A DNA stretch of 64,000 nucleotides from Aegilops tauschii subsp. strangulata. Taxonomy: Eukaryota > Streptophyta > Magnoliopsida > Poales > Poaceae. A program made the position numbers and the translations under genes. Below the pieces are notes generated by a model. The model did no database searches. It saw nothing but the letters and a program-made list of their open reading frames with translations, and was not told the origin of the DNA. Each line of letters starts with the position of its first letter. Position 1 is the first letter of the stretch. The stretch is taken from positions 143,980,885-144,044,884 of the forward strand of contig NC_053038.3 in NCBI RefSeq assembly GCF_002575655.3, read 5' to 3'. Positions 1-64,000 of the stretch are shown piece after piece.

Positions 1-2
1 AC

Positions 3-1793
3 CCCACTCACGATCTTGAGTTGGCGGCAGTTGTCCATGCATTGATAACATGGAGACATCTCTTGTTGGGAAGACAAGTGGACATATTCACCGATCACAA
101 GAGTCTCAAATACAGCTTCACTCAGCCCAACCTCAACCTCAGGTAGACTCGATGGGTCGAAATGATTCAAGAGTACAATCCGAGTATTGAATATACTCCA
201 GGCAAGGCCAATGTCATTGCAGATGCTTTAAGCAGGAAGGCTTATTGCAACAGCTTAATTCTCAAGCCATTCCAACCGGATCTTTGTGAAGCTTTCCGCA
301 AGCTGAATCTCCAAGTTGTTCCTCAAGGCTTTCTTGCCAACCTCATAGTCTCTCCTACTTTGGAAGATCAAATTCATCAGGCACAACTTCTTGATGCCAT
401 GGTGAAGAAGGTGAAACGTGGTATCAACAAGGGTCTTTCCAAATACAAGTGCTATCGCATTGATGACAGAGACACTTTATTCTTCGAGGACCGGATTGTG
501 GTTCCTAAAGGTGATCTAAGGAAAGTCATTATGAACGAAGCGCACAATTCTCTTCTTTCCATTATTCCTGGAAGTACGAAGATGTACCATGACCTCAAGC
601 AGTCGTATTGGTGGACTCGAATGAAGCGAGAAATTGCTCAATTCGTGAATGAATGTGATGTCAGTCGAAGGGTGAAAGAAGAACACCAATGACCAGCTGG
701 TCTCCTCCAACCTCTTTCTATCCCAGAGTGGAAGTTTGATCATATCGAAATGGACTTCGTGACTAGATTTCCAAAGTCCAAGCGCGGAAATGGTGCTATC
801 TTCGTTGTCATCGACAAGCTTTCTAAAGTGGCTCATTTCCTTCCAATCAAAGAAACCATCACAGCAGCTCAGTTGGCAGAGCTATACACCTCCAGAATTG
901 TCTCCTTGCACGGCATTCCACAATTAATTTCTGCAGATCGTGGAAGCATCTTCACCTCTAAGTTCTGGGACTCCTTCCAGAAGGCCATGGGCACCAACAT
1001 TCGCTTCAGCACAGCTTTCCATCCTCAAACTAGTGGCCAAGTCGAGCGAGTCAATCAAATTCTTGGGGATATGCTCAGGGCTTGTGTCATTTCCTTTGGG
1101 ATGAAATGGGAAGATTGTCTTCCATATGCTGAATTCTCCTACAACAACAGCTTCCAAGCGAGTTCGGGCAAGGCCCCATTCGAGATTCTCTATGGCAGAA
1201 AGTGTCGTACTCCTCTCAATTGGTCAGAGACTGGTGAACGCCAACTTCTTGGCAATGACTTAATCAATGAAGCTGAAGAAATGTGTAAAGTCATCCGTGG
1301 TAATCTCAAAGCCGCGCCATCGTGCCAGAAGAGTTACTATGATAGTAAGCACCGTGATGTGCCTTTCGAGATCGGAGACCATGTCTACCTCCGCGTCTCT
1401 CCAATGAAAGGCACTCGTCGCTTCGGTATCAAAGGGAAGCTTGCCCCTAGATACGTGGGTCCTTTCAAGATCATTGGCAAGAGAAGCGACCTCGCCTATA
1501 AACTTGAGCTTCCTTCCAACTTCGCAAACGTGCACGATGTGTTCCACGTGTCACAGCTCCGCAAGTGCTTCAAGACGCCTGAGCGCACCATCAACTTCGA
1601 AGAGATTGACCTCCAAGAAGATTTGTCTTATCATGAGCACCCCGTTGCTATTCTTGAAGAAACTGAGCGCAAGACTCGCAACAAGTCAATCAAATTCCTG
1701 AAAGTGAAGTGGTCGCACCATTCCGACCAAGAAGCCACCTTGGAACGCGAGGACCATCTCCGTTCTGAATATCCGGAGTTCTTTCAGTCCTAG
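3..1793 (+). pseudogene. Ty3/gypsy chromovirus pol, 3' part (RNase H, integrase, C-terminal tail)
   Basis: One reading frame encodes the end of RNase H (TDHKSLKY near 92-115, then the ADALSRK motif near 220-240), an integrase zinc-binding region (about 530-660) and the DDE integrase core: MDFVTRF at 750, SADRG near 930 and the glutamate in SGQVERVNQ near 1035. A chromodomain-like tail ends in YPEFFQS just before 1793. Together these copy and integrate a retrotransposon. The frame is otherwise open but carries TAG at 144-146 and TGA at 690-692. Only two of the three expected zinc-binding-region anchor positions are clear. Domain order RT/RNase H then integrase, followed directly by an LTR, identifies Ty3/gypsy; the tail suggests a Tekay/Del-type chromovirus. 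The 5' part lies before the window. Family membership is certain; the lineage is inferred. Confidence 0.9.
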
Positions 1794-1829
1794 ATCTCGG
1801 GACGAGATCCTCTCGTAGTGGTGGAGTGT

Positions 1830-4800
1830 TGTAACACCCCGGATGTAGCTTTCCATATTTGTAACTCCAACTCTTGCCATTTTCGGCTATGTGTTATGAT
1901 ATTCCCTTTGTGGTCGGGTTTTGTCTTTCATTTTGCATTTTGTTCATGTCATGCATCTCATATCATGTCATCATGTGCATTGCATTTGCATACGTGTTCG
2001 TCTCATGCATCCGAACATTTTCCCCGTTGTCCGTTTTGCAAACCGGCGCTCCCACCTCCTCCGGCGCACCCCTCTTGTTTTCTTTCGTGAGCGGGTGTCA
2101 AACGTTCTCGAAATGGACCGAGGCTTGTCAAGTGGCCTAGGTATACTACCGGGAGACCACCGGTCAAGTATCGTTCAATTTGGAGGTCGTTTGGTACTCC
2201 AACGGTTAACCGGGCAACCGCAAAGTCCATTTGTGTGTTCCAGCAAAACCCCCCTCAAAAACAGCCCAAAACCCACCAAACTCTCTTCCATGCTCTAGGG
2301 CGTTCGATCACGATCGTGTGGGTGAAAACCGCACCTCATTTGGCCTCTCCTAGCTCCCTCTACCTATATATGCCTCCCCTCCTGAAATAAATCGCAGATG
2401 AAACCCTAGCATTTTTCCCCGCCGCCGCCGGACACGTCCGTACCCCGCCGGACAAACGCGCTGCCGCCCGCAGCCTCTCCGCGTCCGCCACGTGGCGCTC
2501 CCCGCCGCCAGCCGCCGCTGGCCCGCCCGAGCCGGCGCCTCCCCGCCTCCCGCGCCGCTGCGGCTCCCCGCCGCCTCGCCGTCCTCGCCGCGCCGCCGCA
2601 CCGGCCGGCCCCGCCGCCATCGCCGCCGTCGCCGTCTTCGCCGGCCGCCGCCCGGGGCCGCGCCTCCCGAGGACCCGCCGCCATCGCCGTCCTCGTTCCT
2701 CCTCTTCCCCCGAGCCCCGCCGTCTCCTTCTCCTCTCCCGTCGCCGGCGACGAGCCCGAGCTCCTTCGGCCGATCCGATCTGGTCAAAGTCGCGAGGTTG
2801 ACCCCGAGAACCCCCGATATTTTCCCGTCATATGATTTTGACGATATGTGCACATGTTCATAGCATCATAACTCTCTGCATATAGCTCCGTTTCGCGCGT
2901 GCAATATATCGAAATGTTTGCCTCGTGATGCTCTTCATTTTGTTCCATTGCACCATGTTCATTAGAGTCCATCTTGATGCCCAAATCTCTGGTGCAAGAG
3001 TGCAAGTTGTTGTTGTGTGCTGTTACTTAGCAGAACTTGAGGATTTGTTATTTTTGTATCATTTAATCTGTGCATCTTATGGGCATGAGCTCTACATGTG
3101 TTTTGTTGTATGCCATGCTATCTTTTCAGAGGTGTATGCCATGTATTTTTGTGATCTCTGTGGTGACTAGCACAAGCATGCAAACTAGGCCCCGTAATGT
3201 TTCTGATTTCAGGGACTGATTTCTCTGTGTCTGTCTGCTGTTATTTTGTTGCCATGTAAACTTAATGCTAAAGAGAGATCCATGCATATTTTGGTGATGT
3301 TAAGTAAGGACGTTTTGTAGCTATTGTTGTAATTGATCCATCCCTGCCCTTGTTTGCAATTATGGAGTGCCATAGCATGACTCAATCTTGTTCTACTTTT
3401 GCTATAAAATATTTCTGGCAGATTGTTTACGTGTTATTCAATTTTGCCAAGCTTATTGTAGTTGATCCATAGATGCTATGTATTTGCTCTTGCCATGGAT
3501 AGCTTCATAAACTTGCCATCTCGCTGTAGGTATGCTTTTTTTGTCATGCATTACCTTGTGGTGAGTGCATCAAGCTCACCAAGATGCCTTCATATTATTG
3601 TTTCTGCCGTGCTCTGTTTTCTGCTAAGTCTGAAATCTGTTAACGAAACTTGCTATGTTTACATGGTTGCCATCATATCTTCCGTTCCTTTTTGTCTTAT
3701 TGTTAGTAAGGGACTTTTGTCATATGCATTTAGTAGAATACTTCCATGTCTTGTTTTGCCATGTTAAGTTCTTGTAGTCTGTTGATTTCGTGCTCTGAAC
3801 ATTGCTACATGATGCTGTTTTCTGCCATGTCTAGTAATTTCACAAAGTCTGTGAACCTGTTATCTTTTGCACTTTTGCCATGCTTGTTTGATCCTGTTAT
3901 GTTGTGATCTAGCTGCAGCTCAGTGTTCATATTTTGTCAAGGATCTCCTATAGATTACTGCCATATGCTTTGTTGCTATGTTGGAGTGCTGTAGAATTGT
4001 TACTTGTTGCATTCTAAGTGCTATCATGCTGTTAATCGCAGATTCGTGTCATTTTTGTTTTGCTTGCCATTTGCAAACCGTGCATCCGTTTCCTGTGATC
4101 TTTATATCGATTTCAACCGAAATCATCTCATCTTTCCAGTGGCGTGCTTGGTTTGCCAAGTTACTGCCTTGTTCATCATTTTTTCGTCCGGAGCACGCAT
4201 ATGCATCGCTTATCATATCTTGCATATCATTCATGTATTGCATCATGCTGCTTGTGCATTTCCCGTGATTGATTGTGGTTCCTTTGCTTGTGATCTTGTG
4301 TTGGGTAGAGCCGGGAGACGAGTTCATGAACGAGGAACCTGTTGAGTACGCTTACAAGGATCAAGCTTTCGACAACTCTGAGAACCTTGCAGGCAAGATG
4401 ACCATACCCTCGAAATCACTTCTATCTTTGCTTTGCTAGTTGTTCGCTCTATTGCCATGCTGCGCTACCTACCACTTGCTATATCATGCCTCCCATATTG
4501 CCATGTCAACCTCTAACCATCCTTTCCTAGCAAACCGTTGTTTGGCTAAGTTACCGCTTTTGCTCAGCCCTTCTTATAGCGTTGCTAGTTGCAGGTGAAG
4601 TTGAAGTTTGTTCCTTGTTGGAACATGGATATGTTAGGATATCACAATATCTCTTATTTAATTAATGCATCTATATATTTTGGTAAAGTGTGGAAGGCTC
4701 GGCCTTATGCCTGGTGTTTTGTTCCACTCTTGCCGCCCTAGTTTCTGTCATACCGGTATTATGTTCCTTGAGTTTGCGTTCCTTACGCGGTTGGGTGATT

Positions 4801-4964
4801 TATGGGACCCCTTGACAGTTCGCCTTGAATAAAACTCCTCCAGCAAGGCCCAACCTTGGTTTTACCATTTGCGACCTAAACCTTTTTCCCCGGGTTTTCA
4901 CGAGCCCGAGGGTCATCTTATTTTAACCCCCGGGCCAGTGTTCCTCTGAGTGCTGGTCCAAACT
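1830..4964 (+). mobile_element. 3' LTR of the chromovirus, truncated
   Basis: The LTR opens with TGTAACACCCCGG right after the pol tail and a purine-rich stretch. It is homologous over its length to the LTR starting at 48050. Shared blocks include the tract near 2300-2370 ending in a TATA box, the segment near 2930-2990, the block near 4560-4750, and the stretch near 4830-4960. Homology stops at about 4964, where unrelated sequence begins; the 48050 copy continues another 650 bp or more. This copy has therefore lost its 3' end. The middle is GC-rich (2400-2760), then T-rich with many TGCCATG heptamers. Open frames inside it look like chance. Confidence 0.85.
2365..2370 (+). promoter_or_regulatory. 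LTR TATA box
   Basis: TATATA follows the conserved block CTAGCTCCCTCTACC. The related LTR at 48050 has TATAAA at the equivalent place (48535-48540). The conserved position and the GC-rich leader that follows suggest a core promoter. Confidence 0.5.
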
Positions 4965-6062
4965 AGAGAATAACATGTGAGGCTGCCATCGTTGGAGAAT
5001 AACATGAGGTGTTGGTGAGTAGAGGAATGGCCTGGACGGCGATGGGAGTTGGATGGGCCAGTGAGGCCTGCGCAGCAGCACAGTCGACCATGGGAGGCGG
5101 TAACAGGCGGTACCGCCGGTGGTGGTTTGGGTGGCTGAAGCATGAATATCCAATATTGAAGAAAGCACCACAGCCGTTGGATGGACATCCAACGGCCATT
5201 GCTACTAGAATCGTGTGTTGACTATAAATTGACAAAGCCTTGCGTACACGTCATCTTAGTAGGCCCACAAGTGACCATCACATCTGCGGCAGAGAACATA
5301 TAGCCCATTTCCGATTTCTTATAATGTACAACCCATTTTTTTAACTCTAATGGAATTTACTCAACCCATTTACTATTTGTTAAAATTATAGCCCATTTTC
5401 CAGCCAGGACAACGGTTAATAATTTCAATCAACCGCACAAAAAAATTCAACAAAATTTCCCACATTTTAATGGGATCTGAAATATTTTTTATCCCGAAAT
5501 TTTGAATCAGATTAAATATAATTTCAAAATAAATTTGTACTAGGTAAAAATCTGACGAAATTTTGTGCGCGCAATAAGTAATGAAATTAAAAAATTTAAA
5601 ATCCAAAAATAGTAATTTTGAAACTAATTACCTATTCGGTGCTTTTTTATATATATTTACAGCCAAATTTTTATAATTGCAGCCCATTTATTATTTCTTA
5701 AAGCCCTTTTTAGGCAAGTCTAATGCGGGGCGGAGAATAACAAGTTGACCTGGGTTGGGTATTCCACAAAAAAAAGTGTAGCCGGGCTAGCCATTTTCAC
5801 ATTGAAAAAATAATATCTAGGCTGGATATTTGGTCGACATAAAATAATAGCCAGGGCTAGACGGGCCACAGCTCGCCCAGTTGATACCCTGCTCCTCTAA
5901 ACAACAACAAAAACACCGCTCAAGAAAAACACTGCTCACACCTCCAAAAACAAATACCCCGCTCCTATTGCAATTATCTCGTTTATTGACTATATAGGTT
6001 GACATTGGTGTGGGACCGTGATGTCAGGAAACCAGGCTGAAGTAAAAAAAAGTTTATAGTTG
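4965..6062. other. Unassigned intergenic segment
   Basis: This starts where the truncated LTR stops. A near-repeat GAGAATAACATG occurs twice (about 4966 and 4996). GGCGGTACCGCC near 5107 is a palindrome. From about 5290 to 5990 the sequence is AT-rich, with the phrase AGCCCATTT recurring near 5301, 5390, 5681 and 5701. I see no coding signature, terminal repeats or known family. Confidence 0.4.
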
Positions 6063-6071
6063 TATATAATA

Positions 6072-6187
6072 GAGAAAAGTATACTTTTCGTCCCCTAACT
6101 CTTGTCAGAGTCTAGATTTGGTCCCTCAACTTTAAAACCAGACAAATTGCACCCCAAACTATTGAAACCGGACAAGTTAAGTCCCTC
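6072..6187 (+). repeat. Left terminal inverted repeat of the MULE
   Basis: Pairs with 7239-7354 over its whole length with scattered mismatches. Its first 14 bases contain the palindromic AGTATACT. A transposase would bind here in an autonomous relative. Confidence 0.85.
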
Positions 6188-7238
6188 TCCTACCTGGAAG
6201 CGGTTTCGCAATGACGTGGTTGTGGTTTTGACCAGGACTGTGTTCACGTAGCATTCACTAGCGAATTTTCTTCTTCATTCTCATTCCATCTCAGGTAGGC
6301 ATTTCGCCGAGCTGTTGGCACGGTTCCAGCAGCGAGAGAAGGACGTGGGCATGGAGGCGTCCGCCGAGGTGGCTCTGGTCCTTGGCGACGTCCGCAAGGC
6401 CGCTCCAGCGCGTGTTCCCTGCTGCGCTACTCGCGATGCTGACGCCGACCTCATGCCCTCACCTAGGTCTCTCTTCCTCTCCTCTACTCTCGCTCTCGCC
6501 ACCCTGTCCAGAGCACGCCAACAGCCACAAGAAGCCAAATGTAGCAGCAACGAAGCCGCTGGACCGCAGACCATAGCTCCTTCTCCAACCGCCACCATTG
6601 ATCATGATGACCAGGAGAGTGGCACCCATGATGGAGCTCAGTGTGTGGACGAGTGCGGACAGCGGGCTGCCAGCAGAGGCGCACATTGCTATAGAGCGCC
6701 CCGTTGTCGCTGTCATCAAAGCTTCAAGGTTGAGCATTGAGAAGAAGCAGGAGGTCTGCATCGCCCCCCAAGTTGGACTGTCCAAATGCATCCATGGCGA
6801 GTGTGGGGCACCATGGGAAGGCACGTGTGTGGTTGGTGTAGAGGCGGCACCGAGGCCGTGCGGGAGCCCACGGCCGATGAGATATCCAGCGGGACTCCGT
6901 CGCTGGACACAGGGTGCATGGCGATGACCTGCCGGAGCAGAGATGCACTCACTTGGCGATGCTCGGTCCATCTGGGTGTCCTTTGGCAGGAACCGACGGT
7001 GATAGCAGAGGCCTAGGAGAAATGGGGTAGTAGGATGCGGTTGCAAAGGAGCCAGTGCCCTAGGAGCACAGGCGGCAGCATGAACGAGCAGCGCGCACCA
7101 ACTGGTCTATGAAATGCTAGCCTTAGGTAGGATGAAAATGGGAGAAGATGATCTGAGTAGGAGAGAGAGAAATTACCAACTGGACTGCACTTGGTCAAAA
7201 CCATGTTGACTTAACATCAATACCGCTTTGGCTGGGAT

Positions 7239-7354
7239 GAGGGACGAAATTTGTCCGGTTTGAAAAGTTCAGGGTGCAAGTTGTGTGGTTTTGAAATTCA
7301 AGGACCAAATTTAGACTCTGCCAAAAGTTGAAGGACAAAAAGTATACTTTTCTT
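7239..7354 (-). repeat. Right terminal inverted repeat of the MULE
   Basis: Reverse complement of 6072-6187 with scattered mismatches, directly followed by the second copy of the 9-bp target duplication. Confidence 0.85.
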
Positions 7355-7363
7355 TATATAATA

Positions 7364-7864
7364 AGGAGGCACTTGCGCACGTACGGATATGGCCCTGGTG
7401 AGTCCCTACTGTCATACTCTCCAAGTAAAGTCATCTCCTGATTCCTGATGTTTGTTGACCATGTTGACAACGCGAGACGGCGGCGCCACGGCGAGCGCAA
7501 CAACTCGAAGGACGACGGAGACGGCCTCGCGGGCCCTATGGATGGTCTGATACAGTGCCCGCTGGTCGTTCAGGAAGCAAGGATCATCGGACCCCTATGA
7601 GCACCTTCGAGAGACAAAGCCGGCATGAAACGGTAAGGTCGCACTTGGGAGCTCTGGATTGTTTCACACATGTATTAAGGATACAATTGTAATTTACTCG
7701 TCACCGGAAACAACGCGTAAAATACAGGCATAATGAAACCGACGGCCTGAGATCTGTAACGAAAACCGGCCAGTTATGCGTGTAATCTGAGAAACCAGTG
7801 TATATTTTACCAGTCGAAAATGACCAACCAAGCGCTTCGCCCAAGACCATCTGGTTTTATTTAC
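7364..7864. other. Unassigned spacer between the MULE and the CACTA element
   Basis: About 500 bp of mixed base composition, with no open frame of note and no repeat structure that I can recognise. Confidence 0.4.
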
Positions 7865-7879
7865 AAGCACTGGTACGCG

Positions 7880-8360
7880 TGAGGGAGTCCTGGTCTAAGG
7901 GGTCCTCGGACGGCCGGCCTGTTGGACATGGGCCGGACTGATGGGCTGTGAAGATACAAAGACCGAAGACTCTACCCGTGTCTGGATGGGACTCTCCTTG
8001 GCGTGGAAGGCAAGCTTAACGACCAAATATGAAGATTCCTTTCTCTGTAACCGACTTTGTGTAACCCTAGTCCCCTCCGGTGTCTATATAAACCGGAGGG
8101 CTAGGTCCGTAGAGGCGAATAATCATAATAATAGTCATATAGGCTAGACTTCTAGGGTTTTAGCCTTTACGATCTCGTGGTAGATCAACTCTTGTAAAAA
8201 TCATATTCATCAAGATCAATCGAGCAGGAAGTAGGTTATTACCTCCATAGAGAGGGCCCGAACCTGGGTAAACATTGTGTCCCCTGTCTCCTGTTACAAT
8301 CGACCCTAGACGCACAGTTCGGGACCCCCTACCCGAGATCCGCTGGTTTTGACACCGACA
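7880..8360 (+). repeat. 5' LTR of the Fatima-like element
   Basis: 481 bp, TG...CA termini, about 95% identical to 16030-16510. It holds a TATA box at 8085-8092 inside a perfect inverted repeat. TTGGTGCTCTC directly follows the LTR and is the likely primer-binding zone; I do not assign the tRNA. Confidence 0.93.
8073..8100 (+). promoter_or_regulatory. LTR core promoter: TATA box inside an inverted repeat
   Basis: CCCTCCGG (8073-8080), then the TATA box TATATAAA (8085-8092), then CCGGAGGG (8093-8100). The arms are perfect 8-bp reverse complements. The same structure is unchanged in the 3' LTR (16223-16250). Confidence 0.6.
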
Positions 8361-8386
8361 TTGGTGCTCTCATTGAGAGTTGCACT

Positions 8387-10411
8387 GTGCCATCATCAAA
8401 AGGTTTGATGGCCCCTTCAATTATCTACAACAATGCTGTCCAAGGGGAAGTCTTCCTTCCCAGACAGATCTTCGTGTTTGGCGGCTTCGTACTGCGGGCC
8501 AATTCTCTTGGCCATTTGGAGCAGATCGATAGCTACGCACCTGGCCGTCAGGTCAGATTTGGGAGCTTGAACTACATTGCGGATATCCGTGGAGACTTGA
8601 TCTTCGACGGATTCGAGACTACGGCAGTCGCTCCCCGTCACGACGATGAACATGACTTAAATCTGTCATCAGACCATACCCAGGAGATAGCACCTGTAAC
8701 TGCTCTGGCCTTAGATCCGGAGCAGATCGCGCCATCCGAAGACGGGAAGCTCAACCCCGCCACGGATGCCACAGTCCTAGCGGCGTCAGAGCCGCACACA
8801 GAGCCAACCTCGAGTGGAATCTGGGTCAACGGATCCTCGGACTCGTTTCCGGCTACAGGTCCCGAACCATGTGCGTCCACATGCGTCGAGCTCGATCAGT
8901 CTTCGATCGTCGAATTCAGCTCCGTGGACATTTTTCGGCACTCTCCTTTGGGCGACGTGTTAAACTCGTTAAAAGCACTATCCCTAACGGGGGGCTCATA
9001 GCCGAATTATATCCGGTTCGAACTGGAGGCTGATGACGGAGAACTTCGCTTCCCACCCACCGCCCACTTCATAGCCACTATGGAAGATTTAACCGACATA
9101 CTCGATTACGGCTCCGAAGACATCGACGGTATGGGCGACGATGCCGATGAGGAGTAGGGCCAAAACCCGCCGTTTATCGGACGCTGGACGGCCACCTCTT
9201 CTTACGACGTGTACATGGTGGATACACCTAAAAGAACTAACGACGATGACAAAGAAGATCCAGTTGAGGATGAACCTCCTATGATACAGCCAAAACGCCA
9301 GCGTCGGTGGCGCCGCTCTAAGTCACGTCGTGGAAAAGACAGCAATACTGGCACGGGAGAAAACAATACTCCGGACGATGCCAAAGATAATGAATACCCC
9401 GTTGAGATAACTTCCGAACAGGAGGAATGGAAAAACAGGCAAGTTAGCCCTGACGAACAGGCCATAAACGACGACTCGGAGGACAGTAATTATCTTCCAC
9501 TCTCCAAGGATGAGGTGAGCCTCGGCAACGAGTATTTTATCATGCCTGAGGAACCTCTCGAGTAGGAGTGCTTTAAGCGCCGGCTAATAGCCACTGCAAG
9601 GAGCTTGAAAAAGAAGCAGTTGTAGCTTCGAGCTGACCAAGATCTGCTCAACAATAGATGGACTGATGTCCTGGCAGCCGAAGAATACGGCCTCAAGCGC
9701 CCAGCCAAACGTTACCCGAAGCGCAAATTGCTACCTCAATTCGATGATGAGGCGCCGGAGCCCGTACCATCATCGCGTAATGCGGCTGACCGACCACCAT
9801 GTGGTCGGGACAAAGCGGCAACTCAAGCCGAACACCAGCCCGCCCCACCTCACCATAAAGGCAGAGATAAAACAGCCCGGGGTTATACATATGACCTTCG
9901 ACAAGACCTGGACAGTAGAGTAGGATATACCAGATCGATCTAAGGATCGCGAGGACGCGCCCTGACACGCGATGATGACTATCTACTCGGACATGACAAG
10001 CCTAGTCACGCCCGGGCCGAAAACCGCAGACGGACACCATCGGAGCTACGTCGCGATGTGGCCCGATATAGAGGCGCCGCACACCCTCTTTGCTTCACCG
10101 ACGAAGTAATGGAGCATGACTTCCCAGAAGGGTTTAAACCCAAGAATATCGAATCATATGATGGAACAACTGATCCCGTGGTATGGATCGAGGATTTTCT
10201 TCTCCATATTCATATGGCCCGCGGAGATGACCTTCACGCCATCAAATACCTCCCACTAAAACTGACAGGGCCAGCTCGACACTGGTTAAATAGTCTGCCT
10301 GAAAACTATATTGGCAGCTGGGACAATTTGGAAGACGCCTTCCGCGACAACTTCCAAGATACATATGTGCGGCCACCAGATGCCGATGACTTAATTCACA
10401 TCGTCCAATAG
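8387..10411 (+). pseudogene. gag: Gypsy gag, broken by stops
   Basis: A single frame runs from ATG at 8387 through a long acidic leader to the conserved gag capsid region at 10058-10411, which contains GFKPKNIESYDGT, WIEDFLLHIHMARGDDLHAIKY and LTGPARHWLNSLP (Retrotrans_gag-type core). Gag packages the element's RNA in cytoplasmic particles. The frame is interrupted by stops ending at 9001, 9157, 9565, 9625, 9943 and 10411, so no full product is possible. The region 9209-9565 is highly charged, with a basic patch near its residue 30. The start was chosen as the first ATG after the LTR in the frame that later encodes the core. Confidence 0.85.
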
Positions 10412-11060
10412 CCCGGAGAGTCAGCCAGGAAGCTCTGGACTAGGTTATTAGTTAAAAAAACAAATCGTCGACTGTCCGAACGCGGAAGCCCTAGCGGCCT
10501 TCAAACACAGCGTCCAGGACGAGTGGCTCGCCTGCCACCTTGGGCAAGAAAAACAAAAATCCATGGCAGCCCTTACCGCTCTGATGACCCGCTTTTGTGC
10601 GGGAGAAGACAGCTGGCTAGCTTGTAGAAGCAACAGCGCCAGCGGCCCGGGCACTTCCAAAGTCCGGGACAGCAACGGCAAGCCACGATGCAGTAAACAC
10701 AAGCTTCACAATAATAATAAAGGAAAGCATGACACAGCGGTCAACGCCGGATTCAGCGGCCCCAAACCCGGTCAACCGAAAAAGCCATTCAAGGCAAACA
10801 GAGACGGACCATCCAATTTAGACAAGATACTGGATCGGCCCTCCCAGATTCGTGGCAACCCCGATAAACCAGCTAATCACACCAACTGAAGCTGTTGGGT
10901 CTTCAAACAGGCCGGCAAGCTCAAACACAAGGGGAAGAGGTCGCCCGGTGACAGTGACGACGAAGAGACTCACCAACCAAACACCGGGGGTCAGAAGCAA
11001 TTTCCCCCCGAAGTAAAAAATAGTGAACATGGTATACGTGACACACACCCCAACAGGGGA
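10412..11060 (+). pseudogene. Gag C-terminal part, frameshifted
   Basis: After the stop at 10411 the gag sequence continues, but the frame changes near an A-run at about 10453-10459. The new frame encodes WLACHLGQEKQKSMAALTAL, GEDSW and a basic Lys/Asn-rich tail (10563-10889). A stop ends it at 10889. Gag-like residues resume past the stop (CWVFKQAGKLKHKGK, about 10891-10935). I see no intact zinc knuckle. Protease and RT should follow in an autonomous relative but are absent. Confidence 0.75.
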
Positions 11061-12377
11061 GCGCACGGAGCGCTCCCTCCATACAGAAGATCATTCTACG
11101 GCTACTTCAGCCGAAGTACACAGCGGCCTTATCAAACCGCATACCTCGTCGGCCATTAAGCCGCCGGTCTCCATTCAACAGGACCGATCAATGTCAAAGC
11201 TGGATTAGCAGTTCGGCCTCCGCCGTTCACCGCATATACCTGTGGAGTTTGTACCGCAGGTGGACTTACAAGCACTCCCATCACCCCCTTTTTTCAAACT
11301 ACTTTCTTTTTTTACCACAGGTGGCTCAAAGGCTGGTCATCTCGCGGACTCTATCGGAGTTCGGGTTCGTACATTCTCCCAAGGGCTATTCCTGTTAGAG
11401 AGCCCCTTCACCAAGGAAAGACGGTGCAGACGTGCGACAAGAGGCTCAAAATAACTTTTCGTAGACCGCACTCTCTAGTTTCGAGCCTGTAAAGTGCCTT
11501 TTTCCTCAGCCTTTGACCCTTGGCATGTCAAATAGCTGGGGTTGTGGCGTTATTATCTGTAAAATGACGATTGGCATATCACTTAGGTTCCAGTGAACAT
11601 AATCTGTATTCAGTATTCACTTTTATTCTAAAGAACTGAATTTTGCTCCTTTGGTTGTTTCACACACGCACCCCGACATAACTTGCCAGGGGCTCGGTAT
11701 GGGAACAAAATGAGTTGCCAACAAAGTCTGAGCAGCTTATAGCATACTTCGGCGTCGCGAGTTTGGCCTTATATGCATCAGCTCCGAATCATGTCTTGGG
11801 TCAATTGTTGGGTTGCCCGGCTCCTGTGCTTACTACCTTACGTTCCGCTCTATCGGCTAGGGTAGTAATGGGAGAACTACTACGATTGTGTTTCCGGTTC
11901 ATCTGGTCAAGCACCTCAGTAGAGAAAGCCAAAAACTGACTATCATGATGCGGCGAGAGCTGGTCAACCACTCGATGACTTATCGGAATCTTTCGTGATT
12001 CCCTCCGTATTACACGAAGGACCTTTCTTCAGGTCATACATGTAATGCACCGTGTTGGGATAACTGCGTACATACCAGGGGCTATATCGTAGACCCACTG
12101 TAAAACTCCTATGGCTAAGTGAAAGTGTTAACGCCCTATAGTCCGATTGCCTAGTTCGCCGTATTGACACCTCCTTCATGGACCAAGAGGTTGGGTTAAG
12201 AGTGATCAAATGCTTTTCCAAACACCCCCGTATTTTCTACGAGGGGGCTGAAGCCGACCACTGGAAAACTTTCAGATTGTACAAAAACGACCGCACAGGA
12301 GGAACCAAAGCTTTTAGGCAAAACTAAGAAATAGATTTATTATATCATAATATTGTCCTTTACAATTTCAATACATT
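11061..12377. other. Non-coding middle of the Fatima-like element
   Basis: This lies between the end of gag and the 3' end of the antisense gene. No pol motifs are visible in any frame. It may hold the convergent transcript ends of the sense and antisense units. Confidence 0.5.
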
Positions 12378-15300
12378 TCATTCGAATATCATGTCCTTTG
12401 AGCACTGACCCTCTATCAAGCGGGCACCCTCTAAGACATCCTCAAAATAATGCTCTGGTGCGTGATGGTCCTTGCCCTTGGGTGGACTCTTCGTTGCAAC
12501 GCCGGTGGCCTTCATCTTCGCGCAGTATGTCTTGACATGGGCAAAGGCCATCCATGCACCTTCAATGCACGTTGACCGCTTAACGGCGTCGATACGCGGC
12601 ACTGCATCAACAAGTCCCTGCACCAAACAGAAATAACTATCCGGAATTGGCTCGGTCGGCCACAGCCGGTCAACGACGTCCTTCATGGCAGATTCAGATA
12701 TCTTTTGGAGCTCTTCCAATTGGGCCATCTATTCGTTTAGCAATAGTGGACACTTCGGCATGCTCAACTCCGACCAGAACAGCTTCTCTGTCGCACGTCC
12801 TTCTTGCGCTTGGAAAAACTGCGTCGCATCGGAGACACTCTTCGACAAGTCCAACCACGCGTCTGGAGAACTCCACACTTGATTAAGCGGGGCATAATTC
12901 GGATCGGCGAACTTAGTTTGTAATAAAAAGGGCTTAGCAGCCGCGATCTCCCCAGCTTGCCGGATCTCCTCCCGGGCCGCTCTAGACTCGGACCGCGCCT
13001 CTCTCGCCTCTCGTAAGGCCTTGTCAAGATCAGCCGTTCTGGCTTTATTATCCTTCTCAAGAAATTCGCAGCGGTTAGCGGCATCCTTCAGATCAAGCGC
13101 CATCGTAGATACTCTCTCCTCGTATTGGCGCCGAGCAGCCTGTTCGGCCTTTAACTCTGCAGATGCCTTTTCAGCAGCCGCATTACTAATCCGGGCCTTC
13201 TCCTTGGCCCGGGCTAGCTCAGCCCGAAGGATCTCAACTGCGGCGGCACCATCTGCAGTCATGCATATCTCAGTATACAATTCTTAGCGTCATGCTTATA
13301 TTATAAACATGTGCATGTAATGACTTCCCCAAAGACATACCTTGCGCCTTGTCAAGCCGTCTATTGATAAGCGTGATGTCATCATCCGCCGCATCAAGCT
13401 TCCGCTGCAGATCTGCAACTTCTATAGTTCGGGCAGTCGCTAGGGAGGTAACAGCCTGTGTGCCAATTAATCAAATTATTTCCTGGGCATATCCTTTTTG
13501 ATCCTCTGATCGCCTCCCTTGGGAAGCCCATCAGAGTCTCAGGGGCTACTACCTATACACAGGTGCATTTTGCGAATAAAGCACAATCAAAAATATTACA
13601 TTACAAACCTCAAAGCCTCTTAGCAGGCTCGTGAAGGCTACATTCAATCCGCTTTTCGTGGATAGAACCCTTTCAACCACCGTACCCATCAAGGTACGAT
13701 GTTCCTCTGAGGCGGACGCCTGCCGCAGCATGTTCGTCAATATATCCGGCGCTTCTGGATCCCCGGAAGCTGCTATAGGAGTACGGCCTCCCTTCGAAGG
13801 GATCCGTTTATTCGTCCCTAGAGTCGTCTCCGGCTGTAAACCGGACAGTTCGGGGCCTTTATTGTTGGCCCCCGGACCCTGGGCAACCGAAGTATCACCT
13901 TTGGGTAATGTCTTCATCATCCCTCGCACCACTTGTTAATCAGGAGAGACCCTCTGGGACGACACCTCGAAGTCGTCCGCCCTATTGGGTGAGGAGGCCG
14001 GTGGAGGCGTCTAGCTTTCCATCATCACCGGGAGAATATCCCCCGAGGAAGAGCATTGTTGAAGAAGACTATATGCCGAGCTGCAAAAACATATATTCTA
14101 GATGTTACCTTTGTAACAGGAAAGGAACGAGATATGTTTAAAACACCCATGTTCACTTACGATTTGGCTAAAGGCTTGTCCTCACTGTGGGACTGTGCGA
14201 TGACGTCGTCCTCCAAGCCCGAGCCGCCCGACAGGGGCATCTTGCCTCTCTTAGGAGCCTTTTCCTCCCAACCTTCGGAGGCGGCCCTTTTCTTACCATG
14301 GGGAGAAGGGATGTTGGCTTCTCCTTCACTTTTGTCTTCGGGCGGGGGAACTTTGATCTCCCCAGACACAGTGTCTGATATACCTTCGGAATGGAGGCCA
14401 CCTTTGGTTTTCCCACTCTCCGCCTTGTCCTCCTTCACGGGCACCTAGTACGGTGCCGGGGCCAGTATCCTCGTTAGCACGAGATCTGCTGACTCTTCGG
14501 GAAGGGGGGCCGAACACCTAATTCGCTCCGCTTTCTTTATCCAACTCTGGAAGAAGATAGTTTGCTCAGTATCGTATTACGGGATACTTAACTAAGAATA
14601 GTTCGGGAGTCAAGCGCTTACCGAAGTATCCGGATGGTTGCAGTCGAGGCTGATGTCCTCGGTGGTGTCCGGCCACTGTTTTCGTTTCCCGAAAAACAAC
14701 TTCCACATTCCTTTGTGCGTAGTGCCGAAGAAGTGTTGGAGGGTCCGTGGTCCTTCCGGATTGAACTCCCATATACGGAGAGGTCGTCGCTGGCATGGCA
14801 GGGCCCGCGGACTAGCATTACTTGAATCACGTTGATAAGATCGATGTCCTTCTCAAGGAGGCTCCAGATGCGGCTCTGTAGAGTCTGCACTTCGTCAACT
14901 GATCCCCAGTCCATCCCCTTATTAATCCATGATGCAAGCTATAACGGAGGGCCAGATCGGAACGTAGGTATAGCTGCCCACTTGGTATCGCGGGGTTCAG
15001 TGACGTAGAACCACTCCCGCTGCCATAGGTTGGAAGTTTCGGTGAAAGAGCCTTTTGGCCAGAGAGTATTGGTAAGCTTGCTCACTATAGCGCCACCACA
15101 CTCCGCTTGTTTCCCGTCGACTACCTTCGGCTTCACACTAAAGCTCTTGAGCCATAAGCCGAAGTGTGGGGGCATACAGAGGAATGCCTCGCACGTGATA
15201 ATGAATGCCCAGACGTGAAGAAAAGAATCTGGGGCTAGATCATGAAAATCTAGTCCGTAATAAAACATGAGCCCCCGGACGAAGGGATGAAGAGCGAATC

Positions 15301-15490
15301 CTAGCCCTCGGAGGAAGTGGGAGATGAATACGACCCTCTCGCCGGATCTGGGAGTAGGAATAACCTGTCCTTGAGCAGGAAGCCTGTGGGGGATCTCCGC
15401 GGTCAGGTATCTGGCCGCCCGGAGCTTCGCAATGTCCTCCTCAGTAACAGAGGAAGTCACCCACCGGCCCTATGGGCTGGGTCCGGACAT
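12378..15490 (-). pseudogene. Antisense spliced gene with putative gypsy-type transposon domain (Transposase_28-like) and coiled coil
   Basis: Five exons are predicted on the strand opposite to gag: 15490-14622, 14546-14161, 14080-13609, 13455-13341 and 13252-12378. The four introns are 14621-14547, 14160-14081, 13608-13456 and 13340-13253. All are GT...AG and 75-153 bp long; donors include GTAAGT and GTATGT. Exon 1 carries HFLRGLGFALHPFVRGLMFY, FGLWLKSFSVKPK and the spacing of the PF04195-like domain. Exons 4-5 form a long Ala/Glu/Arg coiled coil, then a conserved-looking tail (YFCLVQGLVDAVPRIDAV, AWMAFAHVKTYCAKM). In-frame stops at 15472-15470, 14941-14939 and 12731-12729 break it. Extra antisense ORFs of this kind are known in plant Ty3/gypsy (Tat-type) elements. 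Its role is unknown. Exon borders are my reading of splice consensus, not transcript evidence. Confidence 0.7.
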
Positions 15491-16029
15491 GATTGGGAAG
15501 CTTGATGCAATGAAGTTGAACCTTGGGTGCTGGAACTCGAGGTTGGAAGGGCTGAGGAGAGGGTTGGTGTAAAAGAAAGAGACGGCCCTTGGCTCCTTTA
15601 TAAAGGCAACGGATATTGAACGCCTCCTCCTAAGCCTGGAAACCTGCCTATTCCTAAGGAATCATGCCAACGGGACGGTTGGGTTACCCATGCCCGTATT
15701 AATGAGAATCCCGCAATAAGGGGACACGATCTCTACTTCGACAAGACGTGCCAATAAAAACCGCGTCTCGAAACATGGAACGGCGGGACAAGAAACGGTT
15801 CGAAATAATGACCGGGCAGAGATGATGTCACATTACAAAAAGTTGTCAGCAGATTGGACTCGTGAAATATTATACTCTCTGCAGTTGTGTGTGGTACTAG
15901 TGTTGCAGATCTGGACACGTTCGTTGCGTCCGAAGACTCGGAGTATTAGGAGAGGGGAACCCGCCTTGCAATGCCGAAGACAATCTGCACGCCGGACACC
16001 TCGTCATTGAAGCCTCGTTCACGGGCTAC

Positions 16030-16510
16030 TGAGGGAGTCCTGGACTAAGGGGTCCTCGGGCGTCCGGCCTGTTGGACATGGGCCGGACTGATGGGTTGTG
16101 AAGATACAAAGACCGAAGACTCTACCCGTGTCCGGATGGGACTCTCCTTGGCGTGGAAGGCAAGCTTGGCGACCAAATATGAAGATTCCTTTCTCTGTAA
16201 CCGACTTTGTGTAACCCTAGTCCCCTCCGGTGTCTATATAAACCGGAGGGCTAGGTCCATAGAGGCGAATAATCATGATCATAGTCATACAGGCTAGACT
16301 TCTAGGGTTTTAGCCATTACGATCTCGTGGAAGATCAACTCTTGTAATACTCATATTCATCAAGATCAAGCGAGCAGGAAGTTGGGTATTACCTCCATAG
16401 AGAGGGCCCGAACCTGGGTAAACATTGTGTCCCCTATATCCTGTTACCATCGACCCTAGATGCACAATTCGGGACCCCCTACCCGAGATCCGCCGGTTTT
16501 GACACCGACA
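16030..16510 (+). repeat. 3' LTR of the Fatima-like element
   Basis: 481 bp, pairs with 7880-8360. It follows the purine-rich ACGGGCTAC and is followed by the second ACGCG duplication. The TATA box is at 16235-16242. Confidence 0.93.
16223..16250 (+). promoter_or_regulatory. 3' LTR copy of the TATA/inverted-repeat core
   Basis: Identical in arms and TATA box to 8073-8100, although the LTRs as a whole differ by about 5%. Confidence 0.55.
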
Positions 16511-16515
16511 ACGCG

Positions 16516-17330
16516 TCAGTGCTATACAAACGGTTTTTAACCCCTTTCCGCGACGACGTTTGGAACTGTCGCCAAGTGAGTGTGGGAAATAGGGGGTCCT
16601 TCCCACATCACCCAGAAACCGTCAGGGATATGCCCTCCTGGCACACACAGTCGGCAAAATGAGGTCGTGTGCGACCAGCGAGCGCTCAAGTATGGTTATA
16701 TGTATAGTAGAGCTAAAAATACAATTATACAGGTGAAGTTGTTTCCGGTCGCAAGTACATCACACACAGTCAGTCCTCGCTAAAAGTTTCCGTTTGTATG
16801 TACATCCCACACAGTCGCTCCAAGGAAAACGTTTCTGTTCGCAGGTACATCACACACAATTTTCCCTGTTAAATCATTTGTGATAGCGTTGCCATTGCAC
16901 ACGATATTAACAAATTTATCGTTTGCGTTATTGAATGCATCACACATGGTGCGTAGAAGAAACTGTGTGGCAAAGGCTATCCATCAAACACAGTTTTTAT
17001 GTGGTAAACATTTGCGCAAGGTGGCCTCACGCAAATAGCTTTCAAGAGGATGTCGTATGTGAAGTGGAGATTGATCGCACACGTAGTGGATCCTAGAAAC
17101 GTGTCTGATCTCCACGTCTATCGCAGATGTTTCACTTTCGCAAACCATGTGAAGTGTAATCCCTAATATAAAAATTACATGTTTTGAATTTGAAAGTAGG
17201 CAATCACTTATTTCATATCTAACCATGTTTATTACAAATATAGGTTCAACCATGAATTCACAATTCGATGCACAGGTACATATATTGAATAACTACAGAA
17301 GCACCAAGTAAAGAATGATGAACCAGAGTT
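16516..17330. repeat. Left subterminal region of the CACTA element
   Basis: Degenerate units of about 55 bp built on GTACATCACACACAGTC and GTTTCTGTTCGC occur at about 16735-16870. Looser CACACA/GTTT phrases continue to about 17150. Subterminal repeats like these bind the CACTA-encoded accessory protein in known systems. The opposite end (27597-28060) has similar wording. No open frame of interest is present. Confidence 0.6.
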
Positions 17331-17333
17331 GTA

Positions 17334-17859
17334 CTAAAGACTATAAAGAGAGAGGCGAAAGACATTCTGGTTGCTGGAGAAGGTGAAGCGGAATGCCCAT
17401 ATTGTGCCCTCCTCCATGCATAATGCGCGCACGACCCTAGGCCAACCCCTTATGATGGATGCCCGTCCATCCTTCGCTGTCTTTGTTACGACTTCTCGAT
17501 GCTCATTGTAGTCTGGATAAAATACTTTAACCTTCATTGTGTGTCCACCAATCATGTACTTTGCGAGGTAATCTTGAGTGAACTGCTTCAGGAACCACTG
17601 CGAACGAAAAGATTTAGACATTGTTGTCTAACAACTCATTATGGGCAGTAAAAAGAGAAGGCTGCAGAGTTTGTGGTTACCATCCTACAGCTCACTTTTG
17701 TGTTGGATAGAGCATAAGCAAATAATTTGCTTGCCATCATTCATATCTTTTTGCTAATAATCCTTATTAGTTTCCTCACTTGATGCTTGTTCATGAATAT
17801 CTCAATGCCCCATACGCAAAAAGGGTCTATGGGTGGATCCTTGCCAAGGGCATATGTAC
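17334..17859 (-). pseudogene. B3-domain-like gene remnant carried by the CACTA element
   Basis: The 3' exon (about 17627-17334) encodes a near-complete B3-like fold: WFLKQFTQDYLAKYMIGG at the start, DGRASIIRGWPRVVRA in the middle and FRLSLYSL at the end (95 codons from ATG 17621). B3 domains bind DNA in plant transcription factors. An upstream exon (about 17859-17681) has good splice borders (TGTAG before it, GTAACC after it) and encodes GKDPPIDPFCVWGIEIFMNK. It contains a TGA after SKKI, so the gene is broken. The intron would be 17680-17628. It lies on the minus strand like the other CACTA genes. It could be a captured host gene or a long-standing CACTA passenger. The domain call rests on motif spacing only. 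Confidence 0.55.
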
Positions 17860-18429
17860 CTACAAGCAACAAGTCAATATTAGAAGCTAACAAGTGTCCA
17901 TGCCTAGATCTATATGCACTACATTATGGAACGACGGGGGGAGTACAAGCCGAGGGATGAAGCTAAATTCGGCGGAAAATGGTGGCCACTCCCGTTGTTG
18001 TCATGCATAAGTAGTGGAAAGGCATGATAAGTACATCAACTTTAACATCAAACAAATATAGCAAAGGTAAACAACATCATCTCCCAATGATAGCTTGAAT
18101 GTGTTGGTTTCAGCATGTTGTTAAGTCAGATATAAAATGGAAGGCAATGTTACCGACAGCAGGCTTAACAGCCATCAAATATTGCAATTCAAACTGGTAT
18201 TGTTGAAAATGAATAGAACGTAGGTAATGCTTAAACATAACACTGGATAAATGTGTAAAACTTAAATAAAGGGCATGTGTTAACTACACCAGGCATAACT
18301 GGAACCAAATATAGCCATTCAAACTGGTATTGATGTAGTCGAGCGGCACAATTCTGACTTGCACATAATGAACAACACATCGTGAATGACTGAAATAAAC
18401 AAGGCATAAATGATCAGTATGACAACCAA
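17860..18429. other. CACTA interior, no gene seen
   Basis: AT-rich. The phrase ATTCAAACTGGTATTG occurs twice (about 18187 and 18318), and CAAATATAGCCATT recurs. This leads into the 67-bp array that follows. Confidence 0.4.
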
Positions 18430-18790
18430 ATATAGCCATTGAAAACTGGACAGAGTCTCACTTCAACCAACCTAACAAGCAAATACAGATAAACAGGGCA
18501 TATCCTTGAAAACTGGACAAATGCTCACTGCAACCAACCTAACAAGCAGATACAGATAAACAAGGCATCTGCTTGAAAACTGGACAAAAAATGCTAAAAA
18601 AATGCAACCTAACAACCAAATACAAATAAACAAGGCATCTGCTTGATAACTGGACAAATGCTCACTGCAGCCAAACTAAGAACCAAATACATATAAACAA
18701 GGCATCTGCTCGATAACTGGAAAAATGCTCACTTCAACCAACCTAACAACCAAATATAGATAAACAAGGCATCTACTCACTATAAACAAC
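18430..18790. repeat. 67-bp tandem repeat, about five units
   Basis: The anchor GGCAT(A/C)T appears at 18497, 18564, 18634, 18701 and 18768, spacings of 67, 70, 67 and 67 bp. Each unit contains AACTGGACAAATGCTCACT and AACCAAATA(C/T)A. Units are degenerate at about 10-20%. Confidence 0.85.
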
Positions 18791-18985
18791 CAAATATAGC
18801 CATTTGTGAAACTGAAGTGCAAAATTCATACTTAAACATCACATAGCCCTATTGAACAATACATTTTTGCATACCTGAAATAATTAAACATGACACAGTT
18901 AAAGCACCACACGGCAAATGCTACTACAAAAAAGGGTACGGGTTGGCAAGCTAGAAAATGTAAGATTTGCTGATAGGATGTTGTC

Positions 18986-19644
18986 TCACATTTCATGGAC
19001 GGGATCCTTCCAGTTGGAAGAGCACAAACCCATGGTGCGCTCTCTGATGTCACAGATGGGTTGTTTCACCTTGGGAGAACCTTCGTGGGTGCCCTCCTCA
19101 TGGTCGTGGTCGTGGTCGATGAGATCTGACTTGGTAATTGAGGATCCCAAGCCGCCTCCGTAGAATGTGTCCTTCAGAAATGACAAAATGGGCTCGATGG
19201 CATATAAGGATTGCAAATCCTTGACCGCTTGGCAGAGGAGATCAGCGGCAGCGCCGTCGAAGAGATTGACAATGGTTGAACCAGAGGGTTGGGGATGGAC
19301 CACTTAACCTGTGACATGGCCCGCGTCAAGTCGTCACTGTGGATGAGCTTGATGTCGTAGCCAGCTTTCCCGAGATACAGTAATACGCTAGCCTGCTGAC
19401 ATGAAGCCTTCGGCATGGCAACATAGTCAACGTCTTCGCCGGCTTCTGCGGTGACGTGTTGCTCCAGGATCGACAGGTCGGGGCGAATGGCAGCCACCTC
19501 GCAAACGTCCGACGGAGAGGCCATGATAAACCTCTTCTTGGTCGAACACTCGTTGGGCTCCTCGGGATACGTGGTCGAGCTTAGGCTATGACATTCTGGA
19601 GCAGGGGATGTGGATCTGGCGGGGAGGGACACCGCATGCCTCAT
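18986..19644 (-). pseudogene. Unrecognised minus-strand gene in the CACTA element
   Basis: Two overlapping open frames read in series: 19644-19174, and in another frame 19303-18986. The first begins MRHAVSLPARS and includes SDVCEVAAIRPDLSILEQHV and GKAGYDIKLIHSDDLTRAM. The second includes GSTIVNLFDGAAADLL and a short His/Asp-rich run. The switch near 19295 could be a frameshift or an intron (CACAG precedes the second frame). No known domain is apparent. It shares strand with the B3-like remnant downstream. The coding-like composition and unbroken length support a real ancestor, but the function is unknown. Confidence 0.5.
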
Positions 19645-20197
19645 CTAAAAACTCAGGGGAGTGGGGCCACGGTATGGGAATCGCTGGGTAACCTGAACTT
19701 TATTATCTATGCTAGGAGGAATGGGTAGACCGGCAGGGGCTGGCGGTGGCGCCGGTGGTGGCCGCGCGCTAGGGTTCGAGGGGGGAGGGGCCCGGGTGGG
19801 GGACTATGGAGGGGGGTGTTTGAGGATACGCCGCGGCTATTGAAAATTTTAGTAATGGTGGGTGGAGATGGTGGTGGACGAGGGAGGGCGACGGTTAAAA
19901 TGCCTCGGCTACTACAATTTTACTATAAGGTCGGTGCTGGAGGAGTGTGGGCGATGGTTTAAGTACGGCGGCTACTATAATTTGGGTAAAGGAATTGATG
20001 CGGGGCGGGAGTGCCCAAGATCGCGCACGGTCCAATAACAATATGCATGTATGATAATAAGGAAAAGTGGCGGAACCGCAGATTTTTGCAACGCTCAAGG
20101 CGGGTAGTTTGTTTTTATATTTCTAGCTAGCTGGTCTATCGCACACGGTTCGTCCTAATTTCCAAATAAACTTACCCGCCTTTAGCTTGTGCAGGTG
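19645..20197. other. CACTA interior, no gene seen
   Basis: A G-rich segment (19720-19960) is followed by a bridge into the 76-bp array. No coding signal was recognised. It may be promoter or leader of the minus-strand gene at 18986-19644. Confidence 0.35.
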
Positions 20198-20460
20198 GTG
20201 ATTTTACAGTGCACTTGCATCGCAGACGGTTAAGCCAGTACCTCCACCCTTTGCTTGCGCTTGCGCGGTCGTGGTGATTTTATAGCACACTTGCATCGCA
20301 CACGGTTAAGCCAGTACCTCCACCCTTTGCTCGCGCTTGTGCGGTTGTGGTGATTTTACAGTGCACTTGCATCGCACACGGTTGAGCCAGTACCTCCACC
20401 TTCGCTCGCGCTTGCGCAGTCGTCGTGATTCACAGTGCACTTGCATCGCACACGGTTAAG
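20198..20460. repeat. 76-bp tandem repeat, about 3.5 units
   Basis: GTGATTTT/GTGATTC anchors lie at 20198, 20274, 20350 and 20425. Each unit carries GCACTTGCATCGCACACGGTT and CCAGTACCTCCACC. The CGCACACGG core resembles the subterminal wording of the element, so this may be an internal amplification of a subterminal repeat. Confidence 0.85.
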
Positions 20461-20509
20461 ATATTATACCCGTGTCCTTTGACCGTCCTTAGAGTCTTTG
20501 CGGCAAAAA

Positions 20510-22340
20510 AATGTTAGAGAGGTTCAGAAGACAGCCACACCAGCATGTGGCCCAAATATATATGAGTGAAAAGGGTGGTCTGTGATGTTCAAAATTCCAA
20601 TGCACAACTTTGACCGCGCGGGCCCATGGTTGGGCGCGTTGCCGAAGATCGATGAGAGGGGCCAGAAGTCAAGAACCACCTGGAAGTGGCCAAATATATG
20701 TAGGAATATTGGTGATGTTTAAAACTTTAAATACACAATGCATAACTTTGGTGTCACCTGCCTCGCAAACCCGAAATCACCCTTGGATATATCGATAATG
20801 ACATAATGTCGTAGCTAGCTAGGATGCTTGGCCCACCACCTCCCACTTCATGTCAGTGGGGTGAATGCACGTAATGATCGATACTTTGGTCATACATGCA
20901 TGTCGCCATGACCTACCATAAGACGGACCAATGAATCTATCGTTTGGTCAAACGACAGTTGCTGTTGTCGATAAACCACTTGGGCCAATAGATTGAACCA
21001 TCATAAAAATTGCACGAGAGGGACCACAAAACCAGCACCTCTTGCATGCGGCCCAGAATGATGTACGTTGGGAAGGGGTGATGTGTGTTTTTAATAAAGA
21101 ATAATGTACAATTTAGATGTGGTGCCTACCTCTCGATACAGACAACAACATTGAAGGCAAGGTAGTTAAGGACGAGATACGGAGGGTATGATGTACGTCG
21201 AACCTAGCAATCCGAGCATGTGGGTGGGAATCCCGACAACGCCTGAGCTCGAGCTTTGGTTGAGCGACATGTGACGGTGACCGGCCCTAACACGAACTAG
21301 GAGGAATCCATTCATGGCCAACACATACCCCTCGTTATAGGTTAAAGGGATGATATATATACACTCGGGGAGCCACAGATATGCATGTCGTCACAAAAAA
21401 CCGCACAAGGGAGGCGTGGTCAATCAGAAGACCCCGTATACACTGCATGTGGCCCAAAAATATGTATGGGTACGGTGGTGTGTGATGCGTTTAAATCCCG
21501 AATGCACAACTTTGATGGGCCACCAACTACATTACAAATCAAACACCGTACGCGACTCCAAGCCTGCTTCAATACGTACGATGTTGGTTTCCCAACTTCG
21601 AGGCGGTGGCGGGGGGGGGGGGGTCGTCCCACGCATGCACTCAAACTTTATTTGGTCTAGCATGGGACACATCTATACCCCTATATAGTGTGCGAATAAC
21701 TTTGAAAGTTGGTCGTTGGATGAAGCCAATCTGACCGTACAGAGATGGCAAATCCGAGCACTACTGGCCATTGGATATCATCTCTACATTCCACCAGATT
21801 CTGCCACATGTACAATCTAGAAGACTCCATGGTTGAACTTAAGCATAATGCACAAACCTCAAAACACAAGCACTTCTCCTTTGTTCTAGAATCTTCCATA
21901 TCTTAATTGCCCAAACTTTTTTTTCTAAATGAATTGTCACTTTTTTACTCTATGCTTTACAATGCACAATTCATGAATCTTAAAATAGATTTTTTATAAA
22001 ACTAATTGAGTTTGGATCAGATGAACTATAAGAATTAAACGAACATCTACATCATGCATATATGACTCAAAGCTTACATGCTATAGTGTGGTATTTATTC
22101 ATAATTTGGTTACCAAATCTCATGCGTGCAATGCACGTGTACCTTACTCGTATCAATAGGAAACCATCATGGTCAAACCTTCTCGTTGTTGGGTCAAAGG
22201 GATAGATTGTTTGGGCCCCCCTAATTGTCGGTAATGGATAGTATATATACCTCGGGGAGCCCATAGATATGTGCCGCGTCTATAAGCCGCACAAGGGAGA
22301 CATGCTCGATAAGAACACCTGCCATCTATACCCTGCATGT
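20510..22340. repeat. Degenerate dispersed repeat units in the CACTA interior
   Basis: Related but diverged phrases recur: GCATGTGGCCCAAATATAT (about 20545), a variant near 21048, another near 21440 and GCATGTGACCTAAAAA near 22337. GGGGAGCC...AGATATG followed by CCGCACAAGGGAG occurs near 21365 and 22253. This looks like an old tandem duplication of about 0.4-0.9 kb units. A G-run of about 14 lies near 21610. No gene was recognised. Confidence 0.5.
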
Positions 22341-23130
22341 GACCTAAAAAAGGTTTATATAATCGCCATGACAGGTCAAGTCAATCATTCTTTAATTTTT
22401 TAGAGCAAAAAATAACCCATAAAAACATAGTCTACAAATTAGCAAAACAAGGATCCTAAGGTTTATATAATTGCCATGATAGGTCACTATAGAGATATAT
22501 TATATCTCTATAATGACCGTGTAATGGCATTTAAATGAAGCTTGAGATATGCAACTTCCCACTGGGCCACCCATCCTTGGAGTACTCCAGCCCGAACACG
22601 CTTAACTTATGCGTTCTATTCGACTAGGCTAGCGGATGGGAAGCCGCCCCATGCTTATAGGAATTACCTCCTTGCCATTAAGGCGTTTCACGCTGGTCAC
22701 CCTATGGGACCTACTCCCTTCTATCACACACATTTGTGATTTTAGAAACTGTGTGGGATATTTACATGGCCGGTGTGTCGCCGCTAGCCTTCAATGAGCA
22801 CTGACACTGGTAGCGAGAAAATGAATGGAGAAGAGGCAGAAAACCGATGAGAGGAGTGGCGGGAAACGGTAGCCTGTTTAGAAAACGTAGTAGAGAAGGA
22901 AGCGTGAGCTAGCACGACGCATGCGCACAATGCTTACCTATGTACTGCATGTGCTGTTGAAAGGTCTAAGGGATGCCGTTCAACCTGGGAGCATCCAACG
23001 GTGCACACGTACGATCCGTGGGGTTTGGGTTCTGGCCAATTAGAACGCACGACTCAGATCGCGCGCGCAGCAGGGGGGAGGGGGCATCGACCAGGGTTTG
23101 GTAGGCACACGGCTTTCGTGAGTGAAACCT
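22341..23130. other. CACTA interior, no gene seen
   Basis: GGTTTATATAAT(C/T)GCCATGA(C/T)AGGTCA occurs twice (about 22351 and 22460). No other structure or coding sequence was recognised. Confidence 0.35.
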
Positions 23131-24720
23131 GGCATGGTGTCACGACATGGCACATATATGTCGAGGAATTTTTTTTCGTCCATTTTGGCGCAAGTTTTAT
23201 TACAAGCCTCTTACAAACCGGAGTTTCTCTCAAAGAAACCTCGTGGTTCCAATAGGGAAACGTGTTCCCCTTGTGGATGAAACATAATCACTGCCTCTTT
23301 TCGCCTTGTATTTTCTTCTATGGGCAACATGGAATGACAGGATATCTGTGCTGAAATTTAAACTTATTCAGGGTTCGTTTGGCCTTTTTATATACTAATT
23401 GAGTTTCCCAGGCATTTAATGTCCATAATTCAAATATGAACTTCAAATACATGCTCCAGTTCACCCAAATGGCTAGAAAATTTATACATGTATCCTTAGG
23501 TGCATGTTTAGGTCCCATGCGAGGAATGGGAATGAATTACAACCGTACCGATGTCTTGGCTCGCCCTCAAACATTTGGAATCTCGGTTTTTAAATCCCCG
23601 TAAATCCTAAACTCACCAGAAGTCATCAAAGGTGGCATGGTGTCACGTCATGGCACATATATGTCGTGGTAAAAACATTGTCCGATTTGGGCCATGCTTT
23701 ATTACAAACCTCTTACAAACCGGAGCTTCTCTCAAAGAAGCCTCGTGGTTCTGATAGGGAAACGTGTTCCCCTTGTGGGCGGCCGCTGCGCCCGCCCACA
23801 TAGCAACAGGTTCGGCATCTACTACAAAAGTAATCATTGCCTCTTTTCGCCTTGTATTTCCTTCTACGGGCAACATGGAACAAAAGGATATCCATGGTGA
23901 AATTTAAACTTATTCAGGGTTCGTTTGGCCTTTTTATACACTAATTGAGTTTCCTAGGCATTTAATGTCCATAATTGAAATTTGAACTACAAATACATGC
24001 TCCAGTTCACCAAAATGGCTAGAAAAAGTATACATGTGTCCTTGGGTGCATGTTTAGGTCCCATGAAAGGAATGGGAATGAATTACAACCGTACCGGCAT
24101 CATGGCTCGTCCTCAAACATTTCGAATCTCGGTTTTTAAGTCCCCATAAATCCAAAACTCACCAGAAAGTCATCAAAGGTGCCATGCTCTCACGTCATGG
24201 CACATATATGTCGTGGTAAAAATATTGCCAATTTGGGCCAAGCTTTATTACAAACCTCTTACAAACCAGAGCTTCTCTCAAAGAAGCCTCGTGGTTCCGA
24301 GAGGGAAATGTGTTCCCCTTGTGGGCGAAACGATAATCGCTACCTCTTCTCGCCTTTAACTTTGTTTTATACAGGCAACATAGAATAACAGGAGTGTCGT
24401 GCTGGAATTTCAAACTGTTCAGGGTTCATTTGGCCATTGTATATATTAATTAAGCTTTCTAGGCATTTAATGTAGTGCATAATTCAAATTTGAATTACAA
24501 GCACATGCTCCAGTGAAGCAAAATGGGTGGGAAATCGTACATGTGTCATTGGGTACATGTTTAGGTCTGACTTAAGGAATGTGAATGAATTACAAACTTC
24601 TCATCGTCCTGAAACATTGAGAATCTCGGTTTTTAAATCCCAGTAAATCAAAAACTCACCCAAAAAATATGAAACTTGGCATGGTTTCATGACATGGCGC
24701 ATATATGTCGTGGTAAAAAA
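23131..24720. repeat. Tandem repeat of about 500 bp, three units
   Basis: The anchor GGCATGGTGTCACGACATGG...CATATATGTCG starts at 23131, 23634, 24181 and 24678 (spacings 503, 547, 497 bp). Units share GCTTCTCTCAAAGAAGCCTCGTGG, GTGTTCCCCTTGTGG, GGCATTTAATG and AATCTCGGTTTTTAA. Open frames inside are by-products of the repeat. Confidence 0.85.
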
Positions 24721-24890
24721 ATCATCCAGTTTGAGACAACGCGCACACATTAATTGCCAACAAAGTCCTTTTTGAACAGATAGCTGACAGTTAATATCGC
24801 AAGCGATTGTATTATATGAACCGTGTCAAAATTTAACCATACTCGATGGCATGCGTGCAACTGTTTGATTAGACGGGATGAGCACGAGAA

Positions 24891-24998
24891 GTCCGCCGTG
24901 CAGGCTCAACGGGACGCATGGGAGCAGTCCGCCACGCAGGCTCGACGGGACGTGTGCATCCTGTCCACCTCACAGGCTCGACGGGACACGTGCGAGCA
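24891..24998. repeat. 36-bp minisatellite, three units
   Basis: GTCC(G/A)CC anchors lie exactly 36 bp apart at 24891, 24927 and 24963; each unit contains CAGGCTC(A/G)ACGGGAC. The period is a multiple of three and an open plus-strand frame (24823-25176) runs through it as a 12-residue repeat, but no other evidence marks that frame as a gene. Confidence 0.8.
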
Positions 24999-25404
24999 GC
25001 AAGGCCGCCCATGCTCACTGGGAAGTGAGCTCTTTGACCTCCATGCACCAGCCGCCGGCCTTACTCACAACTTCTCCATTAATGGGTTAATTAAAGCACC
25101 TGGACGAAGGGTGTTTGCTTGTGATCCCATGGCAGCATTTGCTTTGTTCGTGTTTTCAACTCATATTCTGGCCTAATTTAAATTGCCACATAGGGCAACG
25201 GATAATACGACCACAAATAAAATGGCAACTAATGACAAATTTACAATGGCGCAGATAATAATTGTCTTACATGTTCCGGATAATTTAAAATGCCACATGT
25301 GGCAAAGCCCGGAAGACACGGGGGCAAGAGAAGAAGGAAATCACAGACAACGATCTGGATCGCTAGTGTCTCTACTTATCGATGGATCGCCCGGCGACGA
25401 CATC

Positions 25405-25980
25405 CTACAGCTCCTTCTTCAATTCCTCAAGACTTTGCTTGAAAGCAGCCACAGATTCCTCCACCTCCTGCTCGCGCTCGATCCGGAGCTTCCTCAAGTC
25501 ACCCATCACTTCCTCGACGACCGATGTAAGCGTCATCCCCGAGGCACTACTCTGCTCATGCAGCATCTTCCAGCCGGTGGCCTCCTCCTCCTTCTCGGCG
25601 AGCGCCTTGAGGAGCTTCGCATTGTCACCCATGAGTTGCTCGACGAGGCCGGTCGCCTTGTCAACCGAGGCATCGCTAATCTTGAGCAGCTTCATCAAGC
25701 CGTCGACCAGCTCTTGCTGCTTAATGACGGCAACGAGAATGTCGTCGTCGCCGGCCAAGGACTTTAGGAATGCCAGCTCATCGCGATGGCCGACGCCGCG
25801 AGTGCGGTTGTGAGAGCCCTCGCGTGCCCGTGAGAGCTCATTTGAGGGCTCCACGGCGTGCCGGGACATCTTTGTTGTGGCTGCGGCTGCGGCTTCGCAG
25901 CGGGACCTCTTTAGTGCTTCCGCGGCCTTGGTCTTTGCTGCCTGGTTATATGTCCACCCAAAACTCCTCCTACCGGTCAT
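25405..25980 (-). CDS. Hypothetical coiled-coil protein in the CACTA element
   Basis: An uninterrupted 191-codon frame. The N-terminus is basic (MTGRRSFGWTYNQAAKTKAAE...). From about residue 65 to the end it is heptad-rich and acidic, with leucines spaced for a coiled coil: ISDASVDKATGLVEQLMGDN, NAKLLKALAEKEEEATGW, REQEVEESVAAFKQSLEELK. No enzyme or DNA-binding motif is visible. It is the only intact frame of this length among the minus-strand CACTA genes, which may mean recent arrival or selection. A TNP1-like accessory protein or a captured host fragment are possible but unsupported. The start is the only upstream ATG in frame. Confidence 0.45.
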   Translation of the reverse strand: MTGRRSFGWTYNQAAKTKAAEALKRSRCEAAAAATTKMSRHAVEPSNELSRAREGSHNRTRGVGHRDELAFLKSLAGDDDILVAVIKQQELVDGLMKLLKISDASVDKATGLVEQLMGDNAKLLKALAEKEEEATGWKMLHEQSSASGMTLTSVVEEVMGDLRKLRIEREQEVEESVAAFKQSLEELKKEL

Positions 25981-26588
25981 GGCGGAACGACTTGACAGGA
26001 AAGACCAGTTTTGTGGGTGATGAGGAGAGGAACTGTGAAGTAATTTTAGAGTGGGTAGTTTTTATAGCCCGGTGCTAAGTGTGAACACATATTAGTTTGA
26101 TAGGTGTGAACAGATTTCCAATTGCTTATTGCGTTGTAATCTGCAATGTGACGAGAAACAAGGTCAAAATTTATTGATGGCAGAAGGTTGACCACGTGGT
26201 TGCTCACCCTTGAGGCGGCCGCGGCGCGCTTTGCTCGCATCTGTCCGCGTGTTTTGCTCGCCATTGAGGCGGTCGCGGTGCACTCCGCTCTGGCGTCCCT
26301 GCGCGCTCTGCTCGCTGTTGAGGCAAATTTACAATGGCAACGGTTAATAATTCTTAATAATTGTCTTACATATTCAGGATAATTTAAAATGCCACATGCT
26401 CAAAGGCCCGGAACACTCACGACCTACATATGCATACAATTATAATAAAATATAGGCTAAAAGGCTGAGTTGGCGGCCTTCCGACACGGTCTTCTCGGAC
26501 TCCATGATCAGCATAGCACCCTTGCGGTCGTTCACTCCAAGTGTCCCGACCCGCCTCCGCCTACGGAGCTGCTGGCGTTGGGAGGCTC
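25981..26588. other. CACTA interior between two minus-strand genes
   Basis: A GC-rich block near 26200-26330 repeats TTGAGGCGGCC/TTGAGGCGGTC and TGCTCGC phrases. The phrase AATGCCACATG...GCCCGGAA, seen at 25289, recurs at 26387. No gene was recognised. Confidence 0.35.
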
Positions 26589-27263
26589 TTAGGGCTGCTG
26601 GGCCTCCTCCAGAAGAGCTTGACAGCGTGCAATCGTGCACGTGATATCTCCGCGGAACCGCTCCATTTCCATGTCTCTGGCCTGGTAGCAAATTCCGTCC
26701 ATCACCTGCATCCTCAAGATATCACGTTGGCGATGTTCTACTTCGTCTGGGACGTCAACTCTGCGAAGGATGCGCTCGAGCCTGGCCACCACATCATCGG
26801 GATCGAGGTTGACACGGCCGCCACGGGCAATGATGAAGCCGCAGACTTCCTGTCTCTTGACTAAATCGCAGAGGTCCTCTGCCCATTCCTTGCAGGGCAT
26901 CAGGCTCTCGATGAGCACAGGTGACGGCGGCCCTTCGGGTGGGTCGTCGATCATGCCGCCGAGCAGCTCTGGATCTTTTGGACAGTGGATGGCAAAATGC
27001 TCATCACACCTACTCTACAATATTTCAATTGTGAGCCCAAGGACTGTCACGCCGATATCGCTGCCAATGGGCCATTGTGCCTGCACCGGCCAATGAAGCT
27101 CTTGCTCCCCGACCTGCTCCGGCTCGTTCTCCTCGCCGAAGATGTAACGCAGGTAGGCGTCGACGTCGAAGCTTTGGTCGTTGCCTATCATGCTTGGAAT
27201 AACTAATGGTAGATGGGTGAGGACTAGATCTGCGCAGAGTGTCGCGACGGTGCGTTGCCGCAT
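26589..27263 (-). pseudogene. Unrecognised gene in the CACTA element, one internal stop
   Basis: A single minus-strand frame of about 225 codons from ATG 27263 to the stop at 26589 is broken only by TAG at 27017-27015. The N-terminal part reads MRQRTVATLCADLVLTHLPL and has acidic GEENEPEQVGEQE. The C-terminal part begins after the stop and includes WAEDLCDLVKRQEVCGFIIA, VNLDPDDVVARLERILRRVD and a final helix-rich segment. The frame stays the same on both sides of the stop and carries ordinary codon usage, so this is one former protein. I recognise no domain. It is close to the right end of the transposon, where the first gene of a minus-strand transcription unit would be expected. Confidence 0.5.
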
Positions 27264-27596
27264 GGGTTATATGCAGCAAGCCATTAGCTGGTGGCAGGAA
27301 ACCGATGAGGGAAGAGGCGTGGATTTTACAATTCACCCATGCGGAGCGCGGGAAGCATTTGCTGGAGCACGGGAAGCATTCGCAGGAGCACACACACACA
27401 ACCCGAATACCGTATCCGGTGCCACGTGTTATTTATCACACAAGTGTTAACATAAGGAAACGTATGTGTAACTTTAGTCATCTCACACGAGTACTCGCAG
27501 ACGCATCGTGTGTGATACTCCTAGCCACCGCAAGCAACTAGTTTGCATTTTTCAAAGTTTTTTGTACACACATAATCGCACATGAACTAACTGTAT
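27264..27596. other. Region upstream of the rightmost CACTA gene
   Basis: GGAGC(A/G)CGGGAAGCATT(T/C)GC occurs twice near 27352 and 27370, giving an 18-bp duplication. This could be leader or promoter of the minus-strand unit; no motif is conclusive. Confidence 0.3.
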
Positions 27597-28083
27597 TAAC
27601 CGCATGTGTTGTAATTTGTCATCGCAAACAGCTCATCTGAGTCGGCTGTTTGCCACGTATCACACACATCTTGTTAAGTTGAATCGTTTCTGTTGTGTTC
27701 CCTAATCGAAAACAGTTCGTCCGAGTGAACCGTATGCCGTATATCACACACACACCTTGATCTGGCTAACCATTTCTGTTGCACTACCTAATAGAAAACA
27801 GTTCATCGGAGCAAACTATATGTCGTATATCGCACACACATTGATATGGCTGCCCGTTTCTGTTGTTCTGCCTCATCGCAAACAGTTCGAATGGATTAAC
27901 CGTGTGCCCTGCATTGCACACGCAACTAAAATCTAAACCATGTTTGATGCCTCCGCCATCGCAAATGTTTTGCACCTTTTTTGACGGGTTTTTTACATCC
28001 CCATTTGCGATTAATGCATCGCACAGAGTTTCGTCAAAGGGTCTCTGATCGTAGTGTCGCGTTAGCAGCATCCTGCAGTAGTG
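27597..28083. repeat. Right subterminal repeats and terminus of the CACTA element
   Basis: Three to four degenerate units of about 80-85 bp contain TCACACACA...TTTCTGTTG...TAATCGAAAACAGTTCGTC. They run from about 27600 to 27945. The terminus CTGCAGTAGTG ends at 28083, followed by target duplication AAG. Confidence 0.7.
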
Positions 28084-28086
28084 AAG

Positions 28087-28329
28087 CATCGGTTTTAGAA
28101 GCTCTTTTGGTTAGAAAACGACGATCCAATCACGGCCTAATATGATGAGCTGGTCGAAAGATCATATGGTTTCACCACTAACCTACCCGAGTTGTCGTAT
28201 AAGCTATGAATGACAGTATGAAACATAAGAAGATGAACTTCTTAAGCACAGAAACAACAGAAGAGGATGATCTTCTTAACAAGCAAATCACATGCATTAA
28301 ATCAACATGCAAAACAATACGAAGCATTA
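28087..28329. other. Short unassigned flank right of the CACTA element
   Basis: No repeat or coding signature was recognised. It may belong to the same old gypsy element as the RT fragment that follows. Confidence 0.3.
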
Positions 28330-28532
28330 TTCTCAGGAGACACCAGCTATTGCCGCCGTTTTGTCGAGAACTTCTCCAAGATTGTCAAGCCATTCACTAA
28401 TCTGCTTCACAAGGGTGTTAAGTTTGATTGGACAGAAAAGTGTCTGGAAAGTTTCCAGGCACTCAAGGACAAGTTGACATCTGCCCAGTGCTTGCACCTC
28501 CAGATCCTCGCAAGGAATTTGTCATTTATTGA
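28330..28532 (+). pseudogene. Ty3/gypsy RT C-terminal fragment
   Basis: About 65 codons encode SYCRRFVENFSKIVKPFTNL, GVKFDWTEKCLESFQALKD and a stretch ending in SFID, the well-known thumb/connection zone between gypsy RT and RNase H. It is cut at 28533 by the LTR that begins there. It is a remnant of an older element; its right-hand continuation should lie beyond the whole nest, outside the window. Confidence 0.8.
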
Positions 28533-31500
28533 TGTAACATCCCAAAAAATTCAAATTTTGGAATGTTAATAATAAGATAATTGCTATGATTTTCAGGGTA
28601 AATTAAAATCTTTTGAGTCTTGTCTCAAAATCCAATTTCTTTTCTTTGGACACCTATTTCGAAACCACAAATAAAATGGAGTGAGAATAAAATGACTTTC
28701 TCAAATTGTGGTGGAAGAATATTTTATTTGAAGTTCTTTGAATTTTTGGAGTTCAATTTGAATTGGATCATATTTGCAGTTTCAATGCCATTTAATATTT
28801 CCCAATTATTTGAATTAAATTTAATGAGAGGAGATAATATGACTTCTCCAAAACTATTATTGGGAAATATTCAATATTTCTTTAGTATTCATAAAACCCT
28901 CAGACAATGTTGGCGAAATTATGAAGCCCATAATGCATTATTAAAACAAGTTTGTGCATGAAAATAAGTTTATTGAATTCTGAAATTAATGTGCGTAGAA
29001 TTGAAATAGTAAATACGTAAAGACGAACATTTTAATTCCTGTTATAATTAAACTTTATGCACACACTAAAAAATAGTTAATTAGTTCTAAAACTAATTGG
29101 GCTAGGCCCAACCAACTCCAACAGCCCAGCTCCTCACCTACACTACAGGAGGTCTTCTTCACCACAGGAGCCGCCATGTCGTACAGCATCTGCGCCCAAC
29201 GCTTCCCTTCCCTTCCCCGCACCCGTTAACCTCCTGAATCGGTTCCCCTCGTCTCCCACGACCCCCACCTCTAGTAGTGCGCCTTAATGCACGCCGTAAT
29301 GGCCATTACCACACGAAAACGGCTGCCATTGATGCCCTTAACTTTGACAACACCCTGCTCCGTTTCGGCTCTTCCCGATGCTATAAATGGGCGCCCGAGG
29401 AACCCCTGTCCACTCCGCATCTCCCAGTCCACGAACCCCTCTCCAAATCCCTCCGATTCCCGAGCAATTGCTCGCCGGAGTTGAGCGCTGCCGCCTTCTT
29501 CCGTTGAAGCTTGCGACCTCTCTGGTAAGTCCCTCGCGCTCGAACTACCTCTCTGGGCGAGTAAATCACTGCAAATCCCCCTGACAAATTATTATTCTCA
29601 AACACCCAGCCGGAGCACGACCTCTGTGAAGAACACGACCCACCAGAGCTCCACGCAACTCCGGCGTCTTCTGTACCGCGCTCGAGGGCGAGACCGAGCC
29701 CACCTCCGCGTCCATAAGGTCTGACTCGGCATCCTCTCCGCCGTCCAGCTTGCCTTCGTCACCGGAGACTGCCGGAATATAACGAACCAGAGCCGCCGCT
29801 GTTGCCTTACCTCACCGGCCATCTATCCCCGTAAGCAGCCAGCACTCTTTAAAAAAAAAAAAAGAGGTATCAGCCCTTCAGAATTTGAAACGTGGCAGCT
29901 CCATGTAATTCTCGTATTGGTTTTTTAGAAAAGTATCCAAACTTTGGAAATTCCTATCTCCCAAACCGTATGTCCGATTTCGACAAATAATATACCCCCG
30001 GATTCGTTGGTACCTGTAGTTTTTTATAAAAATATAAAATTTCAATTTTGAGCCAACCAAAATTTAGTTTTGATTTAAATGCGAATTTGAGTAATTTTGC
30101 AATATTTTTTATTCTGTAAATCATATAAAAATGTTTTATATATGGAAGTTGGACCTTAGACCTAACCTCTCTGTTGGAACTGATGGATTAGTTTTCCAAC
30201 ATGGTTTAGATGTTGTTTTATCATCAACACCTTAATTTGACCTTCTTTGATCATCGTTTTATAACTTCGTTGAACTAAAATTTAATCCTAGAATAAATCT
30301 CTTAGATTGATCCCTAGAAAACCTCTCTGGTCATTTGAACCATGACAAAAATCTAGAGTTACAAGATTATGGATTTTATTCTTTTATCTCGAAACCTATG
30401 ACATACCATTGCCGTTTACCCAAGTCAAATATTCGGAATAGTCTCGTGATAGAATTTGTTGTATGAACTTGTCTCACAACCCTCATTCTATCAAACCATG
30501 ATCTTCACTTTGTATCAATTTGATACAACCCTAGGATATGACCATGTTATGTCTAGTTTAAGACCAAAATTGATTCTATCTCAAACCATAGCCAGGTCAT
30601 GATAATTATCCTACGAATGTCTTTATATTGTTAATTTGGATCTTTTATTTGGGTCTTTATTTGAATTGTTGTGTGTTGAAGTATTTTCTTTCATCGTTAG
30701 ATATAACGTAAAGTAAAGGAGCGACGATAACAAGTAGGGAATCAACTTCAAGACTCAGACAAGTTGCAAAATTGATCATGATTTGACCTATGTTTTCATA
30801 TTATGCATATTCCTTTATATTTAAATACTATGCATGTTTTACAAAGTATTATTACTAGCTAGAGCCATAAGTTCAAGACTTGCAACCATGGTTGGCCACG
30901 CTTGCCCAAAATGGGTGGGATGAAAACCAAAATTGTTTTAAACCGTTAAACTTGCCCTCCTTTGGGACAACGTTTTGTGAAAACTTTTGAAAAAATACTA
31001 TATACTATTTTTACTTCTACTCCCTGGGCAAAATGGTATTGACGGGAGCGTCTACAAGTGATTGCGCCCATCAGGGTCTTGCAGTGAATGCGCCCGACTG
31101 GGGTCTTGTACACAGGTTTTTGGTGGGGATCGCCGTCGAAGGAAATGAGATCTTCCAAGTACAGTTTGATGTAGCTTCCAGTACAACCACATGCTACTAT
31201 GGGCTCTGGCTTAACTTAGTGCTAACGGGAAACCCTTACCTCAAAACCGCCATTGGAGAGGGGCTTTCATTGCCTAAGTTGCGGGCGGCTTGGTCAGGTA
31301 TAGGGGGTTGTTATGGAAAGGCTTCGTCACAATCTCCTCCTAGTCGTACACCCAAGTGTGTAACGATAAACGGGATTGGGTGTGTCATGTGGGGAATGTG
31401 TACGATCTCTGCAGAGGGTTTAACCTAATCGATTAGCTGCGCCCCCGGTTACGAGAAATTTTGAGCAAATGAAGACTTGGGCTGAAGAAGAATCTCCCCT

Positions 31501-32079
31501 CTCTTTTCTAAAAGTCTATTTAAGAGTTAAAGTTGAGTAATAAGCATAGTGTATGTGTTTCACTTCAAGCTTATGTATGTTTTAAACTATTTTGGAGAAT
31601 GAGCACTGGTGCGTATATCCAAGTGTCTCACTCCTATTTTTTATACTGTAAACTTTTTTCAAAAGAAGTTTATAAAATTTAGCATAGGAGAAAATTGGCT
31701 TTATGCAAAGGAAACCTCCACCAATACTTACCCTGCATATACATTCTGTTTGCAACTTGCGAGTACATTCTACGTACTCACCTGCACCTGTCATGTGCAG
31801 ATCTTGATAGATTAAGAGACGATAGGGTTATGGTCTACACTCAACGAGCCGAGTGGTGTTGATGGAGCCCTAACTTAGCGACTATGTATAATTCCGTTGT
31901 ATTATGTGCTAGCTTGAGCTATGCGTAAGGTGTGATTTATATGTATCTGGATCTACCGTTCTAGTAGAATGATGTATGTCTTACTAATATTCATTCTTGT
32001 TACTGTGTGTGCTAGCTATGGTCCAGGGATAGCACAGTAAGCACAGAGACTTGGATTTTGTCAAATCCGGGTCGTGACA
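28533..32079 (+). repeat. 5' LTR of the gypsy element (about 3.5 kb)
   Basis: Begins TGTAACATCCC and ends GTCGTGACA immediately before the primer-binding-like site. A TATA box candidate TATAAAT lies at 29382-29388, ahead of a GC-rich leader. A poly-A run of 13 sits near 29850. Confidence 0.75.
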
Positions 32080-34001
32080 AATGGTATAAGAGCATACGTT
32101 GACTGTAGGACGTGACCCTTGAAAATGGTTTAGAAATTAGAAGACCTTCATAGGAACAACTTATATTTTCAGTAGGATAACATTCTTGTACCCTCTAGTT
32201 TTGTTTACTAAATTCTCATCCGTTTTCAAAAACTTAGATGACCAACGATCTTAACACTGATATGTGATATGGAATTTCAAGTGCACTAAAGGATACTTCA
32301 TGGAAATGATGTCAATCAAAGGCATCTCCAATACTGAAGTGTACATCAAAGAGGTTGAAGAAGAACTGAAGACACTCAAGACTAAGATGGTTGTGAAGTA
32401 GCTAAAGATTACCACTACCAAGGAATATCCCACTTGACTTAGTATCCAAGCCCACCATGAGAGTTGTGAAATAAACGAAAGAGTGCGATTAGGGTGCCCA
32501 ACCATGTGAGCTCATGTGAATGAGGGTACCATAGGAATTGTTTGAATGAAATCTATGAGTGCAATTTGGATTTTGTTGGAGTTCTTGCCATTGATGTGAT
32601 TTTATTATCATTTGAGTTGTGGGATTTAAAAGCTTGTGTTAGTTGGATACAAATTCCGTAGATATGTAGTATTTATTCAACCCTGAGAGGTGCAAGTTAC
32701 GGATGATTAACAGAAGACCTTCATATGGGTGAAACGTCGCACACTGAAGACTTTCTAGAACTGAAGGATTGAGGACTTTGTGACGGAACCGTAAAAAAAC
32801 GAGCCTATTATAATCGTTAGAAAACGATGTCATATGAGTAGTTTGTCCTTGTTTGTATGTCTATTCCTTCTGCTTGCTATCTAAAACTCTATCTCTTCTC
32901 TGACCAAACCTTAAACCCATAGATGGAAGGAATTATTTTGATGGGACAAGTGACACCTTCAGAAGCAGAAGAATGGATTTAGAATGTAGAAGGAGTAATG
33001 GAAGACACCAAAGTAAATCCGAAGGAAAAGGGGAATTATGCTTCTCAGTATTTCAATGGTGAAGATGCTTAACCATTGATGAATCTCAAAAGGCAGTCAC
33101 TTGGGAACAATTTAAGAAGTTCTATGTCAATCTCTTCTTGTCATACGGAATATGAAGAAAGTCGTGAAGATGCGAGGAAATTTCAAGATGCAAGTTTTAG
33201 TGCAACCCGTGTAGGGTAATCGCCACCCAAAGACGTTTTATTAGCTTTGTAGGTGAAGACCTCTTAAAGAGGAGTGAGAAAGACCGAGTGTTAGAATACG
33301 CGATTCACATATCTACATATGAAGTAATGATTTGAGTACGGGATGGATTGGCCCCCATACTGGAGACTCCTATTATATACTTCTGTATGTTTGATTGGTA
33401 AATCGGAGAGATTTGGAACCCTAGTTGAGTGTCAACACGGCAGACCAAAAACCATAAAAGGGTCGGACATACTGACCTTATAGATAGGCAATCATGTGTA
33501 ACGTAGATTGGACGGTGAGAAAGAAACATGAAGGTCTTCAAGGAGTTCCATCAGAAACTATTTTTATCGACCACCATAGAGTATCAATAAGTAGTTTTGG
33601 ATTCTTGAGCAGGACTCATTCTTTTGAAGAAAAGCCAATTCCAAACAATAGAAGCTCGATGAAGAACCATCATGGAATATACAGATTGTGGAAAATCCCA
33701 CAAGTATGTTTTTAAGGGTGGTAGTACCCTAAGAACACCCTGGGAAGATAAACGAACCAATCGTCAATTGGCTAAGACCAAGGAGGGTGTATAAAGCCTC
33801 AGCATATGTTGAAGTGACAACGATATAAGGAATTGTACCAACGGAATACATTCCTGCAAGCTGGAGGTGAAGAATAAACCGCAAGCCTGCGGATGCTGCG
33901 AAATAACCCTGGGGAAGCAACCCAAGAGACCCCAACCCTAACCTACTTCTTGCTAGCCTTTGCAAATCTTGAGGACGAGATTTCTTTTAAGGGTGATAGT
34001 T
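32080..34001 (+). pseudogene. Gypsy internal region with decayed gag
   Basis: Traces of chromovirus-type gag appear near 32920-33130: a VTPSEAEEWI-like segment, then NYASQYFNGEDA, then a TWEQFKKFY-like segment in another frame. Stops and frame changes separate them. Nothing resembling pol follows before the 3' LTR. The DNA from about 33140 to 34000 has no recognised content apart from a GGGTGATAGTT purine-rich stretch just before the LTR. Confidence 0.55.
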
Positions 34002-34698
34002 TGTAACATCCCAAAATTTTCCAAATTTTGGAATGTTAATAATAAGATAATTGCTATGATTTTCACGGTAAATTAAAATCTTTTGAGTCTTGTCTCAAAA
34101 TCCAATTTCTTTTCTTTTGGACACCTATGAAATATTTTGAAACCACAAATAATATGGAGTGAGAATAAAATGAATTTCTCAAAACGTGGTGGAGCAATAT
34201 TTTATGTGAAGTTCTTTGAATTTTTGGAGTTCCATTTGAATTGGATCATATTTGGCGTTTCAATGTAATTTAATATTTCCCAATTATTCGAATTAAATTT
34301 AATGAGAGGAGATAATAGGACTTCTCCAAAACTATTATTGGGAGATATTCAATATTTCTTGTGTATTCATAAAACCCTCAGAGCCCATAATGTATTATTA
34401 AAACAAGTTTGTGCATGAAAATAAGTTTATTGAATTCTGGAATTAATGTGCGTAGAATTGAAATAATAAATAGGTAAACACGAACATTTTAATTATTGTT
34501 ATAATTAAACTTTATGCACACACTAAAAAAATAGTTAATTAGTTCTAAAACTAATTGGGCTAGGCCCATCCAACTCCAACAGCTCAGCTCATCACCTACA
34601 CTACAGGAGGTATTCTTCCTCCTCACGTTCACCACAGGAGCCACCATGGGGTACAACATCTGCGCCCAACGCTTCCCTTCCCTTCCCCCGCACTCGTT
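34002..34698 (+). repeat. 3' LTR of the gypsy element, 5' part only
   Basis: Aligns to the first 690 bp of 28533-32079 with scattered indels. It stops where the copia LTR begins; the matching place in the 5' LTR continues CCGTTAACC near 29225. Confidence 0.8.
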
Positions 34699-34899
34699 TG
34701 TTAAACAATGTATTTTAAGGTATTGTATAAACCGTATAGGGGTGTTGGTGACGTGAGTTGTTAGGTTGTTGTGATTGCTTCCTTGGAGATCAATCCAAAC
34801 CTAGCCGCATGTATATCTCCTGTAACCAACCGGCCTTGTGCCCTATATTAACACGCAGCGCGTCCCTGCTCGATGCATACGCTTAACCTAGTTTTAACA
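34699..34899 (+). repeat. 5' LTR of a Ty1/copia element (201 bp)
   Basis: TGTTAAACAATG...TTTTAACA with TG/CA ends. TGGTATATAGAGCCC (34900-34914) directly after it is a near match to the initiator-Met tRNA primer site. A TATATTAA box sits near 34843. The likely left target duplication is TCGTT (34694-34698). The 3' LTR is not in the window. Confidence 0.8.
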
Positions 34900-34936
34900 T
34901 GGTATATAGAGCCCTTTCTCTTCACTTCATCTAGCC

Positions 34937-36808
34937 ATGTCGAGCTCCTCCTCCGTAGCCATGGTCGCACCGTCCATCGCTGCTCTTGGCCACACCATAA
35001 CCGAGAAGCTCACCCGCGAAAAATTCCATGTGTGGAAGGCGCAAGCCCTACCGCACGTCAAGGCGGCAGGGATGACGGGCTACATCGACGGCTCCGTTCG
35101 GGAGCCCCCCGCTGCGATCGCCACAGAGAAGGACGTCATTGGCAAGAAGGAGATCACCTCCGCGCCCAACCCCGAGCATGCTGTGTGGGTCACCCAGGAT
35201 CCGCAGGTTCTTACTTTTATGATCGCATCTCTGTCTCAAGAGGTCCTGATGCAGGTCAGCACGTGCACTACTGCGGCTACTCTCTGGGCGACGCTCCTGC
35301 AGAGCTTCGCGTCGCAATCCAGGGCGAAGGTGATCGAGCTCCACTCACATCTCGAGCACACCCGCAACGGTGACCTCTCCGCTGTGGCCTATTTCACCAA
35401 GATGAAGGGCATCGGCGACGAACTTGCAGCCAACGGCAAGCCGCTCGATGAGGACGACGTGGTCGACCACATCCTGCAAGGCCTCCTGCATGAGCCCGAC
35501 TACAACGGGTTTGTTTCTGTGATCTCCACCCGCACGGCAACTGAACAGCCGATCGGCCTCAGCAAGCTCATCTCGCTGTTACTTGCGGCAGAGGCCCGCA
35601 TCGCCGCTCAGACTGCCTCCTACACTGTGGATCTCGCGGCCAGGGGCGGTGGTCGCGGCGGCGGTAACTACAGCAGCCGCCCTGGTGGCGGTAATGGTGG
35701 CGACGACGGTGGTGGCTTTCGCGGCTTCAACAACAACAGTGCGGGTGGCTACCGCTGCTCCGTCAACCCTGGTAGCGGCTGTGCGCCGCAACAAGGAGGT
35801 GGTGACCGCGGTGACCGCAAGAAGTGCCAGATTTATAAGCTGGAAGGACATGGAGTGTGGCGCTCCAAGAAACGCTACGACCGCAACTACAACAACAATG
35901 TTCGCAACCTTGGGGCCAGAGGTGGTGGTGGCGGGAATCGCTCGGCTAATGCCGTTCAGTCTTATGGGGTGGACACAAATTGGTACCTTGACACCGGTGC
36001 AACCGACCACGTGACCGGAGAGTTGGAGAAACTCGCTGTTCGCGACCGCTACACCAGCACAGATCAAATCCACACTGCGAGTGGTCAAGGTATGGACATT
36101 GCCCACATTGGTCATTCGGTTCTCACTACACCTCATGGCTCTTTAAAACTGAACAACATCATCCATGCTCCACAATCTGATCAGAGTCTACTTTCTGCCT
36201 ACAAGCTTATTAGAGATAACAATGCTTTTCTCAAAGTTTACCCTGAAATTTTCTTTGTTAAGGATCAAGCCACCTGGAGAACCATTCTTCAAAGCAAGAG
36301 TAGAGGTCGCTTGTTTCCTGTTTCTGGTCGCCACGATGCCCCTCCTCGACAAGCTCTCAGTGTGGTCAAGACATCTACATCAAGATGGCACCAACGCCTA
36401 GGGCATCCTGCTTTTCCGGTGGTCCAGAAAATTCTTCGAGATTTTAGTCTTCCAGTATCCAATAAAAAAGATCACCTCCTTGTGTGTGATTCATGCCAGA
36501 TGGCCAAGAGCCATCAACTTCCTTATTCTCGTTCCACTAGTGAATCAAATGCTCCTTTAGAGCTAGTTTTTTGGATGTTTGGGGTCCTGGACCCGTCTCT
36601 GTTGGCAGACAAAAATATTATGTCAGTTTTATTGATGATTTTAGTAAGTTCAGTTGGATATATTTGCTTAAGTACAAATCTGATGTATTTGAGAAGTTCC
36701 ACCTCTTTCAGCAACATGTTGAACGCCTCTTTGATTGCAAAATTCTTGCTATGCAAACGAACTAGGGTGGTGAATAACAAAAACTACGTTCGTTTTTTGA
36801 GTGCATAG
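34937..36808 (+). pseudogene. Copia gag-protease-integrase N-terminal region
   Basis: A 623-codon frame. Gag (about residues 1-225) opens with an Ala/Ser-rich start, LTREKFHVWKAQALPHVKAA and VDHILQGLLHEPDYN. A Gly/Arg/Asn-rich stretch follows (about 230-290). The CCHC knuckle near residue 296 is degenerate: only the first Cys and the GH pair remain. Protease is clear at residues 349-360 (WYLDTGATDHVT). The GAG-pre-integrase HxxxH/CxxC part follows (RWHQRLGHP, CDSCQMAKSHQLPY). A frameshift near 36570 throws the end out of frame; true integrase continues in the frame of 36571. This is the longest intact coding stretch of the element. Confidence 0.85.
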
Positions 36809-37332
36809 ACGACACGCATCATGTGTCGTGTCCCCATGCTCATCAACAGAACGGATCCGCTGAGCGAAAATATAAGCACATAGTGGAGGTTGGGCTCTCC
36901 TTGCTTGCGCATGCCTATATGCCTGTCAAATTTTGGGACGAGGCTTTTCTCACAGCTGTCTATCTTATCAATCGTGTTCCTAGTAGAGTTATTCATAACC
37001 AAACTCCACTAGAGCGTTTGTTCGGCACTAAACCAAACTACATCTTTCTTCGCATTTTTGGTTGTGCCGTTTGGCCAAATCTATGTCCTTTCAACAAACA
37101 CAAGCTTGAGTTTCGCTCTAAGCAATATGTGTTCTTAGGGTATAGTAGTCTTCATAACGGCTACAAATGTTTGGACATTGCCACTAGTCGTATTTATGTT
37201 TCTCGTGATGTCGTATTCGATGAGCAAGTCTTTCCCTTTGCAAAACTTCACCCAAACGCCGGTGCTCAACTACGCAAAGAACTTGTTCTTCTTTCCTCCC
37301 ATCTCCACACTTTGTTCCTGGGGGCGCAGTAG
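36571..37332 (+). pseudogene. Copia integrase core
   Basis: The frame of 36571 continues integrase with DVWGPGPVSVGRQKYYVSFI and FIDDFSKFSWIYLLKYKSDV. TAG at 36763-36765 and a TAA shortly after (near 36775) interrupt it. The frame then resumes with HAHQQNGSAERK, supplying the catalytic Glu, and RIFGCAVWPNL, ending at 37332. The second catalytic Asp lies in the broken interval. Confidence 0.8.
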
Positions 37333-37346
37333 AACCTAATGATCAT

Positions 37347-37889
37347 GTGTCCATGTCTCTTAATTCCTTTGATCAACCCTCTGCTGAAAGTGTACAGGAA
37401 AACGCAGAAGAAACAGGCGAAACATCATATGATTTTATGCTGGAGACCGACTCTACGGGAGCAGCCATAGATGATCCGGGCTCTGATCCCCGCGTGGATC
37501 TTGGCGGGCGAATCCCCTCGGGATCAGCGGCGCCAGGCCCAGGCGGATCGCCTGCGGGATCTGCGCTCGCCCCTGACTCGCCACCCAGGCGGGTCGCCCC
37601 TGCGGCGGGGTCAGGTGGGCCTCCCGCACGTGGCCTCGGTCAGGCGCTGGATGCACCGGCTCGGCGGGTCGCTCCCGCGGCGGGGTCAGGTAGCCCCCCC
37701 GCACATGGCCTCGGTCAGGCGCCGTCCCAGCAGGGGGCAGCTGGGCCCTCTGCGCGTGGCCCAGGCGAGGCCGCGCACTCCAGCGCGCCTCTAGCCTCCC
37801 ATCCGGACACGACAAGTGGCAGCGTGGGGGAGGAGGCTGGCTGCGCCAGCGGATCTCAACAGGAGTTAACTATAGTGGATCATCTATGA
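37347..37889 (+). pseudogene. Pro/Gly/Ala-rich linker between copia integrase and RT
   Basis: A GC-rich open frame in a shifted phase relative to integrase. After an acidic start (ENAEETGETSYDFMLE) it becomes Pro/Gly/Ala/Arg-rich and contains a 75-bp tandem duplication with anchors GGCGGGTCGC at 37588 and 37663, giving a 25-residue repeat RRVAPAAGSG...GLGQA. Copia elements have a variable hinge here; one this long and repetitive is unusual. It has no catalytic role. Confidence 0.6.
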
Positions 37890-39225
37890 CTGCTGGATCC
37901 GACGTATTCTCCTCCTCCAATCGCCTTCAACATCAAGTTTCCCGCCCAGCTTTGCCGCCTCCTGAACGCTCCCACACCAGGTCACAGAGTGGCATCGTTA
38001 AACCTAAGCTATACAAAGATGGTTGTGTACGTTGGGGTTCTTTTTGTGCCACAGGTGAACCGCAAAGTGTGAGCGAAGCACTTGGTGAACCATGATGGAA
38101 GGAGGCCATGGATGAGGAATATTCTGCTATGATGATGTACAAAACCCGGCATCTAGTTCCACCAGCCAAGGGGAGGAACACTATTGACTGTAAATGGGTT
38201 TACAAAGTAAAAAAGGAAATATGATGGCACTTTTGACATGTACAAGGCACATCTAGTAGCCAAAGGTTTCAAGCAAAGGTATGGGATTGACTACAAGGTC
38301 ACATTTAGTCCTATAGTAAAGGCTGCTACTATTCGATTAATTCTTTCAGTTGCAGTGTCTAGAAACTGGTGCATTCGACAGCTAGATGTAAAGAACGCGT
38401 TCTTGCATGATGTTCTAGAAGAGGAAGTGTTCATGAGGCAACCTCCTGGGTATGAAAATTTAAAATTTCCACGTCATGCTTGTAAGCTTGATAAGGCACT
38501 GTATGCTGAAACAAGCACCTAGGGCTTGGTACTCGTGCCTGTCATTGAAGTTACAGTCTCTAGGATTCTCTCCCTCTAAGGGTGACACATCATTGTTCTT
38601 TTACCATCATCATGGGATCATTATTTTTATGCTCATTTATGTTGATGATATTGTTGTTACAAGCTCATCATCTAAAGCAGTTGAGGCTCTTCTCAAGGAT
38701 TTGAGCAAGGAGTTTGCCCTTAAGGACTTGGGTAATCAACATTTTTTCCTCGGGATTGAGGTAAAGAACGTGCCAAATGGTATTGTGCTATCACAAGGAA
38801 AGTATGTGCAAGAAATACTTCAGAGGATGGGCATGAAAGGCTGCAAACCGTCGTCTACACCATTACCAACTTCTGAAAAATTGTCTCTTCATGATGGGGA
38901 GGTACTTGGTGTAGAGGACGCCACCAGGTATAGGAGCATTGTAGGAGCTTTACAATATTTGACATTGACTCGGCCAGATATTTCATATTCAGTCAATAAA
39001 GTTTATCAGTTCTTACATGCTCCTACTACTATACATTGGAGACTACAGTAAAGAGGATTCTCAGGTATCTGGACGGAACTAAGGATCATAGACCCAGACT
39101 TGGAAAGTCAGATTCAATGCTAGTAAGTGCTTTTTCAGATGCACATTGGGCAGGTTGTCCTGATGACAGAAGGTCAACAGGAGGTTTTCCAGTATTTCTT
39201 GGCAGTAACTTGATCTCATGGAGTG
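37890..39225 (+). pseudogene. Copia reverse transcriptase and start of RNase H
   Basis: RT runs in at least three frames. The N-terminal part (to 38095) ends at a stop after [38 protein letters not shown] and MRQPPGYE lie in the frame of 38238. From about 38510 the frame changes and carries QAPRAWY, the catalytic YVDDIVV (near 38640) and [13 protein letters not shown]. RNase H begins with [11 protein letters not shown] and breaks after SNLISWS at 39225, where an LTR starts. The remainder must be right of the nest. Frameshifts near 38230, 38510 and 39045 make it non-functional. Confidence 0.85.
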
Positions 39226-39295
39226 TGTCGGCATTCTGGGAACTGGGGTCCCCAGACTTGCCTGCCTGCGGCCCATGGCGTGGCTAAGTCAGCGG
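39226..39295 (+). mobile_element. LTR fragment, left piece
   Basis: TGTCGGCATTCTGGG begins exactly where copia RNase H stops, and TGTCGG is a typical LTR start. GGGGTCCCC is a small palindrome. The piece continues at 47853 after the BARE-like insertion. The family is not named; GC content and wording suggest a Triticeae gypsy LTR. Confidence 0.6.
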
Positions 39296-41000
39296 TGAAG
39301 GAAATATGCCCTAGAGGCAATAATAAAGTATTATATATTTCCTTATATCATGATAAATGTTTATTATTCATGCTAGGATTGTATTAACCGGAAACATAAT
39401 ACATGTGTGAATACATAGACAAACAGAGTGTCACTAGTATGCCTCTACTTGACTAGCTCGTTAATCAAAGATGGTTATGTTTCCGAGCCATAGACATGAG
39501 TTGTCATTTGATTAACGGGATCACCTCATTAGGAGAATGACGTGATTGACTTGACCCATTCAGTTAGCTTAGCACCCGATCGTTTAGTATGTTGCTATTG
39601 CTTTCTTCATGACTTATACATGTTCCTATGACTATGAGATTATGCAACTCCCGTTTACCGGAGGAACACTTTGTGTGCTACCAAACGTCACAACGTAAAT
39701 GGGTGATTATAAAGGTGCTCTACAGGTGTCTCCAAAGGTACTTGTTGGGTTGGCGTATTTCGAGATTAGGATTTGTCACTCCGATTGTCGGAGAGGTATC
39801 TCTGGGCCCACTCGGTAATGCACATCACTATAAGCCTTGCAAGCATTGTGACTAATGAGTTAGTTGCGGGATGATGTATTACGGAACGAGTAAAGAGACT
39901 TGCCGGTAACGAGATTGAACTAGGTATCGAGATACCGACGATCGAATCTCGGGAAAGTAACATACCGATGACAAAGGGAACAACGTATGTTGTTATGCGG
40001 TTTGACCGATAAAGATCTTCGTAGAATATGTGAGAGTCAATATGGGCATCCAGGTCCCGCTATTGGTTATTGACCAGAGAGGTGTCTCGGTCATGTCTAC
40101 ATAGTTCTCGAACCCGTAGGGTCCGCACGCTTAACGTTACGATGACAGTTTTATTATGAGTTTATGTACCGAAGGAGTTCAGAGTCCCGGATGAGATCGG
40201 GGACATGACGAGGAGTCTCGAAATGGCCGAGACGTAAAGATCGATATATTGGACGACTATATTCGGACTTCGGAAAGGTTCCGTGTGATTCGGGTATTTT
40301 TCGGAGTACCGGAGAGTTACGGGAATTCGTATTGGGCCTTAATGGGCTATACGGGAAAGGAGAGAAAGCTCCCAAATGGTGGCCGCACCATGGGCTAGTC
40401 CGGATTGGACTAGGGAGGGGGGGGGGCGCCCCCTTCCTTCTTTCTCCTTCCCCCTTCCCTTCTCCTACTCCCACAAGGAAAGGAGGAGTCCTACTCCCGG
40501 TGGGAGTAGGACTCCCCCCTTTGGCGCGCCTCTCCCCTTGGCCGGCTGCCTCCCCCTTGCTCCTTTATATACGGGGGCAGGGGGGCACCCCATGGAGGCA
40601 AGAATTGATCTATTGATCTCTTAGCCGTGTGCGGTGCCCCCCTCCACCAAATTACACCTCGATAATACCGTTGCGGAGCTTAGGCGAAGCCCTGCGTCGG
40701 TGGAACATCATCATCGTCACCACGCCGTCGTGCTGACGAAACTCTCCCTCAACACTCGGCTGGATCGGAGTTCGAGGGACGTCATCGAGCTGAACGTGTG
40801 CAGAACTCGGAGGTGCCGTGCGTTCGGTACTTGATCGGTCGGATCGTGAAGACGTACGACTACATCAACCGCGTTGTGATAACGCTTCCGCTATCGGTCT
40901 ACGAGGGTACGTGGATAACACTCTCCCCTCTCGTTGCTATGCATCACCATGATCTTGCGTGTGCGTAGGAATTTTTTTGAAATTACTACGTTCCCCAACA
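39296..41000 (+). repeat. 5' LTR of the BARE-like element
   Basis: 1705 bp. Compared with the 3' LTR it lacks 10 bp near 40167 and differs in a C/G-rich run near 40420. TATA region TTTATATA at 40564-40571, directly before CGGGGGCAGGGGGGC. Confidence 0.95.
40564..40571 (+). promoter_or_regulatory. BARE-like LTR TATA box
   Basis: TTTATATA followed by a G-rich leader. Both LTRs carry it (3' copy 47416-47423). Confidence 0.5.
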
Positions 41001-41001
41001 G

Positions 41002-41014
41002 TGGTATCAGAGCC
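41002..41014 (+). other. Primer-binding site (initiator-Met tRNA)
   Basis: TGGTATCAGAGCC starts 1 bp after the 5' LTR, the standard copia minus-strand primer site. Confidence 0.9.
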
Positions 41015-42286
41015 TGGTTTTATCCGTTGATGCTATGCACGAGTAGAACACAAGTGAGTTGTGGGCGATATAAGTCATACTGCTTACCAGCATGTCATAC
41101 TTTGGTTCAGCGGTATTGTGAGATGATGCGGCCCGGACCGACATTACGCGTACGCTTACGCGAGACTGGTTTCACCGTTCGGAGCACTCGTTGCTTAAAG
41201 GTGACTGGCGGGTGTCTGTCTCTCTCACTTTTGTTGAACCGAGTGTGGCTACGCCCGGTCCTTGCGAAGGTTGAAACAGCACCAACTTGACAAACTATCG
41301 TTGTGGTTTTGATGCGTAGGTAAGAACGGTTCTTGCTAAGCCCGTAGCAGCCAGGTAAAACATGCAACAACAAAGTAGAGGACGTCTAACTTGTTTTTGC
41401 AGGGCATGTTGTGATGTGATATGGTCAAGACATGATGTGATATAATTTGTTGTATGAGATGAGCATGTTTTGTAACCGAGTTATCGGCAACTGGCAGGAG
41501 CCATATGGTTGTCGCTTTATTGTATGAAATGCAATCGCCATGTAATAGTTTTACTTTATCACTAAGCGGTAGCGATAGTCGTAAAAGCAATTAGTTGGCG
41601 AGACGACAACGATACTACGATGGAGATCAAGGTGTCGCGCCGGTGACGATGGTGATCATGACGGTGCTTCGGAGATGGAGATCACAAGCACGGTGCTTCG
41701 GAGATGGAGATCACAAGCACAAGATGATGATGGCCATATCATATCACTTATATTGATTGCATGTGATGTTAATCCTTTATGCATCTTATCTTGCTTTGAT
41801 TGACGGTAGCATTATAAGATGATCTCTCACTAAAATTTCAAGATAAAAGTGTTCTCCCTGAGTATGCACCGTTGCGAAAGTTCTTCGTGCTGAGACACCA
41901 CGTGATGATCGGGTGTGATAGGCTCTACGTTGAAATACAACGGGTGCAAAACAGTTGCACACGCGGAATACTCAGGTTAAACTTGACGAGCCTAGCATAT
42001 GCAGATATGACCTCGGAACACGGAGACCGAAAGGTCGAGCGTGAATCATATAGTAGATATGATCAACATAGTGATGTTCACCATTGAAACTACTCCATCT
42101 CACGTGATGATCGGGCATGGTTTGTTGATTTGGATCACGTAATCACTTAGATGATTAGAGGGATATCTATCTAAGTGGGAGTTCTTAAGTAATATGATTA
42201 ATTGAACTTAAATTTATCATGAACTTAGTCCTGATAGTATTTTGCAAATTATGTTGTAGATCAATAGCTCGCGTTGTTGCTTCCCT
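41015..42286 (+). other. Untranslated leader of the BARE-like element
   Basis: No open frame with homology. GGTGCTTCGGAGATGGAGATCACAAGCAC units are duplicated head to tail at about 41662-41720. Long leaders are usual in BARE-type elements. Confidence 0.6.
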
Positions 42287-43250
42287 GTGTTTATTTTTGA
42301 TATGTTCCAAGAGAAAAATTATGTTAAAAATGTTAGTAGCAAAGATGCGGATTGGATCCATGATCTGAGGATTATCCTCATTGCTGCACAGAAAAATTAT
42401 GTCCTTGATGCACCGCTAGGTGACAGACCTATTGCAGGAGCAGATGCAGACGTTATGAACGTTTGGCTAGCTCAATATGATGACTACTTGATAGTTTAGT
42501 GCACCATGCTTAACGGCTTAGAATCAGGACTTCAAAGTCGTTTTGAACGTCATGGACCATATGAGATGTTCCAGGAGTTGAAGTTAATATTTCAAGCAAA
42601 TACCCGAGTTGAGAGACATGAAGTCTCCAACAAGTTCTATAGCTAAAAGATGGAGGAGAATCGCTCAACTAGTGAGCATGTGCTCAGATTGTCTGGGTAC
42701 TACAATCGCTTGAATCTAGTGGGAGTTAATCTTCCAGATAAAATAGTGATTGATAGAATTCTCTAGTCACCATCACCAAGTTAGTAGAACTTCGTGATGA
42801 ACTATAGTATGTAAGGGATGACGAAAGTAATTCCCGAGCTCTTCGCGATGCTGAAATCGACGAAGGTAGAAATCAAGAAAGAGCATCAAGTGTTGATGGT
42901 TAACAAGACCACTAGTTTCAAGAAAAGGGCAAAGGGATAGAAGGGGAACTTCAAGAAGAATGGCGAGCAAGTTGATGCTCAAGTCAAGAAGCCTAAGTCT
43001 GGTCCTAAGCCTGAGACTAAGTGCTTCTACTGCAAAGGGACTGGTCACTGGAAGCGGAACTACCCCAAGTATTTGGTGGATAAGAAGGATGGCAAAGTGA
43101 ACAAAGGTATATTGGATATACATGTTATTGATGTGTACTTTACTGGTGTTTATAGCAACCCCTCGGTATTTGATACTGGTTCAGTTGCTAAAGTAGTAAC
43201 TCGAAACGGGAGTTGCAGAATAAACAGAGACTAGTAAAAGGCGAGGTGAC
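42287..43250 (+). pseudogene. BARE-like gag and protease, broken
   Basis: Gag residues DADWIHDLRIILIAAQKNYV and DADVMNVWLAQYDDYL are clear to a TAG at 42497-42499; gag continues beyond it with more stops. The zinc knuckle (about 43023-43062) reads CFYCKGTGHWKRN followed by Tyr where the last Cys belongs. The protease DTGS motif is at 43172. The start is uncertain because the first ATG in this frame (42287) lies inside already homologous sequence. Confidence 0.8.
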
Positions 43251-43385
43251 GATGTGTGTTGGAAGTAGTTCCAATATTGATATGATCATCATCGCACACT
43301 CCCTGTACTTTCGGGATTAGTGTTGAAACTAAATAAGTGTTATTTGGTGTTTGCGTTGAGCATGAATATGATTTGATCATGTTTA

Positions 43386-44400
43386 TTGCAATACGGTTAT
43401 TCATTTAAGTTAGAGAACAATTGTTGTTCTGTTTACATGAATAAAAACCTTCTATGGTCATACACACCAACGAAAATGGTTTATTGGATCTCGATCGTAG
43501 TGATACACATAAATCATAATATTGAAGCCAAAAGATGCAAAGTTAATAATGATAGTGCAACTTATTTGTGGCACTGCCGTTTAGGTCATATTGGTGTAAA
43601 GCGCATGAAGAAACTTCATACTGATGGGATTTTGGAATCACTTGATTATGAATCACTTGATGCTTGCGAACCGTGCCTCATGGGCAAGATGACTAAAACG
43701 CCGTTCTCCGGAACTATGGAGAGAGCAACAGATTTGTTGGAAATCATAATACAGATGTATGTGGTCCAATGAAAATTGAGGCTCGTAGCAGGTATCATTA
43801 TTTTCTGACCTTCACAGATAATTTGAGCAGATATGAGTATATCTACTTAATGAAACAGAAGTCTGAAACATTTGAAAAGTTCATATAATTTCAAAGTGAA
43901 GCGGAAAATCATCGTAACAAGAAAATAAAGTTTCTACGATCTGATCGTGGAGAAGAGTATTTGAGTTACGAGTTTGGCCTTCAATTAAAACAATGTGGAA
44001 TAGTTTCACAAATTCATGCCACCTGAACACCACAGCATAATGGTGTGTCCGAACGTCATAACTGTACTTTATTGGATATAGTACAATCTATGATGTCTCT
44101 TACCAATTTACCACTATCGTTTTGGGGTTATGCATTAGAGACAGCTACATTCACGTTAAATAGGGCACCATCAAAATCCGTTGAGACAACGCCTTATGAA
44201 CTGAGGCTTGGCAAGAAACCAAAGTAGTCGTTTCTTAGAGTTTGGGGTTGCGATGCTTATGTGAAAAAGTTTCATCCTGATAAGCTCAAACCCAAATCGG
44301 AGAAATGTGTCTTCATAGGATACCCAAAGGAGACAGTTGGGTACACCTTCTATCACAGATCCGAAGGCAAGACATTCGTTGCTTAGTATGGATCCTTTCT
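43386..44400 (+). pseudogene. BARE-like GAG-pre-integrase and integrase, broken
   Basis: ATYLWHCRLGHIGVKRMKKL and CEPCLMGKMTKTPFSG form the zinc-binding pre-integrase part (to 43772). Integrase follows in other frames: SDRGEEY near 43940, then GVSERHN at about 44045 with a TGA just before it, and FWGYALETATFTLNRAPSK. A stop (TAG) lies at 44225-44227. Catalytic positions are recognisable but cannot be translated together. Confidence 0.8.
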
Positions 44401-44599
44401 AGAGAAGGAGTTTCTCTCTAAAGAAGTGAGTGGGAGGAAAGTAGAACTTGATGAGGTAACTGTACCTGCTCCCTTATTGGAAAGTAGTTCATCAAAGAAA
44501 TCTGTTCCTGTGACTCGTACACCAATTAGTGAGGAAGTTAATGATGATGATCATGTAACTTTAGATCAACTTACTACCAAACCTCGTAGGTAAACCAGA

Positions 44600-46129
44600 G
44601 TGAGATCCACACCAGAGTGGTACGGTAATCCTGTTCTGGAGGTCATGTTATTTGACCATGACGAACCTACGAATTATGAGGAAGCGATGATGAGCCCAGA
44701 TTCCGCAAAATGGCTTGAGGCCGTGAAATCTGAGATGAGATCCATGTATGAGAACAAAGTATGGACTTTGATTGACTTGCCCAATGATAGGCGAGCCATT
44801 GAGATTAAATGGATCTTCAAGAGGAAGACGGACGTTGATAGTAGTGTCACTATCTACAAAGCTAGAATTGTCGCGAAAAGGTTTTCGACAAGTTCAAGAT
44901 GTTGACTACGATGAGAGTTTCTCACTCGTATCTATGCTTAAGTCTGTCCGAATCATGTTAGCAATTGCCGCATTTTATGAAATCTGGCAAATGGGTAAAC
45001 AAAACTGCATTCCTTAATGGATTTATTAAAGAAGAGTTGTATATGATGCAACCAGAAGGTTTTGTCAATCCTAAAGGTGCTAACAAAATATGCAAGCTCC
45101 AGCGATCCATCTATGGACTGGTGCAAGCATCTCGGAGTTGGAATATACACTTTGATAAGTTGATCAAAGGATATAGTGTTATACAGACTTGCGGTGAAGC
45201 CTGTATTTACAAGAAAGTGAGTGGGAGCACTACAGCATTTCTGATAAGTATATGTGAATGACATATTGTTGATCGGAAATAATGTAGAATTATTCTGCAA
45301 AGCATAAAGGAGTGTTTGAAAGGAGTTTTTTAAAAGAAAGACCTCGGTGAAGCTGCTTACATATTGAGCATCAAGATCTATAGAGATAGATGAAGACGCT
45401 TGATAAGTTTTTCAATGAGTACATACCTTAACAAGATTTTGAAGTAGTTCAAAATAGAACAGTCAAAGAAAGAGTTCTTGCCTGTGTTACAAGGTGTGAA
45501 ATTGAGTAAAGACTCAAAGCCCGACCACGGCAAAAGATAGAAAGAGAATGAAAGTCATTCACTATGCCTTGGCCATAGGTTCTATAAAGTATGCCATGCT
45601 GTGTACCAGATCTATTGTATACCCTACACTGGCAATGGAGTACAATAGTGATCTAGGAGTAGGTCACTGGACAGCGGTCAAAATTATCCTTAGTGGAATA
45701 AGGATGTGTTTCTCGATTATGGAAGTGACAAAAGGTTCGTCGTAAAGGGTTACGTCGATGCAAGTTTTGACACTAAATCTAGATGACTCTGAGTCTCGGT
45801 CTAGATACATATTGAAAGTGGGAGCAATTAGCTAGAGTAGCTCCGTACAGAGCATTGTAGACATAGAAATTTGCAAAATACTTACGGATCTGAATGTGAC
45901 AGACTCGTTGACTAAAATTATCTTACAATCAAAACATGATCACACCTTAGTACTCTTTGGGTGTTAATCACATAGCGATGTGAACTAGATTATTGACTCT
46001 AGTAAACCCTTTGAGTGTTGGTCACATAGAGATGTGAACTATGGGTGTTAATCACATGGTGATGTGAATTATTGATGTTTAATCACATGGCGATGTGAAC
46101 TAGATTATTGACTCTAGTGCAAGTGGGAC
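44600..46129 (+). pseudogene. BARE-like reverse transcriptase and RNase H, broken
   Basis: RT begins with EEAMMSPDSAKWLEAVKSEM and IEIKWIFKRKTDVDSSVTIY, shifts frame near 44885, and continues with TAFLNGFIKEELYMMQPEGF and SIYGLVQASRSWN. The catalytic tetrad at 45251-45262 reads YVND, so one of the two active-site Asp residues is lost, and it lies in yet another frame. RNase H traces include YALAIGSIKYAMLCTR (about 45560) and a TKII end. From 45960 to 46120 a unit with GATGTGAACTAGATTATTGACTCTAGT is repeated. No functional enzyme can be made. Confidence 0.85.
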
Positions 46130-47852
46130 TGAAGGAAATATGCCCTAGAGGCAATAATAAAGTATTATATATTTCCTTATATCATGATAAATGTTTATTA
46201 TTCATGCTAGAATTGTATTAACCGGAAACATAATACATGTGTGAATACATAGACAAACAGAGTGTCACTAGTATGCCTCTATTTGACTAGCTCGTTAATC
46301 AAAGATGGTTATGTTTCCGAGCCATAGACATGAGTTGTCATTTGATTAACGGGATCACCTCATTAGGAGAATGACGTGATTGACTTGACCCATTCAGTTA
46401 GCTTAGCACCCGATCGTTTAGTATGTTGCTATTGCTTTCTTCATGACTTATACATGTTCCTATGACTATGAGATTATGCAACTCCCGTTTACCGGAGGAA
46501 CACTTTGTGTGCTACCAAACGTCACAACGTAAATGGGTGATTATAAAGGTGCTCTACAGGTGTCTCCAAAGGTACTTGTTGGGTTGGCGTATTTCGAGAT
46601 TAGGATTTGTCACTCCGATTGTCGGAGAGGTATCTCTGGGCCCACTCGGTAATGCACATCACTATAAGCCTTGCAAGCATTGTGACTAATGAGTTAGTTG
46701 CGGGATGATGTATTACGGAACGAGTAAAGAGACTTGCCGGTAACGAGATTGAACTAGGTATCGAGATACCGACGATCGAATCTCGGGAAAGTAACATACC
46801 GATGACAAAGGGAACAACGTATGTTGTTATGCGGTTTGACCGATAAAGATCTTCGTAGAATATGTGGGAGCCAATATGGGCATCCAGGTCCCGCTATTGG
46901 TTATTGATCGGAGAGGTGTCTCGGTCATGTCTACATAGTTCTCGAACCCATAGGGTCCGCACGCTTAACGTTACGATGACAGTTTTATTATGAGTTTATG
47001 TATGTTGATGTACCGAAGGAGTTCGGAGTCCCAGATGAGATCGGGGACATGACGAGGAGTCTCAAAATGGCCGAGACGTAAGGATCGATATATTGGACGA
47101 CTATATTCGGACTTCGGAAAGGTTCCGAGTGATTCGGGTATTTTTCGGAGTACCAGAGAGTTACGGGAATTCGTATTGGGCCTTAATGGGCCATACGGGA
47201 AAGGAGAGAAAGGTCCCAAAGGGTGGCCGCACCCCTCCCCATGGGCTAGTCCGAATTCGACTAGGGAGGGGGGGCGCCCCCTTCCTTTCTCCTTCCCCCT
47301 TCCCCCTTCCCTTCTCCTACTCCCACAAGGAAATGAAGAGTCCTACTCCCGATGGGAGTAGGACTCCCCCCTTTGGCGCGCCTCTCCCCTTGGCCGGCTG
47401 CCTCCCCCTTGCTTCTTTATATACGGGTGCAGGGGGGCACCCCATGGAGACAACAATTGATCTATTGATCTCTTAGCCGTGTGCGGTGCCCCCCTCCACC
47501 AAATTACACCTCGATAATACCGTTGCGGAGCTTAGGTGAAGCCCTGCGTCGGTGGAACATCATCATCGTCACCACGCCGTCGTGCTGACAAAACTCTCCC
47601 TCAACACTCGGCTGGATCGGAGTTCGAGGGACGTCATCGAGCTGAACGTGTGTAGAACTCGGAGGTGTCGTGCGTTCGGTAGTTGATCGGTCGGATCGTG
47701 AAGACGTATGACTACATCAACCGTGTTGTGATAACGCTTCCGCTGTCGGTCTACGAGGGTACGTGGACAACACTCTCCCCTCTCGTTGCTATGCATCACC
47801 ATGATCTTGCGTGTGCGTAGGAATTTTTTTGAAATTACTACGTTCCCCAACA
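46130..47852 (+). repeat. 3' LTR of the BARE-like element
   Basis: 1723 bp, about 98% identical to 39296-41000. It starts right after AAGTGGGAC and ends before the second AGCGG. Confidence 0.95.
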
Positions 47853-48049
47853 AGCGGGCCGTACGGCCCATCTTCATCAGCAAGGCATCCAAGACCCTCG
47901 CGAGGGGCCAAGCCTCGCGAGGCGGACGACGCAAGACCTCCTCAGGAGTGCCTAGCTAGGCAGGCTCACAAGCAGCGGAGATATCAAGGCGGGGCAAACC
48001 TCAGGAGGCTTTCGTGACGTGAGCCATGACGATCGAGACTAGGCGGGCA
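47853..48049 (+). mobile_element. LTR fragment, right piece
   Basis: Removing the BARE-like element and one AGCGG joins this to 39226-39295 into about 260 bp of one LTR. It has recurring CTCGCGAGG palindromes (47898, 47913). It is cut at 48050 by the next LTR; GGGCA (48045-48049) is the presumed left target duplication of that insertion. Confidence 0.6.
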
Positions 48050-51000
48050 TGTAACGCCCCGGATTCAATGCGCTAGGTGTCTTCCAGTTATTCGCCGTTG
48101 TTGCCATGTCATTTGCTTGCGTGTTGCATTTTGCCATGTCATCATCTGCATTTCATCTGCATGTTTTTCAAGACTTGCATCCGGTCCTTCTCCCCGTTGT
48201 CCATTTCGCGATCCGACACTCTCCCTCGCGCCCGTCGCCCCTCTCAGACCTTGTTTCGTGAGTGGAAGAAAAAATTTCTCGGAATGGGCCGCGTTTTGCC
48301 GAGTGGCCTTGGTATATCACCGGTAGACCGCCCGTCAAATTTCGTTCCACATGCAGGTCGTTTGATGCCCCAACGGTTAACCGCGTAGCCCGAAACCCCT
48401 CTCTCTTTGCAGCCCAGCACCACTCCACCACAGCCCACTAACCCAGCAAAACCCCCTCCATGCTCCCCGCTGTTCGATCATGATCGTGTGGGCGAAAACC
48501 GCACCCCGTTTGTACTCCCCTAGCTCCCTCTACCTATAAAAATGCCCCCTCCCCCTCCATTTTCGGGTCCAAACCCTAGCCCCGCTCGACTCGCGCCGCC
48601 GGACATGTCCGCCCCCTCGCCGGACACGTCCGCCCCGCCGCCGCAGCCAACCCCGCGCCTCCCACCACCGCCGGCCCGCAAAGCTTGTCTGGAGCCCGCG
48701 CCGGGCCGCGCCGGGCCCGGATCCGCCCGAGCCGCTCGCAACCGCCTGTCCCGAGCGCTCTACACCCCGCCACCGCACCGCTCGCTGGAGTTGCCTCCGC
48801 CGCCGGCGAGCACCATGTCCAGGTCGTGCCGCCCCTGCCTCTCCTCCCTCCTTCCATCCCGTGCTTCTCCCTCTCCCTCATGATCTCTCTCTCTCCATGA
48901 ACCTCACAGGAACACCATGGCCGCCCCGATCTACGCGCTCGCGCCGCCCCAAGCTGCCCCATCGCCGGGAATGGGTTGCCCCGCGCCCGATCTACCCATT
49001 AACGCCCCCCTGACCCTCGCCGGAGTCCCACGTTGCCCCACTATCGCCGTTGACTTCCGTCGGAGTGGTTCTGTACAAGAGAAGGAGCCAACCCCGACCT
49101 TCCCGTTTTTTTTCGCGGGGTAAAATTCTGCCAAGTCCCTTATTTGGCATATTCTAGTGCCCTGTTCATAATGCCATAACTTCATGTGTGCTGCTCCGAA
49201 TCATGCATATAATATGTCCAAATGTTCATCATGAGATGCGCTTCATTTTGTTCCATTGTGCCATGCTTGTTTGAATCCATCTTGATGCCCTAATCATCGT
49301 TGTAAGAGTTCTATATGCTATTAACTGCTGTCTGTTATCAGAACTTGGTGATTTGTCTTTTTCATTGTATTCTGTGTGTGCATCCTATGAGCATGAGCTC
49401 TACATGTGTTTTGTACTACATCATGCCATCTTTACAGGGGTTCCTGTCTTGTATTTTTTGATCAATGTGGTGATTAGCACAAGCATGCCAAGTAGCCTCC
49501 ATGATGTTGCTGATTTCTGTGACTTAGTTTTTCTGCTAAGTCCATAGCTGTAACATTGTGATGCCACGTAAACCTGCTGTCACCATGAGTTCCATGCATA
49601 ATCTGGAGATGTTCACTAAAGGTGTTTTGTTATACATGTTATGATGTATCCATCCATGCCCTTTGTTGCATTTATAGCCTGCTGTAGCTTGTTGCAAACT
49701 TGCTCTCAAATTGCTAAATAATGTTGCTGTCAGCCTGTTAACATGAAGTTCAGTTTTGCTAGTGATCCATGCACCCTATGAACTTGCTATTTCCATGCTT
49801 AGCTTCATAACTATGCCATCTTAATGTTGGTTGACTTCACATGCCATGAAATGCCTTTTGGTGAGTGGTACAAGCTCACCAACGTGCCTACTTATCGTTG
49901 TTTCTGCCATGTACTGTTATTTTCTCTAAGTCTGAATCTACCATATCATTTGCCATGTTTGCATGGATCCTACCATCTTTTCTGTTGATCTTTGGAATTA
50001 GTTCAGTAAGGGAGTTTTGTTCTTTGTCTTTAGTATTAGCATGCCATGCCTTTCTTTGCTATGATATGTTTCTGTAGCATGTTGTTTGATAGCTCTAAAC
50101 TTAGCAGCCTGATGTTATTTCTGCCATGTCTAGTGATTTTCTGCAGTGTCTGTGAAACTGTTATTATTTGCAATCTTGCCATGTCTTTTTGAGCATGTTG
50201 TAGTGATTTCCGGAGATAGCTCGGTATTTTTGTTTTGTCATGCTTTACCTGTATATCACGTCCATGCCTTTTGTTTTCATGTTGGGGTGCTTTATCATAT
50301 CTTCATCATGCTTGTAAGATGCCTAGTTGCTGTTTTGGACAGATTGTTGTTATATCTTGTTTGGAGTGTATGTGTTGCACCGTTGCTCCGTTTTGAGTGT
50401 GCTCTACATGAAACTTGCTTAGTTTTCCATGTAGTTTCATGTTACCTTGTTGGATCCATGTTTTGGGTGTGTTTGCTTGATGTTTGTATGCATTTTGCAT
50501 CAATGTCATGTTTAACTTGTTTTGCTCATATCTTCTAGGCCGTAACTCCGAATTAAATGAACTTTATATGTAATTTGACTACAATTTCGTGTAGATCATC
50601 TTGGTGCATATTAACTTGCTGTTTAATAACTTGAACATAAGGTTTAATCAGATCTGGAGATATTTCGAAACATGCATATGAGGACTTACCAGATTTGTTA
50701 TATGTTGTTTCCGGCCTCATTTATACTTGCTTTGATGTGTTGCTCTTGTATGCATCATCTCTTGCCATGAGTAGCTTCATGTAGCCTTGCCATGCATCAT
50801 GCTTGATTGAGTAGCATGCCTCGTTCATGTGTGGTTTGTTTACCATGTTGTGTGCTTCTTCTCGATAATTCCTGTTTCGTTGCGACCGTGAGGATTCATT
50901 CGTCTTCGTGGCTTCATCTTCTTCATGGATTCGTTCTTCTTCCTAGCGGGATTTCAGGCAAGATGACCGTCACCTTGTATCTCATTACTATCATTGCTAT

Positions 51001-52218
51001 GCTAGTTGCTTCGTTCTATCGCTATGCTGCGCTACCTATCGCTTGCTCTTCAATCCTCCCAAATTGCCATGTCAGCCTCTAACCTTTGTCACCCTTCCTA
51101 GCAAACCGTTGCTTGGCTATGTTACCGCTTTTGCTCAGCCCCTCTTATAGCGTTGCTAGTTGCAGGTGAAGATGAAGTTTGTTCCTTGCTGGAACATGGA
51201 TATCATGGACTTTGTTGGGATATCATAATATCTCTTATATTATTAATGCATCTATATACTTGGTAAAGGGTGGAAGGCTCGGCCTTATGCCTGGTGTTTT
51301 GTTCCACTCTTGCCGCCCTAGTTTCCATCATACCGGTGTTATGTTCCTTGATTTTGCGTTCCTAACGCGGTTGGGTTGTTATGGGGACCCCTTGACAGTT
51401 CGCTTTGAATAAAACTCCTCCAGCAAGGCCCAACCTTGGTTTTACATTTGCCTCACCTAACCTTTTTCCTTTGGGTTTCCGGAGCCCGAGAGTCATCTTT
51501 ATTTACCACCTCGGGCCAGTGCTCCTTCGAGTGTTGGTCCAACCTGTCAGCCGCCGGTGGCCACCAGGGGCAACTCTGGGCTGGCCTACCAGAAGTTTGG
51601 ACAATCCAGTGTGCCCTGAGAACGAGATATGTGCAGCTCCTATCAGGATTTGTCGGCACATTCGGCCAGCTTTGCTGGTCTTGTTTTACCATTGTCGAAA
51701 TGTCTTGTAAACCGGGATTCCGAGACTGATCGGGTCTTCCCGGGAGAAGGAATATCCTTCGTTGATCGTGAGAGCTTATAATGGGCTAAGTTGGGACACC
51801 CCTGCAGGGTATAAACTTTCGAGAGCCGTGCCCGTGGTTATGTGGCAGATGGGAATTTGTTAATGTCCGGTTGTAGAGAACTTGACACTTGACTTAATTA
51901 AAATGCATCAACCGCGTGTTTAACCGTGATGGTTTCTTTTCGGCGGAGTCCGGGAAGTGAACACGGTTCTCGGGTTATGTTTGACGTAAGTAGGAGTTCA
52001 GGATCACTTCTTGATCATTGCTAGTTTCACGACCGTTCCGTTGCTTCTCTTCTCGCTCTTATTTGCATATGTTAGCCACCATACTTTGCTTAGTCGCTGC
52101 TGCAACCTCACCACTTTACCCCTTCCTTACCCATTAAGCTTTGCTAGTCTTGATACCCATGGTAATGTGATTGCTGAGTCCTCGTGGCTCACAGATTACT
52201 ACAACACCGGTTGCAGGT
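48050..52218 (+). mobile_element. Long LTR of a second chromovirus
   Basis: TGTAACGCCCCGG opens it. The sequence follows the LTR at 1830-4964 block for block, including the TATA region (48535-48540), the leader, the TGCCATG-rich zone and the segment near 51060-51540. It then continues a further 680 bp that the first copy has lost. It stops at 52218, where the minus-strand Sirevirus begins. Since neither pol nor a polypurine tract precedes it, it is a 5' LTR or a solo LTR; the sequence right of the Sirevirus would tell. The two LTRs are relatives, not a pair from one element. Confidence 0.8.
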
Positions 52219-52946
52219 AGGATCGATATAGTTGACTAGAGGGGGGGTGAATAGGCAACTAACAATTTTTAGCTTTTCTTTACCAAATTAAACTTTGCAT
52301 CAAAATAGGTTGTCTAGATATGCAACTAAGTGAACAACCTATATGATGCAATGACAACAAGCACGCAAGCAAGTAAGAGATGTAACCCGAGTAAACTTGC
52401 GAAAGTAAAGGAACGAGATAACCAAGAGTGGAGCCGGTGAAGACGGGGATGTGTTACCGAAGTTCCTTCCTTTTGAAGGGAAATACCTCTCCGTTGGAGG
52501 GGTGTGGAGGCACAATGCTCCCCAAGAAGCCACTAGGGCCACCGTATTCTCCTCACGCCCTCACACAATGCGAGATGCCGTGATTCCACTATTGGTGCCC
52601 TTGAAGGCGGCGACCGGACCTTTACAAACAAGGTTGGGCAATCTCCACAACTTAATTGGAGGCTCCCAACGACACCACAAAGCTTCACCACAATGGACTA
52701 TGGCTCCACGGTGACCTCAACCGTCTAGGGTGCTCAAACACCCAAGAGTAACAAGATCCGCTAGGGATAAGTGGGGGGAATCAAATTTCTCTTGGTGGAA
52801 GTGTAGATCGTGGCCTTCTCAACCAATCCCGAGCAAATCAACAAGTTTGTTTGGCTAGGGAGAGAGATCGGGCGAAAATGGAGCTTGGAGCAACAATGGA
52901 GCTTTTTGGGGGAAAGAGGTGAGTCATCTTTGGGGAAGAAGACCCC

Positions 52947-52954
52947 TTTATATA
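52947..52954 (-). promoter_or_regulatory. Sirevirus LTR TATA box
   Basis: TATATAAA on the minus strand, just downstream (in element orientation) of the palindrome cluster. The same is found in the other LTR at 63603-63610. The palindromes therefore sit where an upstream promoter element would be. Confidence 0.55.
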
Positions 52955-52998
52955 GTGGGGGGAACAAACCAACCGTTACCCCACTTCTGCCCCGAAGA

Positions 52999-53490
52999 GA
53001 GCGGTACTACCGCTGTGCCAGCGGTACTACCGCTTGCCACTATAAGTGGTACTACCGCTCCTCATCGCGGTACTACCGCTTGGCCCACAGCGGTACTACC
53101 GCAGTATGAGGGCGGTACTACCGCATACGAGCGGTACTACGGCCCCCCACAGCTGCGGCCAGTACCGTAAAACCCGACACGAAAAAGGAGCCCTCGAATT
53201 GAGGCGGTACTAGCACGAGACCACCGCGGTACTACGGCTTGGGGCTACTAGCGGTACTACTGCTCTGGAGCGGTACTACGGCTCCCAGAGCGGTACTACC
53301 GCTTGTGGCACCCAAGCGGTACTACTGCTCCGTGCCGTGGTACTACCGCTGGGACCAGAGTGAGCACACAATTGGGGGCTACTAGCGGTACTACTGCTCT
53401 GGGCGGTACTACCGCTCCAGAGCGGTACTACCGCTTGTAGCACCCAAGCGGTACTACCGCTCTGGCCCGCGGTACTACCGCTGGGACCAG
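52999..53490. repeat. Cluster of near-palindrome AGCGGTACTACCGCT in the 3' LTR
   Basis: About 19 copies, exact or with one to three changes, spaced mostly 15-25 bp, some longer. Each is a hairpin with 7-bp arms around one central base; that base is C on the plus strand throughout the cluster. Copy number varies between the two LTRs. Confidence 0.9.
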
Positions 53491-53808
53491 AGAGGGCACA
53501 TTGAGAAGAGAAACAAGCCCATCATCGAAACAGAAAGGCTCGGAGGGAGAGGCAAAGGAAGTGTACGTGATGATTCCGCCCTAGCCTTTCCAAAACAGAC
53601 CCCCTCTTGATAGTACGGTGATCCCTATGAAACTAGTCCACCAAACTAATCCGAAAGGACTACACCGTCTTCGCTTCAAGCTCCGAGGGGAGGGAATCGT
53701 CTCGTGCCAAAAGGATGAATCTCTGAAAAACACTCAATGCACACGATTAGTTCGCAAAAGCATTGTCATCAATCACCAAAACATCTTAGGGATAAATATG
53801 CCCTTACA

Positions 53809-54425
53809 ATCTCCCCCTTTTTGGTGGATTGATGACAATACGGGATTTGCACAACTGGGAAAAGACAAAGGACATAAGCAAACCCCAAATCTCTAAAATA
53901 TAGACGGGCTCCCCCTAGATGTGTGTCATCAAGATAAGTGCTTTGCACTGCACGACACACATACTAGGATCAACACTCCCCCTGTATTTTAGAGACCAAC
54001 AACCTAAGCGAGATACAAGATAGCAGGATATATAACATAATGAAGCATATAACTCATGAGATATCAAATGACTAGAGACAAAGATAAAGATATGATAAGG
54101 ATAGGGTAGCATATGTCTCACACCATATGACTTGAACTAAAGTCTCACAGAACACAAAACCAAGCAAAGCACAAGGTAGCACACAACGAAAGCACAAAGG
54201 CAAAGACACACTCGCAACACAACGACGCAAATCCCTAAACTCTCTCCCCCTTTGGCATCGAGACACCAAAAGGGGCAAAGAGCTAACCTACGGCTCCAGG
54301 TGAGAGCATGCTGAGGATCTCGAACATCAGGACTCTGCGTGATCATCTGCACTGCCGTCCTCGCCCGGAAACTGCTCGGCATCTGAATCAGTCCACGGAC
54401 AGTGCTGCTGGATCCACTCCTCCTC
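53809..54425 (-). other. Sirevirus untranslated region with multiple polypurine-like tracts
   Basis: Minus-strand GGGGGAG tracts lie at about 53811-53820 (the functional-looking one at the LTR border), 53909-53916, 53975-53983 and 54244-54250, and one more lies upstream near 56841. Multiple polypurine tracts are reported for Sireviruses. No ORF was recognised. Confidence 0.65.
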
Positions 54426-56072
54426 CTATGTAATCTGACCATCAGAGCCGCTGGTGACGGTCGCACCCATCTGATGCATAAGCTCCTTATGACGTCCCCT
54501 TGCCTTCTTCTCAGCCACATGAGTCAAGTACTGACCATGAGACTCCATGCAGAACAGCTTCTTCATCTTGCGTTTGAGCTTCTTTGCCCAAGAGGGCTCT
54601 GCCACAGAAGGCTCTGTCCCAGGAGGCACATAATCCTCATCATCATCACCGGCATCAGCCTCGTCCTCGGTCTCCATGGCAGCAGCAGAAGATGGAGCTC
54701 CAGATCTACCCCAATTATCCTTCTTCCTCAGACGCTTGATCTCATGAGAGACCAACTCTCCAGTTTCCAGCTGCTCCTCAGGATAGGTATGTCTCCAGGC
54801 CCTCTCAATAAGCAACATAATGAACGGACCGTAAATTGGGCACTTGCGCTCAAAAACAGCCGCCAGAAGCTCAGACCACATGACATGAGAGATGTCCAGG
54901 GACTCGCCGGTGTTTGCTTCCTTCTCACGCTGGCAGAAGAGAAGCATGTCCACAAGATAAGAGTGTACCATGTCCAGATTCCCAATACGAGGGAAGAGAG
55001 TCTCGCGGAAGATACGGTGAAGGATGTCCAGATAGGCAGACAACTCATAGGTTTCCTTCCTGGTCTCAGGGTTGACCTTCCGAGTACAGTAGGGCCAGAG
55101 GGCTTGCTTGTGAGTGGAGGTAACATTTTGGTGAGGACGAAAACCGACTGGAGTCTCGAGCCCTTGATCTTCCACCTCAAGCAGCCCCATGAAGGCCTGC
55201 CACTTGACAGCTAGCACCTTCCCATTAGTCATCCAAGTCAGAGTCCTGTCTGCATCAGTTCCTAGGTGAACAGTGGCAAAGAACTGTGCCAGCAAATCTG
55301 CATCAAAGTCCTTGTTGAACTGCATGATCTTGAGAATGTTCAACTGAGAGCACATCTGAAGGGCATCACCAAAGTACTCAGGGTCCTTCTCCATAACATC
55401 CGTGTTGATGGAATGAACATTGACAAAGAGGTTCTTCTTAGCCTTGATCACATCAAAGTATGTGGCATACTGAAACCGGTTCCAGAACGGGCGATTGACA
55501 AGGTTGTGTTCTTGGTCTTCCTCATAGGGGTTGCACCGACGCCTGTCCCAGAATTCCTTGCTAGACATCTCAGTCACTTTCTTGCCACTTGGCTTCGGTC
55601 GGCTGGCAATCTTCTTCTTGCGAGGAGGATTAGCACTTGAGGAAGCACCCCCTGCCAGCGGTGGAGCACTGGAAGAACCACCTGCAGTCTCAGATGAGCG
55701 GTACCGCTTTGACGTTGAACGTCCGGGGTTGACACGGCGGACTTGCTGCTCAGGATGTTCATCACCTGGAACCAAACACACGAACACAAGAAACAACCAG
55801 GAGAAACGATCAAAACCAAATAAACACAACACAAACAGATCAACATGTGGTAGGAAACGATGGAACTGGGCATCCGGCGGTAGTACCGTCCTGTACTGCG
55901 GCAGTACCGCACAAGCGGTAGTACCGTGCCCTACAAGCGGTAGTACCGCTCTGGCGGTAGTACCGCGCAATATGGGCGGTAGTACCGCCCGAGACGGGGC
56001 ACGGAGGATCCCTACTGCCGTGGTCAGATCCGGCACTACCGGGGATGCCAAATTCAAAAATAAACCTACCAA
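54426..56072 (-). CDS. Extra ORF downstream of pol in the Sirevirus (putative plant transposon protein-like)
   Basis: 548 open codons from 56072, in the place where Sireviruses may carry an env-like ORF. Residues 1-75 are translated palindrome repeat and residues 78-102 are hydrophobic. From residue 103 it looks like a real protein: a basic region (111-167), NRPFWNRFQYATYFDVI (194-208), a conserved-looking core with AQFFATVHL and WMTNGKVLAVKWQAFMGLLE (262-299), then a helical part to 455, an acidic patch (467-480) and a Lys-rich segment (497-506). The core spacing resembles the 'putative plant transposon protein' domain seen in Athila/Ogre-type elements. TTCCAG/GTGATG at 55765 is a good splice acceptor, so residues 1-102 may be intron or leader. 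It has no clear env features. Function unknown. Confidence 0.65.
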   Translation of the reverse strand: MVGLFLNLASPVVPDLTTAVGILRAPSRAVLPPILRGTTARAVLPLVGHGTTACAVLPQYRTVLPPDAQFHRFLPHVDLFVLCLFGFDRFSWLFLVFVCLVPGDEHPEQQVRRVNPGRSTSKRYRSSETAGGSSSAPPLAGGASSSANPPRKKKIASRPKPSGKKVTEMSSKEFWDRRRCNPYEEDQEHNLVNRPFWNRFQYATYFDVIKAKKNLFVNVHSINTDVMEKDPEYFGDALQMCSQLNILKIMQFNKDFDADLLAQFFATVHLGTDADRTLTWMTNGKVLAVKWQAFMGLLEVEDQGLETPVGFRPHQNVTSTHKQALWPYCTRKVNPETRKETYELSAYLDILHRIFRETLFPRIGNLDMVHSYLVDMLLFCQREKEANTGESLDISHVMWSELLAAVFERKCPIYGPFIMLLIERAWRHTYPEEQLETGELVSHEIKRLRKKDNWGRSGAPSSAAAMETEDEADAGDDDEDYVPPGTEPSVAEPSWAKKLKRKMKKLFCMESHGQYLTHVAEKKARGRHKELMHQMGATVTSGSDGQIT

Positions 56073-56540
56073 ACATCAGTCCAAAGAGTCTAGTTGCCTT
56101 CTCCAACCTACTCAAGCCTAGATTTGGCCAAAAATCTAGAGATGCAACTACTACTGCCCCTAAAACGCGAGATCTGAAAACTAGACAAGAAGAGAAAAGG
56201 AACGGGGGCAATACCAGCATCCATGGCAAGAGGACGAGGTGGGGATCGACTCCACCGAAGGGAATGGAGAGGGACGGTCCGGAGACGGAGGGCCGCCGGA
56301 GCCCTCCCGCGGCGAGATGGCGCTGGAGAGAGAGGAAGAGGAACCAGGGGACGAAGCAAATGGGTATGGGGTGGAGGAAACCACCCCTGCCCATGACTTA
56401 ACCCCCTGGCCCCGCCCCTCAGCGGTAGTACCGTGGTGATGGGCGGTAGTACCGCTTAGCCACATAAGCGGTAGTACCGCTCCGTGGAGCGGTAGTACCG
56501 CTCCAGCGGTAGTACCGCGCCTTCACAACGGTAGTACCGC
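55870..56540. repeat. Second near-palindrome cluster, opposite orientation
   Basis: About 12 copies of AGCGGTAGTACCGCT and variants at 55877-55990 and 56420-56540. On the plus strand the central base is G, so this cluster is inverted relative to those in the LTRs. It lies between pol and the extra ORF, partly inside the latter's 5' end. Confidence 0.88.
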
Positions 56541-56905
56541 CCAGCGCAACTCAAACCAGACTCAACACATATGGTGCAAAACGAAAGACGGGAAACAACG
56601 GCAAGAAGACCAACAAGAGCACTAGCAAGAGAAAAAGAATCACACGCCTCTATACGAGAGGGCGGTGGCCGAGGCCACCTATGTTTGAGTCACTTGGCAT
56701 GGCACCGCGAAGAATTATCCTTGGGCCCATGACCAAAGCTCGTCTTTGAAGCACAAGTACCATCAAAAATGGCTAATGTGAAAGAGTGAGATCAGTTTAT
56801 GCATTGTGGGGGGAGGGAAAGTTCATTGAGAGAACAACACTCCCCCTACGTCCATGCCTACACCTAGACAAGAATGCACAATGAATGTGAGGGGTGTGCA
56901 AAGGT
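56073..56905 (-). other. Spacer between Sirevirus pol and the extra ORF
   Basis: Holds the outer half of the palindrome cluster. Near 56230-56390 a GC-rich minus-strand tract resembles a plant 5' untranslated leader (pyrimidine runs, CTCTCTCCAGCGCC). A polypurine-like tract lies near 56841. A promoter or first exon for the extra ORF could be here; I cannot prove it. Confidence 0.4.
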
Positions 56906-59122
56906 TCAAACCACATTGCTCGAATCAATGATATTTAGCTCATGCCTTAACTCGCGAAATCTTGCTTCATCCAATGGCTTCGTGAAAATATCTGCAAGGT
57001 TATCATGAGTGTTGACATAGTTGAGCTCGATCTCCCCTCGCCTAATATGATCCCGGATGAAGTGATACCGAATCTCAATATGCTTTGTCTTGAAGTGTTG
57101 CACCGGGTTGAGAGAAATCTTGATAGCACTTTCATTGTCACACCAAAGAGGCACTTTGTCACAAATGACACCGTAATCCTTTAAAGTTTGCCTCATCCAT
57201 AAGAGTTGTGCAGAACAACTTCCGGCCGCCACATACTCCGCTTCGGTGGACGAGAGAGACACACAACTTTGCTTTTTAGAAGACCAACTTACCAAAGAGC
57301 AACCAAGAAATTGGCACCCTCCGGAAGTGGACTTCCTATCCACTTTGTCTCCCACCCAATCGGAGTCCAAATAACCTACAAGCTTGAAGTTTGCTCCTCT
57401 TGGGTACCATAGGCCAAAGTTTGGGGTATGAGCCAAATATCGAAAGATTCGCTTGACCGCCACAAAGTGGCTTTCCTTAGGTGCGGCTTGAAACCGTGCA
57501 CATATTCCCACACTCAACATGATATCCGGTCTAGATGCACAAAGGTAAAGCAAGGATCCAATCATGGAGCGATATACCTTTTGATCCACCGCTTTACCAT
57601 TGGGATCAATGTCAAGTTGGCACTTGGTGGGCATTGGAGTGGAAGCCGGCTTGACATCACTTAGCTTGAATCTCTTTAGCATGTCTTGAGTGTATTTGGC
57701 TTGGTTGATGAAGGTTCCTTCTCTTCTTTGTTTGATTTCAAATCCGAGAAAGAACTTCAACTCTCCCATCATAGACATCTTAAACTTTGAGGTCATGAGA
57801 GCGGCAAATTCTTCATTGAAGGCTTTGTTAGGGGAACCAAAAATAATATCATCAACATATAGTTGGCACACAAACAACTCCCCTTTGACCTTCTTAGGAA
57901 AAAGAGTGGGGTCGATTTTCCCGATTTCGAATCCACGATCTTGTGACAACTCCGTAAGATGCTCATACCACGCACGTGGGGCTTGTTTAAGGCCATAGAG
58001 CGCCTTATGGAGTTGATACACATGATCGGGGGAATAGGGATCTTCGAACCCGGGGGGTTGTTTGACATATACCAACTCATTTATCGGACCATTAAGAAAA
58101 GCACTTTTCACATCCATTTGTTGCAATGTGAAATTATGATGAGAAGCATAGGCAATCAACAAATGAATAGATTCAAGGCGAGCGGCGGGGGCAAAGGTTT
58201 CACCGTAGTCGATACCCTCGACTTGGGAGTAGCCTTGTGCCACCAAACGAGCCTTGTTGCGAACAATGATTCCATGAGCGTCTTGCTTGTTCTTGAATAT
58301 CCACTTGGTTCCAATGACATTATGATTTCCGGTTGGCCTTGGCACTAACTTCCACACTTGGTTATGTTCGAAGTTGTTGAGTTCTTCATGCATGGCGTTG
58401 AGCCAATCCGGGTCCTCGAGCGCTTCATAAACATTTTGGGGTTCGACACAAGAAACAAACGCATGATGTTCACAATAGTTTGCTAATTGTCTACGAGTGC
58501 TTACCCCCTTTCTTAGGCTTCCAACCACATTCTCCATGAGATGACCTTTAGTGGTGAGCTTGGAAGCGATCTTAGTGGCACGACGCTCCAATTCCTCCTC
58601 GGAAGTGAAGTGAGGAGGGGTTACTTGATCATCTTGAGTCTCGTCTTGAGCTTGTTCTTGATCTTGAACTTGCTCGAGGGGAGGAACTTGACCTTGGGCA
58701 TCATTTGGTGGATCACCACCATCTTGAGGTTGATCTTGCCCTTGATCTTGTTCATGAGGTTGAGGGCCTTCACTTTGTTCTTCGAAAGCGTGTGGGTCCT
58801 GGGTTGGTGATGGCTCCACTTGAGTGGAGCATTGTCCTTCTCCTTCGGCCACAAGGGGTTCCTCAATGGGCAGGATATATCCAACACCCATTCTTCTTAT
58901 GGCTTGGGGAGGAATTTCATCACCTACATCACAAGTACCACTTTTCTCCACTTGGGAGCCGTTATTCTCATCAAACTGCATGTTACACGTCTCCTCAATA
59001 AGTCCCGTGGACTTATTGAGAACACGGTAAGCATGGGAGTTTGTAGCATAACCAACAAATATGCCCTCATGAGCTCTAGTCTCAAATTTAGACAAACAAC
59101 ACCTTTCTTGAGAATGAAACAC
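56906..59122 (-). pseudogene. Sirevirus reverse transcriptase-RNase H
   Basis: 738 open codons. The N-terminal part is the end of integrase ([20 protein letters not shown]), followed by a Gln/Asp/Glu-rich hinge (about residues 100-175). RT has [56 protein letters not shown] and the catalytic YVDDIIFGS near 57850. RNase H has [20 protein letters not shown], the WCDNESA motif and [20 protein letters not shown], ending in [18 protein letters not shown]. All key catalytic residues appear present. It is separated from integrase by a frameshift around 59110, so it cannot be made as part of the normal polyprotein. Confidence 0.9.
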
Positions 59123-60246
59123 TTACACCCGAACACCCGAAAGTACTTGAGGTTGGGCTTGTTACCGGTGAGTATCTCATATGGAGTCTTGTTCAAGCCT
59201 TTGCGGAGATAGAGCCGATTTGAAGCATGACACGCGGTGTTGATGGCTTCGGCCCAAAAGTTGTATGGAGACTTGAACTCCGCCATCATGGTCCTTGCCG
59301 CATCCATCAACGTCCGGTTCTTCCTCTCCGCAACACCATTTTGTTGAGGGGTGTAAGGTGCGGAATATTGATGCTTGATCCCCTCATCACTAAGAAACTC
59401 ATCCAGGGTGTAGTTCTTGAACTCGGTGCCGTTGTCACTTCTTATAGTCAAGATCTTTGCATTGTGTTGACGTTGGGCTTCATTTGCAAAGTCAATGACT
59501 GTTTGTTGGGTCTCACTCTTCCTCTTGAAAAAATACACCCAAGTGTATCTAGAATAGTCATCCACAATTACCAAGCAATATTTTCTACCTCCAAGACTAT
59601 CAAAGGATGGAGGCCCAAAGAGATCCAAATGAAGGAGCTCCAAGGTCCTCTTCGAGTAAATGAGAGTCGTGGGAGGGTGAGCCTTCTCATGAAGCTTTCC
59701 TTCGATACAAGCACTTCAAGCATGATCTTTAGCAAAACTAACGTTCGTTAGTCCACGGACATGGTCCCCCTTGAGAAGACTTTGCAAAGATCTCATATTG
59801 ACATGGGCTAAACGGCGATGCCAAAGCCATCCCACGTCAACTTTAGCCATTAGGCATTACGCGGTCTTAGTGGGTCGCTCCGAAAAGTTAATCACATAGA
59901 GACCGTTCTCGACATGCCCAACAAAGGCTACTTTAAGAGTCTTGCTCCACAAGGGGGCCACGGTATCAATATCAAAGAAAGTGGCAAAGCCCATGATAGC
60001 AAGTTGATGAACGGAAAGTAAATTGTATGCAAGGGACTCAACTAGCATGACCTTCTCGATCGTGAGATCATGAGAAATGACAACTTTGCCGAGTCCCAAT
60101 ACCTTAGAAGACGAGGCATCACCCCACTCGACATTGGTGGGCATAGATGGAATCTTGTGCACATCCACCACCAAGTCCTTGCTTCCGGTCATATGATTTG
60201 TAGCTCCACTATCGAGCAACCATGATCCCCCACCGGAAGCAAACAC
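58924..60246 (-). pseudogene. Sirevirus protease, GAG-pre-integrase and integrase core
   Basis: One frame from 60246: GGGSWLLDSGATNHMTGS is the aspartic protease active site, and ESLAYNLLSVHQLAIMGF leads into pre-integrase. In-frame stops at 59859-59857 (TAA) and 59718-59716 (TGA) break it. Integrase core follows from 59643: LLHLDLFGPP, IRSDNGTEFKNY and PQQNGVAERKNR supply the D, D and E positions; [20 protein letters not shown] precedes the frameshift near 59110. The upstream gag part is in another phase. Confidence 0.88.
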
Positions 60247-60256
60247 CTACAAGAGA

Positions 60257-61102
60257 TCAATGCTTGGTTTTAGGTACCCATTTTGTAATGGGTCCTTTGA
60301 TGTTAGTAACAAGGGTCTTAGGAACCCAAATGGACCATTCAATATACTCATGAGGAGAACCAACAAATTTGGCATAAACATGCCCATCACTTGCATGACA
60401 TAACACATAAGAAGGATTAAAGTCGCCGGCTTTGTTGGATGGGCTGGAATTGCCCTTCTTGACACCGTCACCCTTCGCATTGTTCTTCTTCTCCTTGGAA
60501 GTACCCTCTCCCTCTTTCACAAAAGTTTGCTTGAGAGGGGGAGGTCGTTTGGTCTTGTCATTCTTCTTCTTGTTCTTGGGCTTGGGAGCGAACCCAATCC
60601 CCTCCTTGGCTACAACTTCCTTTTGGTTTCTCAAAAGGTCGTTGAGGTTCTTCTCACCTTGTATGCATGACACAAGGCCTTTCTCAAGTTGCTCCTTCAA
60701 CTTAGCATTCTCCTCAACAAGATGCACATGCTCACAACAAGGGTTAGTAGCATTTGCATTATCAATTAACACCATATGAGGAAAAGTGGCTTTCTCCTTA
60801 GTTAGCATTACTTGGAGTTGATCATGAGACTCCTTGAGGCTAGCATGAGCACCCTTCAAGACCTTGTGAGCCTTGTCGAGAATGTCAAACTCCTCTTTAA
60901 GTCTAGCAAGATCAACCCCAAGTTTTGCCTTCTCGGAGTTTGGCACACGAGACACAACAAGAGCATGATCAAGATCTTTCTTTAACGTAGCATGATCATC
61001 GTTGTATGACTCCTCAAGAGCCAAACGAAGACCACGCTCTTCGTCAAGAGCATTGGAAAGATCCGAAATCTCATCGGCATAGTCACGACTATGCCCCTCC
61101 AT
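60257..61102 (-). pseudogene. Sirevirus gag C-terminal extension with coiled coil
   Basis: 281 open codons. The first 150 residues are charged and heptad-like (LALEESYNDDHATLKKDLDH, LKEEFDILDKAHKVLKGAHA), typical of the long Sirevirus gag that can contact host proteins. A Lys-rich stretch (KPKNKKKNDKTKRPPP) comes next. The end IKGPITKWVPKTKH is the conserved lead-in to protease. The phase differs from the main gag by a small indel near 61115 and from protease by another near 60250. Confidence 0.85.
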
Positions 61103-61112
61103 CTTAGAGATG

Positions 61113-62816
61113 CTATCTTCGTGAGCCGATCATGTCATTGGCTTCACCAAGTTGTTCCAAGAGAGCAACGAAGTGCTTCTTGGATTTACCCTTGAGTTTA
61201 CCCATAAAGATCTCAAACTCATTTTCCTCCACATTTGTCCCCTCATGTTCATCAATGCTATCCGTCGAAGAAGGATGATTAATGATGGTAGTTTTGATGT
61301 TGGAGGTTACCTTATTGGTGGCTTTAGCCATGAGGCACTTGGCGGTGATGTTCTCATTGGGTGAGTCGAAGAGAGACACCCGTGGAGTCTTCGCAATGGC
61401 AACGGAGGCCATGGCAACCGACTCATCATCTTCATCATCGTCATCATCCTCATTGTACTCTTCTTGTACCACCAACGCCTTGGGAGGAGTCTTCCTGGTG
61501 AAGTTGCTCTTGTTGGGGAACGACTTGGCCTTGTCTTTTCTAATGAGCTTGCCACCATTGTCTTCCCTCTTCTCGTAAGGGCACTCCGCAACAAAGTGGC
61601 TCACATTGCCACAATTGAAGAAAGTCCTCATCCGTTGCTTGCCCTTTGCGCCACTTGAATTGCTCTTGTTGAAGTTTGGCCTTGTGTTCTTCTTGCTCCA
61701 AAATTGCCTTGAAGCAAGAGCCATGTGTTCATGATAGGCATACTTCGTATCTTCGAGGTTGCCCTCCTCTTCTTCCTCTTCATCCTCTTCCTCCATACTA
61801 ACCTTGGCCTTTAAAGCAAGGTTGGGCTTCTTTACTCTTTGAGAACAAAGAACCGCATTGTCAGCGGTCTTGTCCAAGATGCTGATAGCAACAAATTCAT
61901 CCAACACCTCACTTGATGATAAGGTGTGGAAGTCCGGCCTTTGACGAATTACGGAGGACATGGCTTTGTGGTAGGGCATCATTGCCTTGAGGAATTTGCG
62001 CTTGATCCAATTGTCATCCGTGTCCTTACTTCCATGATCTCGGAGAGAGACCGCGAGTTTGGTTACTCTCCGGAAAAGCTCACGAGGTTCTTCATCTTCT
62101 TTCATTGCAAACTCGTCGGCTTCATCTTGCACCACTTCATAGTTGGAGCGTTGAATGCTTGCGCTTCCCCGATAGAGGGAAACAACTTGTAGCCAAGCAT
62201 CTTTGGCCACGGTGTAAGGCCGGAGATGGGGAAGATCTTCGGGTGGGATTGCTTCTTGGATGATGAAGAGAGCATTCTCATTGAATTGATGATCCACAAC
62301 TTCTCTAGGAGTGAAGTTACTTCGGTCATGCGGATAAAAACCCTCTTCAATGATTCTCCAAAGGTTAGTGTTCACATGATTTTAATGACGCTTAAAACGA
62401 TAGACCCAAGAATCAAAATCTACATTCTTCTCAATCTTAGGGGCCGGGCCGGCATGATTCAAATGAGTGGAAGGGAGCGGTCCACCATAGATAGGTGGAG
62501 GTTCCACATGGGCAAAGATGCCGGTCCCATTTTTATCACTAGAACAAGGAGCTTTCTCGCTAGAAGCTTCCCCCTTGTCGGAGGTAGCATCCGTCACCTT
62601 GTTAGCGGGATCACCCACTTTCAACGGTGCGGTGGTAAGTTGAAGCCCTTCTAAGAATTTATTCAACATGCTTTCGACCTTGGTCGTCATGGAGGTTTTC
62701 AATGTGTCCAACGCCACATTGAATTCCTCACAAGAGACCGCGGTTCCCCCATCTCCCGTAGACGAGACTAGATTCTCACCGGAGTGCTCCTCCACACCGT
62801 CTACGACGTCAACCAT
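61113..62816 (-). pseudogene. gag: Sirevirus gag, main part
   Basis: One frame from ATG 62816 to 61113, with a single in-frame TAA at 62384-62382 splitting it into 144 and about 420 codons. The capsid-like part includes NTNLWRIIEEGFYPHD, LFRRVTKLAVSLRDHGSKD and FLKAMMPYHKAMSSVIRQRP. A Glu-rich run lies near 61770. The zinc knuckle (about 61620-61580) reads FFNCGNVSHFVAEC: the first Cys of the CCHC set is replaced by Phe. An Asp-rich run (EEYNEDDDDDEDDES) is typical of this lineage. The start is 37 bp after the primer site, consistent with a short leader. Confidence 0.88.
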
Positions 62817-62852
62817 ACTCTTTGGACGGTAAAGTCCTTAATAAAGAAATTT

Positions 62853-62865
62853 GGCTCTGATACCA
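62853..62865 (-). other. Sirevirus primer-binding site
   Basis: The minus strand reads TGGTATCAGAGCC, complementary to initiator-Met tRNA, 6 bp inside the end of the shared LTR sequence. Confidence 0.9.
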
Positions 62866-62871
62866 ATTGAA

Positions 62872-64000
62872 AGGATCGATATAGTTGACTAGAGGGGGGG
62901 GGTGAATAGGCAACTAACAATTTTTAGCTTTTCTTTACCAAATTAAACTTTGCATCAAAATAGGTTGTCTAGATATGCAACTAAGTGAACAACCTATATG
63001 ATGCAATGACAACAAGCACGCAAGCAAGTAAGAGATAGAACCCGAGTAAACTTGCGAAAGTAAAGGAACGAGATAACCAAGAGTGGAGCCGGTGAAGACG
63101 AGGATGTGTTACCGAAGTTCCTTCCTTTTGAAGGAAAGTACGTCTCCGTTGGAGCGGTGTGGAGGCACAATGCTCCCCAAGAAGCCACTAGGGCCACCAT
63201 ATTCTCCTCACGCCCTCACACAATGCGAGATGCCGTGATTCCACTATTGGTGCCCTTGAAGGCGGCGACCGGACCTTTACAAACAAGGTTGGGGCAATCT
63301 CCACAACTTAATTGGAGGCTCCCAATGACAGCACAAAGCTTCACCACAATGGACTATGGCTCCGTGGTGACCTCAACCGTCTAGGGTGCTCAAACACCCA
63401 AGAGTAACAAGATCCTCTAGGGATAAGTGGGGGGAATCAAATTTCTCTTGGTGGAAGTGTAGATCGTGGCCTTCTCAACCAATCCCGAGCAAATCAACAA
63501 GTTTGATTGGCTAGGGAGAGAGATCGGGCAAAAATGGAGCTTGGAGCAACAATGGAGCTTTTTGGGGGAAAGAGGTGAGTCAACTTTGGGGAAGAAGACC
63601 CCTTTATATAGTGGGGGAACAAACCAACCGTTACCCCACTTCTGCCCCGAAGAGAGCGGTACTACCGTTGTGCCAGCGGTACTACCGCTTGCCACCATAA
63701 GCGGTACTACCGCGGTGGGAGGGCGGTACTACCGCATACGAGCGGTACTACGGCCCCCACAGCCGCGACCAGTACCGTAAAACCCGACACGAAAAAGGAG
63801 CCCTCGAATCGAGGCGGTACTAGCACGAGACCACCGCGGTACTACGGCTTGGGGCTACTAGCGGTACTACTGCTCTGGAGCGGTACTACCGCTCCCAGAG
63901 CGGTACTACCGCTTGTGGCACCCAAGCGGTACTACCGCTACGTCCCGCGGTACTACCGCTGGGACCAGAGTGAGCACACAAATGGGGGCTACTAGCGGTA
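62872..64000 (-). repeat. 5' LTR of the Sirevirus, cut by the window end
   Basis: Matches 52219-53393 at about 98%, with an extra G in a G-run, and a gap of about 45 bp within the palindrome cluster near 63700. TATA box at 63603-63610. Near-palindromes begin at about 63655 and continue to 64000. About 415 bp of the LTR and the outer target duplication lie beyond the window. Confidence 0.9.

Follow-up and report, generated by a model that had tools for sequence, protein, structure and literature searches.

In the 64 kb window (the whole stretch of DNA analysed, 64,000 nucleotides), a reading frame of 548 codons lies open downstream of a retrotransposon gag-pol that is itself broken, which raises the question of what kind of gene this is and what its product might do. 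The stop-free run (54426-56072) is on the minus strand, read from 56072 to 54426, and frame 1 of the plus strand over the same interval holds 12 stops. The longest stop-free run in 60 first-order Markov simulations of 64 kb windows averaged 189 codons and reached at most 254, which rules out a chance ORF. The 548 open codons reported by the first-pass annotation, where the strand had been left unstated, are confirmed. That annotation had also counted at least three stops and three frame changes in gag-pol, and three of each were found here, with in-frame stops at 62384, 59859 and 59718 and the frame changes lying between ORF pieces. As +1 frameshifting between gag and pol has been described in many Sireviruses (PMC2829016), one of these frame changes is possibly native.

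This copy of the ORF is not intact, since the TAG at 54428-54426 removes its last 33 codons (the stop's own included); past the TAG, the frame runs on to a TGA at 54329. Up to six lesions in the approximately 5.9 kb of gag-pol and one in the approximately 1.44 kb env-like region amount to about the same rate, and the openness of the ORF is therefore nothing special. The special preservation that had been implied by setting the open frame against the broken gag-pol is contradicted by this similar lesion rate and by the truncation, and an 'unusually well preserved' ORF is disfavoured. Both the gene and its element are of known kinds, and this copy of the gene is slightly broken; the features of the element are collected in Table 1.

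Table 1. Positions of the features of the element in the 64 kb window, in the order in which they are read on the minus strand.
Feature	Position	Strand	Basis
5' LTR, part, extends beyond the window end	62868..64000	-	direct repeat of 52219-53390, 93.4% identity over 1175 alignment columns
Primer binding site TGGTATCAGAGCC	62853..62865	-	from sequence
gag-pol remains, three stops and three frame changes	56907..62816	-	Pfam domains, ORF pieces
Candidate splice donor CCG/GTGAGA (predicted), 37 nt into gag, phase 1	62774..62782	-	splice-score ranking
PPT octamer AGGGGGAG, copy between pol and env-like ORF	56840..56847	-	sequence match
Repeat-box (RM) cluster 1, six CGGTACTACCG	56423..56539	-	exact matches
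Repeat-box (RM) cluster 2, five CGGTACTACCG, within the first 102 codons of the ORF	55878..55987	-	exact matches
Candidate splice acceptor (predicted), T-rich tract ending ..GGTTCCAG, intron side	55766..55845	-	NYA-codable preceding residue, start of conservation
Conserved env-like coding region, GDEHPEQ... to TGA at 54329	54327..55765	-	homology with relatives begins at 55765
Globular core (predicted), model residues 11-273 aligning with VANC21	54750..55538	-	P0003 model, VIA-align row 1, alignment A4
Long basic C-terminal helix (predicted; KKLKRKMKKLFC...), P0003 model residues 333-373	54471..54593	-	mapped via alignment A4
In-frame TAG truncating this copy	54426..54428	-	frame open at this point in relatives P0003, P0005 and P0006
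Four PPT octamers AGGGGGAG, first bases 54251, 53983, 53916 and 53818	53811..54251	-	last adjoins 3' LTR
3' LTR (TGTAAGGG...), last few bases absent, 10 exact repeat boxes	52221..53808	-	repeat of 5' LTR

The host element and its repeat boxes

The element is a Sirevirus (Ty1/copia). It carries a copia-type reverse transcriptase (RVT_2, PF07727, E 2.7e-71) and integrase (rve, PF00665, E 1.4e-17), AGGGGGAG octamers, and palindromic CGG-CCG boxes in the LTRs and upstream of ENV; the gag match (PF14223) is weak, at 22.9 bits versus a 27-bit cut-off. On the minus strand, gag starts at 62816 and the reverse transcriptase ORF extends from 59122 to 56906. The 5' LTR terminates with ..TTCA ahead of the primer binding site, which we take to be of the tRNA-Met type. 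The element measures about 12.2 kb and its LTR about 1.59 kb; the LTR pair differs at 30 of 1124 aligned sites (about 2.7%), corresponding to approximately 1 My if a rate of 1.3e-8 per site per year is assumed. At 52221 the 3' LTR, which is without the last few bases present in the 5' LTR, directly abuts other sequence. Five octamers follow pol on the element strand, from 56847 to 53818, the final one starting 10 bp before the 3' LTR, and this is the published Sirevirus signature of PPT octamers in the linker with the last located 10 bp before the 3' LTR (PMC2829016). The octamer is present four further times in the window: three copies lie outside the element and one (60536) on the opposite strand, within gag-pol.

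The exact palindromic box CGGTA(C/G)TACCG occurs in 29 copies, 10 in the 3' LTR, eight in the visible 5' LTR and 11 in the two clusters of the ORF leader; it is absent elsewhere in the 64 kb window and did not appear in any of 30 simulations. Allowing one mismatch raises the count to 42; all of these lie within the element, and one (56031) is a linker box that belongs to neither cluster. CpG o/e is 1.02 and 1.18 in the two clusters and 0.46-0.67 in the other internal stretches, except for 0.86 at 55766-55880, and a protection of box CpGs from LTR decay was not significant (2/24 vs 8/42, p 0.31). Between the clusters, 56160-56400 (minus strand) is a GC- and CT-rich leader with acceptor-like sites and a GCCATGG ATG, possibly an internal promoter or a 5' exon.

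Read at its full length, the box AGCGGTA(C/G)TACCGCT is the published consensus AGCGGTASTACCGCT of Inga, a Sirevirus that measures 12.02 kb and carries ENV (PMC2829016, Tables 2 and 3). The env-like ORF of Inga (ENV, eORF-3'F) also agrees with the present one in its position between pol and the 3' LTR, its sense orientation, its upstream boxes and its similar size, whereas three linker PPTs precede and two follow the ORF in Inga, versus one and four here, and the published LTR is 1.43 kb long. Because of the different PPT positions we term the element Inga-like, an assignment suggested by box consensus, position, size and the published descriptions of Inga. REXdb equates SIRE with Maximus (PMC6317226), and the initial designation 'Maximus-type' was correct as a lineage name.

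The env-like gene and its family

The gene is the sense-strand 3' extra ORF ('env-like', eORF-3'F) of this Inga-like Sirevirus, and its place between pol and the 3' LTR is that of Sirevirus env-like ORFs, as had been recognized at first sight. A 3' sense ORF is found in 74% of SIRE elements, and such ORFs form 19 groups that share little or no similarity with one another (PMC6317226).

The protein of the window (P0001) is a member of a family. Searches at E up to 0.01 yielded 10 and 51 relatives, and a profile search at E up to 1 yielded 335; the best 120 of these 335 were listed, all with E under 1e-53, and the 11 organism-named relatives among those listed are all from Triticeae, namely barley (10) and Aegilops geniculata (1). 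No relatives were detected in the viral contigs or the prokaryote genome contigs searched. A tree of 32 longer members contains several well-supported subgroups and places P0001 as sister to P0002. The relatives in these subgroups and the published Inga ENV disfavour a newly gained gene. Since the box is Inga-like and the published tables treat both Inga and Maximus as carriers of ENV (as read from the layout of Table 2 and, for Inga, from Table 3; PMC2829016), the gene was probably not gained by this lineage alone, the origin that the first-pass annotation had considered.

Relatives that are 35-54% identical to P0003 stay open over 300-514 aa, with the reservation that database entries are ORFs by selection. 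When the ORF was mutated neutrally to 48% identity, 11 stops arose on average and at least five in each of 100 runs. The replacement chemistry is not uniformly conservative, P0007 falling below the neutral mean; given this and the way in which database proteins are selected, the contrast with neutral mutation is supporting only. Selective constraint on the ORF nevertheless appears likely from these sequence comparisons. A decaying, unselected passenger ORF that is open by chance in a young insertion would agree with the low LTR divergence (about 2.7%) and with the one disabling stop already there, but the length over which such distant relatives keep the ORF and, as a supporting point, the number of stops expected under neutrality make this very improbable.

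Start of the conserved region and a candidate splice junction

The first ~102 codons (residues 1-102) appear to be non-coding and do not resemble protein, as they consist of translated repeat boxes and a T-rich pyrimidine tract, and relatives align from residue 103 (GDEHPEQ, window 55765) onward. The tract ends CCAG/GTGATG, which places a predicted acceptor junction at 55766/55765. As a YAG/G acceptor demands NYA before the G, the residue preceding the conserved glycine is informative: it is P (12), S (5), T (2), L, I or A, and codable as NYA in 22 of 22 rows. These rows comprise 21 of the 33 pattern matches plus P0052, the other 12 having matched elsewhere in the protein, and in P0007 and P0075 the junction was placed one glycine earlier than by the pattern. 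Because the rows are mutually related and 60% of upstream residues would be codable as NYA in any case, the acceptor is supported but not proven. By an ad hoc score it ranks sixth of 169 nearby AG sites.

GT sites around gag were ranked with assumed donor-score weights. The candidate donor (62779) tops the 34 GT sites between the LTR end and 600 nt past the gag ATG, and five of the 546 GT sites of the internal region, itself included, reach its score. Its phase matches that of the acceptor, a match for which chance alone is one in three. The env-like protein may be expressed from a spliced element RNA in which this gag donor is joined to 55765. With the acceptor located exactly at the start of conservation and the strongest early donor in phase 37 nt into gag, the gag start codon could serve both proteins. 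The spliced env RNA of avian retroviruses uses the gag start codon. The arrangement predicted here, a donor shortly after the gag start and an acceptor ahead of a 3' gene, resembles the retroviral one; the predicted product differs from retroviral env in being without membrane features, and the junction is a predicted one. Among plant elements, splicing has been reported or predicted for BAGY2 and Athila, and stop suppression for SIRE1 (PMC2829016, PMC7264820). In the literature examined, which was open-licence, we found no prior statement proposing gag-donor splicing for a Sirevirus env-like ORF.

Alternatively, the same protein could arise from an internal promoter, as proposed for Sireviruses (PMC2829016), with the box cluster at 56423-56539 driving transcription from the GC-rich stretch 56400-56160 and any intron lying within the linker. 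Besides the published proposal, the raised CpG o/e of both box clusters, further acceptor-like sites in the CT-rich leader (56322, 56180 and 56173) and the GCCATGG context of an ATG at 56224 favour this route, but TATAA is absent from 56560 to 55766 on the minus strand, and the sole phase-matched donor scoring above zero after this ATG reaches 0.06, compared with 3.56 for the gag site. We regard the internal promoter as a real though lesser possibility; being another expression route of the same protein, it overlaps in its odds with the best explanation.

The predicted junction also bears on the nature of the product. In P0001 the hydropathy maximum is 1.16 after the junction versus 1.95 before it, and no hydrophobic segment follows the junction, in line with the first impression of an ORF 'not obviously envelope-like'; a mature protein free of a membrane anchor presupposes use of the predicted acceptor. 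In a genuine envelope-like or movement-type protein, membrane-anchored and with particles crossing membranes or plasmodesmata, the hydrophobic stretch before residue 103 would be the signal or anchor. Hydrophobic windows indeed precede the conserved start in P0001, P0056 and P0107, the ORF is in sense orientation downstream of pol, and such ORFs are termed env-like, with transmembrane and coiled-coil predictions published (PMC3414828, PMC7264820). However, the stretch is the translation of the T-rich tract ending CCAG/G, the upstream frame is not kept (P0052 aligns there in two different frames), and the core is predicted to be a globular fold with basic clusters. The env-like ORF product is thus probably not an envelope, and we consider the membrane-anchored protein improbable; what disfavours a true envelope is that no membrane segment lies past the predicted acceptor. 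Whatever the function of the protein, translated introns may account for the hydrophobic 'transmembrane' starts predicted in ORFs of this type.

The core of the protein

The first-pass annotation had likened the core to the plant transposon domain of Athila/Ogre elements. PF20167 (Transposase_32) is the sole family recurring on the core among the 24 Pfam families matched by 64 members at E up to 10. It matches eight of the 64 relatives, in one register in all six of these for which positions were seen, with a best E of 0.0014 and 19 bits against a gathering cut-off of 45 bits, and gave no match for P0001. The suggested likeness thus stands as a weak match in relatives; it stays below the cut-off and does not extend to the window's own protein. 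The contrast that had been drawn between an Athila domain and an env-like ORF is false, since the 3' extra ORF of sunflower Athila, from a potentially env-like group, carries PF20167 (PMC11728184). With that ORF the present one has in common a weak profile alignment and a 3' location in the element, whereas the score is far under the gathering cut-off and Athila belongs to Ty3/gypsy, the element here to Ty1/copia. The core is probably a plant-transposon fold.

Alternatively, the product could be an Athila-like protein of the PF20167 kind, structural or DNA-binding, that serves the replication or integration of the element and not anti-silencing. Its standing as the only recurring family, in eight of 64, speaks for such a role, as do the transposon domains of this sort in the extra ORFs of Athila and Retand (PMC11728184, PMC7264820), but the matches are sub-threshold and PF20167 itself gives no hint of what such proteins do; on balance we judge this role unlikely.

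Sequence searches of the PDB gave no match for A5, A4, A3 or P0062 and, for P0001, two weak matches of its C-terminal part to PHD finger protein 12 (E 0.1 and 0.4). An AlphaFold2 model of P0001 built from 11 sequences was poor (pLDDT 40), and no result is based on it. Structure prediction, which had been recommended as a check, gave for P0003 a model with a globular core and a basic C-terminal helix. In VIA-align, this model core aligns with residues 283-561 of VANC21 (structure 9lnj) over 216 residues, the remaining rows covering the C-terminal part only. As the VIA comparison re-examined Foldseek-ranked chains (588 aligned), other folds could be missed; Foldseek against the PDB and viral models returned nothing with E under 0.001. 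Among the Pfam matches of the 64 members (E up to 10), DUF1985 and DUF287 were both absent.

The DNA motif that VANC21 binds is 9 bases long and lies, often as tandem repeats, in noncoding parts of its own transposon, where the protein removes methylation; VANC6 has a different motif (PMC5735166, PMC10398659); a VANC structure is cited as unpublished work in a meeting report of September 2025 (PMC12859917). The system of VANC21 and its Mutator-like VANDAL transposon resembles the present one in the alignment of the modelled core and in the clustering of short motifs in the element's own noncoding regions. It differs in that the Pfam domain DUF1985 is lacking here and in that a DNA transposon is compared with a retrotransposon; moreover, VANC motifs are not palindromes, whereas the boxes here are palindromes with a one-base centre. 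Neither VANC motif is present in this element.

A possible role in anti-silencing

Our preferred reading, to which we assign somewhat less than even odds (about 0.45), is that this Inga-like 3' ORF, expressed from a spliced RNA, encodes a soluble, probably nuclear, VANC-like binder of the element's own boxes with an anti-silencing function. The product would be a soluble, probably nuclear DNA-binding protein whose VANC-like fold is predicted from the model. It would most likely bind the element's own palindromic boxes CGGTA(C/G)TACCG, which cluster in the LTRs and directly before the gene, and this binding might shield the LTR promoter and the gene from host silencing, by analogy with the VANC proteins of VANDAL transposons. 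The box sequence differs among Sirevirus families, and the authors who described the boxes were unable to name a common binder; the 'ENV' protein is proposed here as that binder. The protein is thus possibly an anti-silencing factor reading Sirevirus boxes.

Of the 13 box-bearing Sireviruses in the published tables, the nine that carry ENV show linker boxes too, 77 of 79 of these being upstream of ENV, and the four that lack ENV have none there (PMC2829016). Against the proposal we count the LTR boxes kept by these four ENV-less elements and the seven of 16 elements that are ENV-bearing by the layout of Table 2 and without boxes in Table 3, Maximus included (PMC2829016), as well as the lack of VANC motifs, of significant box CpG protection and of DUF1985. 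In sunflower, SIRE elements display a strong drop of CG methylation over their centre, which fits the proposal (PMC12844716). However, CHG methylation there remains high, which it does not under VANC21, and the drop could have other causes.

The role of plant retrotransposon env-like genes has been termed unproven and controversial (PMC3414828, PMC2829016). Were the core to read DNA in the manner of VANC, the gene would account for the hitherto unexplained boxes of Sireviruses and the boxes for the gene, and a major group of grass retrotransposons would carry its own anti-silencing system. The broader notion that such grass Sirevirus 'envelopes' form the retrotransposon branch of a plant-wide VANC-fold anti-silencing family, co-evolving with the boxes and spliced behind the gag start, is doubtful at present. 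A link between VANC and Sirevirus env-like genes was likewise not found stated in the open-licence literature examined.

Other elements in the window

An antisense ORF at 14942-15469 (minus strand) clearly matches PF04195 (Transposase_28, E 1.4e-14). It lies within 7880-16510 and is flanked by 481-bp direct repeats of 95% identity (7880-8360 and 16030-16510), between which a Ty3-type gag ORF is also located (9944-10408, plus strand); it probably belongs to a gypsy element as an antisense extra ORF comparable to those reviewed for Retand and Grande. Domains of gag, Pol_BBD and RVT_2 mark a second copia element at 34910-39048 (plus strand), and LTR-like 1.7-kb direct repeats of 96.5% identity are found near it at 39296-41000 and 46130-47852. 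At the left window edge, 147-1790 (plus strand) contains gypsy integrase ORFs (rve, SH3_Tf2-1), and three stretches of their flank (1964-4964) match 48135-51545 at 70-86%, suggesting a related second gypsy copy. At 23130-24733, a unit of about 0.5 kb stands in about three tandem copies that are 78% alike.
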